A stretch of DNA of 64,000 bases from an uncultured Microbacterium sp. (GTDB taxonomy: Bacteria > Actinomycetota > Actinomycetes > Actinomycetales > Microbacteriaceae): positions 54,235-118,234 of the forward strand of contig CANNEP010000001.1 of the NCBI GenBank assembly GCA_947503655.1. The letters are read 5' to 3'. A model generated the notes under the pieces. That model searched no databases. It saw only the letters and a list, made by a program, of their open reading frames with translations, and was not told the origin of the DNA. The number at the start of each line of letters is the position of its first letter. Position 1 is the stretch's first letter. Made by a program: the position numbers and the translations under genes. Below are positions 1 through 64,000 of this stretch, one piece after another.

Positions 1-1
1 G

Positions 2-199
2 TTGGCGGAAATTGACGAGCTGACGACCCTGCTTGATCTGGATGCGCCCTACCCCGGTGAGGCGGCAGAAGGACAACGTGGTCGAGCTGGCACTCCCAAG
101 CGCACCGTTTTGCCAGATGGCTGGCTGAACTCGCACGACATCGCAGCTGATGTCGCGTGCAACCTGACTGAAGGAGAAGCGGATACCAGTGGCGGTTGA
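2..199 (+). CDS. dusB: tRNA-dihydrouridine synthase DusB, C-terminal end (partial)
   Basis: The window opens inside this gene; only the last 65 codons are present. The tail carries the block DAPYPGEAAEGQRGRAGTPK followed by LPDGWL, which I recognise as the C-terminus of actinobacterial DusB, the flavoenzyme that reduces uridine to dihydrouridine in tRNA. The catalytic domain lies upstream of the window. The stop at 197-199 overlaps the start of dgt by 11 bases, so the two are probably co-transcribed, and dus next to dgt is a common actinobacterial order. The assignment rests on the tail sequence and this neighbourhood. Confidence 0.72.
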   Translation: MAEIDELTTLLDLDAPYPGEAAEGQRGRAGTPKRTVLPDGWLNSHDIAADVACNLTEGEADTSGG

Positions 200-1523
200 T
201 GGCGTGGGATCAGGGCGTATCGCGGACGGTTACGATGCGCATGATGTCGAGCGTTTTCACCCCGAGCTGCACCGCTCCGAACGCGACAACTTCGCACGCG
301 ACCGCGCTCGCGTGTTGCACTCCGCCGCGTGGCGTCGCCTCGCAGCGAAGACGCAGGTGCTGTCGCCGGCGTCTCCCGCTGACTTTGCGCGCAACCGCCT
401 GACGCACTCGCTCGAGGTGTCGCAGGTCGGCCGCGAACTGGCGACGAGCCTGAGGCTCAACCCCGACCTGGTCGACACCGCGTGCCTCACGCATGACCTC
501 GGCCACCCGCCGTTCGGCCACAATGGTGAGCGCGCGCTCAACTCGTGGGCTCGCGACATCGGTGGCTTTGAAGGCAACGCACAGACCCTGCGCATTTTGG
601 TGCGGCTGGAACCAAAGGTGCTGGATGAGAATGGCGACCCGTTCGGTCTGAACCTCACGCGTGCCAGTATCGACGCGTCGTGCAAGTATCCGTGGACGCT
701 GGACGCGCCCGTGCCCGACCCGGGCGGTCGCCTAAAGTTTGGCGTTTATCCCGACGACGAGCCGGTATTTGAGTGGATGCGCGCTGGTGCGCCCGACCGC
801 GTGCGCTGTATCGAGGCTGAGGTCATGGATCTCTCCGATGACATTGCGTATTCGGTGCACGACTTCGAAGACGCCATCGTCAACGGCTACTTGAGCCCCG
901 CTCGATTGTCAGACCCAGCAGAGCACGAAGCGCTCGTTTCTGGCATTCAAGCGTGGGTGGGCTTTGACTACTCACGTGACGAGCTCGACGAGGCGCTGTA
1001 CCGCCTCACGCGCATCCCGCCGTGGCTGAAGAGCTTCGATGCCTCGCGTCACGACCTGGCCCGCCTCAAGAACCTCACGAGCGAGCTCATTGGCCGCTTC
1101 GCGCGTGCCGCGACCGTGGCAACCCGCGAGTCGTACCCCGTCGAATCCATGACTCGATACCAAGCGCATGTCGTAGTTCCGCGCGACGTCGAAACCGAAG
1201 TTGCTGTTCTCAAGGGCATCATCGGTGCTTCGGTCGTATCGATCGAGGGCCGCAAGTCGATCTACAAGGAGCAGCGCAAGGTGCTTAAGCGCCTCGCTTC
1301 GGCATTGTGGGACGAGGGCGGCCACGCGCTGGACCCAGTGTTCTCCGCTGATTTCCGCGCGGCACGCGACGATGTGGCCCGCAAGCGCGTCATCGTCGAC
1401 CAGGTCGCCAGCCTGACCGATGCCACCGCTCTCGCTTGGCACCGCCGCTTTGTCGGCGACATTGACGCCGCTGACGTCGGCATTTGGTCGCCCGGAGCTC
1501 GTCCGTTCACCAGGTCGTACTGA
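189..1523 (+). CDS. dgt: Deoxyguanosinetriphosphate triphosphohydrolase-like protein
   Basis: HD-domain dNTP triphosphohydrolase of 444 residues that splits dNTP into deoxynucleoside and triphosphate in the cytosol. Metal-binding motifs are clear: NRLTHSLEV with His73, THDLGHPPFGH with His102-Asp103, and a later acidic helix DLSDDIAYSVHD. The N-terminal RVLHSAAWRRLAAKTQV block is typical of the actinobacterial family. The GTG start at 189 follows GAAGGAGA at good spacing and lies within the end of dusB. The stop overlaps the dnaG start by one base (TGATG), so dusB-dgt-dnaG form a tight unit. A second, unrelated-context member of this superfamily begins at 63590. Confidence 0.93.
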   Translation: MAVDGVGSGRIADGYDAHDVERFHPELHRSERDNFARDRARVLHSAAWRRLAAKTQVLSPASPADFARNRLTHSLEVSQVGRELATSLRLNPDLVDTACLTHDLGHPPFGHNGERALNSWARDIGGFEGNAQTLRILVRLEPKVLDENGDPFGLNLTRASIDASCKYPWTLDAPVPDPGGRLKFGVYPDDEPVFEWMRAGAPDRVRCIEAEVMDLSDDIAYSVHDFEDAIVNGYLSPARLSDPAEHEALVSGIQAWVGFDYSRDELDEALYRLTRIPPWLKSFDASRHDLARLKNLTSELIGRFARAATVATRESYPVESMTRYQAHVVVPRDVETEVAVLKGIIGASVVSIEGRKSIYKEQRKVLKRLASALWDEGGHALDPVFSADFRAARDDVARKRVIVDQVASLTDATALAWHRRFVGDIDAADVGIWSPGARPFTRSY

Positions 1524-3436
1524 TGCCCCGCATTTTGCAGGCCGACGTCGATGAGGTGAAGGCCCGCACCCGTATCGAAGAAATCATCGGCGAACGTGTC
1601 GCACTGCGCAATGCCGGTGTGGGGTCGATGAAGGGGCTCTGCCCTTTTCACGATGAGAAGTCGCCGAGCTTCCACGTGCGCCCGCAGGTTGGCTACTATC
1701 ACTGCTTTGGCTGTGGCGAGTCTGGCGACGTCTATACGTTCTTGCGTGAGATGGACCACGTCACCTTCACCGAGGCCGTTGAGCGCCTCGCCGGGCGCCT
1801 CGGCTATCCGTTGCACTACGAAGACGGCGGCTCGGCACCCGAGACGAGCGGGCGCGCTCGTCTGTATGCGGCCAATGCGGCAGCGGCAGAGTACTTCCGC
1901 ACCGAAATTGGCTCACCCGAGGCCGAGACCGCCCGTGCGTTCTTGGGCGAGCGTGGCTTTGACGCCGCGCACGCGAACCACTTTGGCGTGGGCTACGCGC
2001 CGCGCGGGTGGGACAACATGACGAATGCGCTCACCCGCAAGGGCTTCACGCGCGAAGAGTTGCTGGCGGCTGGTCTTGTTTCGCAGGGTAACCGCGGTGT
2101 GTACGATCGGTTCCGCGGACGTCTCATCTGGCCGATTCGCGACGTTACTGGGCAGACCATCGGTTTCGGCGCCCGCAAGCTTTACGAAGATGACAAGGGG
2201 CCGAAGTACCTCAATACGCCCGAGACGCCGATCTACAAGAAGGCGCAAGTGCTGTACGGGCTTGACCTCGCGAAGCGCGATATTTCACGCGGCGACCCCA
2301 AGCGGGTCGTCGTGGTCGAGGGGTACACCGACGTCATGGCGTGCCACGTCGCCGGCATCACGACGGCCGTTGCGACGTGTGGCACGGCGTTCGGCGTTGA
2401 TCACATCAACGTGCTGCGTCGCGTCATGGGTGATGAGTCCAGCCACGGCGAGGTTGTCTTCACATTTGACCCCGACGCCGCAGGCCAGAAGGCTGCGCTT
2501 CGTGCCTTCGCCGAGGAAAAGCGCTTCAACGCGCAAACCTACGTTGCCGTTGCACCCGACGGCCTTGACCCGTGTGACCTCCGTTTGCAGCGGGGCGATC
2601 AAGCCGTGCTGTCGCTCATGACGTCGAAGGTGCCGATGTTCGAGTTCGTCATCGACCAGCGCCTCGCAAGCTACGACCTCGCTACCGTCGAAGGGCGCGT
2701 CGGCGCGTTGCGCGCCGCAGCCCCTGTGCTGGCTGACATCCGCGACGCGCTGTTGCGCCCCGAATACGAGCGCGTTCTTGCACGACGCCTGGGCATGGAC
2801 CCGACCGACGTGCACCGTGAGGTGGATGCCGCTGTGCGTCGTGCGCCAGCGGAGAAGCGATCGGACGAGCGCCGCGCCCCGCAAGCAGCTCACGACCCGT
2901 ACGCTGGCAGCTCGGCATCCCATGGTTCCGCACCCTATGATTCCGACCCTGAACATGCTCCCGCCGTCGCGGTGACGCTCGCGACGCTGCCCCGCACGCC
3001 CGACGTCTACCGTGACCGCAACACGCTGATGGCGTTTTTGCAGTACGGGCACCTGCTTGATCAGGATCTGATGGCGCAAGCGCTCGAAGCCCCGTTTAGC
3101 CACCCGGCGTTTGACGCGGTGCGGGCGGCGATTCTGGCACACCCGGAGCGGACGAAGCCGGGCTGGGCGTTGACGGCTATCGGTGGCGTGCGCGAGCCGT
3201 TCCGGCTTATCGCGGGGGAGTTGCTGGCCGCGGAGTTCCCAGCGAAAGACGAGCAAGCCGCTGTTGTCGCGGCTCAAGATCTTGCGCTGTCGAAAGTGGA
3301 GCGCGCCATGATTGCGCGCAAGAACGAGCTTCTCGGTGCGGTGCAACGTATTGCGCCGGACTCGGAAGAGGGGCGTGCGCTGCGGGTGCAACTGCGCGAC
3401 CTCGACGTTCGCATTCGCAGTCTGCGTGGCGAGTAG
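1523..3436 (+). CDS. dnaG: DNA primase
   Basis: Makes RNA primers at the replication fork. The 637-residue product has the CHC2 zinc finger (Cys40, His43, Cys61, Cys64 in CPFHDEKSP...HCFGCGESGD), the RNA-polymerase core, and the Toprim motif VVVEGYTDVM with catalytic Glu266. A hydrophilic linker (about residues 430-490) leads to the C-terminal helicase-binding region. The ATG at 1523 overlaps the dgt stop; an upstream in-frame start at 1484 is unlikely because the conserved N-terminus MPRILQADVDEVKART begins here. The linker is encoded partly by a 15-bp unit that also forms a tandem repeat at 31471 (see findings). Confidence 0.96.
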   Translation: MPRILQADVDEVKARTRIEEIIGERVALRNAGVGSMKGLCPFHDEKSPSFHVRPQVGYYHCFGCGESGDVYTFLREMDHVTFTEAVERLAGRLGYPLHYEDGGSAPETSGRARLYAANAAAAEYFRTEIGSPEAETARAFLGERGFDAAHANHFGVGYAPRGWDNMTNALTRKGFTREELLAAGLVSQGNRGVYDRFRGRLIWPIRDVTGQTIGFGARKLYEDDKGPKYLNTPETPIYKKAQVLYGLDLAKRDISRGDPKRVVVVEGYTDVMACHVAGITTAVATCGTAFGVDHINVLRRVMGDESSHGEVVFTFDPDAAGQKAALRAFAEEKRFNAQTYVAVAPDGLDPCDLRLQRGDQAVLSLMTSKVPMFEFVIDQRLASYDLATVEGRVGALRAAAPVLADIRDALLRPEYERVLARRLGMDPTDVHREVDAAVRRAPAEKRSDERRAPQAAHDPYAGSSASHGSAPYDSDPEHAPAVAVTLATLPRTPDVYRDRNTLMAFLQYGHLLDQDLMAQALEAPFSHPAFDAVRAAILAHPERTKPGWALTAIGGVREPFRLIAGELLAAEFPAKDEQAAVVAAQDLALSKVERAMIARKNELLGAVQRIAPDSEEGRALRVQLRDLDVRIRSLRGE

Positions 3437-3465
3437 ACCTCACCGCTCGCCTAAGCCAGGATGGG

Positions 3466-4290
3466 ATGATGGCACGCCGACGACATGACTCCGCCGCGGT
3501 TCGCGCCGTTGATCTCAGTATCGGAACCAAGCAGTTGCGAATCGTTGATGGCGTGACGTTCACGATGGAGCCGGGAGAGACGCTCGTTGTTGCTGGGCCT
3601 GCGGGCGCAGGCAAGAGCACCCTCGCGTCGCTCGTGGCGGGGCAAGCGGCCTCTGGAGTAGAGATTGTGGGTGGCGACCTCACGGTCGGTGGCATCCCCG
3701 GCAAGCGCCCGGGACGCCTGCGTCGTGAGTGGCTCGTGCGCACCGGTTACCTGCCGCAGGGCGCAGGCGCGCTTCTCCCGGCCCAATTCACGGTGGGGGA
3801 GATCATTGCGTCGCCGATCACGTCGCGTTCGCGCAAGCACAATGCTGCCGCGTTGCGACAGCGCGTTGCCGCGCTGCTTGACGAAGTGCATCTCCCGCTC
3901 GGTGCGGCAGACAAGTTTCCGTACGAACTGAGTGCCGGCATGCTGCAGCGCGTTGCGTTCGCGCACGCCGTCGTACTCGAACCGACGTTGCTCGTCGCTG
4001 ATGATCCGATGGCGAATCTCGATGTCGAAATGCGGCCGGTGATTTACGAGGCCATCCGTCGTCGCCAGCGTGAGCGCAATATGGCGAGCCTCATCGTCAC
4101 GAACGACGTGAATCTGACACGCGAGCTTAACGCCTCGGCAATTGCGCTGCGTGCTGGCCATGTTGTCGCCGATGGTGACTTCACCGCGGTGCCGCGACCG
4201 ACGCCCACCGGGCCGATCGCGGCGGCTTTTCTGGCGGAACCGGCGGAAAAGCCGCGCACGCGTCGGCAGCGTCGCGAGCGGCGTCACTAG
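3466..4290 (+). CDS. ABC transporter ATP-binding protein, stand-alone
   Basis: 274-residue ATPase subunit of an ABC importer, closest in feel to the oligopeptide/nickel (DppD/OppD) group. Walker A is GPAGAGKST (about residues 46-54), the signature is degenerate (ELSAGMLQRVAFA in place of LSGGQ), and Walker B reads LLVADDP, so Asp replaces the usual catalytic Glu. The D-loop MANLD is present. The C-terminus is strongly basic (RTRRQRRERRH). No permease or binding protein is adjacent, so the substrate is unknown. The start at 3466 follows CCAGGA; an ATG three bases later is equally possible. The gap to dnaG is only 29 bases. Confidence 0.85.
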   Translation: MMARRRHDSAAVRAVDLSIGTKQLRIVDGVTFTMEPGETLVVAGPAGAGKSTLASLVAGQAASGVEIVGGDLTVGGIPGKRPGRLRREWLVRTGYLPQGAGALLPAQFTVGEIIASPITSRSRKHNAAALRQRVAALLDEVHLPLGAADKFPYELSAGMLQRVAFAHAVVLEPTLLVADDPMANLDVEMRPVIYEAIRRRQRERNMASLIVTNDVNLTRELNASAIALRAGHVVADGDFTAVPRPTPTGPIAAAFLAEPAEKPRTRRQRRERRH

Positions 4291-4416
4291 CGGTTTCTCC
4301 GTGTGTGCGGCGGGTTGATTCGGAGGCATTCGCGCGACGCGCCCGGAAGTCGGGCCGTGTTCTGATGCGCCGATCTTCTTTGCTATGCTGGTGTGGTTGC
4401 CCCGCATCGGGGCTGA

Positions 4417-4489
4417 TCCCTCATAGCTCAATTGGCAGAGCAGCCGACTGTTAATCGGCAGGTTTTTGGTTCGAGTCCAAATGGGGGAG
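4417..4489 (+). tRNA. tRNA-Asn (anticodon GTT)
   Basis: Folds as a cloverleaf: acceptor TCCCTCA pairs with TGGGGGA with discriminator G4489, the anticodon stem GCCGA/TCGGC encloses CTGTTAA, and the T-loop is TTCGAGT. The CCA end is not encoded. A terminator hairpin follows six bases later. Confidence 0.95.
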
Positions 4490-4494
4490 CAAGA

Positions 4495-4521
4495 AACCCC
4501 CGGAGATATTCTCCGGGGGTT
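4495..4521. terminator. Terminator after tRNA-Asn
   Basis: Perfect 11-bp GC-rich stem AACCCCCGGAG / CTCCGGGGGTT with a five-base loop. A T-rich run follows on the plus strand, so it should end tRNA-Asn transcription. Confidence 0.85.
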
Positions 4522-4551
4522 ATTTGTTTGTGTCGACGAGACGGGGCGACC

Positions 4552-4588
4552 AAAAAGCGGCCCTCGTCGATGACGAGAGCCGCTTTTC
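4552..4588. terminator. Terminator of the leftward lipoprotein gene
   Basis: Inverted repeat AAAAGCGGC-c-CTCGTC / GACGAG-a-GCCGCTTTT with a three-base loop. On the minus strand it ends in a T-run and lies just past the stop of the gene at 4600. Confidence 0.8.
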
Positions 4589-4599
4589 AACGGTGAAAG

Positions 4600-5124
4600 T
4601 TATTCAGCGCGACCCTGAACCGAACCGGTGGTCTGCACGAGCGAACCGTCGGTTGCGTCAGCCTGGTAAGCAACGCACGTGATGACGCGGTCGCCGTCTT
4701 CCCAACCAGCCTCAAGCGGCGTGAAGTAGGTGTAGTCGAAAATCGACGTCTCCCAGTCGAGGCCAACGTACGACTGGAACTCCGTAGCGCACTGCTCGTC
4801 AGCCTCGGCGTACATCTCTTCTTCATTGAACTCAGCAAGCGCCGACTCGAAGTTCAGAATGACCTCGGAGTCGTGTGCGTCGCCGCACGGAACCAGCTCA
4901 ACGTCGCTGAACTCGTCAGCGGCGGGGAAGTTCAGGCAGTCGCCAACTTCAAGGTCGTACGCCGAGCCCGTTCCCTGCTCGGTGACCTGGCCATCGTCGT
5001 CGCGCTCGACGTCACTGCCGCCGCCGAAGATGTTCTGAACTGCAGAGCAACCGCCGAGGCTCAGTGCGAGGGCAAGCGCTGCACCGGCAGCAAGCGAACG
5101 GCGCGCAATAGTGCTGTTAGTCAT
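4600..5124 (-). CDS. Secreted lipoprotein with septum-formation-like domain
   Basis: 174-residue lipoprotein. The N-terminus is a signal peptide (MTNSTIARRSLAAG, hydrophobic stretch, lipobox LSLGGC), so the mature protein should be lipid-anchored on the outer face of the membrane. The mature part starts with an acidic linker and then has YDLEVGDCLNFP...VPCGDAHDSEV and later ATEFQSYVG and VITCVAY. This cysteine pattern matches the actinobacterial 'septum formation' domain, whose function is poorly known. The ATG at 5122-5124 follows GGGGAG; the longer reading frame to 5184 lacks a good ribosome site and would bury the signal peptide. Confidence 0.8.
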   Translation of the reverse strand: MTNSTIARRSLAAGAALALALSLGGCSAVQNIFGGGSDVERDDDGQVTEQGTGSAYDLEVGDCLNFPAADEFSDVELVPCGDAHDSEVILNFESALAEFNEEEMYAEADEQCATEFQSYVGLDWETSIFDYTYFTPLEAGWEDGDRVITCVAYQADATDGSLVQTTGSVQGRAE

Positions 5125-5234
5125 GTGTGTGATTCTCCCCATAAGAAACATTGTTGTGCTTCGGGTAACGAAGCTCGGGAGCAACGGGCCTGCGAGAGTG
5201 AACGTTGTTCCTCGTGTACTCTAGCCGATTTGGC

Positions 5235-5801
5235 TTAACTCTCGAATCCGTCGACACCAGGTGTCCACGACAAACCGGGCCTGCCCCAGCCACGCTTCTT
5301 CGCGATCTTCTGCACGGTCTTCCAGTCGGAGTCGTGCAGACGGTCGACGTAGATCACGCCGTTGAGGTGATCAAACTCGTGCTGCATGATGCGCGCACGC
5401 CAGCCGGTTACCTCGATGAGAACCTCGTTGCCCTCGAGGTCAATGCCAGAAACCCGCACGTGATCGGAGCGGCGGAGCGGGAAGCGCTCACCAGGAACCG
5501 ACAAGCAGCCCTCCGACTCTTCGTCTTCATCCGGGTGTCCTGGTTCCGTCGGCGTCATAAACAACTCGGGGTTGATGATCTCGCCGCGCCACGGCTGTCC
5601 CTCGTCGTCTTCGTATGAGTACGTGAAAATGCGCAGCCCCACGCCCACTTGCGGCGCGGCTAAGCCGACGCCGGGAGCCGCGTCCATCGTCTCGTACATG
5701 TCGGCGACAAGCGTGCGAATCTCAGCGGTGATCTCCCCGACAGGAGAAGCTGTCGCGTGAAGGACGGGGTCACCCATAATGCAAATTGGTCGAATAGCCA
5801 C
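5235..5801 (-). CDS. def: Peptide deformylase
   Basis: Removes the formyl group from the N-terminal methionine of new proteins. All three family motifs are present: GVGLAAPQVG, EGCLSVPG (Cys metal ligand) and QHEFDHLNGV (two His ligands and catalytic Glu). Length of 188 residues is normal. The start is GTG at 5799-5801, giving MAIRPICIMGDPVL, the usual N-terminus. It is transcribed in the same direction as the lipoprotein gene, 110 bases away, and divergently from the transporter at 5846. Confidence 0.96.
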   Translation of the reverse strand: MAIRPICIMGDPVLHATASPVGEITAEIRTLVADMYETMDAAPGVGLAAPQVGVGLRIFTYSYEDDEGQPWRGEIINPELFMTPTEPGHPDEDEESEGCLSVPGERFPLRRSDHVRVSGIDLEGNEVLIEVTGWRARIMQHEFDHLNGVIYVDRLHDSDWKTVQKIAKKRGWGRPGLSWTPGVDGFES

Positions 5802-5845
5802 GCGTCAAGCCTAGTCTGGGCACCGGAGCCCCGTATGCTCGTGAT

Positions 5846-6913
5846 GTGATACTTGCCGAGATCGAGAACGTCGGAGATGTGGGGGAGACGCTCGTGGGCG
5901 TCTTTCAGAACCCCGGTCTGCTCCTCGGTATCCCGCTTGCCATCGCCGGTGCGGCATTTTTGTCGCTCGGAACCCAGTACCAGCACCGCGGCGTGCAGAA
6001 GGTTGCGCTCGAACTCGGGCGCGATGGTGGCAAAGGACTCAGCGGCAATCACCTGAAGCATTTGCTGGTGCGCCCCAGCTGGGTAATCGGAACCTTGATG
6101 CTGGGCCTCGCGATTGTCTGCCAGTTGGCTGCACTCACGCAGGCGCCGCTGATCGTGGTGCAGCCGCTCGGTGCCATCGCGCTCGTCATGACAACGCTGC
6201 TGAACGCGCGTATTTCGGGGCACAATCCGACAAGACGGTCGGTCGTCGCGATTTCAGCGTGTGTTGGCGGCGTCTTCCTCTTCGTGCTCATTGCCGCTCT
6301 TTTCGCGGAAGATAAAGACGTTTCGGACTACCAACTCTCGATCGTGCTGAGCATCTTGATGGTCGTCATCATCGTGCTGGGTGGGCTGTGGCTTGGGCTC
6401 CGTCGCAAGATGGGCCCACTGTTCTACATTTTGTGCGCCGGCATCATCTATGGTTTCGTAGCCACGCTCGCAAAGGTTGTCATCAAGCGCATCCAGGCGG
6501 GCGACTTTGAATGGCTCACGCTCGTGTGTGTGATCGCGCTGGTCGCCGGTACTGCTGTGGGTGGCTACTTCGTGCAGACCGCGCACGCCTCTGGCCCGCC
6601 CGACCTGGTTATCGCGGGACTCACGGTCATCGACCCCATCGTTGCCGTGCTGATCGGTCTGCTCGTGCTGGGTGAAGCAGCGGGCGCGCCGTCGTGGGCG
6701 TACGTCGGCTTCGCGATTGCCGGTGCCATCGCGATTTGGGGTGTCATTGAGCTCGCGCGTTATCACCCGCAGGTCGTCAGCGAGAGTCAAGAACTCGGAA
6801 TCCCGCGCGGGGGTGCTACGCGGCGGCCACGCGCCGAAGGGGATGTGCCCTTCGCGGGCGGCCCGCTTGAGACTCCTCCTTCTGACCCCGAAGTGCCGCG
6901 TGACCGAGCATAG
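5846..6913 (+). CDS. DMT/NIPA-type membrane transporter
   Basis: 355-residue integral membrane protein with about nine hydrophobic segments, starting after a short periplasmic or amphipathic N-terminus. The glycine- and small-residue-rich helices (LGIPLAIAGAAFLSLGTQYQHRG, PLIVVQPLGAIALVMTTLLNARI, DPIVAVLIGLLVLGEA) match the DMT superfamily and resemble NIPA-type magnesium transporters; the substrate cannot be told from sequence. The last 50 residues are hydrophilic and probably cytoplasmic. The start is GTG at 5846, diverging from def across 44 bases. Confidence 0.8.
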   Translation: MILAEIENVGDVGETLVGVFQNPGLLLGIPLAIAGAAFLSLGTQYQHRGVQKVALELGRDGGKGLSGNHLKHLLVRPSWVIGTLMLGLAIVCQLAALTQAPLIVVQPLGAIALVMTTLLNARISGHNPTRRSVVAISACVGGVFLFVLIAALFAEDKDVSDYQLSIVLSILMVVIIVLGGLWLGLRRKMGPLFYILCAGIIYGFVATLAKVVIKRIQAGDFEWLTLVCVIALVAGTAVGGYFVQTAHASGPPDLVIAGLTVIDPIVAVLIGLLVLGEAAGAPSWAYVGFAIAGAIAIWGVIELARYHPQVVSESQELGIPRGGATRRPRAEGDVPFAGGPLETPPSDPEVPRDRA

Positions 6914-6948
6914 AATACCGATGAGCCTGCGATAGGCTCATCTAACAG

Positions 6949-7026
6949 GGGGCGGTGGCCAAGCTGGTTAAGGCAGCGGGCTCATAACCCGACGATTCGT
7001 GGGTTCAAGTCCCACCCGCCCTACCA
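6949..7026 (+). tRNA. tRNA with anticodon CAT, probably tRNA-Met
   Basis: Acceptor GGGGCGG pairs with CCGCCCT (one G-T pair), the anticodon stem-loop is GCGGG-CTCATAA-CCCG(A), the T-loop is TTCAAGT, and CCA is encoded (7024-7026). Anticodon CAT fits elongator Met; it could instead be the tRNA-Ile whose C is modified to lysidine, which sequence alone does not settle. Confidence 0.88.
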
Positions 7027-7029
7027 AAT

Positions 7030-7074
7030 CGGTGTCTGATCAAGCCTTTCTGATTCGGGCACCGTTTCGCTTTT
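7030..7074 (+). terminator. Likely terminator after tRNA-Met
   Basis: Seven-base stem CGGTGTC / GGCACCG with a 21-base loop, followed by TTTCGCTTTT. Weaker than the other terminators but well placed four bases after the tRNA. Confidence 0.55.
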
Positions 7075-7213
7075 AGGTCAAGCGGGACTCGCGGAATCAC
7101 ATGGTTGTGATTCGGAGCTGGGTTTGTGATAATGCAAGGGAACAATCAAAAAGATGTTGCCGGGTATCCGTACAGGTCGTTGGGGAAGACGCACCTGAAG
7201 AAACGGAGAGATC

Positions 7214-7717
7214 ATGGCGACACCACAGGCGCGCGGGGTGATTTACATTCACTCTGCGCCACGCGCGTTGTGCCCCCACCTGGAGTGGGCGGTAGGCGGC
7301 GTTCTTGGTCGCGCCGTGAACTTTGAATGGACTGACCAGCCTGTGCTGAACGGTGCCCGCCGCACCGAGTTCTACTGGGAGGGCCCCGCTGGCACGGGCG
7401 CCGCACTCACGACGGCTATCCGCGGGTGGGAACACCTCCGCTATGAAGTGAGCGAAGACCCCACGCCCCGCAGCGACGGTGGTCGCTGGATGCACACGCC
7501 GGGCCTCGGCATTCACTACGGTCAGGTCGACTCGGCCGGCAACGTCGTGATTGGTGAAGACCGCGTGCGTTACGCGATAGAGATTGCTGACGGCGATGCG
7601 TTGGAAATGCAACGCGAACTGGAGCTTGCGCTGGGAAGCGCATGGGATGAAGAGCTGGAACCATTCCGTCACGCCAGTGATGGCGTGCCGGTGGTGTGGC
7701 TACACAAAGTTGGATAG
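7214..7717 (+). CDS. DUF3145 family protein
   Basis: 167-residue cytosolic protein. The opening MATPQARGVIYIHSAPRALC and internal blocks PHLEWAVGG, GTGAALTTAIRGWEHLRYEV and WMHTPGLGIHYGQVD match the actinobacteria-specific DUF3145 family. No biochemical role is known. It has no signal peptide or membrane segment. A good ribosome site, CGGAGAG, precedes the ATG. It stands alone, ending towards the fatty-acid operon on the opposite strand. Confidence 0.9.
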   Translation: MATPQARGVIYIHSAPRALCPHLEWAVGGVLGRAVNFEWTDQPVLNGARRTEFYWEGPAGTGAALTTAIRGWEHLRYEVSEDPTPRSDGGRWMHTPGLGIHYGQVDSAGNVVIGEDRVRYAIEIADGDALEMQRELELALGSAWDEELEPFRHASDGVPVVWLHKVG

Positions 7718-7828
7718 AGGATTCCGCGTCCGCGTGGCGCGGGATGGGTGTGGAGCGGTAGGCGCAAGTACCGACCATCGGTGATTATTCCCGGAGGGCG
7801 AGAAAGTGAATCCGCTCCCTACGTACAA

Positions 7829-7858
7829 AGAGGGCTCCCGGAATACCGGGAGCCCTCT
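7829..7858. terminator. Bidirectional terminator between DUF3145 and fabF
   Basis: Perfect 13-bp stem AGAGGGCTCCCGG / CCGGGAGCCCTCT with a four-base loop, 13 bases past the fabF stop on the minus strand and downstream of DUF3145 on the plus strand. Confidence 0.88.
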
Positions 7859-7871
7859 AACAATGTGTGCG

Positions 7872-9107
7872 TTACGCGCTACGGAATGCGATGACGGCGT
7901 TGTGGCCGCCGAATCCGAACGAGTTGCTGATCGCGAGCTGGTCGCCGGCGCCCAACTCTGCGGGCTTCGGTGTGATCAAGAACGGAACCTCGGGGTCTTG
8001 TTCGTCGACGTTGATCGTCGGCGGAACGGTGCGGTTCTTGAGTGCCAGTACGGTGAACACGGCCTCGAGCGCGCCGGTGCCACCGAGAAGGTGACCGGTG
8101 GCAGCCTTGGTCGCAGCCACCGGAATCTCGCGAATGCGGTCACCGAAGACGGTCTGCAGTGCGACGAACTCGTTGAGGTCTCCCACCGGGGTCGACGTTG
8201 CGTGAGCGTTGATGTGCGTGACATCGTCAGCCGACGCGCCAGCAATTTCGAGCGTCTGACGAACGGCGCGGGCGGCGCCCTTGCCCTCCGGGTCGTTGCC
8301 GGTGATGTGGTACGAGTCTGCCGTTACCGCGCCGCCGACGAGGTAGGCGTAGATCTTCGCGCCACGAGCCTTGGCGTGCTCTTCGGTCTCGAGGATGAGT
8401 GCGGCAGCGCCCTCTCCCATGACGAATCCGTCACGCGAAACCGCGGTCGGGCGCGATGCCGTTGCCGGGTCGTCGTTGCGCTTCGACAGCGCCTGAGCCG
8501 CAGCAAACGAAGCCATCGTGATCGGGTGAATAGCCGATTCGCTACCACCGGCGATAACGATGTCAGCGAGACCCGCCTGCAGGTGGTTGTAAGCGTTGAG
8601 GATCGACTCATTACTTGAGGCACAAGCCGAAACCGCGGTGGATGCGTAGGCGCGAGCCTCAAACTGCAGCGACAGATTGCCGGCAGGGGCGTTGGCCATC
8701 AGCATCGGAACCGTGAGCGGCATAACGCGGCGCGGTCCTTTTTCGCGCAGGGTGTCCCACGCGTCGAGGAGGGTCCAGATGCCGCCGATGCCGGTGGCCC
8801 AGTCGACGCCGAGTCGCTCGGACTCGACTTCGGGGGCGCCAGCGTCAGCCCAGGCTTCACGTGCAGCGACAAGAGCAAACTGGCTGGACGGATCCAAGCG
8901 CTTTGCTTCGTGGCGGGCAAGAACTTCTTCGGGGCGAACGACGGCCTCAGCTGCAAAGTTGACAGGCAACTCGTACTGCTCGACCCAGTCGTGCTCCATG
9001 GTGCGCGCGCCGGAGACACCTGCGAGCAGGTTGCTCCAGTTGTCTTCTGCTGTGCCGCCGATACCCGACGTTGCACCGATGCCCGTGACGACAATGCGCT
9101 TGGTCAT
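7872..9107 (-). CDS. fabF: Beta-ketoacyl-ACP synthase II
   Basis: 411-residue condensing enzyme that extends acyl-ACP with malonyl-ACP. It has the active-site Cys in VSACASSNESI, the first His in NAHATSTPVGD and the second in ATGHLLGGTGALEA, plus the C-terminal NSFGFGGHNA. The start at 9107 gives MTKRIVVTGIGATSGIGG and follows GAGGAGTA; the longer open frame upstream would run into acpP. It is the last gene of the fabD-fabH-acpP-fabF set and is followed directly by a strong terminator. Confidence 0.96.
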   Translation of the reverse strand: MTKRIVVTGIGATSGIGGTAEDNWSNLLAGVSGARTMEHDWVEQYELPVNFAAEAVVRPEEVLARHEAKRLDPSSQFALVAAREAWADAGAPEVESERLGVDWATGIGGIWTLLDAWDTLREKGPRRVMPLTVPMLMANAPAGNLSLQFEARAYASTAVSACASSNESILNAYNHLQAGLADIVIAGGSESAIHPITMASFAAAQALSKRNDDPATASRPTAVSRDGFVMGEGAAALILETEEHAKARGAKIYAYLVGGAVTADSYHITGNDPEGKGAARAVRQTLEIAGASADDVTHINAHATSTPVGDLNEFVALQTVFGDRIREIPVAATKAATGHLLGGTGALEAVFTVLALKNRTVPPTINVDEQDPEVPFLITPKPAELGAGDQLAISNSFGFGGHNAVIAFRSA

Positions 9108-9171
9108 TGATACTCCTCTGTGGTCATAAGCTGGCGTGCCCCGGCAGGTTGCGTGGCACGCCAGCAACGCC

Positions 9172-9420
9172 TTACTCCTGGTTGGAGGCGATGTAGTTGA
9201 CTGCGTCAGCAACCGTCTTGAGGTTCTTGACCTCGTCGTCCGGAATCTTGACGCCGAACTTCTCTTCTGCGTTGACAACGATCGTCATCATCGAGATCGA
9301 GTCGATGTCGAGGTCGTCGGTGAATGACTTCTCAAGAGCGACCTCGCTACCGTCGATGCCGGTCTCGTCGATGATGAGCTCGGTCAGGCCCTCAAGGACC
9401 TCGTCGTTCGTGAATGCCAT
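9172..9420 (-). CDS. acpP: Acyl carrier protein
   Basis: 82-residue acidic carrier of growing acyl chains. The phosphopantetheine attachment Ser lies in DDLDIDSISMM; the canonical DSL is DSI here. Helix pattern and length are those of ACP. GAGGAGAAACACC precedes the ATG. It sits between fabH (48 bases upstream) and fabF, as in other actinobacteria. Confidence 0.96.
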   Translation of the reverse strand: MAFTNDEVLEGLTELIIDETGIDGSEVALEKSFTDDLDIDSISMMTIVVNAEEKFGVKIPDDEVKNLKTVADAVNYIASNQE

Positions 9421-9467
9421 GGTGTTTCTCCTCTGATTAGGTTGGCTGTGAAAAGTCTAGGGGTGCC

Positions 9468-10469
9468 TTACGGCAGGACAACGACCTGCGCGCCGAAAAC
9501 GAGACCAGCGCCGAAGCCGATCTGCAGGGCGAGGCCACCGCTGAGTTCCGGGTGCTCTTCGAGCAGACGGTGTGCGGCAAGCGGAACCGAAGCTGCCGAC
9601 GTGTTGCCTGTGGTCTCGATGTCGCGTGCGATCGCGACGGTCTCCGGCAGCTTCAGCTGCTTGGCGAACTCGTCGATGATGCGCATGTTGGCCTGATGGG
9701 GGATGAATGCCGCGAGGTCTTTCGCGTCGATGCCGGCGACTTCGAGCGCCTTCTTGGCAACCTTGGCCATTTCCCACACTGCCCAGCGGAAGACCGTCTG
9801 GCCCTCCTGGCGCAGCGTCGGCCACTCGGCTTCGCCGTCGCGGTACTCAACGAGCGTGTGGTTCATGCCCACGGCGTCAGCCTTCGAACCGTCGGAGCCC
9901 CACACGGTGGGGGAGATGCCGGGGAAGTCGCTCGGGCCGACAACGGCAGCACCCGCTCCGTCGCCCAGCAGGAACGAGATCGAGCGATCGGTCGGGTCAA
10001 CGATGTCGCTGAGCTTTTCAGCGCCAATGACGACGGCGTACTTCGCCGCACCAGCACGGATGAGGGCATCGGCCTGCGCTACGGCATAGGCGAAGCCCGC
10101 GCACGCAGCGTTGCTGTCATACGCAGCGGCCGGGTTGGCGCCGATGCGATCCGCAACCACAGCAGCCATCGACGGCGTCTGCTGCACGTTGCTGACGGTG
10201 CCGACGATCACTAAGTCAATGTCAGCGGGGTTGACGCCGCTCTTTTCGACAGCTTCACGAGCGGCCTCCGATGCGAGGTCGAGCGCGGAGGTTGTGGCAA
10301 CGGCGCGCGTGCGCGTGATGATGCCAGTGCGCTGGCGGATCCACTCGTCGCTCGAGTCGATCGGGCCGATCAGGTCGTCGTTGGGAACAGCGACCTCGCC
10401 ACGGGCCGCGCCATATGCGTAGATTCGAGTGAATTCGGGGCCCTTGGCCTGGTTCAAGGTCACAGTCAT
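9468..10469 (-). CDS. fabH: Beta-ketoacyl-ACP synthase III
   Basis: Starts fatty-acid chains by condensing acyl-CoA with malonyl-ACP. The 333-residue protein has the active-site Cys in DSNAACAGFAYAV, the His in FIPHQANMRIID and the Asn in ETTGNTSAASVP. Its ATG overlaps the fabD stop by four bases, so translation is likely coupled. Actinobacterial FabH usually prefers branched or short acyl-CoA primers, though substrate choice cannot be read here. Confidence 0.96.
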   Translation of the reverse strand: MTVTLNQAKGPEFTRIYAYGAARGEVAVPNDDLIGPIDSSDEWIRQRTGIITRTRAVATTSALDLASEAAREAVEKSGVNPADIDLVIVGTVSNVQQTPSMAAVVADRIGANPAAAYDSNAACAGFAYAVAQADALIRAGAAKYAVVIGAEKLSDIVDPTDRSISFLLGDGAGAAVVGPSDFPGISPTVWGSDGSKADAVGMNHTLVEYRDGEAEWPTLRQEGQTVFRWAVWEMAKVAKKALEVAGIDAKDLAAFIPHQANMRIIDEFAKQLKLPETVAIARDIETTGNTSAASVPLAAHRLLEEHPELSGGLALQIGFGAGLVFGAQVVVLP

Positions 10470-11386
10470 GCGGCCACTCCATTCAGCAGCGCAACCGCTG
10501 CTTCGAGATCTTCAGGGGTCTTCACGGCGACCGTGGGCGTGCCCTTGAGGCCGCGCTTGGCGAGGCCGACGAGCGCACCAGCCGGGCTGAGCTCGACGAG
10601 TCCGGTGATGCCGTTGTCGGCGAAGGACTGCATGCATAGGTCCCAACGCACGGGCGACGATACCTGGCCGACGAGAAGATCAAGGGCGCGCTGGCCATCT
10701 GCGACGACGGAACCATCGCTGTTGGTCCAGAGGCTCGTTGCGGGAGCCTGGGCACCGGTTACGGTTGCGACAGCGCCGCGCAGTGCCTCGACAGCCGAGC
10801 CCATGTAACGCGTGTGGAAAGCGCCAGCGACCTGAAGCGGAATGACGCGCGCACCACGCGGCGAGTTTTCAGCGAGCTGCGCGAGAGCATCGAGGGCGCC
10901 GGCGGCAACGATCTGGCCGCCGCCGTTGAAGTTCGCGGGCTGCAGGCCGTGCTCGGCGATCGCGGCGAGAACGTCTGCCTCGACGCCGCCGACGACGGCG
11001 CTCATGCCGGTTGCGGCTTCGGTCGCTGCCTGTGCCATGGCACGGCCACGCTCGCCGACGAGGTACATCGCGGTCTCGTCGCTCACGACACCGGTTGCGG
11101 CGATGGCGGCAAGCTCGCCGACCGAGTGGCCAGCAACGCCACCAGCGCGGCCAGCCGCCTCGCCGAGTGCGTGCCACGTCAGCAGCGATGCTGCGACGAT
11201 GAGGGGCTGAGCGATCTGCGTGTCACGAATCGTGTCGGCGTCAGAAACGGTGCCGTGGGTGATCAGGTCAACCTTCGCGGCGTCCGAGTACGCTTCGAGC
11301 CGATCGCGGGCTCCGTCGAGCTCGAGCCAAGGCGACAGAAAACCGGGAGTTTGAGACCCCTGGCCGGGGCATGCAACAACGATCAC
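10466..11386 (-). CDS. fabD: Malonyl-CoA:ACP transacylase
   Basis: Loads malonyl groups onto ACP. The 306-residue protein starts VVACPGQGSQTPGF and has the nucleophile motif GHSVGELAA, with the catalytic His in AGAFHTRYM. The start codon is GTG at 11384-11386. It lies 85 bases after the fasR stop; that gap could hold an internal promoter. Confidence 0.95.
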   Translation of the reverse strand: MIVVACPGQGSQTPGFLSPWLELDGARDRLEAYSDAAKVDLITHGTVSDADTIRDTQIAQPLIVAASLLTWHALGEAAGRAGGVAGHSVGELAAIAATGVVSDETAMYLVGERGRAMAQAATEAATGMSAVVGGVEADVLAAIAEHGLQPANFNGGGQIVAAGALDALAQLAENSPRGARVIPLQVAGAFHTRYMGSAVEALRGAVATVTGAQAPATSLWTNSDGSVVADGQRALDLLVGQVSSPVRWDLCMQSFADNGITGLVELSPAGALVGLAKRGLKGTPTVAVKTPEDLEAAVALLNGVAA

Positions 11387-11471
11387 TTGTCTATCTTGCC
11401 AATCTCATCGGGTCTGCGCTGGGGGTTCCCACACATAAATGCCGAAAAGCTTTGTGCCTACTCGACAGGAA

Positions 11472-12692
11472 TTACGGTGTTCGGCGTGTCGGACGACGAC
11501 GCAGCAACTCAGTGGCGCCGATGGAACCAAGAATCAGGGCCGTTTGCAAAATGAGGGCTTCGCGGGGGCCGGTGGCGTCCCACCCGATCACTTCGCTGAC
11601 GCGCTTGAGGCGATAGCGCACCGTGTTGGGGTGCACGAACAGCTCGCGCGCGGTGGCTTCGAGGGAGCGCCCGTTGTCGAGGTAGCTCCACAGCGTGGTC
11701 ACCAAATCGGCCGAGTGCGCCTGCAAAGGACGGTAGATGCGGTCGATGAGGGTTTGCTTGGCGAACGGGTCTCCGGCGAGGGCGCGTTCGGGCAGAAGGT
11801 CATCGGCCTCGACCGGTCGCGGGGCGTGACGCCAGCCGCGGGCAACGGCAAAGCCGGCGAGGGCCGCGCGCGCACTCTGGCTCGCGTCGACGAGCGCGGC
11901 AACGGTCGGGCCGAGAACGAGGTACCCGGGGCCGAAGTGCGGCTCGAGATGGCCGGCGATTTCAATGAAGGGGATGTCTGGGGTGTCTTCGCTGCGCGTG
12001 GAGGTGACGGCGCGGCCGATGACGAGCACGAGACGCGAACCCTGCACACCGATGAGAACGTCGATGCCGAGCTTGCGAGCCGCGCGGCGAAACTGGTCTA
12101 CGTCAAACTGCTGCGGCGTGGTTCCGACCAGCACGCATACTTCACCGTGACCGTGCCAGCCGAGTGCGGCGATGCGGCTGGGAAGTTCTTCGTCGGCTTC
12201 GCCGGTGAGGATCGAGTCAACGACGAGGGCTTCGAGGCGCGCGTCCCACAGGCCGCGAGCCTCGGCGGCGCGAGCGTACACGTCGGCCGAGGCGAACGCG
12301 ACGTCGCGGGAGTATTCGAGGATTGCCTGGCGCAGGCTTTCGCTGCGGCCGGCGACGCGCTCTTCGGTCACCGAAACGGTGACCCGGATGAGCTGCAGGG
12401 TCTGTTGCAGGCTGACGCTGCGCAACAGCTCACGAGGAGCGGCAGCGAAGATGTCAGCTGCAATCCAGGGTGTCGACGTGGGATCGTCGAACCACTGGAT
12501 GAATGAAGTGATGCCAGCCTGGGCGACCAGGCCAACCGCCGACCGGCGGGCCGGCGGCATTTCGGCGTACCACGGGAGGGACTCCTCCAAGCGCGTCAGT
12601 GTTGCTGTTGCCAGGTCGCCAGAAATCTTGCGCAACCAGGCCAGGGTTTCTGCCTTGCTTTGGGGCGCAGCCCCTCCCGTAGTCGATGCCAT
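11472..12692 (-). CDS. fasR: PucR/CdaR-type transcriptional regulator, FasR-like
   Basis: 406-residue DNA-binding protein. The C-terminus has the PucR-type helix-turn-helix (LEATARELFVHPNTVRYRLKRVSEVIG), preceded by a long sensor region. In Streptomyces coelicolor the PucR-like FasR next to fabD activates fatty-acid synthesis genes; the same place here, directly before fabD, is the basis of the name. The start ATG at 12690-12692 lies two bases past the aceE stop, so it is probably translated from an aceE-fasR message. Start and domain are clear; the regulatory target is inferred from context. Confidence 0.85.
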   Translation of the reverse strand: MASTTGGAAPQSKAETLAWLRKISGDLATATLTRLEESLPWYAEMPPARRSAVGLVAQAGITSFIQWFDDPTSTPWIAADIFAAAPRELLRSVSLQQTLQLIRVTVSVTEERVAGRSESLRQAILEYSRDVAFASADVYARAAEARGLWDARLEALVVDSILTGEADEELPSRIAALGWHGHGEVCVLVGTTPQQFDVDQFRRAARKLGIDVLIGVQGSRLVLVIGRAVTSTRSEDTPDIPFIEIAGHLEPHFGPGYLVLGPTVAALVDASQSARAALAGFAVARGWRHAPRPVEADDLLPERALAGDPFAKQTLIDRIYRPLQAHSADLVTTLWSYLDNGRSLEATARELFVHPNTVRYRLKRVSEVIGWDATGPREALILQTALILGSIGATELLRRRPTRRTP

Positions 12693-12694
12693 GC

Positions 12695-15421
12695 TTAGCT
12701 CTCGCCGCCTGCGTTGCCGCTGGTTCCGGCGTTCACGTTCAGCAGGTCGTACTTGTCGATTGCCTGCTTCGCGAGCGAACGGTCAACGACGCCGTCTTCG
12801 GCGAGAGAGAGGAGCGTGCGAACCACGATCGAGGGGCCGTCGATCTTGAAGAAGCGACGAGCCGCAGCGCGCGTGTCGGAGAAGCCGAAGCCGTCAGCAC
12901 CGAGCGATGCGAAGCGGTTCGGAACCCACTGGCGAATCTGGTCTTGCACGGCGTGCATGTAGTCGCTGACAGCCGTGACGGGACCTTCGGCACCGCGGAG
13001 CTTCTCGGTGATGTACGCGGTGCGCGGCTCTTCGTCGGGGTGGAGGAAGTTGTGCTCGTCGGCGGTGAGGCCGTCCTTGCGCAGCTCGTTCCAGCTCGTG
13101 ACCGACCAAATGTCAGCCACAACACCCCAGTCGTCCTTCAGTAGCTGCTGAGCTTCGTAAGCCCAGCCCAGGCCAACGCCGGATGCGAGGATCTGAGCGC
13201 GCGGGCCCTCACCCTCACCGGTTGAGACCTTGTGGATGCCCTTGACGATGCCCTCGACGTCTACGTTCTCCGGCTCAGCGGGCTGAACGATCGGCTCGTT
13301 GTAAAGGGTGATGTAGTACATCACGTCAGGGTTCGGGTGGTTGCCACCGTACATCTGGTCAAGACCAGCCTGAACGATGTGCGCGAGCTCGTAGCCGTAT
13401 GCCGGGTCGTACGAAACCGTTGCCGGGTTCGTCGATGCGAGCAGGTGCGAGTGGCCGTCAGCGTGCTGCAGACCCTCACCGGTCAGCGTCGTGCGACCGG
13501 CGGTCGCACCCATCACGAAACCGCGTGCCATCTGGTCACCGGCAGCCCACTGCGCGTCACCGGTGCGCTGGAAGCCGAACATCGAGTAGAAGACGTAAAC
13601 CGGAATCAGTGGCTCGCCGTGCGTCGAGTACGAGGTTCCGAGTCCGGTGAACGCCGCAACGGCGCCAGCCTCGTTGATACCCACGTGAACGATCTGACCC
13701 TGCGGGCTCTCCTTGTACGCAAGGAGCAGTTCGCGGTCGACCGACGTGTAGTTCTGGCCGTGCGGGTTATAGATCTTGGCGGTGGGGAAGTAGGCGTCCA
13801 TACCGAAGGTACGGGCCTCGTCCGGGATGATCGGAACGATGCGCTTACCGATTTCCTTGTCGCGCAGCATATCCTTGAGCAGACGCGCAAAGGCCATCGT
13901 GGTGGCAACTTCTTGCGTGCCCGAGCCCTTCTTGACCTGCTTGTACATGTCGTCGCCCGGCAGGTTCAGGCCCACGTGCGTCGTGCGACGCTCGGGTAGG
14001 AAGCCGCCGAGAGCCTTGCGGCGCTCGAGCATGTACTGGATCGTCTCGTCACCGGTACCGGGGTTGTAGTACGGCGGCTGGTACGGGTTCTCTTCGAGCT
14101 GTGCATCGGTAATCGGGATGTGCAGTTCGTCGCGGAAGCCCTTGAGATCTTCCAGCGTCATCTTCTTCATCTGGTGGGTCGCGTTGCGGCCCTCGAAGTG
14201 CGAACCGAGACCGTAGCCCTTAACCGTCTTCGCAAGGATGACCGTCGGCTGACCCTTGTGAGCCATTGCAGCCTTGTAGGCGGCGTAGACCTTGCGGTAG
14301 TCGTGGCCACCGCGCTTGAGGCCCCAGATCTGGTCGTCGGTGTAGTCCTTGACCATCGCGGCGGTGCGCTCGTCGCGACCGAAGAAGTGCTCGCGCACGA
14401 AGGCGCCCGACTCTGCCTTGTAGGTCTGGTAGTCACCGTCGGGGGTGACGTTCATGAGGTTGAGCAGCGCGCCGTCGGTGTCGACGTCGAGCAGCGAGTC
14501 CCACTCGCGGCCCCAGACGACCTTGATGACGTTCCAGCCCGCGCCACGGAAGAAGCTCTCGAGCTCCTGGATGATCTTGCCGTTGCCGCGCACTGGGCCG
14601 TCAAGACGCTGCAGGTTGCAGTTAACGACGAACGTGAGGTTGTCGAGACCTTCGTTGGCAGCAACCTGAAGCTGACCGCGCGATTCGACCTCGTCCATTT
14701 CGCCATCGCCGAGGAAGGCCCACACGTGCGAGTCGCTGGCGTCCTTGATGCCGCGGTTCGTGAGGTACTTGTTCGTCATGGCCTGGTAGATCGCGTTGAT
14801 CGGGCCGAGACCCATCGACACGGTCGGGAACTGCCAGTAGTCCGGCATCAGACGCGGGTGCGGGTACGACGGCAGCGCGTTGGGGGCGGCCGACTTCTCC
14901 TGACGGAACCCGTCGAGCTGCGCCTCTGAGAGACGACCCTCGAGGAACGAGCGGGCGTAGATACCGGGGGAGGCGTGACCCTGAATGAAGATCTGGTCGC
15001 CACCCGACGGGTGGTCTTGGCCACGGAAGAAGTGGTTGAAACCAACTTCGTACAGCGACGCGCTCGATGCATAGGTGGAGATATGGCCACCAACACCGAT
15101 GCCCGGGCGCTGTGCGCGGTGCACCGTCAGCGCAGCGTTCCAGCGGGTCCAGGCGCGGTAGCGGCGCTCAACTTCTTCTTCACCGGGGAACTCAGGTTCG
15201 TTCTCCGATGCGATCGTGTTGATGTAGTCGGTCGTCGGAACCATGGGCACACCAAGGTGCAGTTCTCGCGACTTCGACAGCAGGCTGAGCATGATCTCGC
15301 GACCACGCTGCGGACCCTTAGCGTCGACGAGCTGGTTGAGGGACTCTTGCCACTCACCCGTCTCCTCAGGATCGCTGTCGAGGGGTTCTTGGGAGTACGG
15401 ATCCTGGTCGTGAACAGTCAC
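12695..15421 (-). CDS. aceE: Pyruvate dehydrogenase E1 component, homodimeric type
   Basis: 908-residue thiamine-diphosphate enzyme that decarboxylates pyruvate in the pyruvate dehydrogenase complex. The ThDP motif is [12 protein letters not shown] ending in [14 protein letters not shown]. The remaining E1 blocks, such as [11 protein letters not shown] and the C-terminal [18 protein letters not shown], are intact. The GTG start at 15419-15421 follows GAAAGG. Upstream, 291 bases separate it from tRNA-Val and must contain the promoter of the aceE-fasR-fab run. E2 and E3 are not in the window. Confidence 0.96.
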
Positions 15422-15712
15422 CGGGCGACCTTTCGTCGTTCTGGCAGATCATGCCAAGGGCATCGGTTCGACGCGCGGGGGGCTTTGTCGGCACCACACA
15501 ACACGCGTAGTCCACAGCCTACTCATAAATGGGGGTGTACGGGCAGGATCGGACATCGGTTTTATTGTCTTAGTTCGTCGCACGGGCGTGTTTGGCTGAT
15601 CATGGGGGATTTGTGACGCCGTAATGGAACCATCGTGCGGGTTTGATGCGAGGTTTTGCGTTGCCGATGGTGCAGAGCACGCGATTTCACCCGCTAGGAT
15701 GGAATGACACCA

Positions 15713-15788
15713 GGGCCTTTAGCTCAGCTGGTAGAGCGCCACGTTTACACCGTGGATGTCGTCGGTTCGATCCCGGCAGGGCCCACCA
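15713..15788 (+). tRNA. tRNA-Val (anticodon TAC), prophage attachment site
   Basis: Complete cloverleaf: acceptor GGGCCTT pairs with AGGGCCC, anticodon loop TTTACAC, T-loop TTCGATC, and CCA encoded at 15786-15788. Its 3' half (15748-15788) is attL of the prophage, so the functional tRNA is now partly phage-derived. The sequence is intact, and integration therefore does not destroy the gene. Confidence 0.96.
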
Positions 15789-16044
15789 AGGGAGTCCCGT
15801 CATCGTGCGGGACTCTTCCTGTTTCTAGCCATTCAAACGGTACGCCCGTCGCGAGTGCCCAGAGTCGCATGTTTGCGCGGCTCGGCACGCGGTGTCCGTT
15901 CTCTGCCGCTGAGATAGTGCCACGCGCCATTGACGTGCGCTCGGCAAACTCGCGCTGCTCGTAGCCGGCGCTCTCGCGCGCCTTCCGCAAACGGTCTGCA
16001 ATCGTCCACACCGGAATGCGCCCCGGCTCTAGTTGCATGCTCAT
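15745..16044 (-). CDS. Prophage immunity repressor, XRE type, with attL inside its 3' end
   Basis: 99-residue helix-turn-helix protein (IADRLRKARESAGYEQREFAERTSMARGTI region, roughly residues 14-45), the expected lysogeny repressor. It is divergent from the early genes across an operator-like region. Its last 13 codons (VGPAGIEPTTSTV) are read from the antisense strand of tRNA-Val, and its TAA stop overlaps the tRNA anticodon. In the circular phage the frame would instead run on into phage DNA now at attR, adding 17 residues (KARRLAPIISLTAARVA). I chose the ATG at 16042-16044; a GTG at 16066-16068 would add eight residues. See findings for the switch model. Confidence 0.85.
   Translation of the reverse strand: MSMQLEPGRIPVWTIADRLRKARESAGYEQREFAERTSMARGTISAAENGHRVPSRANMRLWALATGVPFEWLETGRVPHDDGTPLVGPAGIEPTTSTV
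15748..15788 (+). other. attL
   Basis: 41 bp running from the anticodon stem to CCA of tRNA-Val, repeated at 31392-31432 with two differences. The identical blocks are CACCGTGGATGTC, TCGGTTCGATCCCGG and AGGGCCCACCA. The two differing bases (15761 G, 15777 C) pair with each other in the T-stem. Confidence 0.92.
15792..15815 (+). terminator. Phage-borne terminator for tRNA-Val
   Basis: Eight-base stem GAGTCCCG / CGGGACTC with an eight-base loop, followed by TTCCTGTTT, starting four bases past the tRNA. It lies within, and antisense to, the repressor coding region. It would replace the host terminator that integration moved to 31438. Confidence 0.6.
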
Positions 16045-16128
16045 GTGTCCCACGTTAGACCAAGACACGCAAAAGAATCTAGCGACTCAGGTTAGACACA
16101 GGAACATTTTCGTGTCAGAGTTAGACCT
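16045..16128. promoter_or_regulatory. Divergent promoter and operator region of the prophage switch
   Basis: Three direct copies of GTTAGAC lie at 16054, 16091 and 16120. Inverted GTGTC/GACAC pairs lie at 16045-16049 with 16064-16068, and at 16095-16099 with 16112-16116. Placement between the leftward repressor and the rightward early genes makes these the likely repressor-binding sites. Confidence 0.6.
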
Positions 16129-16311
16129 ATGTTCAATCCTGATCTTCTGACTAGCCGCGATGTCGCGGCACGTCTGCGCACGAACACGCGTCAGGTAGCG
16201 CGCCTCGTGCAGTCAGGCCGGCTTGCACCCTATGCGAAAGCCCCCGGCGCGCGTGGTGCATATTTGTTCACCGTCGAGGCGGTATCCGCGCTGGAGGATG
16301 AACTCTCATGA
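16129..16311 (+). CDS. Helix-turn-helix protein, Xis/Cro-like
   Basis: 60-residue protein with a MerR/excisionase-type winged helix: LLTSRDVAARLRTNTRQVARLVQSGRL, then RGAYLFTVEAVSALE. As the first rightward gene after the operator region it may act as excisionase or as an early anti-repressor. There is no clear Shine-Dalgarno sequence, so a leaderless message is possible. Its last four bases overlap the next gene (ATGA). Confidence 0.75.
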   Translation: MFNPDLLTSRDVAARLRTNTRQVARLVQSGRLAPYAKAPGARGAYLFTVEAVSALEDELS

Positions 16312-16889
16312 GCGTTGAAGCTCTGTCGATCGCGCTGCATCACTCGAAGGCGACGGGCGCAGCAAAGCTCGTTCTCATCGGGATCGCGAACCATGACGGC
16401 GACGGAGGCGCGTGGCCAAGCGTGGCGACACTCGCGAAGTACGCCGGCGTGACATCCCGCAACGTGCAGAAGGCGATCGACAAGCTGACCGAGCTGGGGG
16501 AGATTCAGCGCTTCATCCAGAGCGGTGGCGATCACCGCGTGCCCGACCATCGTCGCCCGAATCGGTACACGTTCATGCTTGAGTGCCCGACCTGGTGTGA
16601 CCGATCGAGCCAGCATCGTGATCGCAATCGTCCAACCGAACTGGCGTTATCCACAGGGGTGTCGGCAGCGACACCCGGTGTCGGTAGCGACAGGGGAGGG
16701 GTGTCGGTAGCGACACCCAAACCATCCCTTAACCATCCCAATCCAAGACTTAAAAAAGAACCTTCTGTCAGTAACGTGCGCGCGAGCGCACGCGCAACAG
16801 CGATCTGCGGCGATCCAGTCAACGAGTTTGGAACCTGCCTCTACGCGTGCTCGACAGAATTCAAGATGCGACAGGAGCAGAACCAATGA
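16308..16889 (+). CDS. Helix-turn-helix replication-type protein
   Basis: 193 residues. The N-terminal winged helix (GAAKLVLIGIANHDGDGGAWPSVATLAKYAGVTSRNVQKAIDKLTELGEI) is the form found in phage replication initiators and DnaD-like proteins. It is followed by NRYTFML and a Ser/Thr/Pro/Gly-rich linker encoded by three near-identical 18-bp palindromes (16658-16717). Such repeats inside an initiator gene often mark the replication origin, as in lambda O. The C-terminal 50 residues match nothing I recognise. A role in replication is inferred. Confidence 0.7.
   Translation: MSVEALSIALHHSKATGAAKLVLIGIANHDGDGGAWPSVATLAKYAGVTSRNVQKAIDKLTELGEIQRFIQSGGDHRVPDHRRPNRYTFMLECPTWCDRSSQHRDRNRPTELALSTGVSAATPGVGSDRGGVSVATPKPSLNHPNPRLKKEPSVSNVRASARATAICGDPVNEFGTCLYACSTEFKMRQEQNQ
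16658..16717. repeat. Three 18-bp palindromic iterons, putative phage origin
   Basis: Copies at 16658-16675, 16677-16694 and 16700-16717, based on GGTGTCGGTAGCGACACC. Copies 1 and 3 are complete palindromes and copy 2 differs in its last bases. They code for repeated GVSVATP-like stretches of the overlapping protein. Their GTGTC/GACAC arms resemble those of the repressor operator region. Confidence 0.7.
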
Positions 16890-17206
16890 CCTGGAACGCC
16901 ATGCTGGAGAACGAAGATGAGAACGGCCTCACAGACCGCATCGCACTCAGCAACGAACTATCGAACCTCTCAGAGCGATACGCCCACGAAGCCACCCAAT
17001 GGTCGCTACCCGAAGCGAAAGACGCGCTACTCCACGCCGCCCGACTACTCGCCGACCAATCACGCGCAGCACTCCACTCAACCCGACTCGACGTGCTCAC
17101 CGCATTCGCCGAAGCCGCCGTGATCCTCATCGCCAACGTCGTCGGAACCCGCCGCTTCTTCCACGTCATCCTCACCCCCCCCAATGGACGTGGTGACCGT
17201 GACTGA
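16886..17206 (+). CDS. Hypothetical phage protein
   Basis: 106 residues, mostly helical, starting MTWNAMLENEDENGLTDRI and ending in a weakly hydrophobic stretch (FAEAAVILIANVVG). No family recognised. The ATG overlaps the stop of the previous gene and follows ACAGGAGC, so it belongs to the same early operon. The upstream in-frame start at 16847 is rejected because it would overlap the previous gene more deeply and has no ribosome site. Confidence 0.6.
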   Translation: MTWNAMLENEDENGLTDRIALSNELSNLSERYAHEATQWSLPEAKDALLHAARLLADQSRAALHSTRLDVLTAFAEAAVILIANVVGTRRFFHVILTPPNGRGDRD

Positions 17207-17294
17207 AACACTCACCATCGGCTTCTGGCTACCCGTGGCACTGATCCTCTGGCCACTCGCGTTCCACACACTGTTCGAGAAGAAAGACCGCTAA
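17184..17294 (+). CDS. Small phage membrane protein
   Basis: 36 residues, MDVVTVTETL then one hydrophobic helix (IGFWLPVALILWPLAFHTLF) and a basic end EKKDR. Overlaps both neighbours: it starts within the previous gene and its TAA shares a base with the next ATG. Too short for a family call; the tight packing supports it being real. Confidence 0.5.
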   Translation: MDVVTVTETLTIGFWLPVALILWPLAFHTLFEKKDR

Positions 17295-17434
17295 TGACCA
17301 ACGAAGAGATTTTCGCAATCATCGTCGCCTCAACCGCGCTCATCCTCAGCACCGCAGCAATCGGGATCACACTCGAAAACCGCCGCAACAACCGAGAAGC
17401 CAAGATCACCTACAGCCGAAAAGGACGCTCATGA
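17294..17434 (+). CDS. Small phage membrane protein
   Basis: 46 residues with one predicted helix (IFAIIVASTALILSTAAIGI) and a basic tail rich in Arg/Asn/Lys (NRRNNREAKITYSRKGRS). ATG and stop overlap both neighbours (TAATG and ATGA). Function unknown. Confidence 0.5.
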   Translation: MTNEEIFAIIVASTALILSTAAIGITLENRRNNREAKITYSRKGRS

Positions 17435-17652
17435 ACGCCGTAACCGAAGCACTCACCGAAGCCCACGACCGCGCCACACGCATCGTCGCAATGCAAGACC
17501 GCGAAATCGCCGACCTCCAAAAAGAAATCGACGAACTCACCGCGCAACGCGACACCCTCGCCGCCGGCGCAGACACCTACCGCGCCAAAGTCGCCGAACT
17601 CGAAGCCGCAATCGCCGAGCACACCAACCAGTCGAACGGGAGTTCATCGTGA
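17431..17652 (+). CDS. Small coiled-coil phage protein
   Basis: 73 residues predicted to form a single long coiled coil (AMQDREIADLQKEIDELTAQRD then AKVAELEAAIAEH). Charged, no cysteine, no membrane segment. Overlaps both neighbours by four bases. A scaffolding or accessory role cannot be shown from sequence. Confidence 0.6.
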   Translation: MNAVTEALTEAHDRATRIVAMQDREIADLQKEIDELTAQRDTLAAGADTYRAKVAELEAAIAEHTNQSNGSSS

Positions 17653-18020
17653 GTGACCACACGGATCGCGTCATCATCACCGACGCCCTCGGGTGGGATT
17701 GCATCGAGGGAGAGTGTGAGCACCCAGACAACGAAATGTTCGACTTCGATAACTGCCCGAAGATCACCATCGAGGTTTGCGTGGATTGCATGGACGAACG
17801 TGGGTTAGGTCGAGACCCCAGCTTCTGGGAAGAACTCGTTTCGCACACAGAGCCGACGATGCCTGACCCGGTTGAGGAACCGGCGATCTTCAAGCCATCC
17901 CCCAACCAGTCGGTCTGCCCTCAGCCATGCGAGCACCTGTCCCAGCACGACGCCCGCGAAGGCCGGACATGCCCCGAGCATCCATGCACATGCCCAGATC
18001 AGTCGGACGGTGGCTCATGA
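17649..18020 (+). CDS. Cysteine-rich hypothetical phage protein
   Basis: 123 acidic residues with twelve cysteines, including pairs C-x4-C, C-x2-C and C-x5-C-x-C near the end (CPEHPCTCPDQSDGG), which suggests metal binding. Starts at GTG within the end of the previous gene and ends over the next ATG. No family recognised. Confidence 0.6.
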   Translation: MSDHTDRVIITDALGWDCIEGECEHPDNEMFDFDNCPKITIEVCVDCMDERGLGRDPSFWEELVSHTEPTMPDPVEEPAIFKPSPNQSVCPQPCEHLSQHDAREGRTCPEHPCTCPDQSDGGS

Positions 18021-18190
18021 GCCGTCGCCGTGCGCCGAAGTGGCGTGTCTATCTGTGCAGGAAAGAGCACGTTGAGATGGTGGGTCGCCACATCATTGTC
18101 GAGTGTGGCGGTTACCCCGTTGGCCTCTTCTTCGAGACCTTCGCGGAGGCGTGGGAGTACCTGCGCGCGAAGGCAGGCGAGCCCGCATGA
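18017..18190 (+). CDS. Small hypothetical phage protein
   Basis: 57 residues: basic start MSRRRAPKWRVYLCRKEHVE, then GRHIIVECGGYPVGLFF and an aromatic helix TFAEAWEYLRAKAG. Four-base overlaps on both sides place it in the early operon. Function unknown. Confidence 0.5.
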   Translation: MSRRRAPKWRVYLCRKEHVEMVGRHIIVECGGYPVGLFFETFAEAWEYLRAKAGEPA

Positions 18191-18471
18191 GCCAGCACCA
18201 CAAGTCGAGCCGCCACAACAGCGCGACCTATCATCTGCGCCCTGAGTACGAGGCACGGCTACCGCTGCCGTGCACCGAGTGTGGCCGGCCTGTGGAACGC
18301 ACCCAGAAGTGGCACATCGCCCACATCATCCCAGCATCCGAGGGCGGACGCACGACCCGACAGAACACCGGCGTAGCCCACGCACTCTGCAACCTCCGCG
18401 CCGGCGGCAAGCTCGCCACCCGCAAGCAAGCAGTCAGCCGCTACCGATCGAAAGGCATCCGCAAATGGTGA
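18187..18471 (+). CDS. HNH endonuclease
   Basis: 94 residues. Two cysteines (CTECGRP) are followed by the HNH fold core WHIAHIIPASEGG, NTGVAHALCNLRAGGK. Small HNH nucleases directly before the large terminase take part in DNA packaging in many siphoviruses, and this gene overlaps the terminase start by seven bases. No separate small terminase subunit is seen. Confidence 0.85.
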   Translation: MSQHHKSSRHNSATYHLRPEYEARLPLPCTECGRPVERTQKWHIAHIIPASEGGRTTRQNTGVAHALCNLRAGGKLATRKQAVSRYRSKGIRKW

Positions 18472-20168
18472 CCGCGACCGCACCGAGCACCCAGTTTTTT
18501 GAGAAGCCGATCGAACCTCCACTAGTGGGCAGCGCAAGTTTTTCTCTCGTTTTGTGGGAGCGCGTCAGATCGCGCGGGATCATGCCGGATTCGATCGGAG
18601 CTTTGGACGATACGCCGGAATTGCGGATGGAGTTTCTCGACGGCGCGGCGATGATGGGCTTCGCGCTCGTGGACCTCGATGATGAGGAAGCGATCGAAGC
18701 TCTGCGCAACAACGATCCATCGTACGAGCCGCTCCAGCCGCAGCAGTTGCTGATCGCTGACGCACTCAACGCGAACATGCCTCGAGCCGTAGCGGAAATT
18801 CCGCGCCGCGCTTCCAAGACCACCACCATCTTTTGCTGGTGCCTCGGCCGGCTAAAGAACCGGCCGCGATACAAGATCACGTTCAGCGCGCAGACCGGCG
18901 CGAACGGTTTGATGGCTCTCGATGAATGGGCGCGTGATGGTCTCGAACGCATCACCCCGCCCGGCGACGAAGACATCCCGCCGTGGCTTCGAGGCGTGAA
19001 TCGGAAGTCAGCGCAGCAGTCCCGCAACGAAGCGTTGTTCGGGCTCGACGCGATCCCGAACGCTGATCGCGGATCGCAGAAACGCGAGTTCAGAGTGAGG
19101 CGCGCCGCCGGCAAACCTGGCATTGAGTTCACCAATGGCTCGTACTTTTTCGTGGTTCGCCCCGAAGCGAGCGCCTACCGTGGCAAAGCCGCTGACGTCT
19201 CGTGGGTCGATGAGGCTCAGGAGATTGCCCCCGAGGATAGCGACGCGCTACTCGCCGGTATCTTGCCGCTGCAAGACACGCGCCCCGATTCCATGATCGT
19301 GTTGTCAGGCACCGCCGGCGAAGTGCGATCCGGCGCATTCTGGTCATTCGTCGAGCAGTTGCGTTCTGGCGATCCGAAGATGGGCGGCGTGGACTTCGCG
19401 ATCCCAGATGACACGCCGTGGAGCGCGATCGAAAACGAAGCCGAAGCTATGGCTCTGCTCACATCGACACACCCCGGCATCGGCACACTCACAACCGCCG
19501 AAAAGATGCGCGAGCGCTACCATGACCTGCCGCGCCCCGAGTGGGCCCGCGAGTACCTGTCGCTATGGCCGGAGACATTCGGAACACGTGCGGTACCGGC
19601 CGAGTGGTGGTCCAACACGGCGATCGCGAAGTTCCCGAAGATGCCGAAACGTGTGTCGTTCGGATACGCGGTCAAGCCTGGCGGCAGTGTCGCCGCGATC
19701 GTCGCGGCATGGCGTGATGGGAAGGGCCGCGCGTACCTCGAGGTAGTCGAGCACCGCCCCGGCACGCTCTGGATGCCGAAGCGACTGCAAGAGCTGTCGC
19801 GCTCGTTCCCCGGTTGCACGATCGCGTACGACGATATTGCCGAGGGCAAGGCGACAGCGACCGAAGCGAACCGGCTCCGCCCGCGCCCGAAGCTCCGCAT
19901 GCAGACGTACCGTGAGACGGCCGCCGGCTGTATCCAGTTTCTGCGTGACCTCGAGCGCGGCACCCTCCGACACGTCACCGGAAACGCCGGCCTCGATAGC
20001 GCCGTCGAGCACGCAGCGAAGCGCGAGACTCGTGACGGCGTGTGGCTGTTCACGCCGATGGAACGCGGCGATGACATCACCTGCCTCGATGCCGGCGTTC
20101 GTGCGCTGCGCAACTGGGATCAGCACTACGCCGGCAAGAACACCGCATCCGAAATGGTGACCTCGTGA
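18465..20168 (+). CDS. Terminase, large subunit
   Basis: 567-residue packaging motor. A Walker A-like RRASKTT lies at residues 114-120 and Walker B WVDEAQE near residue 248, followed by the coupling motif LSGTAGE. The nuclease domain is in the C-terminal half (about 390-540), with the acidic IAYDDIAEGKAT region. ATG at 18465 is taken; GTG at 18468 is possible. The much longer open frame upstream overlaps the HNH gene and is rejected. Confidence 0.92.
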   Translation: MVTATAPSTQFFEKPIEPPLVGSASFSLVLWERVRSRGIMPDSIGALDDTPELRMEFLDGAAMMGFALVDLDDEEAIEALRNNDPSYEPLQPQQLLIADALNANMPRAVAEIPRRASKTTTIFCWCLGRLKNRPRYKITFSAQTGANGLMALDEWARDGLERITPPGDEDIPPWLRGVNRKSAQQSRNEALFGLDAIPNADRGSQKREFRVRRAAGKPGIEFTNGSYFFVVRPEASAYRGKAADVSWVDEAQEIAPEDSDALLAGILPLQDTRPDSMIVLSGTAGEVRSGAFWSFVEQLRSGDPKMGGVDFAIPDDTPWSAIENEAEAMALLTSTHPGIGTLTTAEKMRERYHDLPRPEWAREYLSLWPETFGTRAVPAEWWSNTAIAKFPKMPKRVSFGYAVKPGGSVAAIVAAWRDGKGRAYLEVVEHRPGTLWMPKRLQELSRSFPGCTIAYDDIAEGKATATEANRLRPRPKLRMQTYRETAAGCIQFLRDLERGTLRHVTGNAGLDSAVEHAAKRETRDGVWLFTPMERGDDITCLDAGVRALRNWDQHYAGKNTASEMVTS

Positions 20169-20395
20169 CCGCGCCGAAGATTCTCCGCGAGGTCACCCGC
20201 GTCGAGGGCGAGATCGCCTACGTGTACTCATTCTGCGCCGCGTGCCGCTACTGGCACGCGTTCACGTGGACGGTCGAAGAGTCCTACATCGCGTGCGAAC
20301 GGCACCTGATGAACGTGCACGACGTGCCGCGTGAAGTCGCGGAAAACACGCGCCGGCAAAAAGAAAAACGAACAATTTCCGAAAAAGCTTCGTAA
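20165..20395 (+). CDS. Small zinc-finger-like phage protein
   Basis: 76 residues with C-x2-C (FCAACRYWH) and C-x10-H (YIACERHLMNVHDVPRE), a pattern fitting a C2H2-type zinc site, then a basic tail RRQKEKRT. GTG start overlaps the terminase stop. Located between terminase and portal; role unknown. Confidence 0.65.
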   Translation: MTAPKILREVTRVEGEIAYVYSFCAACRYWHAFTWTVEESYIACERHLMNVHDVPREVAENTRRQKEKRTISEKAS

Positions 20396-20414
20396 ATGTA
20401 CCCCTAGTGTGCGG

Positions 20415-21449
20415 ATGGTTGAGAGCGTGAAACTATCGCGCATCCTCGACGGGTTCCGTGCAGCAGAGACTGCACGCAACCACCGGCCGGCCGGCATCGT
20501 ATCGCCGTGGTCAGAGGGCGAACTCGAGAAGTTCGTATGGTCTGACATCCTCGGCGCCGAGATTGCGCCGATGACGCGCAAAGAGGCCATGAGCGTGCCG
20601 GCGGTCGCCGCAGCTCGTCACCGCATCGTGCAACTCGCAGACCGCCCACTGCGCGCACTCAAGGGCAACACCGAAGTGACCAGCGCACACGCTTGGCTGT
20701 ATCGCACCGACACGCAGCAGACACCGTGGGAGCGCATGGCGCAGACCCTCGATGACTGGATCTTCTACGGCGAATCGCTGTGGATCGTCGCACGCAACGC
20801 TGACAACACGATCGGCGATGCAGTGCGATTCCCATACGAGCGATGGGATCGCGATCCCGCCGGCCGCATCGAAATCGACGGCGAGGTCGCAGACGAAAGA
20901 GCCTACCTCTACTTGCGTGCACCGTTCGATGGTCTGCTCAACGTAGCCGGCGAAACGATCCGCGCGGCGAAGAGCCTCGAGCGTGCATGGGCCGCACGCG
21001 TCCGCAACCCCATCCCGACCGTCATCATAGAGGAACGCGAAGACGGCACCGTAACCAAGAAGGAAGCTAAGACCTACGTCGAAGCGACCACGAAGGCGAT
21101 GCGATCGCCAGACGGTGCCGTGCTGTTCGCGCCGGCGAAGGTCAACATGCGCCTCGAGGGCGACGCCGGCACCGACGTGCTCGAGAACGCCCGCAACGCC
21201 GTGCGCATCGACCTCGCCAACTTCCTGAACCTCAACGCCTCCGCCCTCGACGGCGCGAAGCCGCAAGCCTCGCTCACGTACGAGACGCAGGAGACCGAGA
21301 CTCAGGAGCTGCAAGATCGCCTCGCGTTCTGGACAGCCCCGCTCGAGGCGCGCCTCTCGATGGATGACGTTGTGCCGCGCGGTCAGCGTGTGCGCTTCGA
21401 CTTCGCCCACGACACCCCGGCACAGACCGGCACACCCACGGAGGACTAA
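20415..21449 (+). CDS. Portal protein
   Basis: 344 residues, short for an HK97-type portal. Typical elements are WSDILGAEIAPMTRKEAMSVPAVAAARHRIVQLADRPL, the tryptophan-rich DDWIFYGESLWIV stretch, and a C-terminal clip/wing region with NARNAVRIDLANFLNLNAS. It lies between terminase and protease-capsid, where a portal is required. The start at 20415 is chosen because 20331 would overlap the previous gene deeply. Its TAA overlaps the next ATG. Confidence 0.85.
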   Translation: MVESVKLSRILDGFRAAETARNHRPAGIVSPWSEGELEKFVWSDILGAEIAPMTRKEAMSVPAVAAARHRIVQLADRPLRALKGNTEVTSAHAWLYRTDTQQTPWERMAQTLDDWIFYGESLWIVARNADNTIGDAVRFPYERWDRDPAGRIEIDGEVADERAYLYLRAPFDGLLNVAGETIRAAKSLERAWAARVRNPIPTVIIEEREDGTVTKKEAKTYVEATTKAMRSPDGAVLFAPAKVNMRLEGDAGTDVLENARNAVRIDLANFLNLNASALDGAKPQASLTYETQETETQELQDRLAFWTAPLEARLSMDDVVPRGQRVRFDFAHDTPAQTGTPTED

Positions 21450-23134
21450 TGACAACCGAAACGATCCGCACCAGCGGTCACGAAATCACAGCGAACCTTG
21501 ACGATCGCACGATCACCTGCCTGCTCGTGCCCTACGGCGAAGTAGGTCAGACGAACGCCGGAAAGTTCAAGGTTATGGCCGGCTCAATCGCGATCCCCGC
21601 CGACCCGTCAGTCGTGAGCCTGAACCTCGACCACGACCGCTACAGCCCGGTGGGCCGCGCCACGCGGCTCTGGGAAGAGAGCGCCGGCATCATGGCGACA
21701 CTCTCGATCGCGAACACTCCCGCCGGCGACGCAGCACTCGCAGACGCACGCAACCCGCAGGGCACCCGCCGCGCAGTTTCAGCCGAGTACCGATGCGACA
21801 TCGACTACACCGCCGGCGATGAGGCCGGCATCGCATCTAACGGTGTACTCGCCGCCGCAGCGCTCTGCGCTCGAGGCGCGTTCCCATCCGCCCTCGTGCT
21901 CGCCTCCTCGACCGAAACCGTCGAGCACCGTGAGAACGAGTACACCGACGAGGACGGAACCATCTGGCGGCGCGTCACCGATGTGACCACAACCACCGAA
22001 TACGACCCGGAATCGGGCGCAAGCAAGACCACGGAAACGATCGTTACCGAGGCAACCTCCGAAGAAAAGGAAGGCACCGAAGTGTCTGAATCAACCGCAG
22101 AAGTCCAGGCCGCGACGGTGCAGATCACGCCGGCCGGCACCACCAAGCCCCGAGTGACCGGCGCGGAGATCGTCGCGAGTATCGCAACGCTCCGACGCAA
22201 CCCGCTCGACCAGGCTTCGATCGAAGTGCTCGCCGCGCTCAGCGACATCAAGCTGACCGGCTCCGGCGCACTGCCGGCCACCGGCGTTCTCCAGCCGAAC
22301 TGGCTCGGACTGCTCGACCTGGGCGAGCGCTTCCAGCGCGAGTACCTGCCGCTGCTGAAGCTTGGCAACAACATCACCGCCGCCGGCAAGAAGGCGTTCA
22401 AGTTCCACCGCGGAACCTCCGCCAACCCCACCTGGGGTGACGGCACGTGGGCCGGCAACAAGAGCGAGATTAACTCGGGCGGCGGACATACCGCGACCAT
22501 TGAATCCTCGCTGCTCCGCTACGCACGCGGCGCTGACATCGGCCGCGAATTCTTCGACCTCCCCGGCGGAACCGAAGTCATCGAGGCGTACCTGCGTGAG
22601 CTGGACATCGACTACAACCAGTGGTCAGACGAAGAAGCACGCAAGGCGATCGTCACCGCCGCCGGCACGCCGGTCGCGCCCCAGACCTACCCCGGCGTCG
22701 ACGGCCACGACTACGCCGGCGCAATGGGCCAGCTGATCCAGGGAATCCTGCTCGTCAAGCGCCGCAAGGCAGACGGCCGCAAGGACACGCCCACGTTCGC
22801 GATCGCGAACGACAAGGCCTACGAGGAACTGCTCTACACGCCGAAAGACCTGGTGCCCGAGTTCGTCACGTTCGACGTGAACAGCGACGGCACCGGCACC
22901 GCCGACGGCAAGGTGCACGTCGTAGCCGGCGACACCGGTATCGAGGACACCTCCAGCGTCATCGTTGGCGCTGACTACGCGATCGAGTTTGACGAGCTCG
23001 CCGGCGGTGTCCACGTCGAAGCCCTCGACCTCGCGAAGGGTGGCATCGACAAGGCAGTGCACGGCTACCTCCAGAAGTTCGTGGCGCGCCCCGAGGCGAT
23101 CGTCCACATCGGCACCGCCGACGTGACGCCGTAA
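21449..23134 (+). CDS. Fused prohead protease and major capsid protein
   Basis: One 561-residue frame. Residues 1-150 are an HK97-type (S78) prohead protease with His62 in LNLDHDRYSPVG and Ser111 in RRAVSAEYR, positions close to His65 and Ser114 of the HK97 protease. Residues 150-240 form a charged Thr/Glu-rich linker like a scaffold (delta) domain. Residues 240-561 are the capsid (PNWLGLLDLGERFQREYLPLL...), with an E-loop-like Gly-rich region and a C-terminal VHVEALDLAKGGIDKAVHGY. No separate capsid gene exists, so protease, scaffold and capsid are presumably made as one chain and cleaved apart. Confidence 0.88.
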   Translation: MTTETIRTSGHEITANLDDRTITCLLVPYGEVGQTNAGKFKVMAGSIAIPADPSVVSLNLDHDRYSPVGRATRLWEESAGIMATLSIANTPAGDAALADARNPQGTRRAVSAEYRCDIDYTAGDEAGIASNGVLAAAALCARGAFPSALVLASSTETVEHRENEYTDEDGTIWRRVTDVTTTTEYDPESGASKTTETIVTEATSEEKEGTEVSESTAEVQAATVQITPAGTTKPRVTGAEIVASIATLRRNPLDQASIEVLAALSDIKLTGSGALPATGVLQPNWLGLLDLGERFQREYLPLLKLGNNITAAGKKAFKFHRGTSANPTWGDGTWAGNKSEINSGGGHTATIESSLLRYARGADIGREFFDLPGGTEVIEAYLRELDIDYNQWSDEEARKAIVTAAGTPVAPQTYPGVDGHDYAGAMGQLIQGILLVKRRKADGRKDTPTFAIANDKAYEELLYTPKDLVPEFVTFDVNSDGTGTADGKVHVVAGDTGIEDTSSVIVGADYAIEFDELAGGVHVEALDLAKGGIDKAVHGYLQKFVARPEAIVHIGTADVTP

Positions 23135-23197
23135 TCGTGACCGCGTGGGCGCGGCTGTCCCCGCTGCGCCCACGCTCCACACCCGAAGGATGCAACC

Positions 23198-23551
23198 ATG
23201 ACTGACCCGGTAGAACCGTCACCATTCCTCAACGCGCTCGACCTCGCGGAACTGTGGCCAGACCTGCCCGAGTCGGAGCTAATGCAAGAGCTTCTGCTCG
23301 AGGCGGCTCAGGACGCGTGCGAGGCGTGGTTGCCGGCGATAGGTGACCCGGAGCGCCCCAAGGACGGCACGATCAAGCTGGCGCACTACACGCTCGTGCG
23401 CGGCATCTGGAACGATGCAATCGCCGGCGATGACGGCACCCTCGGCGGCGACGGGTTCGACTTTAACCCGCCGTGGCTTGCACGTGAAGCACGCCGGCTC
23501 ATGCGCCCCCAGCGTGCCGGCAACACACTCGCGACAGGACACAACGAGTAA
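23198..23551 (+). CDS. Head-tail connector protein
   Basis: 117 residues. NALDLAELWPDLPES...LLLEAAQDACEAWLP and HYTLVRGIWNDAIAG match short gp6/gp15-like connector proteins that join capsid to tail. Location right after the capsid gene supports this. The gap of 63 bases after the capsid stop contains a weak hairpin but no gene. Confidence 0.7.
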   Translation: MTDPVEPSPFLNALDLAELWPDLPESELMQELLLEAAQDACEAWLPAIGDPERPKDGTIKLAHYTLVRGIWNDAIAGDDGTLGGDGFDFNPPWLAREARRLMRPQRAGNTLATGHNE

Positions 23552-23937
23552 TGGCCGGCTACGCGGCAATGCGCGCGCAGCTCGAGAACGATCTAGCCGC
23601 GCGGCTCGAGCCAGGCGCGTTCCACATCGTCATGAGCGACCGCAACGTTGACCGGCTCAGTAAGCCGACCATCATCGTGAAGTTCGACCAGGTGGAGCGC
23701 CACCCGAACGCGCAGGGTGTCATTCTCGCGCGGCTCGTCATCACCGTTGTCAGCGAATTGACCACGCCGGCCGAAGCCGACTTCGCGTGCGACGAGCACC
23801 TTGACACGATGCTCGCGGCAATCCAGCCGATCCGTTGGGTCGCGTTCCGTGACGCGCAGAAGGCGCAATACAAGAGCAAGTACGTCTGCTACGACATCAC
23901 CGTCGAGGCAATCACCGCAATCAAGAAGGAGGCTTGA
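23551..23937 (+). CDS. Tail terminator / minor tail protein
   Basis: 128 residues; beta-rich with RNVDRLSKPTIIVKFDQVERHPNAQGVILARLVITVVSE, the pattern of tail-terminator proteins between connector and major tail genes. ATG overlaps the previous stop by one base. Family not recognised directly; assignment by position. Confidence 0.6.
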   Translation: MAGYAAMRAQLENDLAARLEPGAFHIVMSDRNVDRLSKPTIIVKFDQVERHPNAQGVILARLVITVVSELTTPAEADFACDEHLDTMLAAIQPIRWVAFRDAQKAQYKSKYVCYDITVEAITAIKKEA

Positions 23938-23938
23938 A

Positions 23939-24346
23939 ATGCCGTTTCAGCCGCTGTATATGACCGAATCGAAACTCACGATCGACGGCACCGCTTTCGA
24001 AGCGGAAGTGTCGGGCGTGCGTCTGACTCCCACATCGTCTAGCTCGACGTGGAAGGGCCTTAAAGCGGGGTCGTCGTTCACTAAGGGTGGACTCGCCACG
24101 TGGGTGGTCGCGTTGAACCTGGGGCAGGATCACCAGCTTGCTGAGTCTCTGTCGAACTTCCTCTACGACAACGAGGGTGCGACGGTTCCGTTCACGCTCG
24201 AGCCGATCGCTGGGGGCACCGGGTTTACCGGCACGCTCACCGTGCAGGCAGCTGACATCGGTGGCGACGTGGACGCGTTCGGAACCGCGACAGTTTCGCT
24301 GCCGGTCAGCGGCAAGCCGACCCGCACCATCGTCGCAATCCCGTAA
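23939..24346 (+). CDS. Major tail protein
   Basis: 135 residues with alternating beta strands (LTIDGTAFEAEVSGVRLTPT, ATWVVALNLGQDH, GTGFTGTLTVQAADIGGDVDAFGTATVSLPVSG), as in siphovirus tail-tube subunits. AAGAAGGAGGC precedes the ATG. Position after the tail terminator and before the tape-measure gene agrees. Confidence 0.75.
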   Translation: MPFQPLYMTESKLTIDGTAFEAEVSGVRLTPTSSSSTWKGLKAGSSFTKGGLATWVVALNLGQDHQLAESLSNFLYDNEGATVPFTLEPIAGGTGFTGTLTVQAADIGGDVDAFGTATVSLPVSGKPTRTIVAIP

Positions 24347-24358
24347 GAGGGTAGTCGG

Positions 24359-24862
24359 ATGCTCCGCGTCAGTGCGTACAGCAACAGGCAGTTACTGGCC
24401 GTGCTGCGCGGACTCCGCAACCTCGATCGGGAAACGAAGAAACAGCTCCGCCCACGCCTGAAAAGTCTCGTGCAGACCGCATGGCAAGCGGAACTCGCGG
24501 AACGCGCCTCGACGCGACTGGAACAGCGTGTTTTGGTCAGCACCGCACGCACGGCCGTGTCTGACCAGAACGTGCGTCTCAAGTCGGCGTCAGTCGGGCG
24601 GAGTCTATCGGGCGGGCTGAGGCCGTCTGAGTCATATGGGCCGGTCGAGTTCGGTGCACCGCCTCGCGTACAAGCCGTGCGCAGCCGGCGACGCGGCACC
24701 CCGTACACGACGAAGCGAAACGTGAACGCGCCGCTACGGCCGTCGAACAGGCGCGGGTATGTCGTTTTCCCGACGCTCGCGAACATCATCCCGCGCGTGC
24801 TCGCGATGTACGTGCAGACATTCGTGAGGGCGATCCATGAAGCCTTGGAGGGCAAGCAATGA
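24359..24862 (+). CDS. Minor tail/head protein
   Basis: 167 basic residues (LRGLRNLDRETKKQLRPRL; RSRRRGTPYTTKRN). The central LVQTAWQAELAERAS and the C-terminal helix AMYVQTFVRAIHEALEGK recall HK97 gp10-like tail completion proteins. It lies between major tail and tape-measure genes, where a tail assembly chaperone could also sit. The call is tentative. Confidence 0.5.
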   Translation: MLRVSAYSNRQLLAVLRGLRNLDRETKKQLRPRLKSLVQTAWQAELAERASTRLEQRVLVSTARTAVSDQNVRLKSASVGRSLSGGLRPSESYGPVEFGAPPRVQAVRSRRRGTPYTTKRNVNAPLRPSNRRGYVVFPTLANIIPRVLAMYVQTFVRAIHEALEGKQ

Positions 24863-26121
24863 GTAAAGGCATCGATATCAGTGTTGCCGCTGACACACGG
24901 TCAGCGATGAGCGCGATTAACCGCGGACTGATCGACCCGCTCGATGACGTTGCCGAAGCCCTCGAACATCTCGGTGACGAGAGCGACGACGCCACCCGGC
25001 AACTCGAAAAGGGTTTCCGGGACTCACAACGCGAAACGAAAGAGTTCGCGCAGGAGATTCGCGATGTCGGCGACGAACTCAACAAAGCCGGCCGTGGCAA
25101 GTCGAAGATCAAAGAGCTGGATGACGCGCTGGAGAAGGCCGGTAAGTCTGGTGAGCGAGCCGGCAAGAACATCAAGGACGGGATGGATGACGGCATGGAT
25201 GCCGCGTCCGAAGCCGGTCGCGAGTTCAAGGATGAATTCAAGTCGAACTTCTCCGAGATAACGTCATCTTTCGATGGCTCGATGGATTCCATTCAAGACC
25301 TCGCGCAGGGAACGCTGGGCGGGCTCGCGTCTACTGACCTACCCGGCGTCGGCATCGCCGCAGGTCTCGCCGCTATCGCCGTCGGAACCATCGGCGCCGC
25401 GCTCGGTCAGAACGAGGAAGAACTCGCCGCCGCCCGCGAACGTGTCGCCGAGTGGGCAGCCGCATACGTAGAAGCCGGTGACACGATTCTCGGTGCGGCG
25501 CAGGTCGCCGCCGAAGTCACCGCGATCACGACGGACCCCGAACGGTACAAGGAAGCCACGGAGAGCGCGAAGTATTGGGGCGTTGAGGAATCGACAGCGC
25601 TCCGCGCCGTCGCCGGCGACGCGAGCGCACTCGCCGCTGTGCAGGCGAACCTCGAAGCTGCCTCGACGGACTCCGCCGCTGCCGCCGCGTACTTCGCAAC
25701 CGTCTACGGCGATGACGTCACCCCCAACGCTCTGTCACTCAACAGCGCACTGGGCAAAGGACAAGACTCATTCGACAAACTCTCGGGCGAAATGAGCCAG
25801 GGAGCTGCCCGCGCGAAGCTCGTGTCTGACTCGCTGATCGGTATCGTCAACGACGCTGAGAGCGCAACGAAAGAGGTAGACGAGTTCGGCAACGAGCTTT
25901 ACACGCTCCCAGACGGCACCGAAGTGCTCGTCAGCGCCGACACCAAACTCGCAACCGAAAACGTCACCAAATTCAAGGGTGACGTAGACGGCATCGCAGA
26001 AACGGTCACGACGACCGCGAAGGTCGTTGTCGATGATTGGAATCTTCGAAACTACCGCCCGCCGACGCTCTGGGTAGAGTCTCGTGTGCTCGCGCCGAGT
26101 AATGGACGGCAGGTGTACTGA
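24859..26121 (+). CDS. Short tape-measure protein
   Basis: 420 residues: a charged coiled-coil N-terminal half (residues 15-125), a glycine/alanine-rich hydrophobic segment (GVGIAAGLAAIAVGTIGAALG, near 170-190) and a helical C-terminal half. This organisation and the position between tail tube and distal tail genes identify a tape measure, which sets tail length; at this size the tail would be very short. Start overlaps the previous stop (ATGA). Confidence 0.75.
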   Translation: MSKGIDISVAADTRSAMSAINRGLIDPLDDVAEALEHLGDESDDATRQLEKGFRDSQRETKEFAQEIRDVGDELNKAGRGKSKIKELDDALEKAGKSGERAGKNIKDGMDDGMDAASEAGREFKDEFKSNFSEITSSFDGSMDSIQDLAQGTLGGLASTDLPGVGIAAGLAAIAVGTIGAALGQNEEELAAARERVAEWAAAYVEAGDTILGAAQVAAEVTAITTDPERYKEATESAKYWGVEESTALRAVAGDASALAAVQANLEAASTDSAAAAAYFATVYGDDVTPNALSLNSALGKGQDSFDKLSGEMSQGAARAKLVSDSLIGIVNDAESATKEVDEFGNELYTLPDGTEVLVSADTKLATENVTKFKGDVDGIAETVTTTAKVVVDDWNLRNYRPPTLWVESRVLAPSNGRQVY

Positions 26122-26480
26122 TGGACTCGATCACGCATTCGACGGGCACGATCACCCCGGACATCATTGACGGGTATCGGGGGAGCCGTGAGGCGCGCAC
26201 GCTCACGCACACGGTGCTGGGTAAGCAGTCGCCTGACATCACGCTCCGCCGCGCTGGGCTCCGCTCTGGCCGGCTCTCGCTCGTGTTCGGTGCTGAGGGT
26301 GACGCACGTGCTGCTGAGGAAGTGCTCGCGCTCCCGCAGGTGCTGACTCTCGTGCCTGATGACCGGACAACGCTCAACATGACGTTTGTTGTTGCGGGTG
26401 GGTCGATCGATACCACTCTCGATGATGTCACGCGTGACGCTTGGATCGTTGACGTTCCGTTCCAAGAGGTGCTGCTATGA
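26121..26480 (+). CDS. Minor tail protein
   Basis: 119 residues, beta-rich (LTHTVLGKQSPDITLRRAGLRSGRLSLVFGAEGDARAAEEVLA), likely a distal-tail or baseplate subunit by position directly after the tape measure. Overlaps both neighbours by 1-4 bases. No named family recognised. Confidence 0.6.
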   Translation: MDSITHSTGTITPDIIDGYRGSREARTLTHTVLGKQSPDITLRRAGLRSGRLSLVFGAEGDARAAEEVLALPQVLTLVPDDRTTLNMTFVVAGGSIDTTLDDVTRDAWIVDVPFQEVLL

Positions 26481-28231
26481 CGGTCACCGCGCACGCATAC
26501 TCTGCGAAGATCGTCGGAACCAGCACTGTCGTGCCCGTCGAGGGTGGACGCATCACGCTCGACGCTGGGTCGTGGCCGCACGTGACCGGCACGATCGAGG
26601 TTCCCGTGCCGACCGACGAAGACGCGGCAGCGTTCCTCGCCGCTCTCGACCCACGCCTGAACCGTCGCCTTAAAGTGACCGCGCAAGTCACGTTCGACGA
26701 TGGGCAACCATCCGTCACCCGCGTGTTCAACCTGGGAATCAGGTCGCGGCCGATGCGCCTCACTGACGCGAGTATCACGCTCAGCCTCGCGTCAGACGAA
26801 GCCCTGCTCGAGGACTATCGCGCCCTGGCCGATGACCGCGAACCGTTCGTCCGACAGGCGAGCCTGCGCTCGATCTGTAACTACGTGCTCAATAAGGCGA
26901 TCCCCGGGGCTGCTCTCGCTGCTCAACCCGCGATCGACCGTAACGTGACCGCGTACTGGGAGATGGAGAATCAGGTTACGAATACGCGGGGTGCGCTCGA
27001 TCTGAACGGCTGGGGTGCATACGCCAACGCTGCTTCTGGGGCGGGGACGCTGGCGCTGGCGAGTTGGGTTACGCGACCGCCAGGGGTTCCCGGCTCGGGT
27101 GCATATACGGGCATATCCCACCTGGTTCAGAATCCCTCAACCTCGTGGGTTGACCTCTGGTATCAGAAAAACGATCTAAGCGTGTCGCCGGGGCGGTTCT
27201 ACACGTCATCGGCATGGATGGGGTTCAAGGCAATCGAGGGTGCAGCAGCTACCCGAAACATGCGGGCGATCATCATCTGGAGGAATCAAGCTGGTGCTGA
27301 AATCTCGCGCACTGTGGGGGCGACGGTGGCCGCTTCGCATGGTGCGGGCGCGGGGGCATGGTCTGGATTGCACCGCGTTCACGCGACAGGGCTCGCCCCA
27401 TCCGGTGCAACGGGCGCGACGCTAGTTTTCTCAGTGATCGATGGTCTCGCTCAGTCAGGCCGTGGGGTGACGTTGACAGCGGCGATGTTCACTGAAGGTG
27501 CCCGACTCGTGGACTACTTCGATGGCAGCTTCCCAACGACCGGTGAGTACGCCTATTCGTGGCAGGGCAGTGCTGACGCGGCGACGTCGTTGCGTGTTCC
27601 GATTAACGAGCGTGACCCGGATTCGTTGGTGTGGGATGCGGGGCGTTCCGCGATCGACTTTCTGATGACGCTTGTACAGTCGGCGGGATTGCGTCTCGTG
27701 TGTGATGAGCAACGCGTATGGACGTTGCGAGACGAGAACTACACCGCGCCCGGGCAGCTTGACGTGCGTTACGCCGTGAACATGCTCGACGCTGACGATG
27801 ACATCAGCCGTGATAACGACACGTGGTTTGACGCGATGGTCGCGACGTGGCGGTGGACGGCACCAGACGGCACTCGCAAGAGCCGCACCGATTCGTATGC
27901 TCTGCCCGGTGCTACGCGGGTCGCGTTTGTCGAACGTGAGACAGCGTTCCCGGGCAAGGGGTTCGCGCAGTACGCGGTGCGGCGCGCGCAGGGGCGTGGC
28001 CGTGAGGTGTCCGGCTCGATCGTCGCTGACTGGGGTGCGCTCGCTGAACAGCCCGTCACGATCGTGCTGCCGTCACAGGCCACGCAGATCGGTATCACTC
28101 AACGGGTCGAGTTCGACCTTGACAACGACCGCATCACGGTCTCATCCCGTACCCGAGACACGCCAGCTGGCGCGATCGATCTGCTCCAGGGCACGATCGA
28201 CGGCCTGACCGGCTCGATCGATTCACTATAG
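26477..28231 (+). CDS. Baseplate/minor tail protein with carbohydrate-binding-like insert
   Basis: 584 residues. The N- and C-terminal thirds resemble the baseplate hub proteins of siphoviruses (ITLSLASDEALLEDYRAL..., DAGRSAIDFLMTLVQSAGLRLVCDEQRVWTLRDENY...). The middle part, about residues 160-360, is a jelly-roll-like insert (AYWEMENQ, FYTSSAWMGFKAIEG, GARLVDYFDGSFPTTGEYAYSWQGSADAATS) typical of carbohydrate-binding modules in phage tails. It probably contacts the cell surface. Confidence 0.72.
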   Translation: MTVTAHAYSAKIVGTSTVVPVEGGRITLDAGSWPHVTGTIEVPVPTDEDAAAFLAALDPRLNRRLKVTAQVTFDDGQPSVTRVFNLGIRSRPMRLTDASITLSLASDEALLEDYRALADDREPFVRQASLRSICNYVLNKAIPGAALAAQPAIDRNVTAYWEMENQVTNTRGALDLNGWGAYANAASGAGTLALASWVTRPPGVPGSGAYTGISHLVQNPSTSWVDLWYQKNDLSVSPGRFYTSSAWMGFKAIEGAAATRNMRAIIIWRNQAGAEISRTVGATVAASHGAGAGAWSGLHRVHATGLAPSGATGATLVFSVIDGLAQSGRGVTLTAAMFTEGARLVDYFDGSFPTTGEYAYSWQGSADAATSLRVPINERDPDSLVWDAGRSAIDFLMTLVQSAGLRLVCDEQRVWTLRDENYTAPGQLDVRYAVNMLDADDDISRDNDTWFDAMVATWRWTAPDGTRKSRTDSYALPGATRVAFVERETAFPGKGFAQYAVRRAQGRGREVSGSIVADWGALAEQPVTIVLPSQATQIGITQRVEFDLDNDRITVSSRTRDTPAGAIDLLQGTIDGLTGSIDSL

Positions 28232-28245
28232 GAAGGGCGCTCATC

Positions 28246-29160
28246 ATGGCAATCGGAGACGACGCGATCGCGGCCGGCATGGCTATCGTCGCGGGCACCG
28301 CGCAAGCGAACACGATCGACACGGAGATTAACCGCTCCCGCGACTACATCGCGCAGCGCACGAGCGCAGTCACCCCGATCACGAAGGGCGGCACCGGCGC
28401 GACCACAGCGGCCGCCGCACGCACGAACCTGGGCTGCGCGGCCGCGTCACACGCGCACACGTGGTCGCAGATAACCGGCATCCCCGCGACGTTCGCGCCG
28501 TCATCACACACGCATCCGTGGGATCAGGTGACGGGCAAACCCTCCACCTACCCGACGACATGGGCGCAGGTGTCAGGGCGCCCGGAACTTGCGTCCGCTG
28601 ACCTTGCGAAGCCGAACGCGGTTCCGGTCTATAACGGCAATAACCAGCTCACCACGGCCACCCCGTCGTTGGGCGGTCACGCGGCCAGCAAAGCGTATTG
28701 CGACCAGAAGCTCGGCGCGGGCGGTGGAACGATCACGGGCACCCTCTACATGCCGCACCTCGCCGTTGTCACATCGTCGTACCGTGCGATGTATCAGAAC
28801 GGTGACGGTCGTGTCGGCGTCACACCCTCCGCGCGCCGCTACAAGAAAGACATCAAGCCGAAGGCGTACACCCTCAGCGACGCGATCGCCCTGGAGGTTG
28901 TTAACTACCGGCTCCGAGCGGACGTGTTCGGCTCCGCCGACGCGCCTCTCGAAGTCGGCGTGATCGCTGAACAACTGATCGACGCGGGATTGAGTGAGTA
29001 CGTCGTGTTCGGTGGCGATGGGCAGCCCGAATCAGTCGCGTACGAACGTCTCGCGCTCGTGGCGCTCGGCGCGCTCCGCGACGTAGCGGCGCAGCTCACC
29101 GCGCACGAGGAACGCCTCGCGACTATCGAAGAACTGCTGATCGGGTTGGGGCACTCATGA
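28246..29160 (+). CDS. Tail fibre with C-terminal S74 chaperone domain
   Basis: 304 residues. The middle contains short collagen/tail-fibre repeats (TKGGTGATTAAAARTNLG; ASHAHTWSQITGIPATF; SHTHPWDQVTGKPSTYP). The last 110 residues match the intramolecular chaperone/peptidase S74 domain (ARRYKKDIKPKAY...YERLALVALGALRDV...LATIEELL), which trimerises and then cuts itself off; the Ser-Lys pair lies in PSARRYKKDI. AGGAAGG precedes the ATG. This is the likely receptor-binding fibre. Confidence 0.85.
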   Translation: MAIGDDAIAAGMAIVAGTAQANTIDTEINRSRDYIAQRTSAVTPITKGGTGATTAAAARTNLGCAAASHAHTWSQITGIPATFAPSSHTHPWDQVTGKPSTYPTTWAQVSGRPELASADLAKPNAVPVYNGNNQLTTATPSLGGHAASKAYCDQKLGAGGGTITGTLYMPHLAVVTSSYRAMYQNGDGRVGVTPSARRYKKDIKPKAYTLSDAIALEVVNYRLRADVFGSADAPLEVGVIAEQLIDAGLSEYVVFGGDGQPESVAYERLALVALGALRDVAAQLTAHEERLATIEELLIGLGHS

Positions 29161-29714
29161 CCGACATCGTGAACCTCACCGGCGACCACTGGGCGCGCCG
29201 AGCCGTCGCCGACGCGTGGGAGTCAGCCGGACGCCCGCCGATCAATTCGGCTGGGCGACTGTACGCCGAACAGCGAGAGCTCTACATCGGCTATGCAGAG
29301 CGGCGACCTGGGTTCGCGCCTGCCGATAACCCAGACGATGAATCCCAGCAGCTCGCACACTGTCGTTTCGTAGCGCTCGACATCGACCCGACACCCGCCC
29401 GCGTTGCCGCGCTCGGGCGCGCGGGTCTCGTGCGCCCGTACTGGTACGAGCCATGGCACTGGCAGCTCCCCGGGGATGTTCGCCGGTTCCCGATCGTTCG
29501 AAACCTACCCATACCAACACTGGAGGAAGAAATGGGATTCTATTGCTCACCTGATGGCGGTAAGACGATCTTCTGGTGGTCGGCCGCAAACCAACGAGTA
29601 CGAAAACTCACCGACGCCGAAGCGGCCGTTATCCGGGGCGGTAGCTCGATCCCCGAACTCAAGGTCAAGAAAGTCGGAGCCGGATGGCTCGGGCAAGCTC
29701 GCCGGCTCGGCTAG
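29157..29714 (+). CDS. Endolysin, peptidase M15-like
   Basis: 185 residues. The N-terminal 115 residues have the M15 (D-Ala-D-Ala carboxypeptidase / L,D-endopeptidase-like) layout: SAGRLYAEQRELYIGY, a His in QLAHCRF, Asp in FVALDIDP and His in YEPWHWQLP, the expected zinc ligands. The remainder may bind cell wall. It degrades peptidoglycan at lysis. It lies directly before DUF2746 and holin genes. Start overlaps the fibre gene by four bases. Confidence 0.82.
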   Translation: MTDIVNLTGDHWARRAVADAWESAGRPPINSAGRLYAEQRELYIGYAERRPGFAPADNPDDESQQLAHCRFVALDIDPTPARVAALGRAGLVRPYWYEPWHWQLPGDVRRFPIVRNLPIPTLEEEMGFYCSPDGGKTIFWWSAANQRVRKLTDAEAAVIRGGSSIPELKVKKVGAGWLGQARRLG

Positions 29715-29724
29715 AGGCCGCGAG

Positions 29725-30024
29725 GTGACCGAAGTTCTGGTGGCAGTCATCGGTGCGATCGGCCTCGTGCTGGTGGCTGCCATCGGCGCGCGCCGTAACG
29801 GGCGCGTCAAAGCGATCCAGGAACAGGTGCAGAACGACCACAGCACCAACCTGCGCGAGGAACTCGACCACCGTCATAGCGAGTCGATGACGCTACTCAG
29901 CACCGTTGCTCAGCGTCTCGTCATCACAGACAACCGGATGCTTCGCGTGGAAGACATGCTCAACAAACTCGCCGAGCGCATCGAAGACGTAGAAGACACC
30001 GTTCAACCCCGGAGGAAGCAATGA
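29725..30024 (+). CDS. DUF2746 membrane protein of the lysis cassette
   Basis: 99 residues: one N-terminal membrane helix (VLVAVIGAIGLVLVAAIGA) and then a coiled-coil tail (NDHSTNLREELDHRHSES...LRVEDMLNKLAERIEDVED). This matches DUF2746, common in actinophages beside holin and endolysin. GTG at 29725 follows GAGGCCGCGAG; the longer frame from 29404 overlaps the endolysin and is rejected. It may act as a second holin or a spanin-like helper. Confidence 0.75.
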   Translation: MTEVLVAVIGAIGLVLVAAIGARRNGRVKAIQEQVQNDHSTNLREELDHRHSESMTLLSTVAQRLVITDNRMLRVEDMLNKLAERIEDVEDTVQPRRKQ

Positions 30025-30236
30025 GTAAGTACGCCAACAAGAAGTTCTGGAGCGACACCCTCGATCGCGCCGTATCGACCACGGCGCAAGCCGCCGTCGC
30101 CAGCCTCACAGTCGGTAGCGTCGGCGCGATCAACTGGCCAGAAGCGGCAGCGATCGCCGGTCTAGCCGGCCTCGTATCGGTTCTCCAGTCGATCGCGTTC
30201 CGCGGCAAGGACGAGGCGACTATCGCTGATTCTTGA
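30021..30236 (+). CDS. Holin, r1t type
   Basis: 71 residues. KKFWSDTLDRAVSTTAQAAVASLTVG is the hallmark of the phage r1t holin family, followed by INWPEAAAIAGLAGLVSVLQSIAF; two hydrophobic segments. It would form membrane holes for endolysin release. The last rightward gene of the prophage; ends convergent with the leftward gene at 30220. Confidence 0.85.
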   Translation: MSKYANKKFWSDTLDRAVSTTAQAAVASLTVGSVGAINWPEAAAIAGLAGLVSVLQSIAFRGKDEATIADS

Positions 30237-30414
30237 TTCCAGCGATAGTGAGTGCGCCGGCACCGAACACGATCCCGATGATAGCGAGCAGAAGGCATAT
30301 CGTTCCGGTCGTATCGGTGAGCGCTCCACCGCTTATGAGCACGATGAACAGTGCGATAGCCGGCGCGAGAACGCCACCGATCGCAAGAACAGTGAACGGC
30401 ACGTTTGTCTTCAT
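30220..30414 (-). CDS. Small prophage membrane protein
   Basis: 64 residues with two hydrophobic segments (FTVLAIGGVLAPAIALFIVLISGG and ICLLLAIIGIVFGAGALTIAG). No ribosome site precedes the ATG, but CATAAT lies six bases upstream on the minus strand, as expected for a leaderless transcript. Position beside the integrase, opposite to the late genes, suggests expression from the prophage; a superinfection-exclusion role is conceivable but unproven. Confidence 0.55.
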   Translation of the reverse strand: MKTNVPFTVLAIGGVLAPAIALFIVLISGGALTDTTGTICLLLAIIGIVFGAGALTIAGIKNQR

Positions 30415-30421
30415 GCGCCCA

Positions 30422-31321
30422 TTATGCCGCGCGTCGTCCCGATGACGGGGGTATCGACCGGAAGGGCAGAATCACGATTCCTGCCCGCTTTCGGTTCTCG
30501 CTCACCCCGGTATATATCTGGGTCGTGCTGAGGTCTTCATGGAGCATGAGTTCCTGCACGACGCGGATATCCACTCCGCCCTCTACGAGGTCGGTTCCGA
30601 ACGCATGTCGCAGCGAGTGGGCGGTGAGCTTCGGGTCAGTGATGCCGGCGCGCGCTTTGGCTTTGGCAACGAGGTTGGTGACGGCAGACGGCTTGATGTG
30701 TCCGGCCTTACCCTGCCGTGCCGGGAACCAGTATTCGTCGCGTGGCATCTGGTAGGCGAGGTCTGCGATCACAGGGTGGAGCGGCAGAATGGCGTCTTTT
30801 TGACCTTTGGCGACGGTGTGGATCGTCATGCCTCGTAAGTCGATGTCTGATCCGTGGAGTCTCGCGATCGACGAAACGCGGAACCCTTGGTAGTAGCCGA
30901 CGAGGATCATGGCGCGTGTGCGCTTGTAAGCGCCGCTGGATAGCATGGCGTCGATCTGTTCTGCAGTGAATGGTCGTGGCTTGCCCTTGGGTACCTGAAC
31001 GGGCGCGAGGCGTTCAGAGGGATCATCATCGCGGTAACCGTCATCCCTCAGGAACCGGAAGTATGTCTGGAGCGCGTTCCGTTCGGTTCGACGCGTACCG
31101 GCTGAAACGCCCGGCCTCGCGAGATATGCGCGCAGCTGCCGGAGTGAGGCCTCGTGCGCGGGAACTTCCATCGTGCGTTCGAAAGTCGCGATGATGCTCG
31201 ATCGATTGCGGATTGTGGTCTCCGCGAGGGATTTACTGCGCTGGAGCAAAACAAAGTCAGTGTGTGGATTTGGCATGGCAGTAGGTTGCCAGCGCGCCGC
31301 CGCGCGGTCGAGAGCATGCAT
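30422..31321 (-). CDS. int: Tyrosine-type site-specific integrase
   Basis: 299 residues. Core-binding domain at about 20-105 and catalytic domain with Arg in YYQGFRVSSIARLHG, the HSLRHAFGT box (His-x-x-Arg), His in LMLHEDLS and the nucleophile Tyr in TTQIYTG. It integrates the phage at tRNA-Val; attR lies 70 bases upstream. The C-terminus ends SSGRRAA, an AA-ending tail like ssrA-type degradation signals. Start: ATG at 31321 lies 16 bases past the stop the repressor would use in the viral form; an ATG at 31274-31276 (MPNPHTDF) is the alternative. Confidence 0.92.
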   Translation of the reverse strand: MHALDRAAARWQPTAMPNPHTDFVLLQRSKSLAETTIRNRSSIIATFERTMEVPAHEASLRQLRAYLARPGVSAGTRRTERNALQTYFRFLRDDGYRDDDPSERLAPVQVPKGKPRPFTAEQIDAMLSSGAYKRTRAMILVGYYQGFRVSSIARLHGSDIDLRGMTIHTVAKGQKDAILPLHPVIADLAYQMPRDEYWFPARQGKAGHIKPSAVTNLVAKAKARAGITDPKLTAHSLRHAFGTDLVEGGVDIRVVQELMLHEDLSTTQIYTGVSENRKRAGIVILPFRSIPPSSGRRAA

Positions 31322-31337
31322 GAGAGTGTGGATCGAA

Positions 31338-31391
31338 TCAGGCGACGCGAGCCGCTGTGAGGGAGATAATCGGCGCCAAGCGTCGTGCTTT
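31338..31391 (-). other. Displaced 3' end of the repressor gene (viral-form tail)
   Basis: On the minus strand, the frame entering from attR reads VGPTGIEPMTSTV (attachment core) and then KARRLAPIISLTAARVA and TGA. In circular phage DNA this segment follows the repressor frame without interruption. In the prophage it is separated from its start and is probably not translated. Confidence 0.8.
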
Positions 31392-31432
31392 CACCGTGGA
31401 TGTCATCGGTTCGATCCCGGTAGGGCCCACCA
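31392..31432 (+). other. attR
   Basis: Matches attL over 41 bp except A31405 and T31421, which correspond to a G-C pair in attL. It is a truncated 3' half of tRNA-Val without the 5' half, so it is not a functional tRNA. Confidence 0.92.
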
Positions 31433-31437
31433 CAAGC

Positions 31438-31466
31438 AAAACCCCCGAGAATTTCTCGGGGGTTTT
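31438..31466. terminator. Original host terminator of tRNA-Val
   Basis: Thirteen-base stem AAAACCCCCGAGA / TCTCGGGGGTTTT with a three-base loop, six bases past the attR CCA. It presumably terminated tRNA-Val before integration. Confidence 0.85.
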
Positions 31467-31470
31467 CGCG

Positions 31471-31564
31471 TTTCCGCACCCCATGGTTCCGCGCCCCATG
31501 GTTCCGCACCCCATAGCTCCGCCCATGGTTCTGCCCCGTGGTTCCGCACTCCGTGGTTCTGCTC
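31471..31564. repeat. Imperfect tandem repeat, about six units of 12-15 bp
   Basis: Units based on GTTCCGCACCCCATG begin near 31471, 31486, 31501, 31516, 31528, 31541 and (partial) 31556. The array has no plausible gene. Between the attR-side terminator and 31694 the sequence holds this repeat and otherwise nothing I can identify. A matching unit occurs in the linker region of dnaG (2924-2938). Confidence 0.75.
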
Positions 31565-31693
31565 AACGACCGTTATGCACGGTTGAGATCGGTAGGCACG
31601 CACTATGTGCCACATCAGCCCCTCTGGTCACACCAGTCACACCGGATCGTGCGTAACGGTTGTTCGTGGCGGTGTGCTGGCAGCCCAACGGGG

Positions 31694-31876
31694 TTAGCGC
31701 TCGATCGCGCGGCGGTCTTCGCCGGCAACGCCGCCGGCGTACTCCCACCGCGCGTGCGAGCGCAGGGCGTTGCGTACGGCGAAGTAGATCACGCCATACG
31801 CGATGAGGAGGCCGAGAATGAACAAGCCGAGCCAGATGGCGAACATCGCGAGCTGAAACTGTGAGAACGGGTCCAT
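31694..31876 (-). CDS. Small membrane protein
   Basis: 60 residues: MDPFSQFQLAMFAIW, one long hydrophobic helix (LGLFILGLLIAYGVIYFAV) and a charged tail. No ribosome site is visible and no family is recognised, but codon use is similar to neighbours and the hydrophobic profile is protein-like. It lies 37 bases beyond the aminotransferase stop and is oriented the same way, so it may be its operon tail. Confidence 0.5.
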   Translation of the reverse strand: MDPFSQFQLAMFAIWLGLFILGLLIAYGVIYFAVRNALRSHARWEYAGGVAGEDRRAIER

Positions 31877-31913
31877 GCCAACATCGTGGCATAGGGCGAA
31901 CCTGCGGCCGCTG

Positions 31914-33092
31914 CTACCCCTTAACCGAGGCCAAGAATCCGCCTAGTCGGCGCAATCCCTCCGCGAGCTCGTCGCGCGAGGCTGCGTACGACAAGCGCAC
32001 GTGACTGTTTGCGGTGCCCTGAGCGAAGTCGCGGCCGGGAGTCAGCGCGACGTGCGCTTCGTTGAGCACGCGTTCACAGAAGGTCCACGCGTCGAGCCCG
32101 GTGCTGCTGACGTCGAAGTAGATATAGAAGGCGCCGTCGGGGGAGACCGGAACCACGAGATCCAGTGCCGCGAGACCCTCAAGTACCAGCGTGCGCCGTT
32201 CGTGCAGTTCTTCACGCCGCGCTTCACAGACTGCGATCGACTCGGGAGAGAACGCCGCGACCGCAGCGTGTTGCACGGGTGTCGATGCGCACAAAAAGTA
32301 GTTCATCGCAAGCTTCTCAACCGGCTCAACCAGCGGTTCCGGCAGCACCATCCAGCCCAAGCGCCAGCCGGTCATGCCAAAGTACTTCGAGAAGCTACCG
32401 ATCACGATCGCATCGGGGTCGATCGCGAGCGCCGTGCGCGCCGGGGTGCCGTCGGCCGCCGGATCAGCGAGGTCGAGGTAAATCTCATCGATGATGCGCC
32501 ACGCGCCGCGTTCACGCGCGAGGGTGCAGACGGCGTCGAGTTCGGCGGTCGTGACCGACGTGCCGGTTGGGTTCGACGGGCTCGCGACCATGACGGCGAC
32601 GGTGCGATCGGTCCACGCCGCCGCAACACTCGCGGCGTCCAACTGGTAGCGGGTATCGGCTGACGTGGGTAGCGAGACGATGGTTCCGCCGAAGGTGCGC
32701 ACAAGTTCGCGATTGCACGGGTATGACGGGTCAGCGATGATGACTTCGTCGCCGGGATCGGTGGTCGCGGCGGTTGCCAACAGAAGCGCCCCGGAGGCGC
32801 CGGCGGTGATCGCGATCCGTGCCGGGTCAACAGCGACGCCATGCTTCGATCGGTAGTACTCGGCGATCGTTTCTCGTAGCAGGGGGAGGCCGAGCGCTGG
32901 CGTGTAGGGGAGGGCGCGCCCATCCATGACCTCGCGCATGGCCGCATGCACCGCGGGCGGGGCGCCGAAATCAGGCTCGCCAATCGAGAGCTTCACAACG
33001 TGGTGACCCGCGGCCTCAAGGTCGGCGGCGCGCTGCCCAAAAGCGAGAGCGTGGAAAGGCTCGGCGGTGGCCGCGCGCTGGGCGAGTTTCAC
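31914..33092 (-). CDS. PLP-dependent aminotransferase, class I/II
   Basis: 392-residue fold-type I aminotransferase. Key motifs: SIGEPDFGAPP, YTPALGLPLLRE, PSNPTGT, DEIYLDL (Asp that contacts the pyridine N) and the PLP Lys in SFSKYFGMTGWRLGWMV; the Arg in SHVRLSYA binds the carboxylate. It resembles aspartate/aromatic aminotransferases; the amino-acid substrate is not decided by sequence. GTG start at 33090-33092 follows AGGAG. Confidence 0.9.
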   Translation of the reverse strand: MKLAQRAATAEPFHALAFGQRAADLEAAGHHVVKLSIGEPDFGAPPAVHAAMREVMDGRALPYTPALGLPLLRETIAEYYRSKHGVAVDPARIAITAGASGALLLATAATTDPGDEVIIADPSYPCNRELVRTFGGTIVSLPTSADTRYQLDAASVAAAWTDRTVAVMVASPSNPTGTSVTTAELDAVCTLARERGAWRIIDEIYLDLADPAADGTPARTALAIDPDAIVIGSFSKYFGMTGWRLGWMVLPEPLVEPVEKLAMNYFLCASTPVQHAAVAAFSPESIAVCEARREELHERRTLVLEGLAALDLVVPVSPDGAFYIYFDVSSTGLDAWTFCERVLNEAHVALTPGRDFAQGTANSHVRLSYAASRDELAEGLRRLGGFLASVKG

Positions 33093-33168
33093 GGGGCATA
33101 CTCCTTAAATGCGGGCGTATATCTACGGTACCTAGTGATTCCGACACTCACGGCCACGCTCGATCATT

Positions 33169-33210
33169 AGCGATTCACTTATACTTTGTTGTTATAAGTG
33201 ATACGCTTAT
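33169..33210. promoter_or_regulatory. Operator-like inverted repeat upstream of satD
   Basis: AGCGATTCACTTAT (33169-33182) and ATAAGTGATACGCTTAT (33194-33210) are inverted copies of one motif, ending three bases before the satD ATG. The sequence is AT-rich compared with surroundings. Related motifs recur downstream of satD (33859-33900), which suggests autoregulation. Confidence 0.6.
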
Positions 33211-33213
33211 GTC

Positions 33214-33831
33214 ATGAGTAGTGTTGCTGCAGTGATTCTTGACGTGGTCGGTTCGCGCAATCTCGACGACCGCATGGCTGCGCAGCGCACCATCGCCGAG
33301 GCGTTTGCGCCGGCCGACGGTCTCATTGCGCCCGTGCGCCCAGCATGGCCGACGTTTGCCGACGAGTTTCAGGTGATCTACCGCACTCTCGACGATGCCT
33401 GCGCGGCCACCGGACTCGTGCGCCTGGCTCTCGCCGATGGCGTCGACGTGCGGTTCGGTATTGGTGTTGGTGAATCGCGCGAAGTGGGCCCCGGCGCCAC
33501 CGGCCCCGTGCTCGATGGCGACGCCTGGTGGCGTGCCCGCAATGCGATTGACGAGGCAGAGAAGCGCGGTGCGCGAAGCGGAACCAGAACGTGGGTTGTC
33601 GGGGAAGGGGGCGTGCAAGCGAACGTCAGTCTGCTGCTGCGCGATCACCTCATCTCGGCGATGCGGCCCCGTGAAATGCGCATCGCCCTGAAATTGATTG
33701 GCGGTAGCACTCAGCAGGAGATTGCCGACAGCGAGGGCATCACCCAGGCCGCGGTTTCGCAAGCGGCGAAGCGTTCGGGTGCGGCAGTTGTGGCGCAAAG
33801 CTACGAGCTCTGGCTCAACCGAGAAGCGTGA
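33214..33831 (+). CDS. SatD family protein
   Basis: 205 residues. MSSVAAVILDVVGSRNLDDR, AWPTFADEFQVIY and VRLALADGVDVRFGIGVGE match the SatD family, whose nucleotide-cyclase-like N-terminal fold is joined to a C-terminal helix-turn-helix (IGGSTQQEIADSEGITQAAVSQAAKRSG). Such proteins are thought to regulate their own operon. The next gene is a membrane protein, the typical SatD partner. No ribosome site is obvious before the ATG. Confidence 0.85.
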   Translation: MSSVAAVILDVVGSRNLDDRMAAQRTIAEAFAPADGLIAPVRPAWPTFADEFQVIYRTLDDACAATGLVRLALADGVDVRFGIGVGESREVGPGATGPVLDGDAWWRARNAIDEAEKRGARSGTRTWVVGEGGVQANVSLLLRDHLISAMRPREMRIALKLIGGSTQQEIADSEGITQAAVSQAAKRSGAAVVAQSYELWLNREA

Positions 33832-33858
33832 CGCCGACGGCGGCCGCGCTCGCCGAAC

Positions 33859-33900
33859 ATAAGCGATTTGCTAATAATTCGAAAACATAAGCAAATCGCA
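33859..33900. promoter_or_regulatory. Second SatD operator-like site
   Basis: ATAAGCGATTTGCT (33859-33872) and ATAAGCAAATCGCA (33887-33900) share AGCGATTTGCT as an inverted pair and resemble the motif upstream of satD. It lies 46 bases before the membrane protein gene. Confidence 0.55.
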
Positions 33901-33946
33901 AGTCAATGTCGGGGCAACCGCCTACGGTGGGGCGTGGAGGACACCA

Positions 33947-34774
33947 ATGACTGCCGCACTACTGCTTTTGACGATTGCGATCGCCGACCTCACGATGCTC
34001 GTGTGGTTGTCGGCACGGCAACGCCCGATCGCTATCGTCACTGCCGTCGCCGCACTCGCGGGGTGGCCCATCGTTCTCATCGCCGTGTTCTCCGCACCCT
34101 GGTGGGTCGCGCTGGGGCTGATTGTCGTAGCCGCGCTCTGGGCGCTGACGCTCGCCAGCCGGTGGTCGTCGCGCCTCGTCGTCCCCATTGGTCTCCTGCT
34201 GGCGGCAAAGCTCGCAGCGCTCCTGCTGGTTCCGTCTCTCGCGACGCTCGTGCAGCCGTCGTGGGCCGACGCGTGGGAGGCAACGGGGGCGGTCGTCTCG
34301 CCGACGGTCGCGACCATGGCCGTTGCCGTCGCCGCGTTCCTCGCGCACAGCGCCAACGTCGTGGTTCGCGCCACGCTGACCCTTGCGCGACGAGCCGACA
34401 CTCATGCACCCATGCCGCCGACGGAGATACCCGCACCCGTGGGCTCGTGGATCATCGCCGGCCGCTGGAGATGGGCGCGCGTGCAGGTCGTGCCACCCGA
34501 GCCTGCCGCGCCTCGCGTGATCTCCACGATGCGCGGCGGTCGGTGGATCGGCCCGCTCGAGCGCTGGGCCATCGTCGCCCTCGGTCTCGCCGGCGCTGTC
34601 GGCATCATCGCGGCACTCATGGCGGGTAAGGGCATCGTGCGTTTTCCGGAGATTAATGCTGACCGCGGCATTGGTTCCAAGGCCGAAGAATTTCTGGTCG
34701 GCAGCCTGTTGAGCTGGTCGCTCGCAGGCTGCGGCATCGCCCTCATCATCGGTGCGGCCACGGTTGTGGCCTAA
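33947..34774 (+). CDS. Integral membrane protein, SatD-associated
   Basis: 275 residues with about seven hydrophobic segments (residues 2-22, 27-50, 52-72, 78-100, 112-140, then two near the C-terminus). The conserved-looking GKGIVRFPEINADRGIGSKAEEFLVGS loop recalls DUF3307-type proteins that pair with SatD. GTGGAGG precedes the ATG. Function unknown; the shared operator motif suggests it is regulated with satD. Confidence 0.75.
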   Translation: MTAALLLLTIAIADLTMLVWLSARQRPIAIVTAVAALAGWPIVLIAVFSAPWWVALGLIVVAALWALTLASRWSSRLVVPIGLLLAAKLAALLLVPSLATLVQPSWADAWEATGAVVSPTVATMAVAVAAFLAHSANVVVRATLTLARRADTHAPMPPTEIPAPVGSWIIAGRWRWARVQVVPPEPAAPRVISTMRGGRWIGPLERWAIVALGLAGAVGIIAALMAGKGIVRFPEINADRGIGSKAEEFLVGSLLSWSLAGCGIALIIGAATVVA

Positions 34775-34847
34775 CACGGCGGCAGAGAACGGAACCATTG
34801 TTCCGGAACACTCCCGAGATTCCGGCTTTCTGCCGTAAGTTGGAAGG

Positions 34848-35564
34848 GTGAACGCGACCCCAGCTGACCAGCGCATCCTGCTTGACCTTGTTGACCTCGA
34901 CCGCCGCATTCTCGTGGCCGAAGCGAGCCGCAAGAACCCGCCGCAGGCCGCTCGCATCGCCGAGCTCACCGCGCAGAAGCAGGGCCAGAGTTCAGAGCTC
35001 TCGCAACGCCTGGGTGTGCGCGATGATGTCGCGCTCGAACTCAGCCGCCTCGAAAGCGACGTCAAGGTTGCTCAAGCCCGCCGCCAGCGCGACCAGGAGC
35101 GCCTCGCAACGGCATCCGACCCGAAGCAGGCCGTCGCATTCGAGCACGAGATTACCGCGCTGACGAAGCGCCTGAGCGACCTCGAAGATGCCGAACTCGT
35201 CATCATGGAGCGCCTCGAAGAAGCCGAGACGGCCGTCAACGAGCAGAAGGCCATCATCGACGTCACGAACGAAGAGGGTGCACGCCTCACCGCCGAAGCA
35301 CGCGAACTGATCTCCAAGACCACGACCGAACTCGAAGAGCTGGCCCGCGACCGCGTCTCGGTCATCGGCCGTATTCCCGAGGCCCTCGCTAAACAGTACG
35401 ACCGCGTCGGCGCTGGCCTGCTGACCCGTAACACGTGCGGTGCGTGCAACATGGTGCTCAACGCCACTGACCTGCAAGAAGTCCGCGTTGTTTCGGTTCA
35501 CGAGATCGCGAACTGCCCGAGCTGTGGCGCGATCCTCGTGCGCACGGAGGAGTCGGGGCTCTGA
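34848..35564 (+). CDS. C4-type zinc-ribbon coiled-coil protein (DUF164)
   Basis: 238 residues: a long antiparallel coiled coil (about residues 10-175), then the zinc ribbon RNTCGACNMVLNATDL...NCPSCGAILVR with four cysteines. This is the conserved bacterial family of putative RNA- or DNA-binding ribbon proteins, described in several species as ribosome-linked. GTG at 34848 follows GGAAGG. The TGA overlaps the apparent CTG start of the next gene, so the two are likely coupled. Confidence 0.9.
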   Translation: MNATPADQRILLDLVDLDRRILVAEASRKNPPQAARIAELTAQKQGQSSELSQRLGVRDDVALELSRLESDVKVAQARRQRDQERLATASDPKQAVAFEHEITALTKRLSDLEDAELVIMERLEEAETAVNEQKAIIDVTNEEGARLTAEARELISKTTTELEELARDRVSVIGRIPEALAKQYDRVGAGLLTRNTCGACNMVLNATDLQEVRVVSVHEIANCPSCGAILVRTEESGL

Positions 35565-37279
35565 GCCTGTCGGCCACCGACCCCGCTTGGATTCTCCACG
35601 CCCGAAACGGCGTTAACTACGTCGCCACGCTCATCAGCGCCGACGGTACCGAACGCACCCAGCAGATTGCCGTTGCCGATTGGCCCGCGTGGGTTCAGCA
35701 GCACGAGCACCCCAACAGCCCGCGCTGGGTCTTCAATGACACTGCGCTGGTCTACCCAACGCTCCTGAACGCCGGGGTCCGCGTTGCACGCGCCCACGAC
35801 CTGCGGCTGTGTCACGCCATTCTGCGCGACTCTGCTTTTGTCGCGGGTGGTGAGTCACTCCGTCACGCCACCGCGTGGGATGTCGCACCGGCGGCGGAAC
35901 CATCAGAGCGACCCGTCGAGGCGCTGTTTGATTTTGGAGTGCGGGGTCCGCGGCACGTGCCCGGCGACCCCGCAGACGTACGTGCCGAATTCGATCGTCA
36001 ACGTGCCATTCTCGACGCCGCAGACGGGCGATTGCGCCTATTGACAGTCGCGGAATCCACCGGAGCCCTCATCGCCGCAGAGATGCGCAGTGCGGGGCTG
36101 CCGTGGGACGTGCCGGCCCACGAACAGATGCTGGCCGAAACGCTGGGGGAGCGGCCTCCCGGTGGCGGCACCCCGTCGATCATGGTGCAGCGCGCCGACG
36201 AAGTACGGCAGCTGCTCGGCGACCCCACCGTGAGCCTCGACAGCCAACCCAAACTCCTCCGGGCGCTCCACCGCGCTGGCATCATGGTCGAGTCGACCAG
36301 CAAATGGGAGCTGGAAGAACAAACCCACCCCGCGATCGAGCCGCTACTCGAATACAAGAAGCTTTCGCGCCTCTACTCTGCCAACGCGTGGGCCTGGCTT
36401 TCCGAATGGGTGCGCGACGGTCGTTTCCGTCCGGTCTATGTGCCCGGCGGTGTCGTTACCGGCCGCTGGGCGTCTTCCGGCGGCGGTGCCCTCCAAATTC
36501 CCCGCGCACTTCGCACCGCGGTGCGTGCGGCACCGGGCTGGCGTCTCATCGTCGCTGACGTCGCGCAGCTCGAACCCCGTGTGCTCGCCGCGATGAGTGG
36601 AGACCTCGCGATGGCCGATGCCGCACGCGGCCAAGACCTGTACTCGGGTCTTGTCGATCGCGGCATCGTCGCCACCCGCCAAGAAGCGAAAATTGCCGTG
36701 CTTGGCGCGATGTATGGTTCCACGACCGGCGAAGCGGGCCGCCTCGTGCCACGCCTCCGTCGCGCTTTCCCACAAGCGATGGCCATGGTCGACGACGCTG
36801 CACAGACCGGCGAAGACGGCGGCATCGTGTCAACGCTCCTCGGCCGCTCGTCACCACCCGCGAGCGACGAATGGACCGCCGTGCAACGCGCGGCCACCGA
36901 CGCCGACGCTGATTCGAGCTCAGAGCAACGCGCGCGCCGCTCAGCACGCGACCGAGGTCGATTCACCCGCAACTTCATCGTGCAGGGCACAGCTGCCGAA
37001 TGGGCGCTCGCGTGGCTCGCTGAAATTCGCCGCGGTCTTGCCGCACTTCCCGAAACAACCGGGCAGAAAACGGAACCATCAGGTGCGGCGTTCCAGGCGG
37101 TTCCGCACCTGGCATTCTTCCTGCACGACGAAGTCATTCTGCACGTTCCCGGCGACCTCGCCGATGCCGCCGCCGACGTCGTGAGACAGGCCGCAGCGCG
37201 CGTCGCGACGCTCCTGTTCGGAACCTTTCCGCTCGACTTTCCGCTCGATCTAAAAATCGCGGAAAACGCCGGAAAGTAG
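35561..37279 (+). CDS. Bifunctional 3'-5' exonuclease/DNA polymerase (PolA-like)
   Basis: 572 residues counted from a CTG start. The N-terminal third is the degenerate exonuclease domain (PAWILHARNGVNYVATLI, PRWVFNDTALVYPTLLNAGVRVARAHDLRLCHAILR). The polymerase domain has motif A DVAQLEPRVLAAMSGD, motif B-like RRSARDRGRFTRNFIVQG and motif C FLHDEVILHVP. No ATG, GTG or TTG exists in frame between the last stop (35470) and 35939, yet conserved sequence begins near 35561, and GGAGGAG (35546-35552) lies eight bases before CTG. It overlaps the upstream stop by four bases. Confidence 0.85.
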   Translation: MSLSATDPAWILHARNGVNYVATLISADGTERTQQIAVADWPAWVQQHEHPNSPRWVFNDTALVYPTLLNAGVRVARAHDLRLCHAILRDSAFVAGGESLRHATAWDVAPAAEPSERPVEALFDFGVRGPRHVPGDPADVRAEFDRQRAILDAADGRLRLLTVAESTGALIAAEMRSAGLPWDVPAHEQMLAETLGERPPGGGTPSIMVQRADEVRQLLGDPTVSLDSQPKLLRALHRAGIMVESTSKWELEEQTHPAIEPLLEYKKLSRLYSANAWAWLSEWVRDGRFRPVYVPGGVVTGRWASSGGGALQIPRALRTAVRAAPGWRLIVADVAQLEPRVLAAMSGDLAMADAARGQDLYSGLVDRGIVATRQEAKIAVLGAMYGSTTGEAGRLVPRLRRAFPQAMAMVDDAAQTGEDGGIVSTLLGRSSPPASDEWTAVQRAATDADADSSSEQRARRSARDRGRFTRNFIVQGTAAEWALAWLAEIRRGLAALPETTGQKTEPSGAAFQAVPHLAFFLHDEVILHVPGDLADAAADVVRQAAARVATLLFGTFPLDFPLDLKIAENAGK

Positions 37280-37286
37280 CCGAGCG

Positions 37287-38153
37287 TTAGGGGAGGAGCC
37301 CCAGCAGGCGCGCCTTCGTGACGGCCGCGTGGCGCGTTGACGAGTCGAGCTTCGCCATCGCCGTGCCGAGGTATGCCTTGACGGTGCCCTGCTTCAACCC
37401 GAGCTGCGCTGCGATCTCTGCCGTCGTCGATCCGAGTGCGGCGCAGGCAAGCACGTCGGTTTCTCGCGACGAGAGGTGAATGTCGGTGGCGACCGCAACA
37501 GCAGCACCCTCCGGTGCGAGGCCTGAGAGGCCAGCCAGGCGGCGCTCGAGACCTTCGAGCCGTGCCCGCAGCGTCTGATCCGTCACGGCCGCGCTCAACG
37601 AGCGTAGCTCGGCGTAGCTCGCACGCAACTCTTCTCGTTGTGCCGGTGACATGGTTCCGGTCGGCGCACTGGACGGCGTGCGCGCCAACCGGCGACGCAC
37701 CTCGTCGCGAATGCGAATCTCGGTGGCAAGTTCTTCAGCAACCTGAAATGCCGGTGCGGCGATGACGCCGGTCATGCTCGCGGCGTCCCACGCGCCGCCG
37801 TAAAGAACGCCGCGAGCCTCACCGTTAACGACGACGGGAACGGCCAGCAACGTTGCGATTCCTTCGCCCAAAACTTGACGATCATAGTCGTGCGTGATGC
37901 GGGGATTTGAGCGGTAGTCGCTCGTCATGCGCGGGCGTTGTTCGGCGACCGCCTGACCGCCGAGACCGCGTTGCGGCATGACGCGCAAATCCTCGAGAAA
38001 ACGCGTGCGCGCGCCGAAAACGTGCTTTACCTGCACTTCTCCATCGGCGATCAGGCCGCCAAATGCGACAGGAAAGTTGGTGCGAGCTGCGAGGCTCCTG
38101 ACCGCCTTGGCGACAGCATCATCGTCACTGGGCGAATTGTCAGCAATCGGCAT
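37287..38153 (-). CDS. LuxR-type regulator with GAF domain, RamA-like
   Basis: 288 residues. The N-terminal half is GAF-like (AARTNFPVAFGGLIADGEVQVKHVFG...LLAVPVVVNGEARGVLYGG), followed by a helical linker and a LuxR helix-turn-helix (LSSRETDVLACAALGSTTAEIAAQLGLKQGTVKAYLGTAMAKL). This matches RamA of Corynebacterium, which controls acetate metabolism; divergence from the acetate symporter genes supports that role. Start at 38153; the open frame continues to 38420 but runs through the divergent promoter and is rejected. Confidence 0.8.
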   Translation of the reverse strand: MPIADNSPSDDDAVAKAVRSLAARTNFPVAFGGLIADGEVQVKHVFGARTRFLEDLRVMPQRGLGGQAVAEQRPRMTSDYRSNPRITHDYDRQVLGEGIATLLAVPVVVNGEARGVLYGGAWDAASMTGVIAAPAFQVAEELATEIRIRDEVRRRLARTPSSAPTGTMSPAQREELRASYAELRSLSAAVTDQTLRARLEGLERRLAGLSGLAPEGAAVAVATDIHLSSRETDVLACAALGSTTAEIAAQLGLKQGTVKAYLGTAMAKLDSSTRHAAVTKARLLGLLP

Positions 38154-38287
38154 TGATACCAACTTTCGGGGGGGTGACACGAGATATCGCTTTTCTCTAG
38201 GTTGACATCCTACGTGTTGACCACCGAACGGTAACGCGTGCGGGCGGCAAAGATGCCGCTTTAACCGGAGTAGGGCAAGGAGGCCCC

Positions 38288-38590
38288 ATGACCGTTTCAC
38301 CACCAACGGCTGAGATCGACTACGTCGAGATTCAGGAATCGGAGAGGTTCGCAACTCTTCGAAAGTCGCATCGCAGCTTTGTGTTTCCGCTCGCGATCTT
38401 CTTGGTTTGGTATTTCGCATACGTTCTGCTTGGTGCGTACGCCCATGACTTCATGGCAACGCCCGTATTCGGGCACATCAACGTCGGACTCATCCTTGGG
38501 CTCTTGCAGTTCGTGACGACGTTCGCGATCACGGGTTGGTATGTCTGGTACGCGAATTCGCGCCAGCCGCAACAACAAGTCGGCGGCTGA
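38288..38590 (+). CDS. DUF485 membrane protein
   Basis: 100 residues with two membrane helices (VFPLAIFLVWYFAYVLLGAYA and GLILGLLQFVTTFAITGWYVWYA), preceded by LRKSHRSF, the DUF485 signature. DUF485 genes precede acetate permease genes in many bacteria. GGAGG lies before the ATG. Its last 50 bases overlap the symporter frame, and its C-terminus (NSRQPQQQVGG) is shorter than usual. Confidence 0.88.
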   Translation: MTVSPPTAEIDYVEIQESERFATLRKSHRSFVFPLAIFLVWYFAYVLLGAYAHDFMATPVFGHINVGLILGLLQFVTTFAITGWYVWYANSRQPQQQVGG

Positions 38591-40067
38591 CTACTACGCC
38601 GCCGGGCGTTCCTTCACGGGCCCGCAGAACGGCTTCGCTATCGCCGGCGACTATCTGTCGGCGGCATCGTTCCTCGGCATTGTTGGTGCCATCGCTATCA
38701 ACGGTTACGACGGGTTCTTGTACTCGATTGGCTTCCTGGTGGCGTGGCTGGTCGCGCTTCTCCTGGTCGCAGAGCTGATGCGCAACACGGGTAAGTTCAC
38801 GATGGCCGACGTGTTGTCGTTCCGTCTGAAGCAGGGCCCGGTTCGTATGGTTGCTGCCATCACGACCCTTGCGGTCTGCCTCTTCTACCTGCTGGCTCAG
38901 ATGGCCGGTGCCGGTGCGCTGGTGTCGCTGCTTCTCGGTATCAAGGAAGCTATCGGCCAGTCGGTCGTTATTGCGGTCGTCGGCGTGCTGATGATCGTGT
39001 ACGTACTCATCGGTGGCATGAAGGGCACGACCTGGGTTCAGATCGTCAAGGCCTTCCTCCTCATCGGTGGTGCGATCGTGATGACGATCTGGGTGCTGGC
39101 TCTCAACGGGTTCAATCTCACCACGCTGCTCGGAAACGCTGTGGAGCACGCAACCGCGACGCCGCCCGAGGCGATTCTTGCACCGGGCATCCAGTATGGT
39201 TCCAACCCTCTTGACTTCATCTCGCTCGGTCTTGCTTTGGTGCTCGGTACGGCTGGCCTCCCGCACGTGCTGATGCGCTTCTACACGGTTCCGACCGCGA
39301 AGGAAGCACGTCGCAGTGTGGTGTGGGCGATCGTCCTCATCGGCCTCTTCTACCTGCTGACGCTCGTGCTCGGCTACGGTGCCGCATCGCTCGTCGGCCC
39401 GGAGGTCATCAAGAACGCACCCGGTGGCGTGAACTCGGCAGCACCGCTGCTGGCTAACGCGCTTGGCGGCCCGCTGCTGCTCGGCTTCATTTCGGCCGTC
39501 GCCTTCGCAACGATCCTCGCTGTGGTTGCAGGTCTCACGATCACCGCCGCCGCGTCGTTCGCACACGACATCTACTCGAACGTGATCAAGAAGGGCCAGG
39601 ACTCGTCGGAGGGCGAAGTCAAGGTCGCTCGTCGCACCGTTGTCGTGATCGGTGTTCTCGCCGTGCTCGGTGGTATCGGTGTGCAAGGCCAGAACGTTGC
39701 GTTCCTCGTGGCGCTGGCCTTCGCGGTCGCTGCTTCGGCGAACCTGCCTACCATTCTCTACTCGCTGTTCTGGAAGAAGTTCACCACCCAGGGCGCGGTC
39801 TGGAGCATGTACGGCGGTCTCGCCGCAGCACTGATTCTGATCGTGCTGTCGCCGGTGTTCTCGGGTTCGCCCGACAGCGTGTTCAAGGAGATCGACTTCG
39901 CCATCTGGCCGCTGAAGAACCCGGGTATCGTCTCGATCCCCGTCGGCTTCTTCCTCGGTTGGCTCGGCTCGGTCGTTAGCCAGCGCGTCGAAGACCGCAA
40001 GCTTGCGGCTGAGATGGAAGTGCGCTCGCTCACCGGTTACGGCGCCGAGAAGGCCGTCGAACACTAA
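38541..40067 (+). CDS. actP: Cation/acetate symporter, apparently lacking the first helix
   Basis: 508-residue solute:sodium symporter. SRNNKSAADYYAAGRSFTGPQNGFAIAGDYLSAASFLGI, MKGTTWVQIVKAFLLI and the GLPHVLMRFYTV block match ActP. Family members usually have an extra membrane helix before RASRN; here the frame has a stop at 38514-38516 and begins within it, so the protein starts directly at RIRASRN. Whether DUF485's second helix replaces it is open (see findings). Transport is presumably acetate or pyruvate with a cation. A strong terminator follows. Confidence 0.85.
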   Translation: MSGTRIRASRNNKSAADYYAAGRSFTGPQNGFAIAGDYLSAASFLGIVGAIAINGYDGFLYSIGFLVAWLVALLLVAELMRNTGKFTMADVLSFRLKQGPVRMVAAITTLAVCLFYLLAQMAGAGALVSLLLGIKEAIGQSVVIAVVGVLMIVYVLIGGMKGTTWVQIVKAFLLIGGAIVMTIWVLALNGFNLTTLLGNAVEHATATPPEAILAPGIQYGSNPLDFISLGLALVLGTAGLPHVLMRFYTVPTAKEARRSVVWAIVLIGLFYLLTLVLGYGAASLVGPEVIKNAPGGVNSAAPLLANALGGPLLLGFISAVAFATILAVVAGLTITAAASFAHDIYSNVIKKGQDSSEGEVKVARRTVVVIGVLAVLGGIGVQGQNVAFLVALAFAVAASANLPTILYSLFWKKFTTQGAVWSMYGGLAAALILIVLSPVFSGSPDSVFKEIDFAIWPLKNPGIVSIPVGFFLGWLGSVVSQRVEDRKLAAEMEVRSLTGYGAEKAVEH

Positions 40068-40081
40068 AGAGCGGAACCACG

Positions 40082-40115
40082 GGGCCGCGGACGAGAAATC
40101 TCTCGTCCGCGGCCC
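40082..40115. terminator. Terminator after the acetate symporter
   Basis: Fifteen-base perfect stem GGGCCGCGGACGAGA / TCTCGTCCGCGGCCC with a four-base loop, 14 bases past the stop codon. Confidence 0.88.
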
Positions 40116-40197
40116 TCGTGCGTTTCTCAGCCCGTGGTTCCGGTGCCGCGGGCTTCGCCGCGCAGAGCGGAACCAAGGGAGCGATACGATAGGAGAA

Positions 40198-40554
40198 GAA
40201 TGGGTCGGCCAGACGGTCGCGTTGCGGGCTACCGCACCGAGGAACGTCCGGGCTCCACAGGGCAGGGCGGTGGGTAACACCCACCCGGAGTAATCCGCGA
40301 GATAGTGCCACAGAGAGTAGACCGCCGAGCGTACTCGGTAAGGGTGAAAGGGTGGTGTAAGAGACCACCGGGGTCATGGTGACATGACCCGCAAGGTAAA
40401 CCTCGTCCGGAGCAAGGCCAGACAGGGGATGTTGACGCGGCTCGCCGAGTCCCCGGGTAGGCTGCTGGAGCGCTACGGCAACGTCGCGCCGAGAGAGATG
40501 GCCGTCAGAGGGAGCAATCCCCGAACAGAACCCGGCGTATCGGCCGACCCATTC
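40198..40554 (+). ncRNA. rnpB: RNase P RNA, bacterial class A
   Basis: Ends pair as GAATGGGTCGGCC / GGCCGACCCATTC. Conserved cores are present: GAGGAACGTCCGGGCTCCAC near the 5' end, AGGGCAGGG, GGGTGAAAGGGTG, and ACAGAACCCGGCGTA near the 3' end. Ends are approximate to a few bases. The ribozyme matures tRNA 5' ends. It lies between the symporter terminator and pxpA. Confidence 0.95.
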
Positions 40555-40588
40555 CCTTACTTCCTCGGGAGCGTGCCAGGGTAGAGGT

Positions 40589-41335
40589 ATGGATCTCAAC
40601 GCAGACCTCGGAGAGAGCTTTGGCGCGTGGACGATGGGCGATGACGCCGCGATGCTCGAGATCGTTTCGAGCGCTAACGTCGCGTGCGGATTCCACGGCG
40701 GCGACCCCATCGGCATCATCGCTACGCTCACGGCTGCCGCGAGCGCTGGCGTTCGTGTGGGCGCACACCCGTCATATCGTGATCGCGTCGGTTTCGGCCG
40801 CCGCTACGTTGAGATGGCCTCCGATGAGCTGACGGCTGACGTCGCCTACCAGCTTGCAGCGCTCGACGGGCTTGCCCGCGCGGCCGGCGCACCGCTCGCA
40901 TACGTCAAGCCGCACGGTGCGCTTTACAACACGATGGCAGGCAACGAGAAGGTCGCCCACGCCGTTTACGACGCCATGCAGCTGGTGACTCCCGCTCTCC
41001 CCGTGATGGGGCTCGCGGGTTCCGCCGGCCTGCGCTGGGCAGCAGAACGCGGCATCGGAACCATTGCTGAAGCGTTCGTCGACCGCGGGTACCGCGCAGA
41101 CGGCACGTTGGTCCCGCGATCCGAACCCGGTGCCGTGCTTCACGATGCTGACACCGCGGCGGCCCGCATGGTGCGGTTTGTGACAGAGGGGGTGATGGAG
41201 ACGGTGGACGGCGGAACCATTGAGCTCGCGGCGCAGTCGGTGTGCGTGCACGGCGACAGCCCGTCAGCGCTCGAGATGGCTCGTCGCACGCGCGCGGCGC
41301 TGGAGGCGGCGGGCGTCACCGTGTCTGCGCTGTGA
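40589..41335 (+). CDS. pxpA: 5-oxoprolinase subunit A (LamB/YcsF family)
   Basis: 248 residues: MDLNADLGESFGAW, VACGFHGGDP, GAHPSYRDRVGFGRR and YVKPHGALYN, all diagnostic of PxpA. With PxpB and PxpC it hydrolyses 5-oxoproline to glutamate using ATP. The stop overlaps the GTG of the pxpBC fusion by four bases, so the complete enzyme is encoded here. Confidence 0.94.
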   Translation: MDLNADLGESFGAWTMGDDAAMLEIVSSANVACGFHGGDPIGIIATLTAAASAGVRVGAHPSYRDRVGFGRRYVEMASDELTADVAYQLAALDGLARAAGAPLAYVKPHGALYNTMAGNEKVAHAVYDAMQLVTPALPVMGLAGSAGLRWAAERGIGTIAEAFVDRGYRADGTLVPRSEPGAVLHDADTAAARMVRFVTEGVMETVDGGTIELAAQSVCVHGDSPSALEMARRTRAALEAAGVTVSAL

Positions 41336-42900
41336 CCGCGCCACAACGCATCCTGCCCGTCGGGCAGCACGCGGTGCTCGCCGAGTACGCCACGCTCGCC
41401 GATACGATGGCGGCCTTCGCCGGGCTCCCGCCCGAGCGTCCCGAGGGCGTGATTGACGTGGTTCCGGCGGCCCGCACGATTCTCGTGAACTTCGCCGTGC
41501 ACGCTTCTCGCGCCGAGGTCGAGGAGTGGCTCGGTTCTGCTGACGCCAGCGCTGTGTTGGCGACCCAACCCGTGCCGATTGACATCGATGTGGTCTACAA
41601 CGGCGACGATCTCGACGAGGTGGCGACACTGCTTGGCCTCTCTCGCGACACCGTCGTCTCGCTTCATACGGAATCCGACTACCGGGTCGCGTTCACCGGG
41701 TTCGCACCGGGTTTTGCCTACCTCGTCGCCCCCGACACCCGCCTGCACGTACCGCGGCGGCCATCACCACGACCGCGCGTGCCCGCCGGGGCTGTGGGTC
41801 TGGCGGGGGAGTTCTCCGGTGTTTATCCCCGCGCGACCCCGGGCGGATGGCAGCTCATTGGGTACACGGGCACCGCACTCTGGGACAGCGAACGCGAACA
41901 ACCCGCGCTGTTACACCCGGGCGACGCCGTTCGGTTCCGCGCAGTGCGCCGCAGCGTTTCGCTCGCCACGCCGCACATGGCAAAAGCCACGATCCCGGGT
42001 ATCACCGTGGTCAAACCGGGCCTGCAACTTCTCGTGCAAGATCTCGGGCGCCCCGGTCACGCCGCCGACGGCGTCACGGCGTCCGGTGCTGCCGACCGTG
42101 CAGCGCACAACGCCGCCAACACGGCCGTCGGCAACCCGCGCACCGCGGCCACGCTCGAACTCGCCCTCGGCGGCGCCGAACTGCACTTCGACGTTGACGC
42201 CGTCGTCGCCATCACCGGAGCCAACGCGCCCGCGACGCTCACGACACCGGGCGCTGACGTCGACGGCAGCCCTGACGTGATCGATACACCGATCGCCCCG
42301 GGCACACCCACAGCGATCCCCGCTGGCGGCACCCTTACTTTCGGCTACGCCAGCCGCGGCGTTCGCACCTATCTCGCGGTCCGCGGCGGTTGGGCAGCAC
42401 CATCCACGCTCACGTCACAAGCCACGGATACTCTCTCCGGCCTCGGGCCCGCCCCGATAACGGCAGGTACCCGAGTTGGCATCTCGCCAACACAACCATC
42501 TAACGCCGTGACGCCCGTGGTTCCGGCCCCCACGCCCCTCGCCGCACCGGCCGACACGGTCACGCTCGACGTCATGTTCGGCCCCCGCGCTGACTGGTTC
42601 ACCGCGCAGGCCCGAGAAACCCTCACGAGCGCAGATTTCATCGTCTCGGCAACGTCAGATCGCGTCGGACTCCGTCTCGAAAGCGGCACCCTGCTCGAGC
42701 GCATCAATACCGCTGAACTCCCCAGCGAAGGGGTTGTGCGCGGCGCGATTCAGGTACCCGCAAACGGCCAACCGGTGATCTTCCTCGCCGACCACCCGGT
42801 GACCGGTGGTTACCCCGTCATCGCTGTCGTGGTTCCGCGGCACCGCGACATCGTCGCGCAGGTGCCCGCCGGAACCACGGTGCGGTTTCGCGCGATTTAG
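41332..42900 (+). CDS. pxpBC: 5-oxoprolinase subunits B and C, fused
   Basis: 522 residues joining two normally separate subunits. Residues 1-205 are PxpB/KipI-like (FTGFAPGFAYL, PRPRVPAGAVGLAGEFSGVYP, PGGWQLIGYT); residues 220-522 are PxpC/KipA-like (GLQLLVQDLGRPGHAADGV, DRAAHNAANTAVGNP, SSDRVGLRLESG-like end). The fusion is known in actinobacteria. GTG start at 41332; convergent with ppgK, sharing the stop region. Confidence 0.92.
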   Translation: MTAPQRILPVGQHAVLAEYATLADTMAAFAGLPPERPEGVIDVVPAARTILVNFAVHASRAEVEEWLGSADASAVLATQPVPIDIDVVYNGDDLDEVATLLGLSRDTVVSLHTESDYRVAFTGFAPGFAYLVAPDTRLHVPRRPSPRPRVPAGAVGLAGEFSGVYPRATPGGWQLIGYTGTALWDSEREQPALLHPGDAVRFRAVRRSVSLATPHMAKATIPGITVVKPGLQLLVQDLGRPGHAADGVTASGAADRAAHNAANTAVGNPRTAATLELALGGAELHFDVDAVVAITGANAPATLTTPGADVDGSPDVIDTPIAPGTPTAIPAGGTLTFGYASRGVRTYLAVRGGWAAPSTLTSQATDTLSGLGPAPITAGTRVGISPTQPSNAVTPVVPAPTPLAAPADTVTLDVMFGPRADWFTAQARETLTSADFIVSATSDRVGLRLESGTLLERINTAELPSEGVVRGAIQVPANGQPVIFLADHPVTGGYPVIAVVVPRHRDIVAQVPAGTTVRFRAI

Positions 42901-43649
42901 TCGCCGGCGAGAGCGGCGGCACCGATGATGCCCGCCGCATTGCGGTGCGTTGCCGCAACGATCGGCGTCGCCAGATCGAGCAGAGGCAAGAACTGTTCCG
43001 GGTGCTTCGATACGCCTCCGCCGACGACGAAGAGGTCAGGGGAGAAGAGAAACTCGACCTGCGAATAGAACTCCTGCAGGCGTGCCGACCACTTCTTCCA
43101 TGACAGCGACTCGCGCTCCATCGCGGAGTACGCCGCCCACGCTTCGATCTTCTCGCCTTTGCGCTGCAGGTGGCCGAGCTCGGTGTTCGGAATCAACACG
43201 CCATCGTAGATAAACGCCGACCCAATACCGGTGCCGAGCGTCGTCACGATCGTGAGGCCATCGCGGCCCTGAGCGGCACCGTAACGGTGCTCGGCAACAC
43301 CAGCAGCATCAGCGTCGTTGACGAAGTGAATATTGCGGCCGAGGCCGTCTTCGAAGAATTTCTCGGCTTCGAAATCGACCCAGTCCTGTGACACGTTCGA
43401 CGCCGACAGCGTCTTGCCGTACTTGACGATCGCGGGAAAGGCCACGCCGAGCGGAACATCGTGGTCGTCTTCGACGCCGAGGGTTGCGAGCACGGACTGT
43501 ACGGCCGCCAGCACATCAGCGGGAGCCGCGCCTTCGGGGGTCGCCACGCGCACGCGTTCCGAAACCATTTCGCCGTGCTGCAGATCTACGATTCCGGCTT
43601 TAATGCCGGTGCCTCCAATGTCGACGCCGACGGCACGCTGAGAACTCAT
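42897..43649 (-). CDS. ppgK: Polyphosphate glucokinase (ROK family)
   Basis: 250 residues: phosphate-binding GVDIGGTGIKAGIVD, VNDADAAGVAEHRYG with the catalytic Asp, and TTLGTGIGSAFIYDG. The lack of the usual ROK zinc site and the pattern HLQRKGEKIEAWAAYSAMERESLSWKKW identify the actinobacterial polyphosphate/ATP glucokinase, which phosphorylates glucose from polyphosphate. It is convergent with pxpBC. Confidence 0.92.
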   Translation of the reverse strand: MSSQRAVGVDIGGTGIKAGIVDLQHGEMVSERVRVATPEGAAPADVLAAVQSVLATLGVEDDHDVPLGVAFPAIVKYGKTLSASNVSQDWVDFEAEKFFEDGLGRNIHFVNDADAAGVAEHRYGAAQGRDGLTIVTTLGTGIGSAFIYDGVLIPNTELGHLQRKGEKIEAWAAYSAMERESLSWKKWSARLQEFYSQVEFLFSPDLFVVGGGVSKHPEQFLPLLDLATPIVAATHRNAAGIIGAAALAGD

Positions 43650-43710
43650 GCGCTCAGCCTATATCGGTGAATGCGTTGATCCTCCTAGGATCGAAGCGAA
43701 GGAGGCGTAC

Positions 43711-43947
43711 ATGTCAAACGAAGCACCCTACGTCGACCCGATGGCCGACGACCAGTACTGGTACAACACCCTCACGCAGGAGGTGGAGAAGGGGCGGCAG
43801 TCGCCGTCGCCGTACCGGCTCGGGCCGTTTGCCACCGAAGCTGAGGCCGCTGATGCGCCCGCCGTCGTCAAGCGTCGCGCTGAAGCGTGGGCCGCCGAAG
43901 ACGAAGCCGAAGACAACTGGGGAAGCTCGGGCTCGTCAGCCCAGTAG
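43711..43947 (+). CDS. Small SPOR-domain-like protein
   Basis: 78 acidic residues; YWYNTLTQEVEKGRQSPSPYRLGPFATEAEAADAP is the core of a short SPOR-like domain found next to glnA2 in actinobacteria. GAAGGAGG precedes the ATG. It has no signal peptide, so it is probably cytosolic. It lies 29 bases before glnA2. Confidence 0.8.
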   Translation: MSNEAPYVDPMADDQYWYNTLTQEVEKGRQSPSPYRLGPFATEAEAADAPAVVKRRAEAWAAEDEAEDNWGSSGSSAQ

Positions 43948-43976
43948 TCTGGGAACACCCCGAGGAGAGGAAGCGA

Positions 43977-45317
43977 ATGGACAAGCAGCGCGACTTCGTG
44001 TTGAGGACGATCGAAGAACGAGGTGTCAAGTTTGTGCGCCTGTGGTTTACCGACGTTATTGGCACCCTCAAGTCTGTTGCGCTGGCCCCCGCCGAAGTCG
44101 AGGGCGCATTCGCTGAAGGGCTGGGCTTCGACGGTTCAGCGATCGAGGGTCTGACGCGCGGATACGAGTCTGACCTGCTCGCCAACCCCGACCCGGCGAC
44201 CTTCCAAATCCTCCCGTGGCGCGGTGAGACCGACCCCACGGCTCGCATGTTCTGCGACCTCACGACACCCGATGGTCAGCCTGCCGTCTCCGACCCGCGT
44301 CACGTGCTCAAGCGCACGCTCGCGAAGGCCGCCGACCGCGGCTTTACGTTCTACACGCACCCGGAGATCGAGTTCTACCTATTGCGCTCGTCGCAGCTGG
44401 GCCCCGACGGGCAACCCGTTCCGGTTGACTCTGCCGGATACTTCGACAACGTGCCCGGCGGAACCGCGCATGACTTCCGTCGGCGCTCCGTGCGGATGCT
44501 GGAAGACATTGGCATCTCGGTGGAGTACTCGCACCACGAGGGCGGCCCCGGTCAGAACGAAATTGACTTGCGGTATGCCGATGCGTTGGCGACGGCCGAC
44601 AACATCATGACGTTTCGCACCGTCATTAAAGAAGTTGCGATCGAGCAGGGCGTCTACGCGACGTTCATGCCGAAGCCGATGTCGGGCGAGCCAGGCTCGG
44701 GCATGCACACGCACATGTCGCTATTCGAAGGTGACACCAATGCCTTCTACGAAGAGGGCGCGAAGTATCAGCTCTCCAAGACGGGCCGCCACTTCATCGC
44801 GGGCCTTCTCAAGCACGCTAACGAAATCACGGCGGTCACGAACCAGTTCGTGAACTCCTACAAGCGCCTGTGGGGTGGCGACGAGGCCCCGAGCTTCGTG
44901 TGCTGGGGCCACAACAACCGCTCAGCCCTCATCCGCGTGCCGATGTACAAGCCCAACAAAACGCAGTCGACCCGCGTCGAGTATCGCGCGCTCGACTCCG
45001 CTGCGAACCCGTATCTCTCCTACGCGCTCATGCTGGCCGCCGGTCTCAAGGGCATCGAAGAAGAGTACGAGTTGCCCGCCGAAGCCGAAGACAACGTGTG
45101 GACTCTCACGGAGTCGGAGCGCCGCGCGCTCGGCTACGCGCCGCTGCCCGCGAGCCTCGACCACGCCCTCGAATACATGGAAGAATCGGAGCTCGTCGCT
45201 GAAACGCTCGGCGAGCAGGTCTTCAGCTACGTGCTACGCAACAAGCGCAAGGAATGGGCTGACTACCGTTCACAGGTCACGCCGTTCGAACTGGCTAACA
45301 ACCTCGAAATGCTCTAG
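43977..45317 (+). CDS. glnA2: Glutamine synthetase family protein, GlnA2 type
   Basis: 446 residues. Class-I glutamine-synthetase signatures are FVRLWFTDVIGTLKSVA, EGLGFDGSAI, FMPKPMSGEPGSGMHTH and NRSALIRVP. It is shorter than GlnA1 here (474) and lies directly before glnE, as in Mycobacterium tuberculosis. Whether it makes glutamine or a related gamma-glutamyl compound is not decided by sequence. GAGGAGAGG precedes the ATG. Confidence 0.9.
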   Translation: MDKQRDFVLRTIEERGVKFVRLWFTDVIGTLKSVALAPAEVEGAFAEGLGFDGSAIEGLTRGYESDLLANPDPATFQILPWRGETDPTARMFCDLTTPDGQPAVSDPRHVLKRTLAKAADRGFTFYTHPEIEFYLLRSSQLGPDGQPVPVDSAGYFDNVPGGTAHDFRRRSVRMLEDIGISVEYSHHEGGPGQNEIDLRYADALATADNIMTFRTVIKEVAIEQGVYATFMPKPMSGEPGSGMHTHMSLFEGDTNAFYEEGAKYQLSKTGRHFIAGLLKHANEITAVTNQFVNSYKRLWGGDEAPSFVCWGHNNRSALIRVPMYKPNKTQSTRVEYRALDSAANPYLSYALMLAAGLKGIEEEYELPAEAEDNVWTLTESERRALGYAPLPASLDHALEYMEESELVAETLGEQVFSYVLRNKRKEWADYRSQVTPFELANNLEML

Positions 45318-45325
45318 GCGGCATC

Positions 45326-48316
45326 ATGGTGTCGCGCCGCTCGACGAGCCTCAGCGACCTTGCCCGCCGTGGCTTTAGTGCGCTCAGTAGCGCTGCCGCA
45401 TTACTCGATGAACTCTCTGGACTGACCGGGCTTTCCACCGACGTTTTGCTCGATGGTGCGGAGGGTGCTGCTGACCCCGACCGTGCGCTCACCGGACTCA
45501 TCCGTATCGCGCGCCGTGACGTGGTTCCGGTGCGCACCGTGCTGGCGGAACCAGTGGCCGCCGAAACAGCGTGGCGCGTGCTTGGAGTGTCGACGGGGCT
45601 CGCTGATTTCTACTTGCGTCACCCGCACGAGCTGACCGACCTCGGGGTCGCCCGCACCGCATTGCCGACGGCAGACGAGTTGCGCGCCGAGTTACTGGAA
45701 TCCGTCGGCGATATCGACGGATTCGCGAGCTCCGGCAGCGAAGCGGCCTGGGTTGCACTACGCGTACGCTATCGCCGCATGGTCGCGCGCATTGCCGCCT
45801 TTGACACCGCAGCGATCGACCCCGTGATCGTGGTCGATGACGTCGCGGCGGCCCTCGCTGACGCGGCCGCCGCAGCACTCGAAGCCTCGCTGTCGGTAGC
45901 TCGTGCGAAGCTCACCGGTGTGGGCGGACCCGCAATGTTCAGCCACACTGAAATGCAGGCAACGCGCCTCGCCATCATCGGCATGGGTAAAACGGGTGCG
46001 CGCGAACTCAACTACGTCAGTGACGTCGACGTCATATTTGTCTCAGGCACAGCTGACGAGGAGCTGGTCTCTGAAGCCCGTTCGATTGACATTGCGACGC
46101 GACTCGCCGTGCAACTCATGCGCGGAATCTCTGGCGTGGAGACGGAACCACCGCTGTGGGAAGTTGACGCTAACCTGCGACCCGAAGGTAAGCAGGGCGC
46201 GCTCGTGCGCTCGCTCGATTCGCACCTGACCTACTACGACCGGTGGGCGAAGAGCTGGGAGTTTCAGGCCCTGCTGAAGGCGCGTGCGCTGGCCGGTGAC
46301 GTCGAGCTGGGTGAAGCCTACGTTGCCGCGGTGCAGCCCAAGATCTGGATGAGTTCGGCGCGCGAAAACTTTGTCGATTCGGTGCAACGTATGCGCGAGC
46401 GCGTCACCGAGCACATTCCTGCCGATGACATCGAGTATCAGCTCAAGCTCGGCCCCGGCGGTCTGCGTGACATCGAGTTCACGGTGCAACTGCTGCAGCT
46501 CGTGCACGGTCTCTCAGATGAGAAGATCCGTGAACGCTCCACCCTCGGCGCCATCGATACGCTCGCGGCCGAAGGTTACATCGGTCGAGAAGACGCCGCC
46601 GCGTTTGCGCAGCACTACCGTCAGCTGCGTGTGATCGAACACCGGCTGCAGTTGGAGAACCTCCGCCGCACGCACCTGATGCCGCGTAGCGAAGAGGGGC
46701 AGCGATTCATCGCACGCGCCTCCAAGCTCGCCGTCACCGGCGGCGAGCTGATCGCGGCGTGGGAGGGCATCAAACGCGAAGTGCGTGAGATTCACGTGCG
46801 CCTGTTCTACCGGCCACTGCTCAGCGCCGTCGCCTCGCTCGGCGCAGAAGAACGCTCGCTCTCCTCGGAGCACGCACACGCCCGACTCGCCGCGATCGGG
46901 TTCCGCGACCCAGCCGGTGCGCTTCGCCACATTCAGGCGCTCACCACGGGACTCAGCCGCAAGGTTTCAATTCAACGGCACCTGATGCCGATCATGATCC
47001 GCTGGTTCAGCGAGGGTGCAGATCCCGACTACGGACTCCTCGCGTTCCGCCGCATCTCCGAGCGCCTCGGCGACTCGCCGTGGTTCCTCGGCATGCTCCG
47101 CGACTCCTCGGTCGCCGCGCAGCACCTCACTCGCGTACTCTCCGGCTCTCGCTACGTCGGTGAACTCATGGAGTGGATCCCCGAGTCCGTCGCCTGGCTA
47201 GACCAGGCGGACGGGTTGGAACCACGTGCCGGCTTCGTGTTGCAGGAGGAGGCGCGCGCCATTCAGTCTCGCCACGAGACCACGAAAGACGCCATGAAGT
47301 CGGTGCGGATGCTGCGCCGCCGCGAGTTGCTCCGCACCGCCATGGCGTCGATGCTCGACGCGATCACGCTCGAGCAGACCGCTGCGGCGCTCACCACGAT
47401 TACCGAAGTTACGATCCAGGCGACCCTGCGCACCGTGCGCCGTGAAGTGGTTCCGCCCGAAGACAACGACCTCGATTTCTCGGTGATCGCTATGGGGCGT
47501 TTCGGAGGAGCGGAACTCACTTTTGGTTCCGATGCCGACGTCATGTTTATCTACGACCCCAATGGGGTTGAACCGCAGCGGGCCCAGGAGCTGTCCCTCC
47601 GACTCGTCGCGAAGCTGCGTGAGCACAGCGAAGATCACCGCGTGCCTCTCGAACTCGACGCCGATCTGCGCCCCGAGGGACGCTCAGGGCCTATGGTGCG
47701 GTCATATGCGGCTTATGAGGAGTATTACGAGCGCTGGTCGCAGCCCTGGGAGGCTCAGGCCCTGCTGCGTGCTCGCGGTATCGCCGGTAGCGTCAAGCTC
47801 ATTCGTAAGTTCACGATGCTCGCCGACAGCATGCGGTACCCCGAGCAGCCCGAGATTGCCGCAACGCGTGAGATTAAGCGCATCAAGGCTCGCGTCGAAG
47901 CCGAGCGGTTGCCGCAGGGTGTTGATCGTTCGCGCCACCTCAAGCTCGGGCCCGGCAGCATCAGTGACGTCGAATGGCTCGTGCAGCTCATGCAGCTACA
48001 AAACGCGTGGCGTGTGCCGGAGTTGCGCACCACCTCGACCGTTGAAGCCATGGCCGCGGCGGTCGCCGCTGACCTCATTAGCGAGTCGTCAGCGTCGCGT
48101 CTCATGCAGGCGTGGGAGCTGTCGTCGCGCCTGCGTTCGGCGATCACTCTGCTCACCGGTCGCGCGTCAGACGTATTGCCCGGCGACCGTCAGCAGCTTG
48201 ACGGCATCGGTCGCGTTGTCGGGTACCCCGACCGCTCCGCCACGCGGGTCGAGGAGGATTACCTCGGCGCCGCGCGGCGGTCCCGTCGGGTGTTTGAGAA
48301 GCTGTTCTACGGGTAG
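45326..48316 (+). CDS. glnE: Glutamine synthetase adenylyltransferase/deadenylase
   Basis: 996-residue bifunctional enzyme that adds AMP to, and removes it from, glutamine synthetase. Two nucleotidyltransferase domains are visible: IGMGKTGARELNYVSDVDVIFV in the N-terminal half and AMGRFGGAELTFGSDADVMFIYD in the C-terminal half, each followed by a GlnD-like helical segment (GPGGLRDIEFTVQLLQL; GPGSISDVEWLVQLMQL). It follows glnA2 by eight bases with no clear ribosome site, so translation is probably coupled. Its likely target is GlnA1 encoded at 49067. Confidence 0.95.
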   Translation: MVSRRSTSLSDLARRGFSALSSAAALLDELSGLTGLSTDVLLDGAEGAADPDRALTGLIRIARRDVVPVRTVLAEPVAAETAWRVLGVSTGLADFYLRHPHELTDLGVARTALPTADELRAELLESVGDIDGFASSGSEAAWVALRVRYRRMVARIAAFDTAAIDPVIVVDDVAAALADAAAAALEASLSVARAKLTGVGGPAMFSHTEMQATRLAIIGMGKTGARELNYVSDVDVIFVSGTADEELVSEARSIDIATRLAVQLMRGISGVETEPPLWEVDANLRPEGKQGALVRSLDSHLTYYDRWAKSWEFQALLKARALAGDVELGEAYVAAVQPKIWMSSARENFVDSVQRMRERVTEHIPADDIEYQLKLGPGGLRDIEFTVQLLQLVHGLSDEKIRERSTLGAIDTLAAEGYIGREDAAAFAQHYRQLRVIEHRLQLENLRRTHLMPRSEEGQRFIARASKLAVTGGELIAAWEGIKREVREIHVRLFYRPLLSAVASLGAEERSLSSEHAHARLAAIGFRDPAGALRHIQALTTGLSRKVSIQRHLMPIMIRWFSEGADPDYGLLAFRRISERLGDSPWFLGMLRDSSVAAQHLTRVLSGSRYVGELMEWIPESVAWLDQADGLEPRAGFVLQEEARAIQSRHETTKDAMKSVRMLRRRELLRTAMASMLDAITLEQTAAALTTITEVTIQATLRTVRREVVPPEDNDLDFSVIAMGRFGGAELTFGSDADVMFIYDPNGVEPQRAQELSLRLVAKLREHSEDHRVPLELDADLRPEGRSGPMVRSYAAYEEYYERWSQPWEAQALLRARGIAGSVKLIRKFTMLADSMRYPEQPEIAATREIKRIKARVEAERLPQGVDRSRHLKLGPGSISDVEWLVQLMQLQNAWRVPELRTTSTVEAMAAAVAADLISESSASRLMQAWELSSRLRSAITLLTGRASDVLPGDRQQLDGIGRVVGYPDRSATRVEEDYLGAARRSRRVFEKLFYG

Positions 48317-48319
48317 TCG

Positions 48320-48925
48320 CTAGATCCGCAGAAGCTGTTTAGCGACCTCAACCGCTGCCGCATCGCGCAGCGGTGGCAGGCTCGCGTGTTCGCTGGCCGA
48401 AACAGTGAGGTCAATGCCGGGAACACTTACTGTCGTGGCGCTGACTCCCGTCATCGCCGTCTCCATGTCCATGCTGTACGCAACGCCGCCGACGGCTGCC
48501 AGTGCCTCGTCTGGGTGCTCAACCAGGCTCTCCGTCATAGCGAGCTGCTCCGATGTCAGCACGAACGAGTTCTGCGCGAGCGTAATCGACACCGTGCGCA
48601 CATCCACCCACTCCACAGGATCCGGGTGCTCCCATTCGCACTGGATCTCATACTCAGAGAAGTAGTTCTCCACCAGGACGAGGTCGGCGGTGTACTGCGC
48701 CACCGGTGCGCCGATCTGTTCGCAGCTCGTGAGGTGGTCCCACGTGAACGACTCGGCGTCGGAACCATTCGTTGCGTCGTCGGGTGCTGGTTCCGTTGCT
48801 TCCGTGGATGCCGATGTATCCGTGTCCGGCTCCGGAACCGCGGTGTCGGTGGTTGGGGCGGAACACGCGGTGAGTGCGAAGAGCAGAGCGGCGGTTGCGC
48901 CGGCAAAGACAAAGCGAGAAGTCAT
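48320..48925 (-). CDS. Secreted lipoprotein, unknown function
   Basis: 201 residues: signal peptide with lipobox LFALTAC, a Thr/Glu/Pro/Asp linker, then a 150-residue domain with CEQIGAP and EIQCEWEHPD. No family recognised. The ATG at 48923-48925 follows GGGAG on the minus strand. It converges with glnE with only three bases between stops. Confidence 0.75.
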   Translation of the reverse strand: MTSRFVFAGATAALLFALTACSAPTTDTAVPEPDTDTSASTEATEPAPDDATNGSDAESFTWDHLTSCEQIGAPVAQYTADLVLVENYFSEYEIQCEWEHPDPVEWVDVRTVSITLAQNSFVLTSEQLAMTESLVEHPDEALAAVGGVAYSMDMETAMTGVSATTVSVPGIDLTVSASEHASLPPLRDAAAVEVAKQLLRI

Positions 48926-49023
48926 GACTCCCACAGTGGTGGAACTTGACCTGCGGTTCAAATTGAGAAATGTGGGATTTGGGGAACATTCATGTTCTGC
49001 GCGAATGAGCGCAGAAGCGACGG

Positions 49024-49051
49024 AACCCCGCCACCTGTTGGTGACGGGGTT
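49024..49051. terminator. Terminator of glnA1
   Basis: Inverted repeat AACCCCGCCACC / GGTGACGGGGTT with a TGTT loop (one G-T pair), 15 bases past the glnA1 stop on the minus strand. Confidence 0.75.
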
Positions 49052-49066
49052 TCAATCTCGTGAGAA

Positions 49067-50491
49067 TTAGACTCCGTAGTAGAGCTCGAACTCAAACGGG
49101 TGCGGGCGCTGAGCGATCGGCTTGATCTCGTTCTCGATCTTGTAGTTGATCCAGGTCTCGATGAGCTCTTCGGTGAACACACCGCCTTCGAGAAGGAACT
49201 GGTGGTCGGCGCGCAGTGCCTCGAGCGAGTCGAGCAGCGAGTTCGGAACCTGCGGAATGTTCTTTGCTTCCTCGGGGGGCAGCTCGTACAGGTCTTTGTC
49301 GATGGGCTCGAGTGGCTCGATGCGGTTCTTGATGCCGTCCAGACCTGCCATCAGCTGCGCAGCGAATGCGAAGTACGGGTTCGATGCGCCGTCCGGAACG
49401 CGGAACTCGATGCGCTTTGCCTTCGGGTTTGAACCGGTCAGCGGAATACGGATCGCAGCCGAGCGGTTTCCAGCCGAGTAGGCCAGGTTGACCGGAGCTT
49501 CGAAGCCCTTGACCAGGCGGTGGTAGGAGTTCAACGACGGGTTCGTGAACGCGAGAACAGCGTTGGCGTGCTTGAGCAGACCACCGATGTACCAACGTGC
49601 GATGTCGGAGAGCTGACCGTACCCCTTCTCGTCAAAGAAGAGGGGCTTGCCGTCGAGCCACAGCGACTGGTGGGTGTGCATGCCCGAGCCGTTGTCGCCA
49701 AACAGCGGCTTCGGCATGAACGTTGCGGTCTTGCCCCACAGCTCAGCCGTGTTCTTGACGATGTACTTGAACTTCAAGATGCCATCGGCAGCCGACACCA
49801 TGGTGTCGAATTTGTAGTTGATCTCCTGCTGTCCGGCGGTTCCCACCTCGTGGTGCGAGCGCTCGAGCTGGAGGCCTGCCTCGATCAGACGCAGCGACAT
49901 GTCATCACGCAGGTCAGCGGTCTTGTCGACCGGCGAGACGGGGAAGTAGCCGCCCTTGAAGGGGGTCTTGTTGGCGAGGTTGCCGCCCTCTTCCTTGCGA
50001 CCGGTGTTCCATGCGGCCTCTTCCGAGTCAACGGAGTAGAAGCTCTTGCCCTCGGAGACTTCGTAACGAACGTCGTCGAAGATGTAGAACTCGGCTTCGG
50101 GAGCAAAGAATGCCGTGTCGGCAATGCCCGTGGACGCCAGGTACTTCTCTGCCTTCTTGGCGACCTGACGGGGGTCCTTGCTGTAGACCTCTCCAGTGCG
50201 CGGGTTGAAGATGTCGAAGATCATGATGAGCGTCTTCTCGGCGCGGAACTGGTCCAGGTACGCCGTGGTGACATCAGGAATGAGCTGCATGTCCGACTCG
50301 TGGATCGACGCGAACCCGCGAATCGATGATCCGTCGAAGAGCTGGCCGACCGTGAAGAATTCTTCATCAACGGTCGAGGCCGGAATGTTGAAGTGCTGCT
50401 GCACACCGGGGAGATCCGTGAAACGGATGTCAAGAAACTTGACGTCGTTCTCCTTGATGTACGCCAGCACTTCAGATGAATCGCGGAACAT
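49067..50491 (-). CDS. glnA: Glutamine synthetase, type I
   Basis: 474 residues, the main ammonia-assimilating enzyme. [46 protein letters not shown] and NRSAAIRIP match GlnA1; the adenylylation Tyr lies in [16 protein letters not shown], so GlnE control is possible. ATG at 50489-50491 follows GGAGATT; the longer frame to 50530 lacks support. A palindrome lies 52 bases upstream (50543-50555). Confidence 0.96.
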
Positions 50492-50542
50492 GCAATCTCC
50501 AATGGGGTAGAGCGGCGTTACAGTGCCCAAATGTCGGGCGAC

Positions 50543-50555
50543 TAACGTGACGTTA
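50543..50555. promoter_or_regulatory. Palindrome upstream of glnA1
   Basis: TAACGTGACGTTA has perfect six-base arms around a central base, within the 134-bp region between glnA1 and the RDD gene. A binding site for a nitrogen regulator is plausible by position only. Confidence 0.35.
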
Positions 50556-50625
50556 CCTTTTCGTCGTGTCTCGAGCGTATCCCGAATGTTTCAAGCGTGT
50601 TACATACGACGATTAGGCTGGAGGG

Positions 50626-51039
50626 GTGACCAACCCTTCTGCGTACTACCCTGGCCAGGGTCTTGGCCTCCCCGAAACCGGCGTCGGAAGCATCGCCCGT
50701 TTCCCCGCCCGCATCCTCGCACTCATCATTGACTGGATCCCCGTCACGATCCTGTCGATGGCGTTTTTCGACTACAGCCCACTGGCGCAGATGCTGATCT
50801 TCCTGGGAATCAACGTGGTCTTCGTTCCGACGCTCGGTGGCACCCCTGGGCACCGCATCGTCGGCATGCGAGTGCTGCGTGCTGACGGCGCTTGGACGGG
50901 CGTTGTGCGCCCCATCGTGCGCACCGTTCTCATCCTGCTTGTGATCCCGGCTGTCGTCTGGGATCAAGACCAACGCGGCCTGCACGACAAGATCGCCGGA
51001 ACCATGCTGGTACGTGCGCCGGGAATCTTCCGCCGCTAA
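50626..51039 (+). CDS. RDD family membrane protein
   Basis: 137 residues; FPARILALIIDWIPVTIL holds the RDD-type Arg and Asp in the first helix, followed by LGINVVFVPTLGGTPGHRIVGMRVLRADG and WDQDQRGLHDKIAGTMLV. Three to four membrane helices. Beside glnA1 as in mycobacteria. GTG at 50626 follows GAGGG. Function unknown. Confidence 0.88.
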   Translation: MTNPSAYYPGQGLGLPETGVGSIARFPARILALIIDWIPVTILSMAFFDYSPLAQMLIFLGINVVFVPTLGGTPGHRIVGMRVLRADGAWTGVVRPIVRTVLILLVIPAVVWDQDQRGLHDKIAGTMLVRAPGIFRR

Positions 51040-51060
51040 ATGGTTCCGCTATAACCAAAT

Positions 51061-51092
51061 GAAGAGAGGCACCCGAGTCGGGTGCCTCTCTT
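51061..51092. terminator. Bidirectional terminator
   Basis: Stem GAAGAGAGGCACCCGA / TCGGGTGCCTCTCTTC around a short loop, between the convergent RDD and DUF4191 genes. Confidence 0.88.
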
Positions 51093-51114
51093 CATTTGTC
51101 TGCGGGCCTTGCGC

Positions 51115-51825
51115 TTAGCGCGGGCGCGGGGCGCGAACCTTCGTCGGGTCGATGCCCTTCGGGATGGGCAGTGACGCCATGCCCTGCGTCATCGACGCCA
51201 TGCGCTTGATGACAGCGGCCTGCGTTGCCTTGTCGATGCTCTTGGGCAGGGCCTTGACGGTCTTGGCGAGGGCCTTGATCGGAACCTGGCCTTCGCCGTT
51301 GCCGACGTAGATCACGTGAACCGGAACCTGCGGGGCGACGCGCTTGGCGCGCATCTTCTCTTCGCTGATGAGGCGGGTGAGACGACCTTCGGCGCCCTCG
51401 CCGAGAACCAGGATGCCGGCGCGGCCGATGGCGCGGTACACGGCGTCTTGCGTCTTGGGGTTGACGCCAACGGGCGTCTCTTCGGCATTCCAGCCACGAC
51501 CCAGGCCGCTGGTGATGACGTAGCCGGTGGCGCCGGGCATGCCGTCGATCTTGACGTACATGGCCTTCGTCGCCAGGCGCGACATCGTGATCATGGCACC
51601 GAGGAAGCCAAGCAAGAGGCCGGTGACGCCCCAGAGGATGATGCTCCAGATGGCAACCGGCGGAATCAGGAATCCGAGGCCGACACCCAGCGCGATACCC
51701 GCCACCAGGATGCCGATGAGCAGCCACGGAAGCCAGGGGTAGACATCTTTCGTGAACTTCACGAGGGTCTTGATCTGGGAAATGAGTCCGGGGCGCTTCT
51801 CAGGAGCGGAATTGCGGGCAGCCAT
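51115..51825 (-). CDS. DUF4191 family membrane protein
   Basis: 236 residues: two membrane helices (PWLPWLLIGILVAGIALGVGLGF and IWSIILWGVTGLLLGFLGAMI), then a cytoplasmic domain with YVITSGLGRGWNAEETPVGVNPKTQDAVYRAIGRAGI and VPVHVIYVGNGEGQVPI. Matches the actinobacterial DUF4191 family found between lipA and glnA1. Function unknown. Confidence 0.88.
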   Translation of the reverse strand: MAARNSAPEKRPGLISQIKTLVKFTKDVYPWLPWLLIGILVAGIALGVGLGFLIPPVAIWSIILWGVTGLLLGFLGAMITMSRLATKAMYVKIDGMPGATGYVITSGLGRGWNAEETPVGVNPKTQDAVYRAIGRAGILVLGEGAEGRLTRLISEEKMRAKRVAPQVPVHVIYVGNGEGQVPIKALAKTVKALPKSIDKATQAAVIKRMASMTQGMASLPIPKGIDPTKVRAPRPR

Positions 51826-51936
51826 GGTGTCAAGAATACCTGGAACGGCTCCTCCACATGTTCACCTGACCCGCCGTCTACCCACAGTTTCGCTCATGGC
51901 CGACGTAGCACGGCGCGGCGGGGTGAACCTGGGGGC

Positions 51937-53277
51937 ATGTCTTCGACTCTGCTGACGCGCGACCTTCGCGCTATTCGTCGCGTGGCACCGCCGGATGCCC
52001 CGTGTGAGGCGACGCTGGCGATTGCCGAAAACGGGTCATGCCTGTTGGTCGATAGCGACAATGCGGTGCCCGCCGCGGCAATGCGATTCGTCGGTGCCGA
52101 ACACGTGTGGGCGCCTCTCGATGTGTTTCGACGCACGGATGGGCACGACGTTCTGATGCCGCGGGTGGTGGAACCATTGGAAATGTTCTTGGAGCGCCGT
52201 CGCGGCAGTGAAATGCGTGCGGGGGAGATCGTCACCCTCGGTTGCAGCATTCTGCGGGGAGTGACTGAGTTGCGCGCGGACGATACGGCTGAGCCCGTCG
52301 CGGGTCGGTGGTGGGTGACGGAGGCGGGGCGACCGGTGTTCGTGGTCGCGACGGGGGACTCGGTGGCGGGCGGTGCTGCTCGCATGTTCGAGATGCTGAC
52401 GGAGCACGCGGCAGATCGAGACCTGAATAGGGTGCTGACCGACGCTACGGGGTTGGTTGCGGTCGCTGATGCGATAGAACTTACCGACATCGAGCGGCAG
52501 CTGGTTCACATCGCGGCACCGCAGCCCGTCGAGCTGACGACGCTCGGCTCGCAACTGCAGACCACGCGCGCCTCGGCTGATGCGCTCGTGCCCAAGCGCC
52601 GTGCCGCGTTCGACCGGTTGCTGGAGCCTGGCGGGGCAAGAGAAGTGTCGCAACCAGCGGCGGTGGTGCGTGGGGCTGTCGCGCGGCTGCTCGGTGTCGT
52701 GAAAGCGCGGCGTGAGTCGCGCCGTAAACCGGTGCCACAAAGGAGGAAGCACCGCGCCTCGAAAAAGCGTATGTGGCTCGTGGCGGTCGCGTTGGGACTC
52801 ACCGTCGTGGTCGTCGGAACCATGTGGCCAGACAGCAACGGACCGGAGGGTGTGACGAAGGTCTCTGCGCCGACGACGGAAGCGCCGCCGCAACCCGGTG
52901 ACGCGGATACTGAGGTGCCAGCGCCACCGGCGGCAGAACCTGCCGCGGCGTCACCAGCCGCGCCCGAGGTTCCGGAACCCGCTCCGCCAGCTCCGGCGAC
53001 GATCGTCGCGAAAGAGGGGCAGCCAGAGATCACGGCTGTCGCGACGGCGCTACTCATTGCGGTTGCATCGTGTGAAGGCGAACCGACGTGCGCCGGGCTG
53101 TTGAGCGATGCGACATCTGCGGCCCTCGTGCCGCACGCGGGCGTTGTCGAGCTCATCGATGATTACGGCGGCATCGCCGTGTTTTCAGTGACCCCGCCGG
53201 ACGCGTCGGCGGTCACGGTCGTCATCGAGAATCGTGGCGACCAGTGGCTGATTCGGGAGGTCTATGAAAAGAAGTGA
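51937..53277 (+). CDS. Hypothetical single-pass membrane protein
   Basis: 446 residues. Residues 1-270 are a soluble, presumably cytoplasmic domain (GAEHVWAPLDVFRR, EMRAGEIVTLGCSILRGVTEL, GRWWVTEAGRPVFVV). A basic stretch and one helix (MWLVAVALGLTVVVVGTMW, about 285-303) lead to a Pro/Ala/Glu-rich linker and an extracellular 100-residue domain with a Cys pair (ASCEGEPTCAGLL), ending in a SnoaL/NTF2-like strand pattern. ATG at 51937 follows CTGGGGG; an in-frame extension to 51316 is antisense to DUF4191 and rejected. Confidence 0.75.
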   Translation: MSSTLLTRDLRAIRRVAPPDAPCEATLAIAENGSCLLVDSDNAVPAAAMRFVGAEHVWAPLDVFRRTDGHDVLMPRVVEPLEMFLERRRGSEMRAGEIVTLGCSILRGVTELRADDTAEPVAGRWWVTEAGRPVFVVATGDSVAGGAARMFEMLTEHAADRDLNRVLTDATGLVAVADAIELTDIERQLVHIAAPQPVELTTLGSQLQTTRASADALVPKRRAAFDRLLEPGGAREVSQPAAVVRGAVARLLGVVKARRESRRKPVPQRRKHRASKKRMWLVAVALGLTVVVVGTMWPDSNGPEGVTKVSAPTTEAPPQPGDADTEVPAPPAAEPAAASPAAPEVPEPAPPAPATIVAKEGQPEITAVATALLIAVASCEGEPTCAGLLSDATSAALVPHAGVVELIDDYGGIAVFSVTPPDASAVTVVIENRGDQWLIREVYEKK

Positions 53278-53330
53278 ATGTGGGTCCATGCCGAAGTCGG
53301 CCGATATGACATCGGCCGGCTTCGTGCGCG

Positions 53331-54028
53331 TCAGGCGTTCTGCAGAATCGCGTGCTCGAGGCGAGCGAACGACGCCTCCATGCCGTCTGCCATGCCGGTC
53401 GCGAGGATCATGTCGCGGGTTTCCTTGTCGGGGTACTCGATAAGCACCGTGATGAGGGTGGCAGCGTCCTCTTCGTAGAGGTTGAGGTCATTGAGTGTCT
53501 CCGTCGGCATGCCCTGCATGCGCTCGGTCGTGACCGCGCGGCGTGGCGCGTCGAACATGAGCACTTCGCCTTCGAAGCCGAATGGCTCGCCCTCGGTGTC
53601 GCGATGACCTGCTCGAGCGCTTCGGCCGACGTGAAGTAGCTGGTGTTGACCATGCGGCTACCGTCAGCGGTGTTCTCGAACGTGAACGTCATGCGCATCG
53701 AGTGGAAGCCGTCGAGGGCATTGCCGTCTTCGTCAGCAAACGTGTCCATGACTTCGAAGCTGTGCGGCTCGTTGATCGCGAGAAACTCCCACGAACCCGT
53801 CGACGACTCGCCGCGCGGGCCGTGCATCGTGTAGATCGCGCGGCCGCCGACCGTGTGGTCCCATGCGGTGAACTTGGCGGGCCATCCAGGAGGACCCCAA
53901 AAGCGTTCGAGCTGCGACGGCGTGGTGAACGCGTTCCAGAGTCGCTCGACGGGTGCCGCGAAATCGGCGGTAACCGTCATCGTGAGATTTTCGGCATCGG
54001 TGTGGATATCGGTGACAGGCATTGTCAT
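53331..54028 (-). pseudogene. SRPBCC (AHSA1-like) gene remnant, hybrid of two copies
   Basis: Starts with a normal SRPBCC N-terminus (NLTMTVTADFAAPVERLWNAF...SAEALEQVIA). Near 53600 that frame enters nonsense, and another frame continues with EGEPFGFEGEVLMFDAPRRA...IEYPDKETRDMILATGMADG, the C-terminus of a second SRPBCC paralogue. I read this as a deletion between two tandem genes that fused them out of frame. It is coupled to the ArsR-type gene (ATGA overlap). Confidence 0.72.
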
Positions 54029-54381
54029 GCTTCTTTAGCTGGGGTGGCCTCTGCGGCCATCAGGTCATCAAGTCGGGCGATACGCGACCGCCACATGGCT
54101 TCGTAATGGGCGAGAAGTGCCCGCGCGCGGGCGATCATCTCGGGATTGGCGCGGACAAGCCGCTCGCGTCCTTCGGCGCGTTTGACGATGAGGTTCGCCG
54201 ACTCAAGCACGGCGACGTGCTTTTGAACTGCCGCGAACGACATGTCGTAATCAGCGGCGAGCGTCGAGAGCGACTGTTCCTGCTCGATCGTTCTGCGCAG
54301 GATGTCGCGCCGCGTCGACGTCGCCAGTGCATGAAATACACGGTCGATCTCCGCATCGCTTAGTTCTAATTGTGCAACCAT
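54025..54381 (-). CDS. ArsR-type transcriptional regulator
   Basis: 118 residues: DRVFHALATSTRRDILRRTIEQEQSLSTLAADYDMSFAAVQKHVAVLESANLIVKRAEGRERLV is a classic ArsR winged helix. Such regulators pair with SRPBCC (AHSA1) proteins, as here. No metal-binding Cys is seen. ATG at 54379-54381. Confidence 0.88.
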   Translation of the reverse strand: MVAQLELSDAEIDRVFHALATSTRRDILRRTIEQEQSLSTLAADYDMSFAAVQKHVAVLESANLIVKRAEGRERLVRANPEMIARARALLAHYEAMWRSRIARLDDLMAAEATPAKEA

Positions 54382-54446
54382 TTGGTTGTCCGTTACGCCT
54401 GTGACGGAACCACGTCGAGGGTTTCGTTGTCGAGAACGCGTTGCGG

Positions 54447-54503
54447 TGACACAACCGGCCGTTGGATGACACACCGCTCCGATGGAGTGACACCGTGTGT
54501 CAC
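54447..54503. repeat. TGACAC repeats at regular spacing, possible transposon end
   Basis: TGACAC occurs at 54447, 54467 and 54488 (steps of 20 and 21 bases), and GTGTCAC lies in inverted orientation at 54497-54503. They stand before the TnsA-like remnant, where TnsB-type binding sites of a Tn7-like left end would be expected. Besides these repeats I see nothing in 54382-54638. Confidence 0.45.
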
Positions 54504-54638
54504 GAAACGCCGATGCCTTGCAGAAGTTGCGCCTCTTGCGGGAGGAACATCAGCGGCAGATACGGGAGCGATGGGGCTCCGGTCGCCCCTTCGTCTTCGC
54601 ATCATCCGAACGCGGATACACGTGCGAGAGGGGCTGCG

Positions 54639-55453
54639 ATGCGGCCAGTAGATGAGGCAAAGCCGATCAACCCCCGACGGCGCACGTCGTCCACCGAACT
54701 GCACTGGATCCCTCGTGCGGGCTCCAGCCCTACGAGCGCCGGGCTCCACGAGTGGGCCGTTGTCGATCGAGATCTCGGCGACAGAGACTGGGCGTCGATT
54801 GATCCTATGAGGGTTCGGAAGTCGAAAGGCGTCCGGCATCAGTTCACACCGGCGATGTACTACTGGCAGCGCACTCGATCTCATGTGTGGTGCGAGTCGC
54901 AGCAGGAGCGCTGGGAAGTCCTGTGGCTGGACTACGGCGGGCAGGTAGAACTGCTGTGGGCGCAGCCGCTGGCAATCGCCTTCGGGCACGGTTCCCGGCA
55001 TTGGGAGAATCACACGTCCCTGACTTCCTCGCCCAGTTCACAGACGGAAGCCTTGGGCTTCTCGATGTACGACCCGCAGAGCTCGTTACTGACCATGCGC
55101 GTTTCCAGTTTGAGGAAACGGCAACGATCTGCGACGCGCTGGGCTGGCGCTACAAGGTGCTTGCGGGTCACGACAATCGTGCGACGAGCAATCTGGACTG
55201 CCTGTCGGCATCGCGCCACGACCGGTGCCTGCCCACACGAGAGACGGAACTACGGATCTTGGAGGTGGCCGTCGGCGGTCGCACGCGTGGAGAACTTTGC
55301 CGCATAGTCTCCCCCGACTGCCCGCCTCTGGCGTGCGCATGGGTGGACAACATGGCCTGGCGCCGCTTACTCGACGTCGACCTGGCCGCGGTCTTCAACA
55401 GCGAGACCGTCTACACAACGGCTGATTCAGCGGACGAGGGAAAGGCAGCCTGA
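54639..55453 (+). pseudogene. TnsA-like transposase endonuclease, frameshifted
   Basis: The first part (54639 to about 55005) reads HVWCESQQERWEVLWLDYGGQVELLWAQPLAIAFG, the N-terminal half of TnsA-like endonucleases with the ESxxER motif. The second part continues in another frame (about 55005-55453): SHVPDFLAQFTDGSLGLLDVRPAEL, with the catalytic D and the DVR strand, then GWRYKVLAG. A one-base deletion near 55002-55008 explains the change. The 3' frame ends TGATG into the next gene. Without ribosomal frameshifting the protein would be inactive. Confidence 0.75.
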
Positions 55454-55790
55454 TGTCTGACGAGTACAAGCTTCGGCTCGGCGATACCGTCGAGATCGAG
55501 GGGGAACTCTGGGTTTGGGAGAGCGTCGGGCGCGGAAACGAGGCCAAGCTGCGACGCGACGGCACCGCCGATGATTGGCTCAGCGGCTCGATGCCCGAGT
55601 TGCTCGCCTACGCAGGCACCGCTCGGCGCGACTCGAGCACGCCTCTTCGAAAGACCTCTGGTGACTGGCCGTCCGATGTACTCGACATGGAGAAGCACCT
55701 ACAGGAAGTGTTCCGTGGCATCCCGATGGATCCAACTGCCATCGCTCCACGCCCGCAGTACGACCTGGCCCGGACGACGCAGGAACAGCG
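55453..55790 (+). pseudogene. TnsB/Mu-type transposase N-terminus, cut by IS3
   Basis: About 113 codons: KLRLGDTVEIEGELWVWESVGRGNEAKLRRDG looks like the N-terminal domain of actinobacterial TnsB/Mu-like transposases that follow TnsA, starting in overlap with it. The frame ends two codons inside the IS3 element. The catalytic DDE domain and a TnsC-like ATPase are absent on the far side, so the transposon is no longer autonomous. Confidence 0.65.
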
Positions 55791-55854
55791 GAGGGTCTGC
55801 TGAAGCTTTGGTTGAGTCCAAGACTGCTTCGATCTGAGGATCGATGCTGGAAGG

Positions 55855-56154
55855 ATGATGACTATGCCAACGAAGTACAGTGAGGAATTCAAGCGTGACG
55901 CTGTCGCGCTCGTGGAGTCCGGCCTCACGCAGAAAACCGTGTGTAAAGATCTCGGGATCTCGAAGTCAGCTCTCGCCGCGTGGATTCAAGACGCCAGATT
56001 CACGTCGTATGGGATGACCCCGTCAAAAGACCCTGACGAGCAGCGGGAGATGCACCAAGCGCTCAAACGAATTCGTGAGCTCGAGATGGAAAACGAGGTC
56101 CTCAGGCGCGCGGCAGCGTATCTCTCACAGGTGCACATCACGCCCCCAAAATAG
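55855..56154 (+). CDS. IS3 transposase OrfA
   Basis: 99 residues with helix-turn-helix KYSEEFKRDAVALVESGLTQKTVCKDLGISKSALAAWI and a C-terminal leucine zipper (LKRIRELEMENEVLRRAAAYL). Binds the element's ends. GGAAGG precedes the ATG. The TAG shares one base with the GTG of orfB. Confidence 0.9.
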   Translation: MMTMPTKYSEEFKRDAVALVESGLTQKTVCKDLGISKSALAAWIQDARFTSYGMTPSKDPDEQREMHQALKRIRELEMENEVLRRAAAYLSQVHITPPK

Positions 56155-57035
56155 TGTTCCCGCTCGTCCGTGAGATGGCTGCGACAGGCGCCCGGGTTCG
56201 GGTGCCTGTCGCAGTGGCGTGCAGGGTGCTCGGCTTCAGTGAACAGGCGTACTACCAATGGTTGAAACAGCCCGTGTCGGCGCGTGAGGCTGAAGAGCGG
56301 CATCTGATCGGGTTGCTGCGTGACCTACACGAGGAAGATCCCGAGGGCGGGTACCGAATCCTCGCTGATGACCTCCACGACCTTGGCTATGAGATCTCGG
56401 AGCGGCGGGTGTGGCGTCTGTGTAAGATCGCTGGCCTCCAGTCGGTGATTGCCAAGCGCAAGCGCCGATACCGACGCGCTGGGGCACCCGTGGGTGATGA
56501 TCTCGTTAAGCGCGAGTTCACTGCTGAACGGCTCGATCAGAAATGGTTGGTGGACATCACGGAGCATTGGGCGGGTGAAGGTCGCCTGTACGTGTGTGCG
56601 TTCAAAGACGTGTGTTCGAACCGGATCGTGGGGTACGCCATCGATAAGCGCATGAAAGCATCACTTGCAGTGAGGGCGCTCGAGAACGCGATGATGCAGC
56701 GCGGCTACCCGACAGGCGTCATCGTGCATTCTGATCGAGGAGGTCAATTTCGAAGCAGGAGCTTCCAACACGCGCTCAAACGATCTGGCCTGCGGGGCTC
56801 GATGGGGCGAGTGGGCGCGTGTGGAGATAACGCGGCGATGGAATCGTTCTTCAGTTTGTTGCAGAAGAACGTGCTCGATCGAAAGCCGTGGGGCACACGT
56901 GAGGAGCTCAGGCTCGCGATCGTGCACTGGATCGAGGCGCGGTATCACCGCAAACGTCGGCAGCGCCGGCTGGGGAAGCTGACACCGGTCGAGTTCGAGA
57001 CCATAATGATGGATGCCGTCGCTTTGGCGGCATAA
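56154..57035 (+). CDS. IS3 transposase OrfB (DDE integrase)
   Basis: 293 residues with catalytic D134 (WLVDITEH), D194 (VIVHSDRGGQF) and E230 (GDNAAMESFFSLLQKN), the D-D-35-E layout. Full length, so the element may still be active. It can start at GTG (56154) or be joined to OrfA by frameshifting at the CCCCCAAAA run before the orfA stop. Confidence 0.92.
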   Translation: MFPLVREMAATGARVRVPVAVACRVLGFSEQAYYQWLKQPVSAREAEERHLIGLLRDLHEEDPEGGYRILADDLHDLGYEISERRVWRLCKIAGLQSVIAKRKRRYRRAGAPVGDDLVKREFTAERLDQKWLVDITEHWAGEGRLYVCAFKDVCSNRIVGYAIDKRMKASLAVRALENAMMQRGYPTGVIVHSDRGGQFRSRSFQHALKRSGLRGSMGRVGACGDNAAMESFFSLLQKNVLDRKPWGTREELRLAIVHWIEARYHRKRRQRRLGKLTPVEFETIMMDAVALAA

Positions 57036-57186
57036 ACCCCGGACTCAAGCGAACCTTCAGCAGACCCTCAATTGGAAACCGACGACTCGCACAGCGACCG
57101 GACCGAATGAAGGGGGCGGCCCACACGGGAACAGGACATCGCCGTCAGGGCCAGACGAGTCTCGAACAAGAGGTCCCTGCGTAACT

Positions 57187-57879
57187 TCAACGGCCAGACG
57201 GGAACCGGAACAGTCCGCCCGTAAGCCGATCCATCTCCTCGTCGATTTTCTTTACGATGGAATTCGGGTCCCTCGCCCCTGCTTCGAAGGCAACGTCAAG
57301 GGCACCCGCTATCGCCAAACTCCGTACGGCGCATACGACGAACGCGAAGAGCAGAGATCGGGTCGGAGTCAGCACTCTGAGGTACGGCAGCGCCTCCGGG
57401 TCGATCTCCACCTCGACGCCATCCGCCTTGTACTGCTCCAGCTGACGCACGACCTTGAGCTGTTCATCCGCAATCCTGTAGATCGCCGTGCGCGTGGAGT
57501 CATCGGTGAGGCCCACCATCGTCTTCACCTGGTCCACCTCGATGCTGAAAAGCAGCTCGTGCGCACTCTTGTTTCGCAGCCGGTTGAAGCTCTTCAATGC
57601 GCGAGCGAGCGAGACGTCGGCGGCGCCGGTCGCCTCGGCCAACGCGAGTTTGTGTTCGAACCGCGCGTTCGCCCAGTCAATTGCGTCGGGGCGTTCCAGT
57701 TTGGATCGCGCTGCGTACTCAAGGACGGCCTCGACCCACAAGTGTCCCCGCAGCAACACCCCCATGTCATCGGCGTCCCGGAGCGCGTCCACCAGATCAG
57801 CGAAATGAACGTTCTTCAGGTCAGCGTTCCTAATACCCATGTGTCGAACATAGAGTGCAACGAAACTCGACCACGCCAC
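57187..57879 (-). CDS. HEPN-domain protein, putative ribonuclease effector
   Basis: 230 residues. The helical N-terminal part ADDMGVLLRGHLWVEAVLEY ... ALKSFNRLRNKSAHEL matches HEPN domains, and R102-NKSA-H107 is an intact R-x4-H catalytic motif of HEPN ribonucleases. The C-terminal 100 residues are helical with a hydrophobic SLLFAFVVCAVRSLAIAGAL stretch. Last gene of the leftward operon, 12 bases after the previous stop. I infer an RNA-cutting effector whose action is controlled by the ATPase. GTG at 57879 is used; ATG at 57840 would drop 13 residues. Confidence 0.75.
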   Translation of the reverse strand: MAWSSFVALYVRHMGIRNADLKNVHFADLVDALRDADDMGVLLRGHLWVEAVLEYAARSKLERPDAIDWANARFEHKLALAEATGAADVSLARALKSFNRLRNKSAHELLFSIEVDQVKTMVGLTDDSTRTAIYRIADEQLKVVRQLEQYKADGVEVEIDPEALPYLRVLTPTRSLLFAFVVCAVRSLAIAGALDVAFEAGARDPNSIVKKIDEEMDRLTGGLFRFPSGR

Positions 57880-57891
57880 CCAAAGAAGTGG

Positions 57892-58884
57892 CTATCTTCC
57901 GAGTACTGCCGGGGCTGGCGGCACTGCTTCTCGGACGAAGTCGAGTTCAAGGATGTACTCATGGACGGCCGCGACGCCTTTCGTAGTCTCGCGATCGTAC
58001 CTTTCCGCGAAGGGGACGAGGAAGCTCGCATTGCGCGCAATTCCCTCACACCAGTAGTACCAAGCGAAGCCCAATACGTGGGGTTTCGCTCCGACGGCAC
58101 TGAGGTATAGGTGGTCGAGTTCGCCCAGTAAGTCCACTTTGGAGGAGAGCTCGTGGGCGGTGGCGAACGGATCGTTCGCCGGCGCAAAGATGTGTGAGCC
58201 CGGCCGATAGGAGCGGATGGAGTTGCTGGAATTGGCCAGCATGAGCATGCTCTCCTGATACATGTGCGGCTGAAGCCCGGGGAGACCAAGCAGAATCACA
58301 TGCTCGGCATTCGGCTTGTCTTCGAGCACGGCCGTGACAAGGCTATGGTCGTATCCCGCTCCTACGATCAGCGCGTCGCGAGGGCTCGGCTGGTTCGAAT
58401 GAGCGCCCTCCATGCCGGGGACCAGACCCACCCTTTCCACCGGGCCTCGCGTGAAGGTGGTCCGTTCACCCAGCTTGTACGAATCAGGGTCCGAGTAGAA
58501 GACCGTGGCCTTCGAGACCCCCGCCGTCTTCAACGCGAAAGGCAACATGACGATGTGGAGACGCATCATGCCGGTGATGTCAATGGCGATGGACTTGTCC
58601 TGGAGCGAACCAGACGCTTTCAGTTCGTGGAGCACCTGCGCCCACGACTCTGCCGGGCTTGAACTGCGGGAGGCGTGAACGATCTCCCCGTCAGGAAGTT
58701 CATCAGCGACGTAACCGTACTCGTCGTGAACCAGCCACACCTTTCTCGATGCCTGCACAGCATCCGCCAAGGCGTGGACTCGCGCAGAGTCGTTCAAAGC
58801 CGCGAGGTACAGGTCGTAGTGACGGGTGCGGACCTCTTCGTGATCAAGACGGTTTCGCTTGAAAGCTGCGTATTCGATGTCCAT
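57892..58884 (-). CDS. Uncharacterised Rossmann-like protein of the defence-like operon
   Basis: 330 residues, no known family. Distinct motifs are IDITGMMR (101-108), FYSDPDSY (129-136), a glycine-rich strand-turn ALIVGAGYDHSLV (171-183) that looks like a Rossmann nucleotide-binding loop, LLGLPGLQPHMYQE (198-211), and a C-terminal KPHVLGFAWYYW and FAERYDRETTKGV. Two nucleotide-binding-like halves are suggested. A sensor or nucleotide-modifying role is possible. Its ATG overlaps the ATPase stop (TGATG), so the two are coupled. Confidence 0.8.
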   Translation of the reverse strand: MDIEYAAFKRNRLDHEEVRTRHYDLYLAALNDSARVHALADAVQASRKVWLVHDEYGYVADELPDGEIVHASRSSSPAESWAQVLHELKASGSLQDKSIAIDITGMMRLHIVMLPFALKTAGVSKATVFYSDPDSYKLGERTTFTRGPVERVGLVPGMEGAHSNQPSPRDALIVGAGYDHSLVTAVLEDKPNAEHVILLGLPGLQPHMYQESMLMLANSSNSIRSYRPGSHIFAPANDPFATAHELSSKVDLLGELDHLYLSAVGAKPHVLGFAWYYWCEGIARNASFLVPFAERYDRETTKGVAAVHEYILELDFVREAVPPAPAVLGR

Positions 58885-60905
58885 CAAAACAGCAGGTCCT
58901 TGGTGTCCGTAATGATCCGGAAGGGAGCATTCAACGAGACTTCGAGGGCCTCCCGTACCTGCTGGAAGGCAAGATCCTCGACCTTCGGGTTGAAGATCGC
59001 TTCGAAAGTCGCCCTATCCAGGGTCGCGTCACCGCGGCGTCCCGGCCTCAGCCCCCACATAGGTGTGAGCATCGGATGGAGTTGAAACTTCCGATGCCGC
59101 GCGCCATGATTTCTGGCCGATCGCCCGCCGCGCACTTCGATAAGCAGCCCGTGGCTCACACAACGCTCAAGAACGGCGAGGGCGCCCGGTGAAACCTTGG
59201 TCATACTCGTGGAGAACGTTGCGACGTCTATCTCGCTCGGCTTGTTCGCGTATCGGATTGAGCGCAGGTACTGTCCGAGCCGCCGGATGGCGATCTCGCA
59301 CTCTTCGCCCTCCGAGCCGAGCGGCTTCGCATCCGACAGGTACCAACTGGAGGCTTCAAGAACGCCCTCGCTGAGCGCACGCTCGGATATCGGTCCCGAG
59401 CCGCGAAACACATTCTCTCCATGGAACTGCGCCCAGTGGGAGACGTACTTCAGGGTCATGAGAAGGTTGCGAGGAAGGAAGCCGGACAGACTGACGAGCT
59501 CTGTGAAGCCGGCGTACGCTGTCTGCCTGCCTGCTTCGGAGTAAATCTGGGCGATGGCGTCGCTCTTGCGCTGCTTGAAGAAGTTGGTCAGTTCGCGGTC
59601 CTCAGATCCGTCAAGCAACGGCGTTACGAACTTGCGCGCTGCCGACGCGGTTTCGGCTGACGGTTCCTGCCCCCCGGCCCAGAGTTGGTAGAAACGCAAG
59701 AGAGCAAGCTTCTCGATGAGGGGATAGTCGGGAATACTCAGGGCATTAACGACATCGGACGCCACACCAGAGTCCTTCGCCCTCCTAACGGCATTGCGCA
59801 GACTAACCAGGTACGGCCGCTCAAGTGCGGCGTAGCGAATCAGTAGCTGATGAAGCCGCTTGGTGTGAAAGCGGTCATCGGCTTCAAACGACAGCCTGGA
59901 GATCCAGCTCGCGGATTCCTGTTCATCGAGATCGAACGCCGTGAGTCTCCTCATGATGAGCTCTCGACAGAAATTCTGGTACTCACTCGGGTCGCTGGCG
60001 TATGCGGAGTCAATCGGGTAGAGCTCGTACTCGCTTCCCTTCTTGTTAACCTCTCCGGCGCTGAGCGTCTTGTGCGTCCGTATTCCCCAGCTCCGACCGC
60101 CCACGAGGAACGTTGAGGGTGCCTCCTTCTCTCGGATGAGGGTATTGAAGTAGACCTGCTGGTCCTCGGTTAGGTTCTCGTACTCATCGGCGAGGAACGT
60201 GATGGTCACGTTCTCGAACCCGGGTAGCGTGGAAACTGACTTCGCGGCCGAAAAGATGAGTTCTCCAGGATTCGATCTCACCTGTACATCGAGACGCCCC
60301 GTGTGCGCGGCGTTGTTTACGGCCCAATCGATCTCGCGCCGAAGCTGCGTGAGGTACTCCAAGATCGCGGTCAACGGCCTGGCGACCTCACCGATGCCGG
60401 ATGCGGGAGTCTGCAGTGCTTGGGCGACAGCGATGTATACCTTCGACACGTCCTCGTCGTGCCAGTGCTCGGACTCGTTCACGTCGGCGATAGTCGCAAT
60501 GAGCAACTCTGTGATCCAGATATCCATGTAGTACGCGAACGTCGTCGCCCACCGCTCCTCAGACTGCCCCTTCCCCCGGAAGCGACTCCCGTTGAGTCCC
60601 CCGCACCGGAAGTAGATCCCGATGTATCCGTCGGCCCGCACCTGACTTAGAGGACGTTCGTGCCGCGTCTTCTGCAACGGGTACGAGTAGTGACGCAGGA
60701 GGTGTGTGCGCCCGCCGCCCTTAAGCCCCGTCAAGAATTGAGGCATCGCGCTGGCAGGGTCGACAATGGATCGGTCCCGGCCACCGAAGGTGACGTAGGT
60801 CCGCTCGATCTGGGGGTCATTCAGGTCCACGGCCTTCGTGACGTCGAATGGGCTCCGCACTAGCTGTTCGGCTCCTTCGGGTAACGGCGAAACATCGGGG
60901 TCCAT
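58884..60905 (-). CDS. ORC/CDC6-type AAA+ ATPase
   Basis: 673 residues. Walker A reads GLKGGGRTH (60-68): the invariant Lys is Arg66. Walker B is TFLADEYENL (D239, E240), and GGRSWGIRTH (268-277) follows in the place of a sensor strand. A long helical middle ends in a winged-helix-like C-terminus (VSPGALAVLERCVSHGLLIEVRGG). This is the layout of ORC/CDC6-family STAND-like ATPases found in anti-phage islands. Ribosome site AGGAGG nine bases before the ATG lies inside the PRTase gene and supports the start despite a 46-base overlap. Confidence 0.85.
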   Translation of the reverse strand: MDPDVSPLPEGAEQLVRSPFDVTKAVDLNDPQIERTYVTFGGRDRSIVDPASAMPQFLTGLKGGGRTHLLRHYSYPLQKTRHERPLSQVRADGYIGIYFRCGGLNGSRFRGKGQSEERWATTFAYYMDIWITELLIATIADVNESEHWHDEDVSKVYIAVAQALQTPASGIGEVARPLTAILEYLTQLRREIDWAVNNAAHTGRLDVQVRSNPGELIFSAAKSVSTLPGFENVTITFLADEYENLTEDQQVYFNTLIREKEAPSTFLVGGRSWGIRTHKTLSAGEVNKKGSEYELYPIDSAYASDPSEYQNFCRELIMRRLTAFDLDEQESASWISRLSFEADDRFHTKRLHQLLIRYAALERPYLVSLRNAVRRAKDSGVASDVVNALSIPDYPLIEKLALLRFYQLWAGGQEPSAETASAARKFVTPLLDGSEDRELTNFFKQRKSDAIAQIYSEAGRQTAYAGFTELVSLSGFLPRNLLMTLKYVSHWAQFHGENVFRGSGPISERALSEGVLEASSWYLSDAKPLGSEGEECEIAIRRLGQYLRSIRYANKPSEIDVATFSTSMTKVSPGALAVLERCVSHGLLIEVRGGRSARNHGARHRKFQLHPMLTPMWGLRPGRRGDATLDRATFEAIFNPKVEDLAFQQVREALEVSLNAPFRIITDTKDLLF

Positions 60906-61843
60906 GGAACGTACGCCTCCTGCACCCAGAAGATCGGCAAGGTGTGATCAGGGACGTTGTGATGTAGGCCCAGCATCAGCCCCCCGTCGCCGTAGCCCAT
61001 CGCGTTGCCGGGGGCGAGATCGCCGCCGTAACGTCTTGCGACGGCTTCAGCGACTTCGCGGCTGATTCCCTCAGGCGGCGCAGCGTATGCGTGCGATTCT
61101 TCGCTGAACGCAACCTGGGACGCGTTGAGTTCGTGGACTGCGGCGGCATGGTCAAAGCCGAGCTGTCGGACTTTTGCCATCCCTCTGGGATCCGCGAATA
61201 GGGTGAGGTACCAGACCTCAATAACCTGCGCACTGAGTTGGGCAGCATCACGGAGGTGGTTGATGAAGGCCACGTTGTGTTCCGCCGCTTGCCTCCCAGT
61301 ACCAACAACGTCGTCGATGAAGACGAGCCGCTGTACATCAGGGTCAGCAATGCGGAATCCTCCATCCTCACGCGACGTGGTGAGCAACTCGTAAGGGTTG
61401 GGGAAGAGTTCTTTCCGGAGGCGGTTCTCTTGTCGAAAATAGTAGAGAAGGTGGGTGCCGCTCTCGGCGGGATTCCCAACTCCGAGAAATCGCGTCCGGG
61501 AAAGGGCATCGTCGAAGGCGCCTTGCAGTAGAGAGGGATCAGCGCTTCCGCCTGCCTTGTCCCGGAGTTCCTGGATCACCTCGTAGCGGAACAAGTCCCG
61601 ATAGAGGGCTTTCAGAAGCTCCCGCAACTCTCGAAGACCGAAGTACGTGAAGTGTGAGAGCAGGTGTACTGCGTGCAGACGCTCAACCTCTTCGGGAATA
61701 CCGTCTGTCTTCCCCGTGAAGTTCTCAAGCCAGCGGTTCACATCCTCCTGTCCACCGTTCCCCTCCCAGATGCTGTCAGACAGCAACTTGATCCGCTTCC
61801 GGATCGACGCTTCGTCCTCGTCCTTCCCACCGAGTTCAATCAT
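60860..61843 (-). CDS. PRTase-CE-like phosphoribosyltransferase-fold protein
   Basis: 327 residues. LVFIDDVVGTGRQA (173-186) is the PRPP-binding loop of phosphoribosyltransferases. The N-terminal YFGLRELRELLKALYRDLFRY and the later MGYGDGGLMLGLHHNVPDHTLPIFWVQ with WTPMFRRY match the PRTase domain reported in conflict-system gene clusters (PRTase-CE). No normal purine or pyrimidine salvage motif is seen. Overlaps the methylase by eight bases and the ATPase by 46. It may modify a nucleotide or RNA end. Confidence 0.8.
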   Translation of the reverse strand: MIELGGKDEDEASIRKRIKLLSDSIWEGNGGQEDVNRWLENFTGKTDGIPEEVERLHAVHLLSHFTYFGLRELRELLKALYRDLFRYEVIQELRDKAGGSADPSLLQGAFDDALSRTRFLGVGNPAESGTHLLYYFRQENRLRKELFPNPYELLTTSREDGGFRIADPDVQRLVFIDDVVGTGRQAAEHNVAFINHLRDAAQLSAQVIEVWYLTLFADPRGMAKVRQLGFDHAAAVHELNASQVAFSEESHAYAAPPEGISREVAEAVARRYGGDLAPGNAMGYGDGGLMLGLHHNVPDHTLPIFWVQEAYVPWTPMFRRYPKEPNS

Positions 61844-63176
61844 GCGGGGTCATCTCAAAGATCTCGATGTACTCGGCGGGAGTCGGGGCCCCGTTTTTCC
61901 GAGACGTCAGAAGCGACCGTCCACGAATTGGGTCACGCAGGGACACCACACGTCGATATCCCAAGGACTGAACGATGTCCGCGAGATGCTGACTTGTCCT
62001 CAGCGCACCCCCTGCGACGTGGTTGTCACCGGACACGAGCGCGATCCTCCTCATACCCACGCTCCGCGCGTTCATGAAGATCCGTTGCATGTCCGCGAAG
62101 TAAGCCACGTAGATGGCGCCTCTCCGCGCATCTCTCTCCGCGATGCTTGTCAATGCCTGTCTGAGCCGCGAGCTCGACACACTCGACACGCTCAACTCCA
62201 GGTCCTGGGGCGAGAGATGCTCTCGTCCGATGCTGTTGTGCTCGAGGTGGACCGTCCTCCCTTTCGGGGCGTGGCCCAACCATGCCGCCTCCAAACTGGT
62301 GCTACGCACATACTTCTGAGCCGCCCCGTACGGAGGGCTCGTGAGGAGTAGCGTTCTAGATGCCTGCTCAGCGCTCGGCCACAATGTCAGGTCCCGGGCG
62401 TCTCCGGCACGGACGTCGGCAACAGGTCTCCGGGGCGGCAGAGTTCCCAGCTTCGCGACGATAGACGCGCTCTCCTGGGACCACTGGCTCCAGACGTCAG
62501 TGGAGGACGCTGTCGCGTTGCGGGCACTCTTCACGGGCACAGGGATACGAGGGTCCGTAGTAGCCATGCGCCTTGCTGTGAGCGCGAGACAAAGCTGCAC
62601 GAGATCCCGGTCCTGCTCGTCTCTTTCTGCCGCGACAGCAGCCAACCGCCCGAGAGCTGACATAGCTCCCTCCGAATACCAGCGACGAAGCAGCGGCGAC
62701 GGGTCGACAGGACGTCGGCTGCGTTTGGCAGCGACCAATGCCTCCTCCAGAACATCTGCCGCATGCTCATATGCACCTTGAGCCACCTTCACTCGGCTCA
62801 CCAGCGCTGCGACGGGGTTCTGTTCGACACCAATAGAGGTGAATCCACGAAGTTGCGCTTCCAGCAGCACCGTTCCGGAACCAACGAACGGGTCAAACAC
62901 TGCGTCGACGTCGGCAACGACGGCCTCCGTGGACAGCAGGAAGCGGGGAATGTGCCGCAGCAGCCTCGCGGGGTAGGGGTACAACCCATGCGTGTACTCG
63001 CTGGCAGGAAGGGGGCCGACCAGCTCACGAAAGCTGATGTCGACGGGCTCGCCCATGTACCTGCGCACAAGCGCTGCGTACGCCCGCGAGTAGTGCTTCG
63101 ACGTCGGAGGCCTCGTAGGGTGGTGCGCATCGTCAGGAACCACGTGGACCGAAATCGGCTCTGTCGCGCTGACCAT
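61836..63176 (-). CDS. DNA methylase of the defence-like operon
   Basis: 446 residues. YTHGLYPYPARLLRHIP (61-77) recalls the THGxHxYPAK segment of site-specific methylases, DPFVGSGTVLLEA (95-107) is the AdoMet-binding motif I, and TSPPYGAAQKYV (279-290) is catalytic motif IV. SPPY points to amino (N4-cytosine or N6-adenine) methylation. Motif I comes before IV with a wide gap. No restriction endonuclease accompanies it. GGGAGG precedes the ATG. First gene of the leftward operon. Confidence 0.82.
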   Translation of the reverse strand: MVSATEPISVHVVPDDAHHPTRPPTSKHYSRAYAALVRRYMGEPVDISFRELVGPLPASEYTHGLYPYPARLLRHIPRFLLSTEAVVADVDAVFDPFVGSGTVLLEAQLRGFTSIGVEQNPVAALVSRVKVAQGAYEHAADVLEEALVAAKRSRRPVDPSPLLRRWYSEGAMSALGRLAAVAAERDEQDRDLVQLCLALTARRMATTDPRIPVPVKSARNATASSTDVWSQWSQESASIVAKLGTLPPRRPVADVRAGDARDLTLWPSAEQASRTLLLTSPPYGAAQKYVRSTSLEAAWLGHAPKGRTVHLEHNSIGREHLSPQDLELSVSSVSSSRLRQALTSIAERDARRGAIYVAYFADMQRIFMNARSVGMRRIALVSGDNHVAGGALRTSQHLADIVQSLGYRRVVSLRDPIRGRSLLTSRKNGAPTPAEYIEIFEMTPHD

Positions 63177-63345
63177 CGTTCGACCTCCCTTCGACCCAGT
63201 CTCCGCTCATGGTACACTGCGAGTCGTGCCTCGCCGCGCCGCGCCGCGCCGCCCCGAAGGCTGACATTGGGGGGGTACCTTAGGGTATGGTTTGAGGCTC
63301 ACAAACGTTAGACTGATAGTCGACGCCACGTCTGGAGGGATTCTG
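63177..63345. promoter_or_regulatory. Divergent promoter region of the defence-like island
   Basis: The 169-bp gap between the leftward operon and the rightward pair must hold both promoters. It contains a short GCC-rich microsatellite (CCGCGCCGCGCCGCGCCG near 63234) and the partly symmetric GGTACCTTAGGGTATGGT (63276-63293). No protein-coding frame is supported. Confidence 0.5.
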
Positions 63346-63585
63346 ATGACCATCGCATCACCGACCGTAGAATCACGCGCACAGCAGCTCCGGAACCTCA
63401 TTCAGGAGCTCGTTGAGGTCGTCAGAGACAATGGCGGAAAGATGCCCCTCAGCGACGCCGTCCCGTCTGTCGCGAACCGTACAGGGCTGCCTCTCTCAGA
63501 GGTTCCCTACATCGTGAACTCCGCTGTCGCCGACTGCCGAATCACCGCTGACCTTCGTTCTGGAGTTCTTGAACTAGTATACTGA
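63346..63585 (+). CDS. Small protein beside the dGTPase-like gene
   Basis: 79 residues, helical, with a winged-helix-like end (MPLSDAVPSVANRTGLPLSEVPYIVNSAVADCRITADLRSGVLELVY). A clear GGAGG precedes the ATG at 63346. It ends five bases before the GTG of the dGTPase-like gene, so the two are probably one operon. It could be a regulator or partner; no family recognised. Confidence 0.7.
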   Translation: MTIASPTVESRAQQLRNLIQELVEVVRDNGGKMPLSDAVPSVANRTGLPLSEVPYIVNSAVADCRITADLRSGVLELVY

Positions 63586-63589
63586 GCCG

Positions 63590-64000
63590 GTGACCGCAGT
63601 CCGTCCCGCCTCACCCCTGCAACCGCTCGCTGATGGTTCAGTGGTCGTTCCCGCGCGCGAGCAGCAACGACACAATCGGGGCGAAGAGTCACCGCACGGG
63701 GAGATGGACTACCGTACTCCGGCGGAACGCGATCGTGGACGCCTCGGGTATTCGGAGTATCTGCGGCGCCTCGCCGGGGTCACGCAAGTTGTGTCTCCGG
63801 AACTCGCCTCGGCGCAAATGCACAGTCGTTCCTCGCACACGCACAAGGTGGCGATGATCGCGCGCGAGATCGCGGATCACATCGTGCGGTCGCTCCCACA
63901 CAACGAGAAGTGGAACGACGTCGTTATCACGAACGGCGGCCTCGACATCGCGGCGTGCGAGGCCGCTGGTCTCGCGCACGACATCGGTCACCCGCCGTTC
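63590..64000 (+). CDS. HD-domain dGTPase-like hydrolase (partial, runs off window)
   Basis: 137 codons are visible from GTG 63590 to the window end. After a 37-residue leader, MDYRTPAERDRGRLGYSEYLRRLAGVTQVV resembles the Dgt N-terminus, then SRSSHTHKVAMIA with His83 and GLAHDIGHPPF with His130-Asp131, the HD metal-site motifs of dNTP triphosphohydrolases. It differs clearly from the housekeeping dgt at 189. Such enzymes deplete dNTPs against phage; here its place beside a defence-like operon suggests that role. The C-terminal part is unseen. Confidence 0.82.
   Translation, partial: MTAVRPASPLQPLADGSVVVPAREQQRHNRGEESPHGEMDYRTPAERDRGRLGYSEYLRRLAGVTQVVSPELASAQMHSRSSHTHKVAMIAREIADHIVRSLPHNEKWNDVVITNGGLDIAACEAAGLAHDIGHPPF

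Follow-up and report, generated by a model that had tools for sequence, protein, structure and literature searches.

The window analysed here, a stretch of 64,000 nucleotides from an uncultured Microbacterium sp., carries five leftward genes, which its ORF list and translations place exactly where the original prediction had located them. In the direction of transcription they encode an amino-methyltransferase (core gene 1; positions 61836..63176, minus strand, as for the next four; 446 aa) with motif I DPF-G-SGT and motif IV TSPPY, a PRTase-CE phosphoribosyltransferase (core gene 2; 60860..61843, 327 aa) with the PRPP loop FIDDVVGTGRQ, an ORC/CDC6-like ATPase (core gene 3; 58884..60905, 673 aa) with P-loop GGGRTH and Walker B LADE, a CARF6-clade protein (core gene 4; 57892..58884, 330 aa from its ATG, with a TTG at 58887) and a HEPN-like protein, a local accessory (57187..57879, 230 aa from a GTG start), with the motif R102-x4-H107. 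The genes overlap by exactly 8, 46 and 1 bases, followed by a 12-base gap, and these coordinates bear out the single operon proposed earlier; the reported motifs (SPPY, FIDDVVGTGRQ, LADE, HEPN R-x4-H, and IDITGMMR and VGAGYDH of the fourth protein) are likewise all present. The 12-base gap between the CARF and HEPN genes requires the GTG start of the latter; the next ATG, 13 codons in, would widen it to 51 bases.

Upstream, the start of a divergent gene for a dNTPase of the dGTPase-type HD family (63590..64000, plus strand) runs off the window and lies outside the conserved core. Its full 518-aa copy in a near-identical strain (locus L039) matches the PADLOC dGTPase model (1.5e-70); a search of the 80 remaining loci (E 1e-3) gave no homologue. 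Directly downstream of the operon are transposase genes, IS3-like by eye (55855..57035, plus strand; ORFs of 99 and 293 aa). The stretch that is 99% identical to L039 stops at 57124, and a different transposase-like ORF (by eye) lies downstream there.

Among 81 related loci, 70 contain the methylase, PRTase, ORC-like and CARF genes in the same order and on one strand. Nine of the remaining 11 are cut by contig ends, one (L041) is without the methylase and one (L108) has a C5 DNA methylase. The distances of the PRTase, ORC-like and CARF proteins co-vary (r 0.81-0.83), and to a lesser degree also with those of the methylase (r 0.63-0.67). The system is patchily distributed (2 of 148 relatives). 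In four distant plasmid loci, from seven such records, a CARF6 protein is always present, and an N6/Eco57I-type methylase lies nearby in three. Among the plasmid records, CP064699 was left out, having the same tblastn values as CP064696. The system tree comprises 65 of the 81 loci, with L002, L033, L037, L038, L092 and the incomplete loci left out, and the protein alignments are subsets of 73 (CARF), 50 (methylase), 54 (PRTase) and 53 (ORC-like) rows.

The fifth gene behaves differently. The HEPN gene occurs at only one of the 81 loci, that of the near-identical strain (99%), and searches of 148 relatives and 396 genomes of the phylum, which would miss more distant HEPN genes, each returned a single genome, the window's own; the plasmid search gave one partial weak match. 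We therefore rejected the five genes as one system. The locus is a widespread four-gene bacterial system with a locally added RNase-like gene, so that the unit of exactly five genes originally put forward shrinks to four. The refuting condition named at the outset, that the genes occur separately in related genomes, holds for the HEPN gene. The HEPN assignment itself is weaker than the others: the motif is present (RNKSAH), but the profile matches are all below cut-off, the best being FlaG (0.0088), followed among HEPN families by Csm6 HEPN (0.014) and DUF4145 (0.037), a HEPN-like family. Since the relevant family matches fall below the cut-off, the assignment rests mainly on the motif. An integral role for the protein, as the RNase effector triggered by the ATPase or the CARF protein in a five-gene system, would fit its position 12 bp from the CARF gene on the same strand, with the frame open in two strains, and an annotated DUF4145 gene 1.7 kb downstream of the S. 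meliloti copy (L032). More generally, HEPN domains have been linked to no fewer than four families of CARF proteins (PMC4012209). The other loci nevertheless keep the core without a HEPN gene of this type, and we regard an integral effector as quite unlikely.

The methylase was originally proposed to mark self DNA, and its matches agree with a DNA methylase. The window protein matches PADLOC MTase_II (4.9e-22), and SPPY is invariant across the 50 aligned rows. Between motifs I and IV identity is low, at 0.28, whereas around the motifs it is 0.51 and 0.49, the pattern that a target-recognition region should show. The alternative of an RNA methylase (Trm14/RsmD-like), and hence of an RNA-directed system, draws on the UPF0020/RMKL profile, which matches all 50 family members, and on weak PDB matches to tRNA methylases. 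N6_N4_Mtase, however, also matches all 50, with a better best E-value (3.7e-18 versus 9.6e-11), and the best PDB matches are DNA methylases. Moreover, in the distant branches the slot is occupied by C5-cytosine or N6/Eco57I DNA methylases, which makes DNA the very probable substrate, and we consider the RNA-directed alternative very improbable. From these similarities core gene 1 is predicted to be a DNA self-marking enzyme. Clustering of the neighbours from the 81 loci yielded no further core gene, and no conserved cognate endonuclease; the one match to a nicking-endonuclease model comes from a gene of L108.

Core genes 2 and 3 both match full-length Pfam profiles, PRTase-CE (PF24390, 1.9e-51) and ORC-CDC6-like (PF24389, 1.2e-103), in line with the conflict-system families originally named; these labels denote families and state no function. 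The adjacent accessions suggest that the curators built both together. The PRTase also matches PADLOC PRTase_III-A (3.9e-23). The DD of its PRPP loop is invariant in 54 aligned rows, as is the Walker B DE of the ATPase in 53, and PDB profile searches with both proteins gave nothing usable. In the 396 phylum genomes PF24389 has matches in 66, 5 of them over the cut-off. In the P-loop of the window ATPase, Arg replaces the Lys of most relatives (9 of the 53 aligned rows have R); this substitution and the lack of an endonuclease in the conserved core run against a defence reading.

The fourth protein, described earlier as an unrecognised Rossmann-like protein, proved recognisable: it matches PADLOC PDLC01914 (CARF6) at 3.6e-85 over residues 4-315 of 331, as well as five further CARF6 models. 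A D-x-T-G motif is found in 67 of the 69 CARF rows listed from the alignment of 73. The CARF6 assignment, which points to a predicted nucleotide sensor, rests on these models and the motif; Pfam CARF families matched none of the 73 members, and a PDB search found no homologue. The two halves of the protein align over 109 columns (P 0.022, suggestive only), and it possibly consists of two CARF-like halves. In the distant branches the proteins best match PDLC01913, 01920 or 01922. A search for CARF-kinase-AAA fusions with PDLC01925 gave 11 of the 396 genomes, all matches lying within the first 200 positions of the model only.

CARF proteins bind cyclic oligoadenylate, produced by Cas10, in type III systems, and the protein could be a trans-acting receptor of such a signal, supplied by type III CRISPR or CBASS synthases from another locus of the same cell, a reading in keeping with the PRTase_III-A match. 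We searched 51 host genomes (G000, G257 and those of 49 of 70 loci) for the synthases. The Cas10 palm profile PF22335 matches in 18 of them, 8 over the cut-off, yet it also exceeds the cut-off in E. coli, and the three top hits retrieved (L115-L117) all contain the GGEEF diguanylate-cyclase motif. Csm1/Cas10 (TIGR02578) was above the cut-off in none of the 51, with 7 weak matches (control, 3 of 14), which led us to reject a working dependence on type III CRISPR. In the window's genome none of the Cas10 palm, Csm1 and SMODS profiles has a match, and no CBASS-type CD-NTase is among the five proteins. A trans-acting receptor is accordingly highly improbable in our estimation. The clade is of interest as one held in a fixed operon by hosts without Csm1/Cas10 above the cut-off, CARF proteins being otherwise known as receptors of Cas10-made cyclic oligoadenylate.

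A further clue to the nucleotides involved comes from the neighbours of the relatives, among which are enzymes of the dUTP-dUMP-dTMP pathway. The thymidylate synthase ThyX is linked to the system at 18 of the 81 loci (including L038, near-identical to L033, where it is split in two frames), and ThyA at 3; the ThyA genes of L066 and L047, at distances of 3 kb and 2.4 kb, were not counted as linked. A decayed ThyX remnant in L046 was counted apart. A dUTPase of the PF00692 type is linked at 2 loci, in L045 next to ThyX, and in one distant plasmid locus a dUTPase_2 gene (PF08761) lies 2 bp before the PRTase. ThyX and ThyA are not known to be homologous, nor are the two dUTPase families. On the system tree the linked synthase requires 10 changes, 9 of them forced by starred branches, with gain and loss not separable; its distribution is clustered (none of 500 shuffles gave so low a value), and the operon ThyX sequences do not form one clade. 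Of the 65 tree loci 47 have no linked synthase, and neither a linked synthase nor a dUTPase was found in the window or L039. All 13 synthase-linked genomes searched, from 21 loci (L032-L034, L036-L038, L059 and L102 lay outside this search), contain a further synthase match, one of them only partial. These enzymes hint that the system works through thymine or uracil nucleotides, and they add to the idea, already plausible, that the PRTase and the Rossmann-like CARF protein make or read a nucleotide signal. Two synthase and two dUTPase families linked to one system form a rare genomic pointer to the biochemistry, which is directly testable.

The same enzymes could be read in another manner, as feeding replication in a mobile-element maintenance module that has no part in defence, with the ORC-like protein as initiator and the methylase marking replicated DNA. 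Eight plasmid records carry the system, integrase-like genes (two clusters named by eye) lie within reach of 12 loci, and the ORC homology and the dTMP enzymes would suit such a role. Chromosomal copies also occur, however, in L065 (by record title) and G257 (one 3.4 Mb contig). The methylases belong to different families, the hosts already have a thymidylate synthase, and the PRTase and CARF proteins have no evident replication role. In addition, of ten neighbours picked by hand, 7 have matches to PADLOC models, including Dsr1, AriB, TIR, Aga and dGTPase, although this sample has no background rate. On balance we find a replication module unlikely.

Judged from gene content and sequence, the four-gene system is probably anti-phage. 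Our preferred reading, to which we give somewhat less than an even chance in the form proposed below, is a mobile four-gene CARF6-clade conflict system with a local HEPN add-on; that it serves in defence, what triggers it, which ligand it uses and how its effector acts chemically are what we infer. The methylase would mark host DNA, and the ORC/CDC6-like ATPase, by itself or together with its CARF partner, would survey DNA, the trigger being foreign DNA that is unmarked or in replication. The PRTase would make or consume a nucleotide read by the CARF protein, and the response would disturb the deoxyuridine/thymidine nucleotide pool, such that phage DNA synthesis stops. The extra thymidylate synthase or dUTPase of the relatives may provide self-protection or supply the regulatory nucleotide. 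At the window locus, which has no linked thymidylate gene, the HEPN-like protein may act as an RNase and provide a second effector. The module is best read as a methylation-marked, nucleotide-regulated defence module stressing the dU/dT pool. More tentatively, and in our view doubtfully, it could represent a new immunity class. An ORC-type ATPase gated by methylation would drive the PRTase and CARF6 proteins, and this pair would act on deoxyuridine/thymidine nucleotides or use them for signalling, for example by swamping or draining the dUTP-dUMP-dTMP node or through a thymidine-based messenger. ThyX, ThyA and two dUTPase families would have been captured specifically to give self-resistance or to supply the messenger.

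The original prediction knew of no characterised system with exactly these five genes, and none of the PADLOC or NCBIfam protein models matched names such a system. The CARF6 models of PADLOC name single proteins. Among the literature searched, neither the four-gene system nor its thymidylate link came up, though the operon may be tabulated in CARF-classification or type III accessory-gene surveys; Makarova et al. reportedly surveyed and classified the CARF superfamily in 2020. Like restriction-modification systems, the operon appears to include a DNA methylase, judged by its family and its substitution by others, but its conserved core has no restriction nuclease. Of the PADLOC mad models for methylation-associated defence, mad2 matches distant-branch methylases (2e-20, 1.9e-7) and mad8 one ATPase weakly (2.3e-4); MADS differs in gene content. 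In the dprA-PRTase and retron PRTase systems, as described in PMC9122126, the PRTase is a probable anti-phage effector and DprA a possible sensor of phage DNA; a PRTase is shared by description, and the partners differ. A system validated in the DefensePredictor study places a thymidylate synthase domain in a defence context and shares that enzyme, the terms 'CARF' and 'ORC' being absent from the text (PMC13092281). A precedent for nucleotide regulation is Clover (the dGTPase CloA and CloB), whose immunity is controlled by the level of dTTP and by a thymidine nucleotide (PMC12265719); neither 'CARF' nor 'phosphoribosyl' appears in the text of that paper. A dGTPase-type gene also lies divergently next door in the window, yet the dNTPase and NTase pair of Clover is absent from the core, the dNTPase being found beside the window operon and L039 only and no NTase among the window's five proteins. 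If the proposed working is true, immune regulation by thymidine nucleotides extends beyond Clover.

The five leftward genes at 57187..63176 (-) lie where the original prediction placed them, and their spacing was reproduced: three overlaps, of 8, 46 and 1 bases, and one 12-base gap. In family searches, the products of the first four genes match MTase_II (4.9e-22), PRTase-CE (1.9e-51), ORC-CDC6-like (1.2e-103) and the CARF6 clade (3.6e-85), respectively; they are called MTase, PRTase, ORC and CARF here. The fifth protein (gene at 57187-57879) yields only weak HEPN matches. The fourth, previously described as an unrecognised Rossmann-like protein, can no longer be called unrecognised, as six PADLOC CARF6 models match it, and it is the most informative part of the operon. 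None of the 73 members of its family matched the CARF families of Pfam, and no solved homologue of it was found. The ORC protein of the window matches the CARF6-kinase-AAA model weakly (2.5e-4).

The window shares 98.95% identity over 6.9 kb with Microbacterium bovistercoris NZ_QUAB01000043.1 (locus L039). The two strains are 99% identical up to the 3' junction of the operon, where by eye the transposase-like ORFs differ (55855-57124 in the window, L039:11764-13684). A divergent dNTPase gene lies beside the operon at 63590-64000 (+) (full copy at L039:3738-5294, matching PADLOC dGTPase at 1.5e-70); it may have a housekeeping role or be a second defence gene. A 97-aa ORF at 63292-63585 (+) stops 4 bases before its start and may share its transcript. 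Elsewhere, the window encodes a bacterial class A RNase P RNA at 40201-40555 (+) (296.8 bits).

The system is real and widespread, and its occurrence is patchy. The CARF6 protein occurs in two of 148 relatives, the window's own genome included, and 5 of 396 genomes of the phylum pass the ORC-CDC6-like cut-off, with a full-profile match in two (G000 and G257). A search from the CARF protein yielded 70 loci in genomes, along with 8 plasmid records and 3 viral contigs; the comparison set comprised 81 loci, including seven fetched plasmid regions and one extra locus of the same genus. The order MTase-PRTase-ORC-CARF on a single strand is found in 70 of the 81, counting three loci with a split ORC (L033, L037, L038) and two with an end-truncated MTase (L002, L092); of the remaining 11, nine are without upstream sequence, L041 is without MTase and the archaeal L108 has a different methylase. 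Median spacings of -4, -1 and -4 bases (69 loci, longest-ORF starts) suggest that the core genes are translationally coupled. According to record titles and taxonomy, the hosts include members of Actinomycetota, Pseudomonadota, Bacteroidota, Chloroflexota, Nitrospirota, Chlorobiota, Elusimicrobiota and Cloacimonadota, together with one archaeal MAG. In L037 (8037-11828) a transposase-like ORF is inserted in the ORC gene, and in L033 and L038 (near 8043-10053) this gene is broken into two frames; the adjoining CARF gene is still open in all three.

Plasmid searches with ORC (14 records) and PRTase (10 records) together returned the same eight records as the CARF query and seven more distant ones. 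Four of these seven were opened, and in all four the third position is occupied by a CARF6 protein; PRTase was found in two and ORC in three by tblastn (L154 additionally by Pfam), and the other PRTase and ORC slots hold hypothetical genes of similar size.

The HEPN gene, which had been taken as an integral part of the operon, is not conserved: among the 81 loci, 148 relatives and 396 phylum genomes it was found in this strain group alone. Genes of the TIR-TPR (L055), DUF4365/Aga (L103), DUF4435/AriB-like (L093), SIR2/Dsr1 (L033, L038) and DUF4145 (L032) types near the core look like changing defence neighbours, not core parts. A Paraburkholderia genome (L078:11025-11906) and a closely related viral-collection contig (L110:10962-11900) encode, immediately past the CARF gene, a related protein of about 300 aa, with no convincing Pfam family for the L078 copy scanned. 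A ThiL/AIRS-like protein (by eye) lies 94-97 bp upstream of MTase in L066 and L083, and in Bradyrhizobium (L034) annotated multiubiquitin, metal-binding and ThiF-type genes (14902-17239) lie near the core copy and a TIR gene (1194-2132) upstream of it.

Examination of the alignments shows SPPY kept in 50 of 50 MTase rows, DD in 54 of 54 PRTase rows and the Walker B DE in 53 of 53 ORC rows; in the ORC P-loop, Arg replaces Lys in 9 of 53 rows, the window among them. MTase identity is 0.28 from motif I to IV; around the motifs it reaches 0.51 and 0.49, and the C-terminal part has 0.36, the N-tail 0.14. The low identity between motifs I and IV, and MTase distances that track those of PRTase, ORC and CARF less closely, both fit a target-recognition region. 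Gene 1 is predicted to act on DNA because DNA methylases of other families occupy its position, which is the best support for this assignment. In L108 this is a C5-cytosine DNA methylase (6.5e-69) overlapping PRTase by 4 bp; the CARF end there shares 11 bases with an HhH-GPD gene that matches a PADLOC type II nicking endonuclease. An N6/Eco57I-type methylase adjoins the trio co-directionally in Moraxella p4 and Cupriavidus pRK1-1 and is convergent to it in Diaphorobacter. The distant Paraburkholderia locus has a PDDEXK nuclease upstream and no methylase annotated within the stretch shown.

The strongest new element is the repeated linkage of thymidylate-pathway enzymes to the core. At 18 of the 81 loci a ThyX gene (split in L038) is found no more than about 1.5 kb from the core, and L046 has in addition a decayed remnant. 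Eleven of the 18 genes are immediately upstream in the same direction, at -86 to +31 bp; one, in L077, has a 4-bp overlap with the CARF gene, one lies 194 bp past it (L091), four are convergent and one is divergent. Three Bacteroidota loci carry the classical ThyA instead, which precedes the MTase gene by 1-2 bp or overlaps it. A PF00692 dUTPase lies 9 bp past the CARF gene in L054; in L045 (4179-5537, -) a dUTPase 47% identical to it sits between ThyX and MTase, divergent from the latter, so that it and ThyX adjoin each other just upstream of the methylase on the other strand. The distant Moraxella p4 locus has a PF08761 dUTPase 2 bp before PRTase, and in L061 a PRA-PH gene overlaps MTase by 4 bp.

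On a 65-locus tree, the thymidylate synthase (TS) label changes 10 times, 9 of them forced by starred branches, a count that cannot tell gain from loss; the label is clustered, shuffled labels averaging about 16 changes and none being as low. The operon ThyX proteins do not form one clade (5 changes, 3 forced; a single clade in 0% of bootstrap trees), in a tree with several long branches whose details are unsure. Since two enzyme families are involved and the ThyX proteins are not one clade, more than one gain of a linked TS is indicated. Of the 21 loci with a linked TS, 13 fall among the 51 genomes searched, and all 13 genomes contain a further TS match elsewhere (partial only in G543), the matches having been assigned to the loci through their coordinates or the length of the contig; the linked TS is therefore an additional enzyme. 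A single ThyA, on a different contig, is present in the window's genome, which has no ThyX; homologues of four TS and dUTPase queries were absent from the window and L039.

Candidate signal sources were also surveyed. Csm1 exceeded the cut-off in none of the 51 genomes (7 weak matches; control 3/14), and no SMODS cyclase was found in the window's genome. The Cas10 palm model PF22335 passed in 8 of 51 genomes and also in E. coli, and the three hits checked were all GGEEF proteins. The two halves of the CARF6 protein can be aligned with each other (109 columns, P 0.022), and its C-terminal half bears a P-L-S/G-T-K-like motif with an invariant K268 (V-G-A-K in the window); the protein may be a double CARF, only a lead for structure prediction because a control pair of unrelated sequences gave P 0.012, over 57 columns.

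What the comparison shows is which genes make up the system and in which order, the conservation of their motifs, the replacement of gene 1 by other DNA methylases and the recurrent dTMP-pathway linkage. In the proposed mechanism the system would serve in defence: ORC would sense DNA, PRTase and CARF6 would form a nucleotide maker and reader pair, and the dU/dT pool would be affected. Published work describes ATPases of the STAND/ORC type that act as switches and sense nucleic acids (PMC8195603), PRTases with DprA or retrons as probable effectors (PMC9122126), nucleotide-making by PRTases as a proposal for Ter systems (PMC5512222), CARF as a ligand sensor, one form of which is joined in a fusion with a distinctive AAA+ ATPase (PMC4012209), and a validated thymidylate synthase domain in another defence system (PMC13092281). 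In the partial texts of the literature searched, no description of the four-gene system was found, and we file it as a variant of CARF-regulated, methylation-associated defence. In Clover, a dGTPase is activated by dTTP and restrained by p3diT (PMC12265719), a precedent for the control of immunity through thymidine nucleotides.
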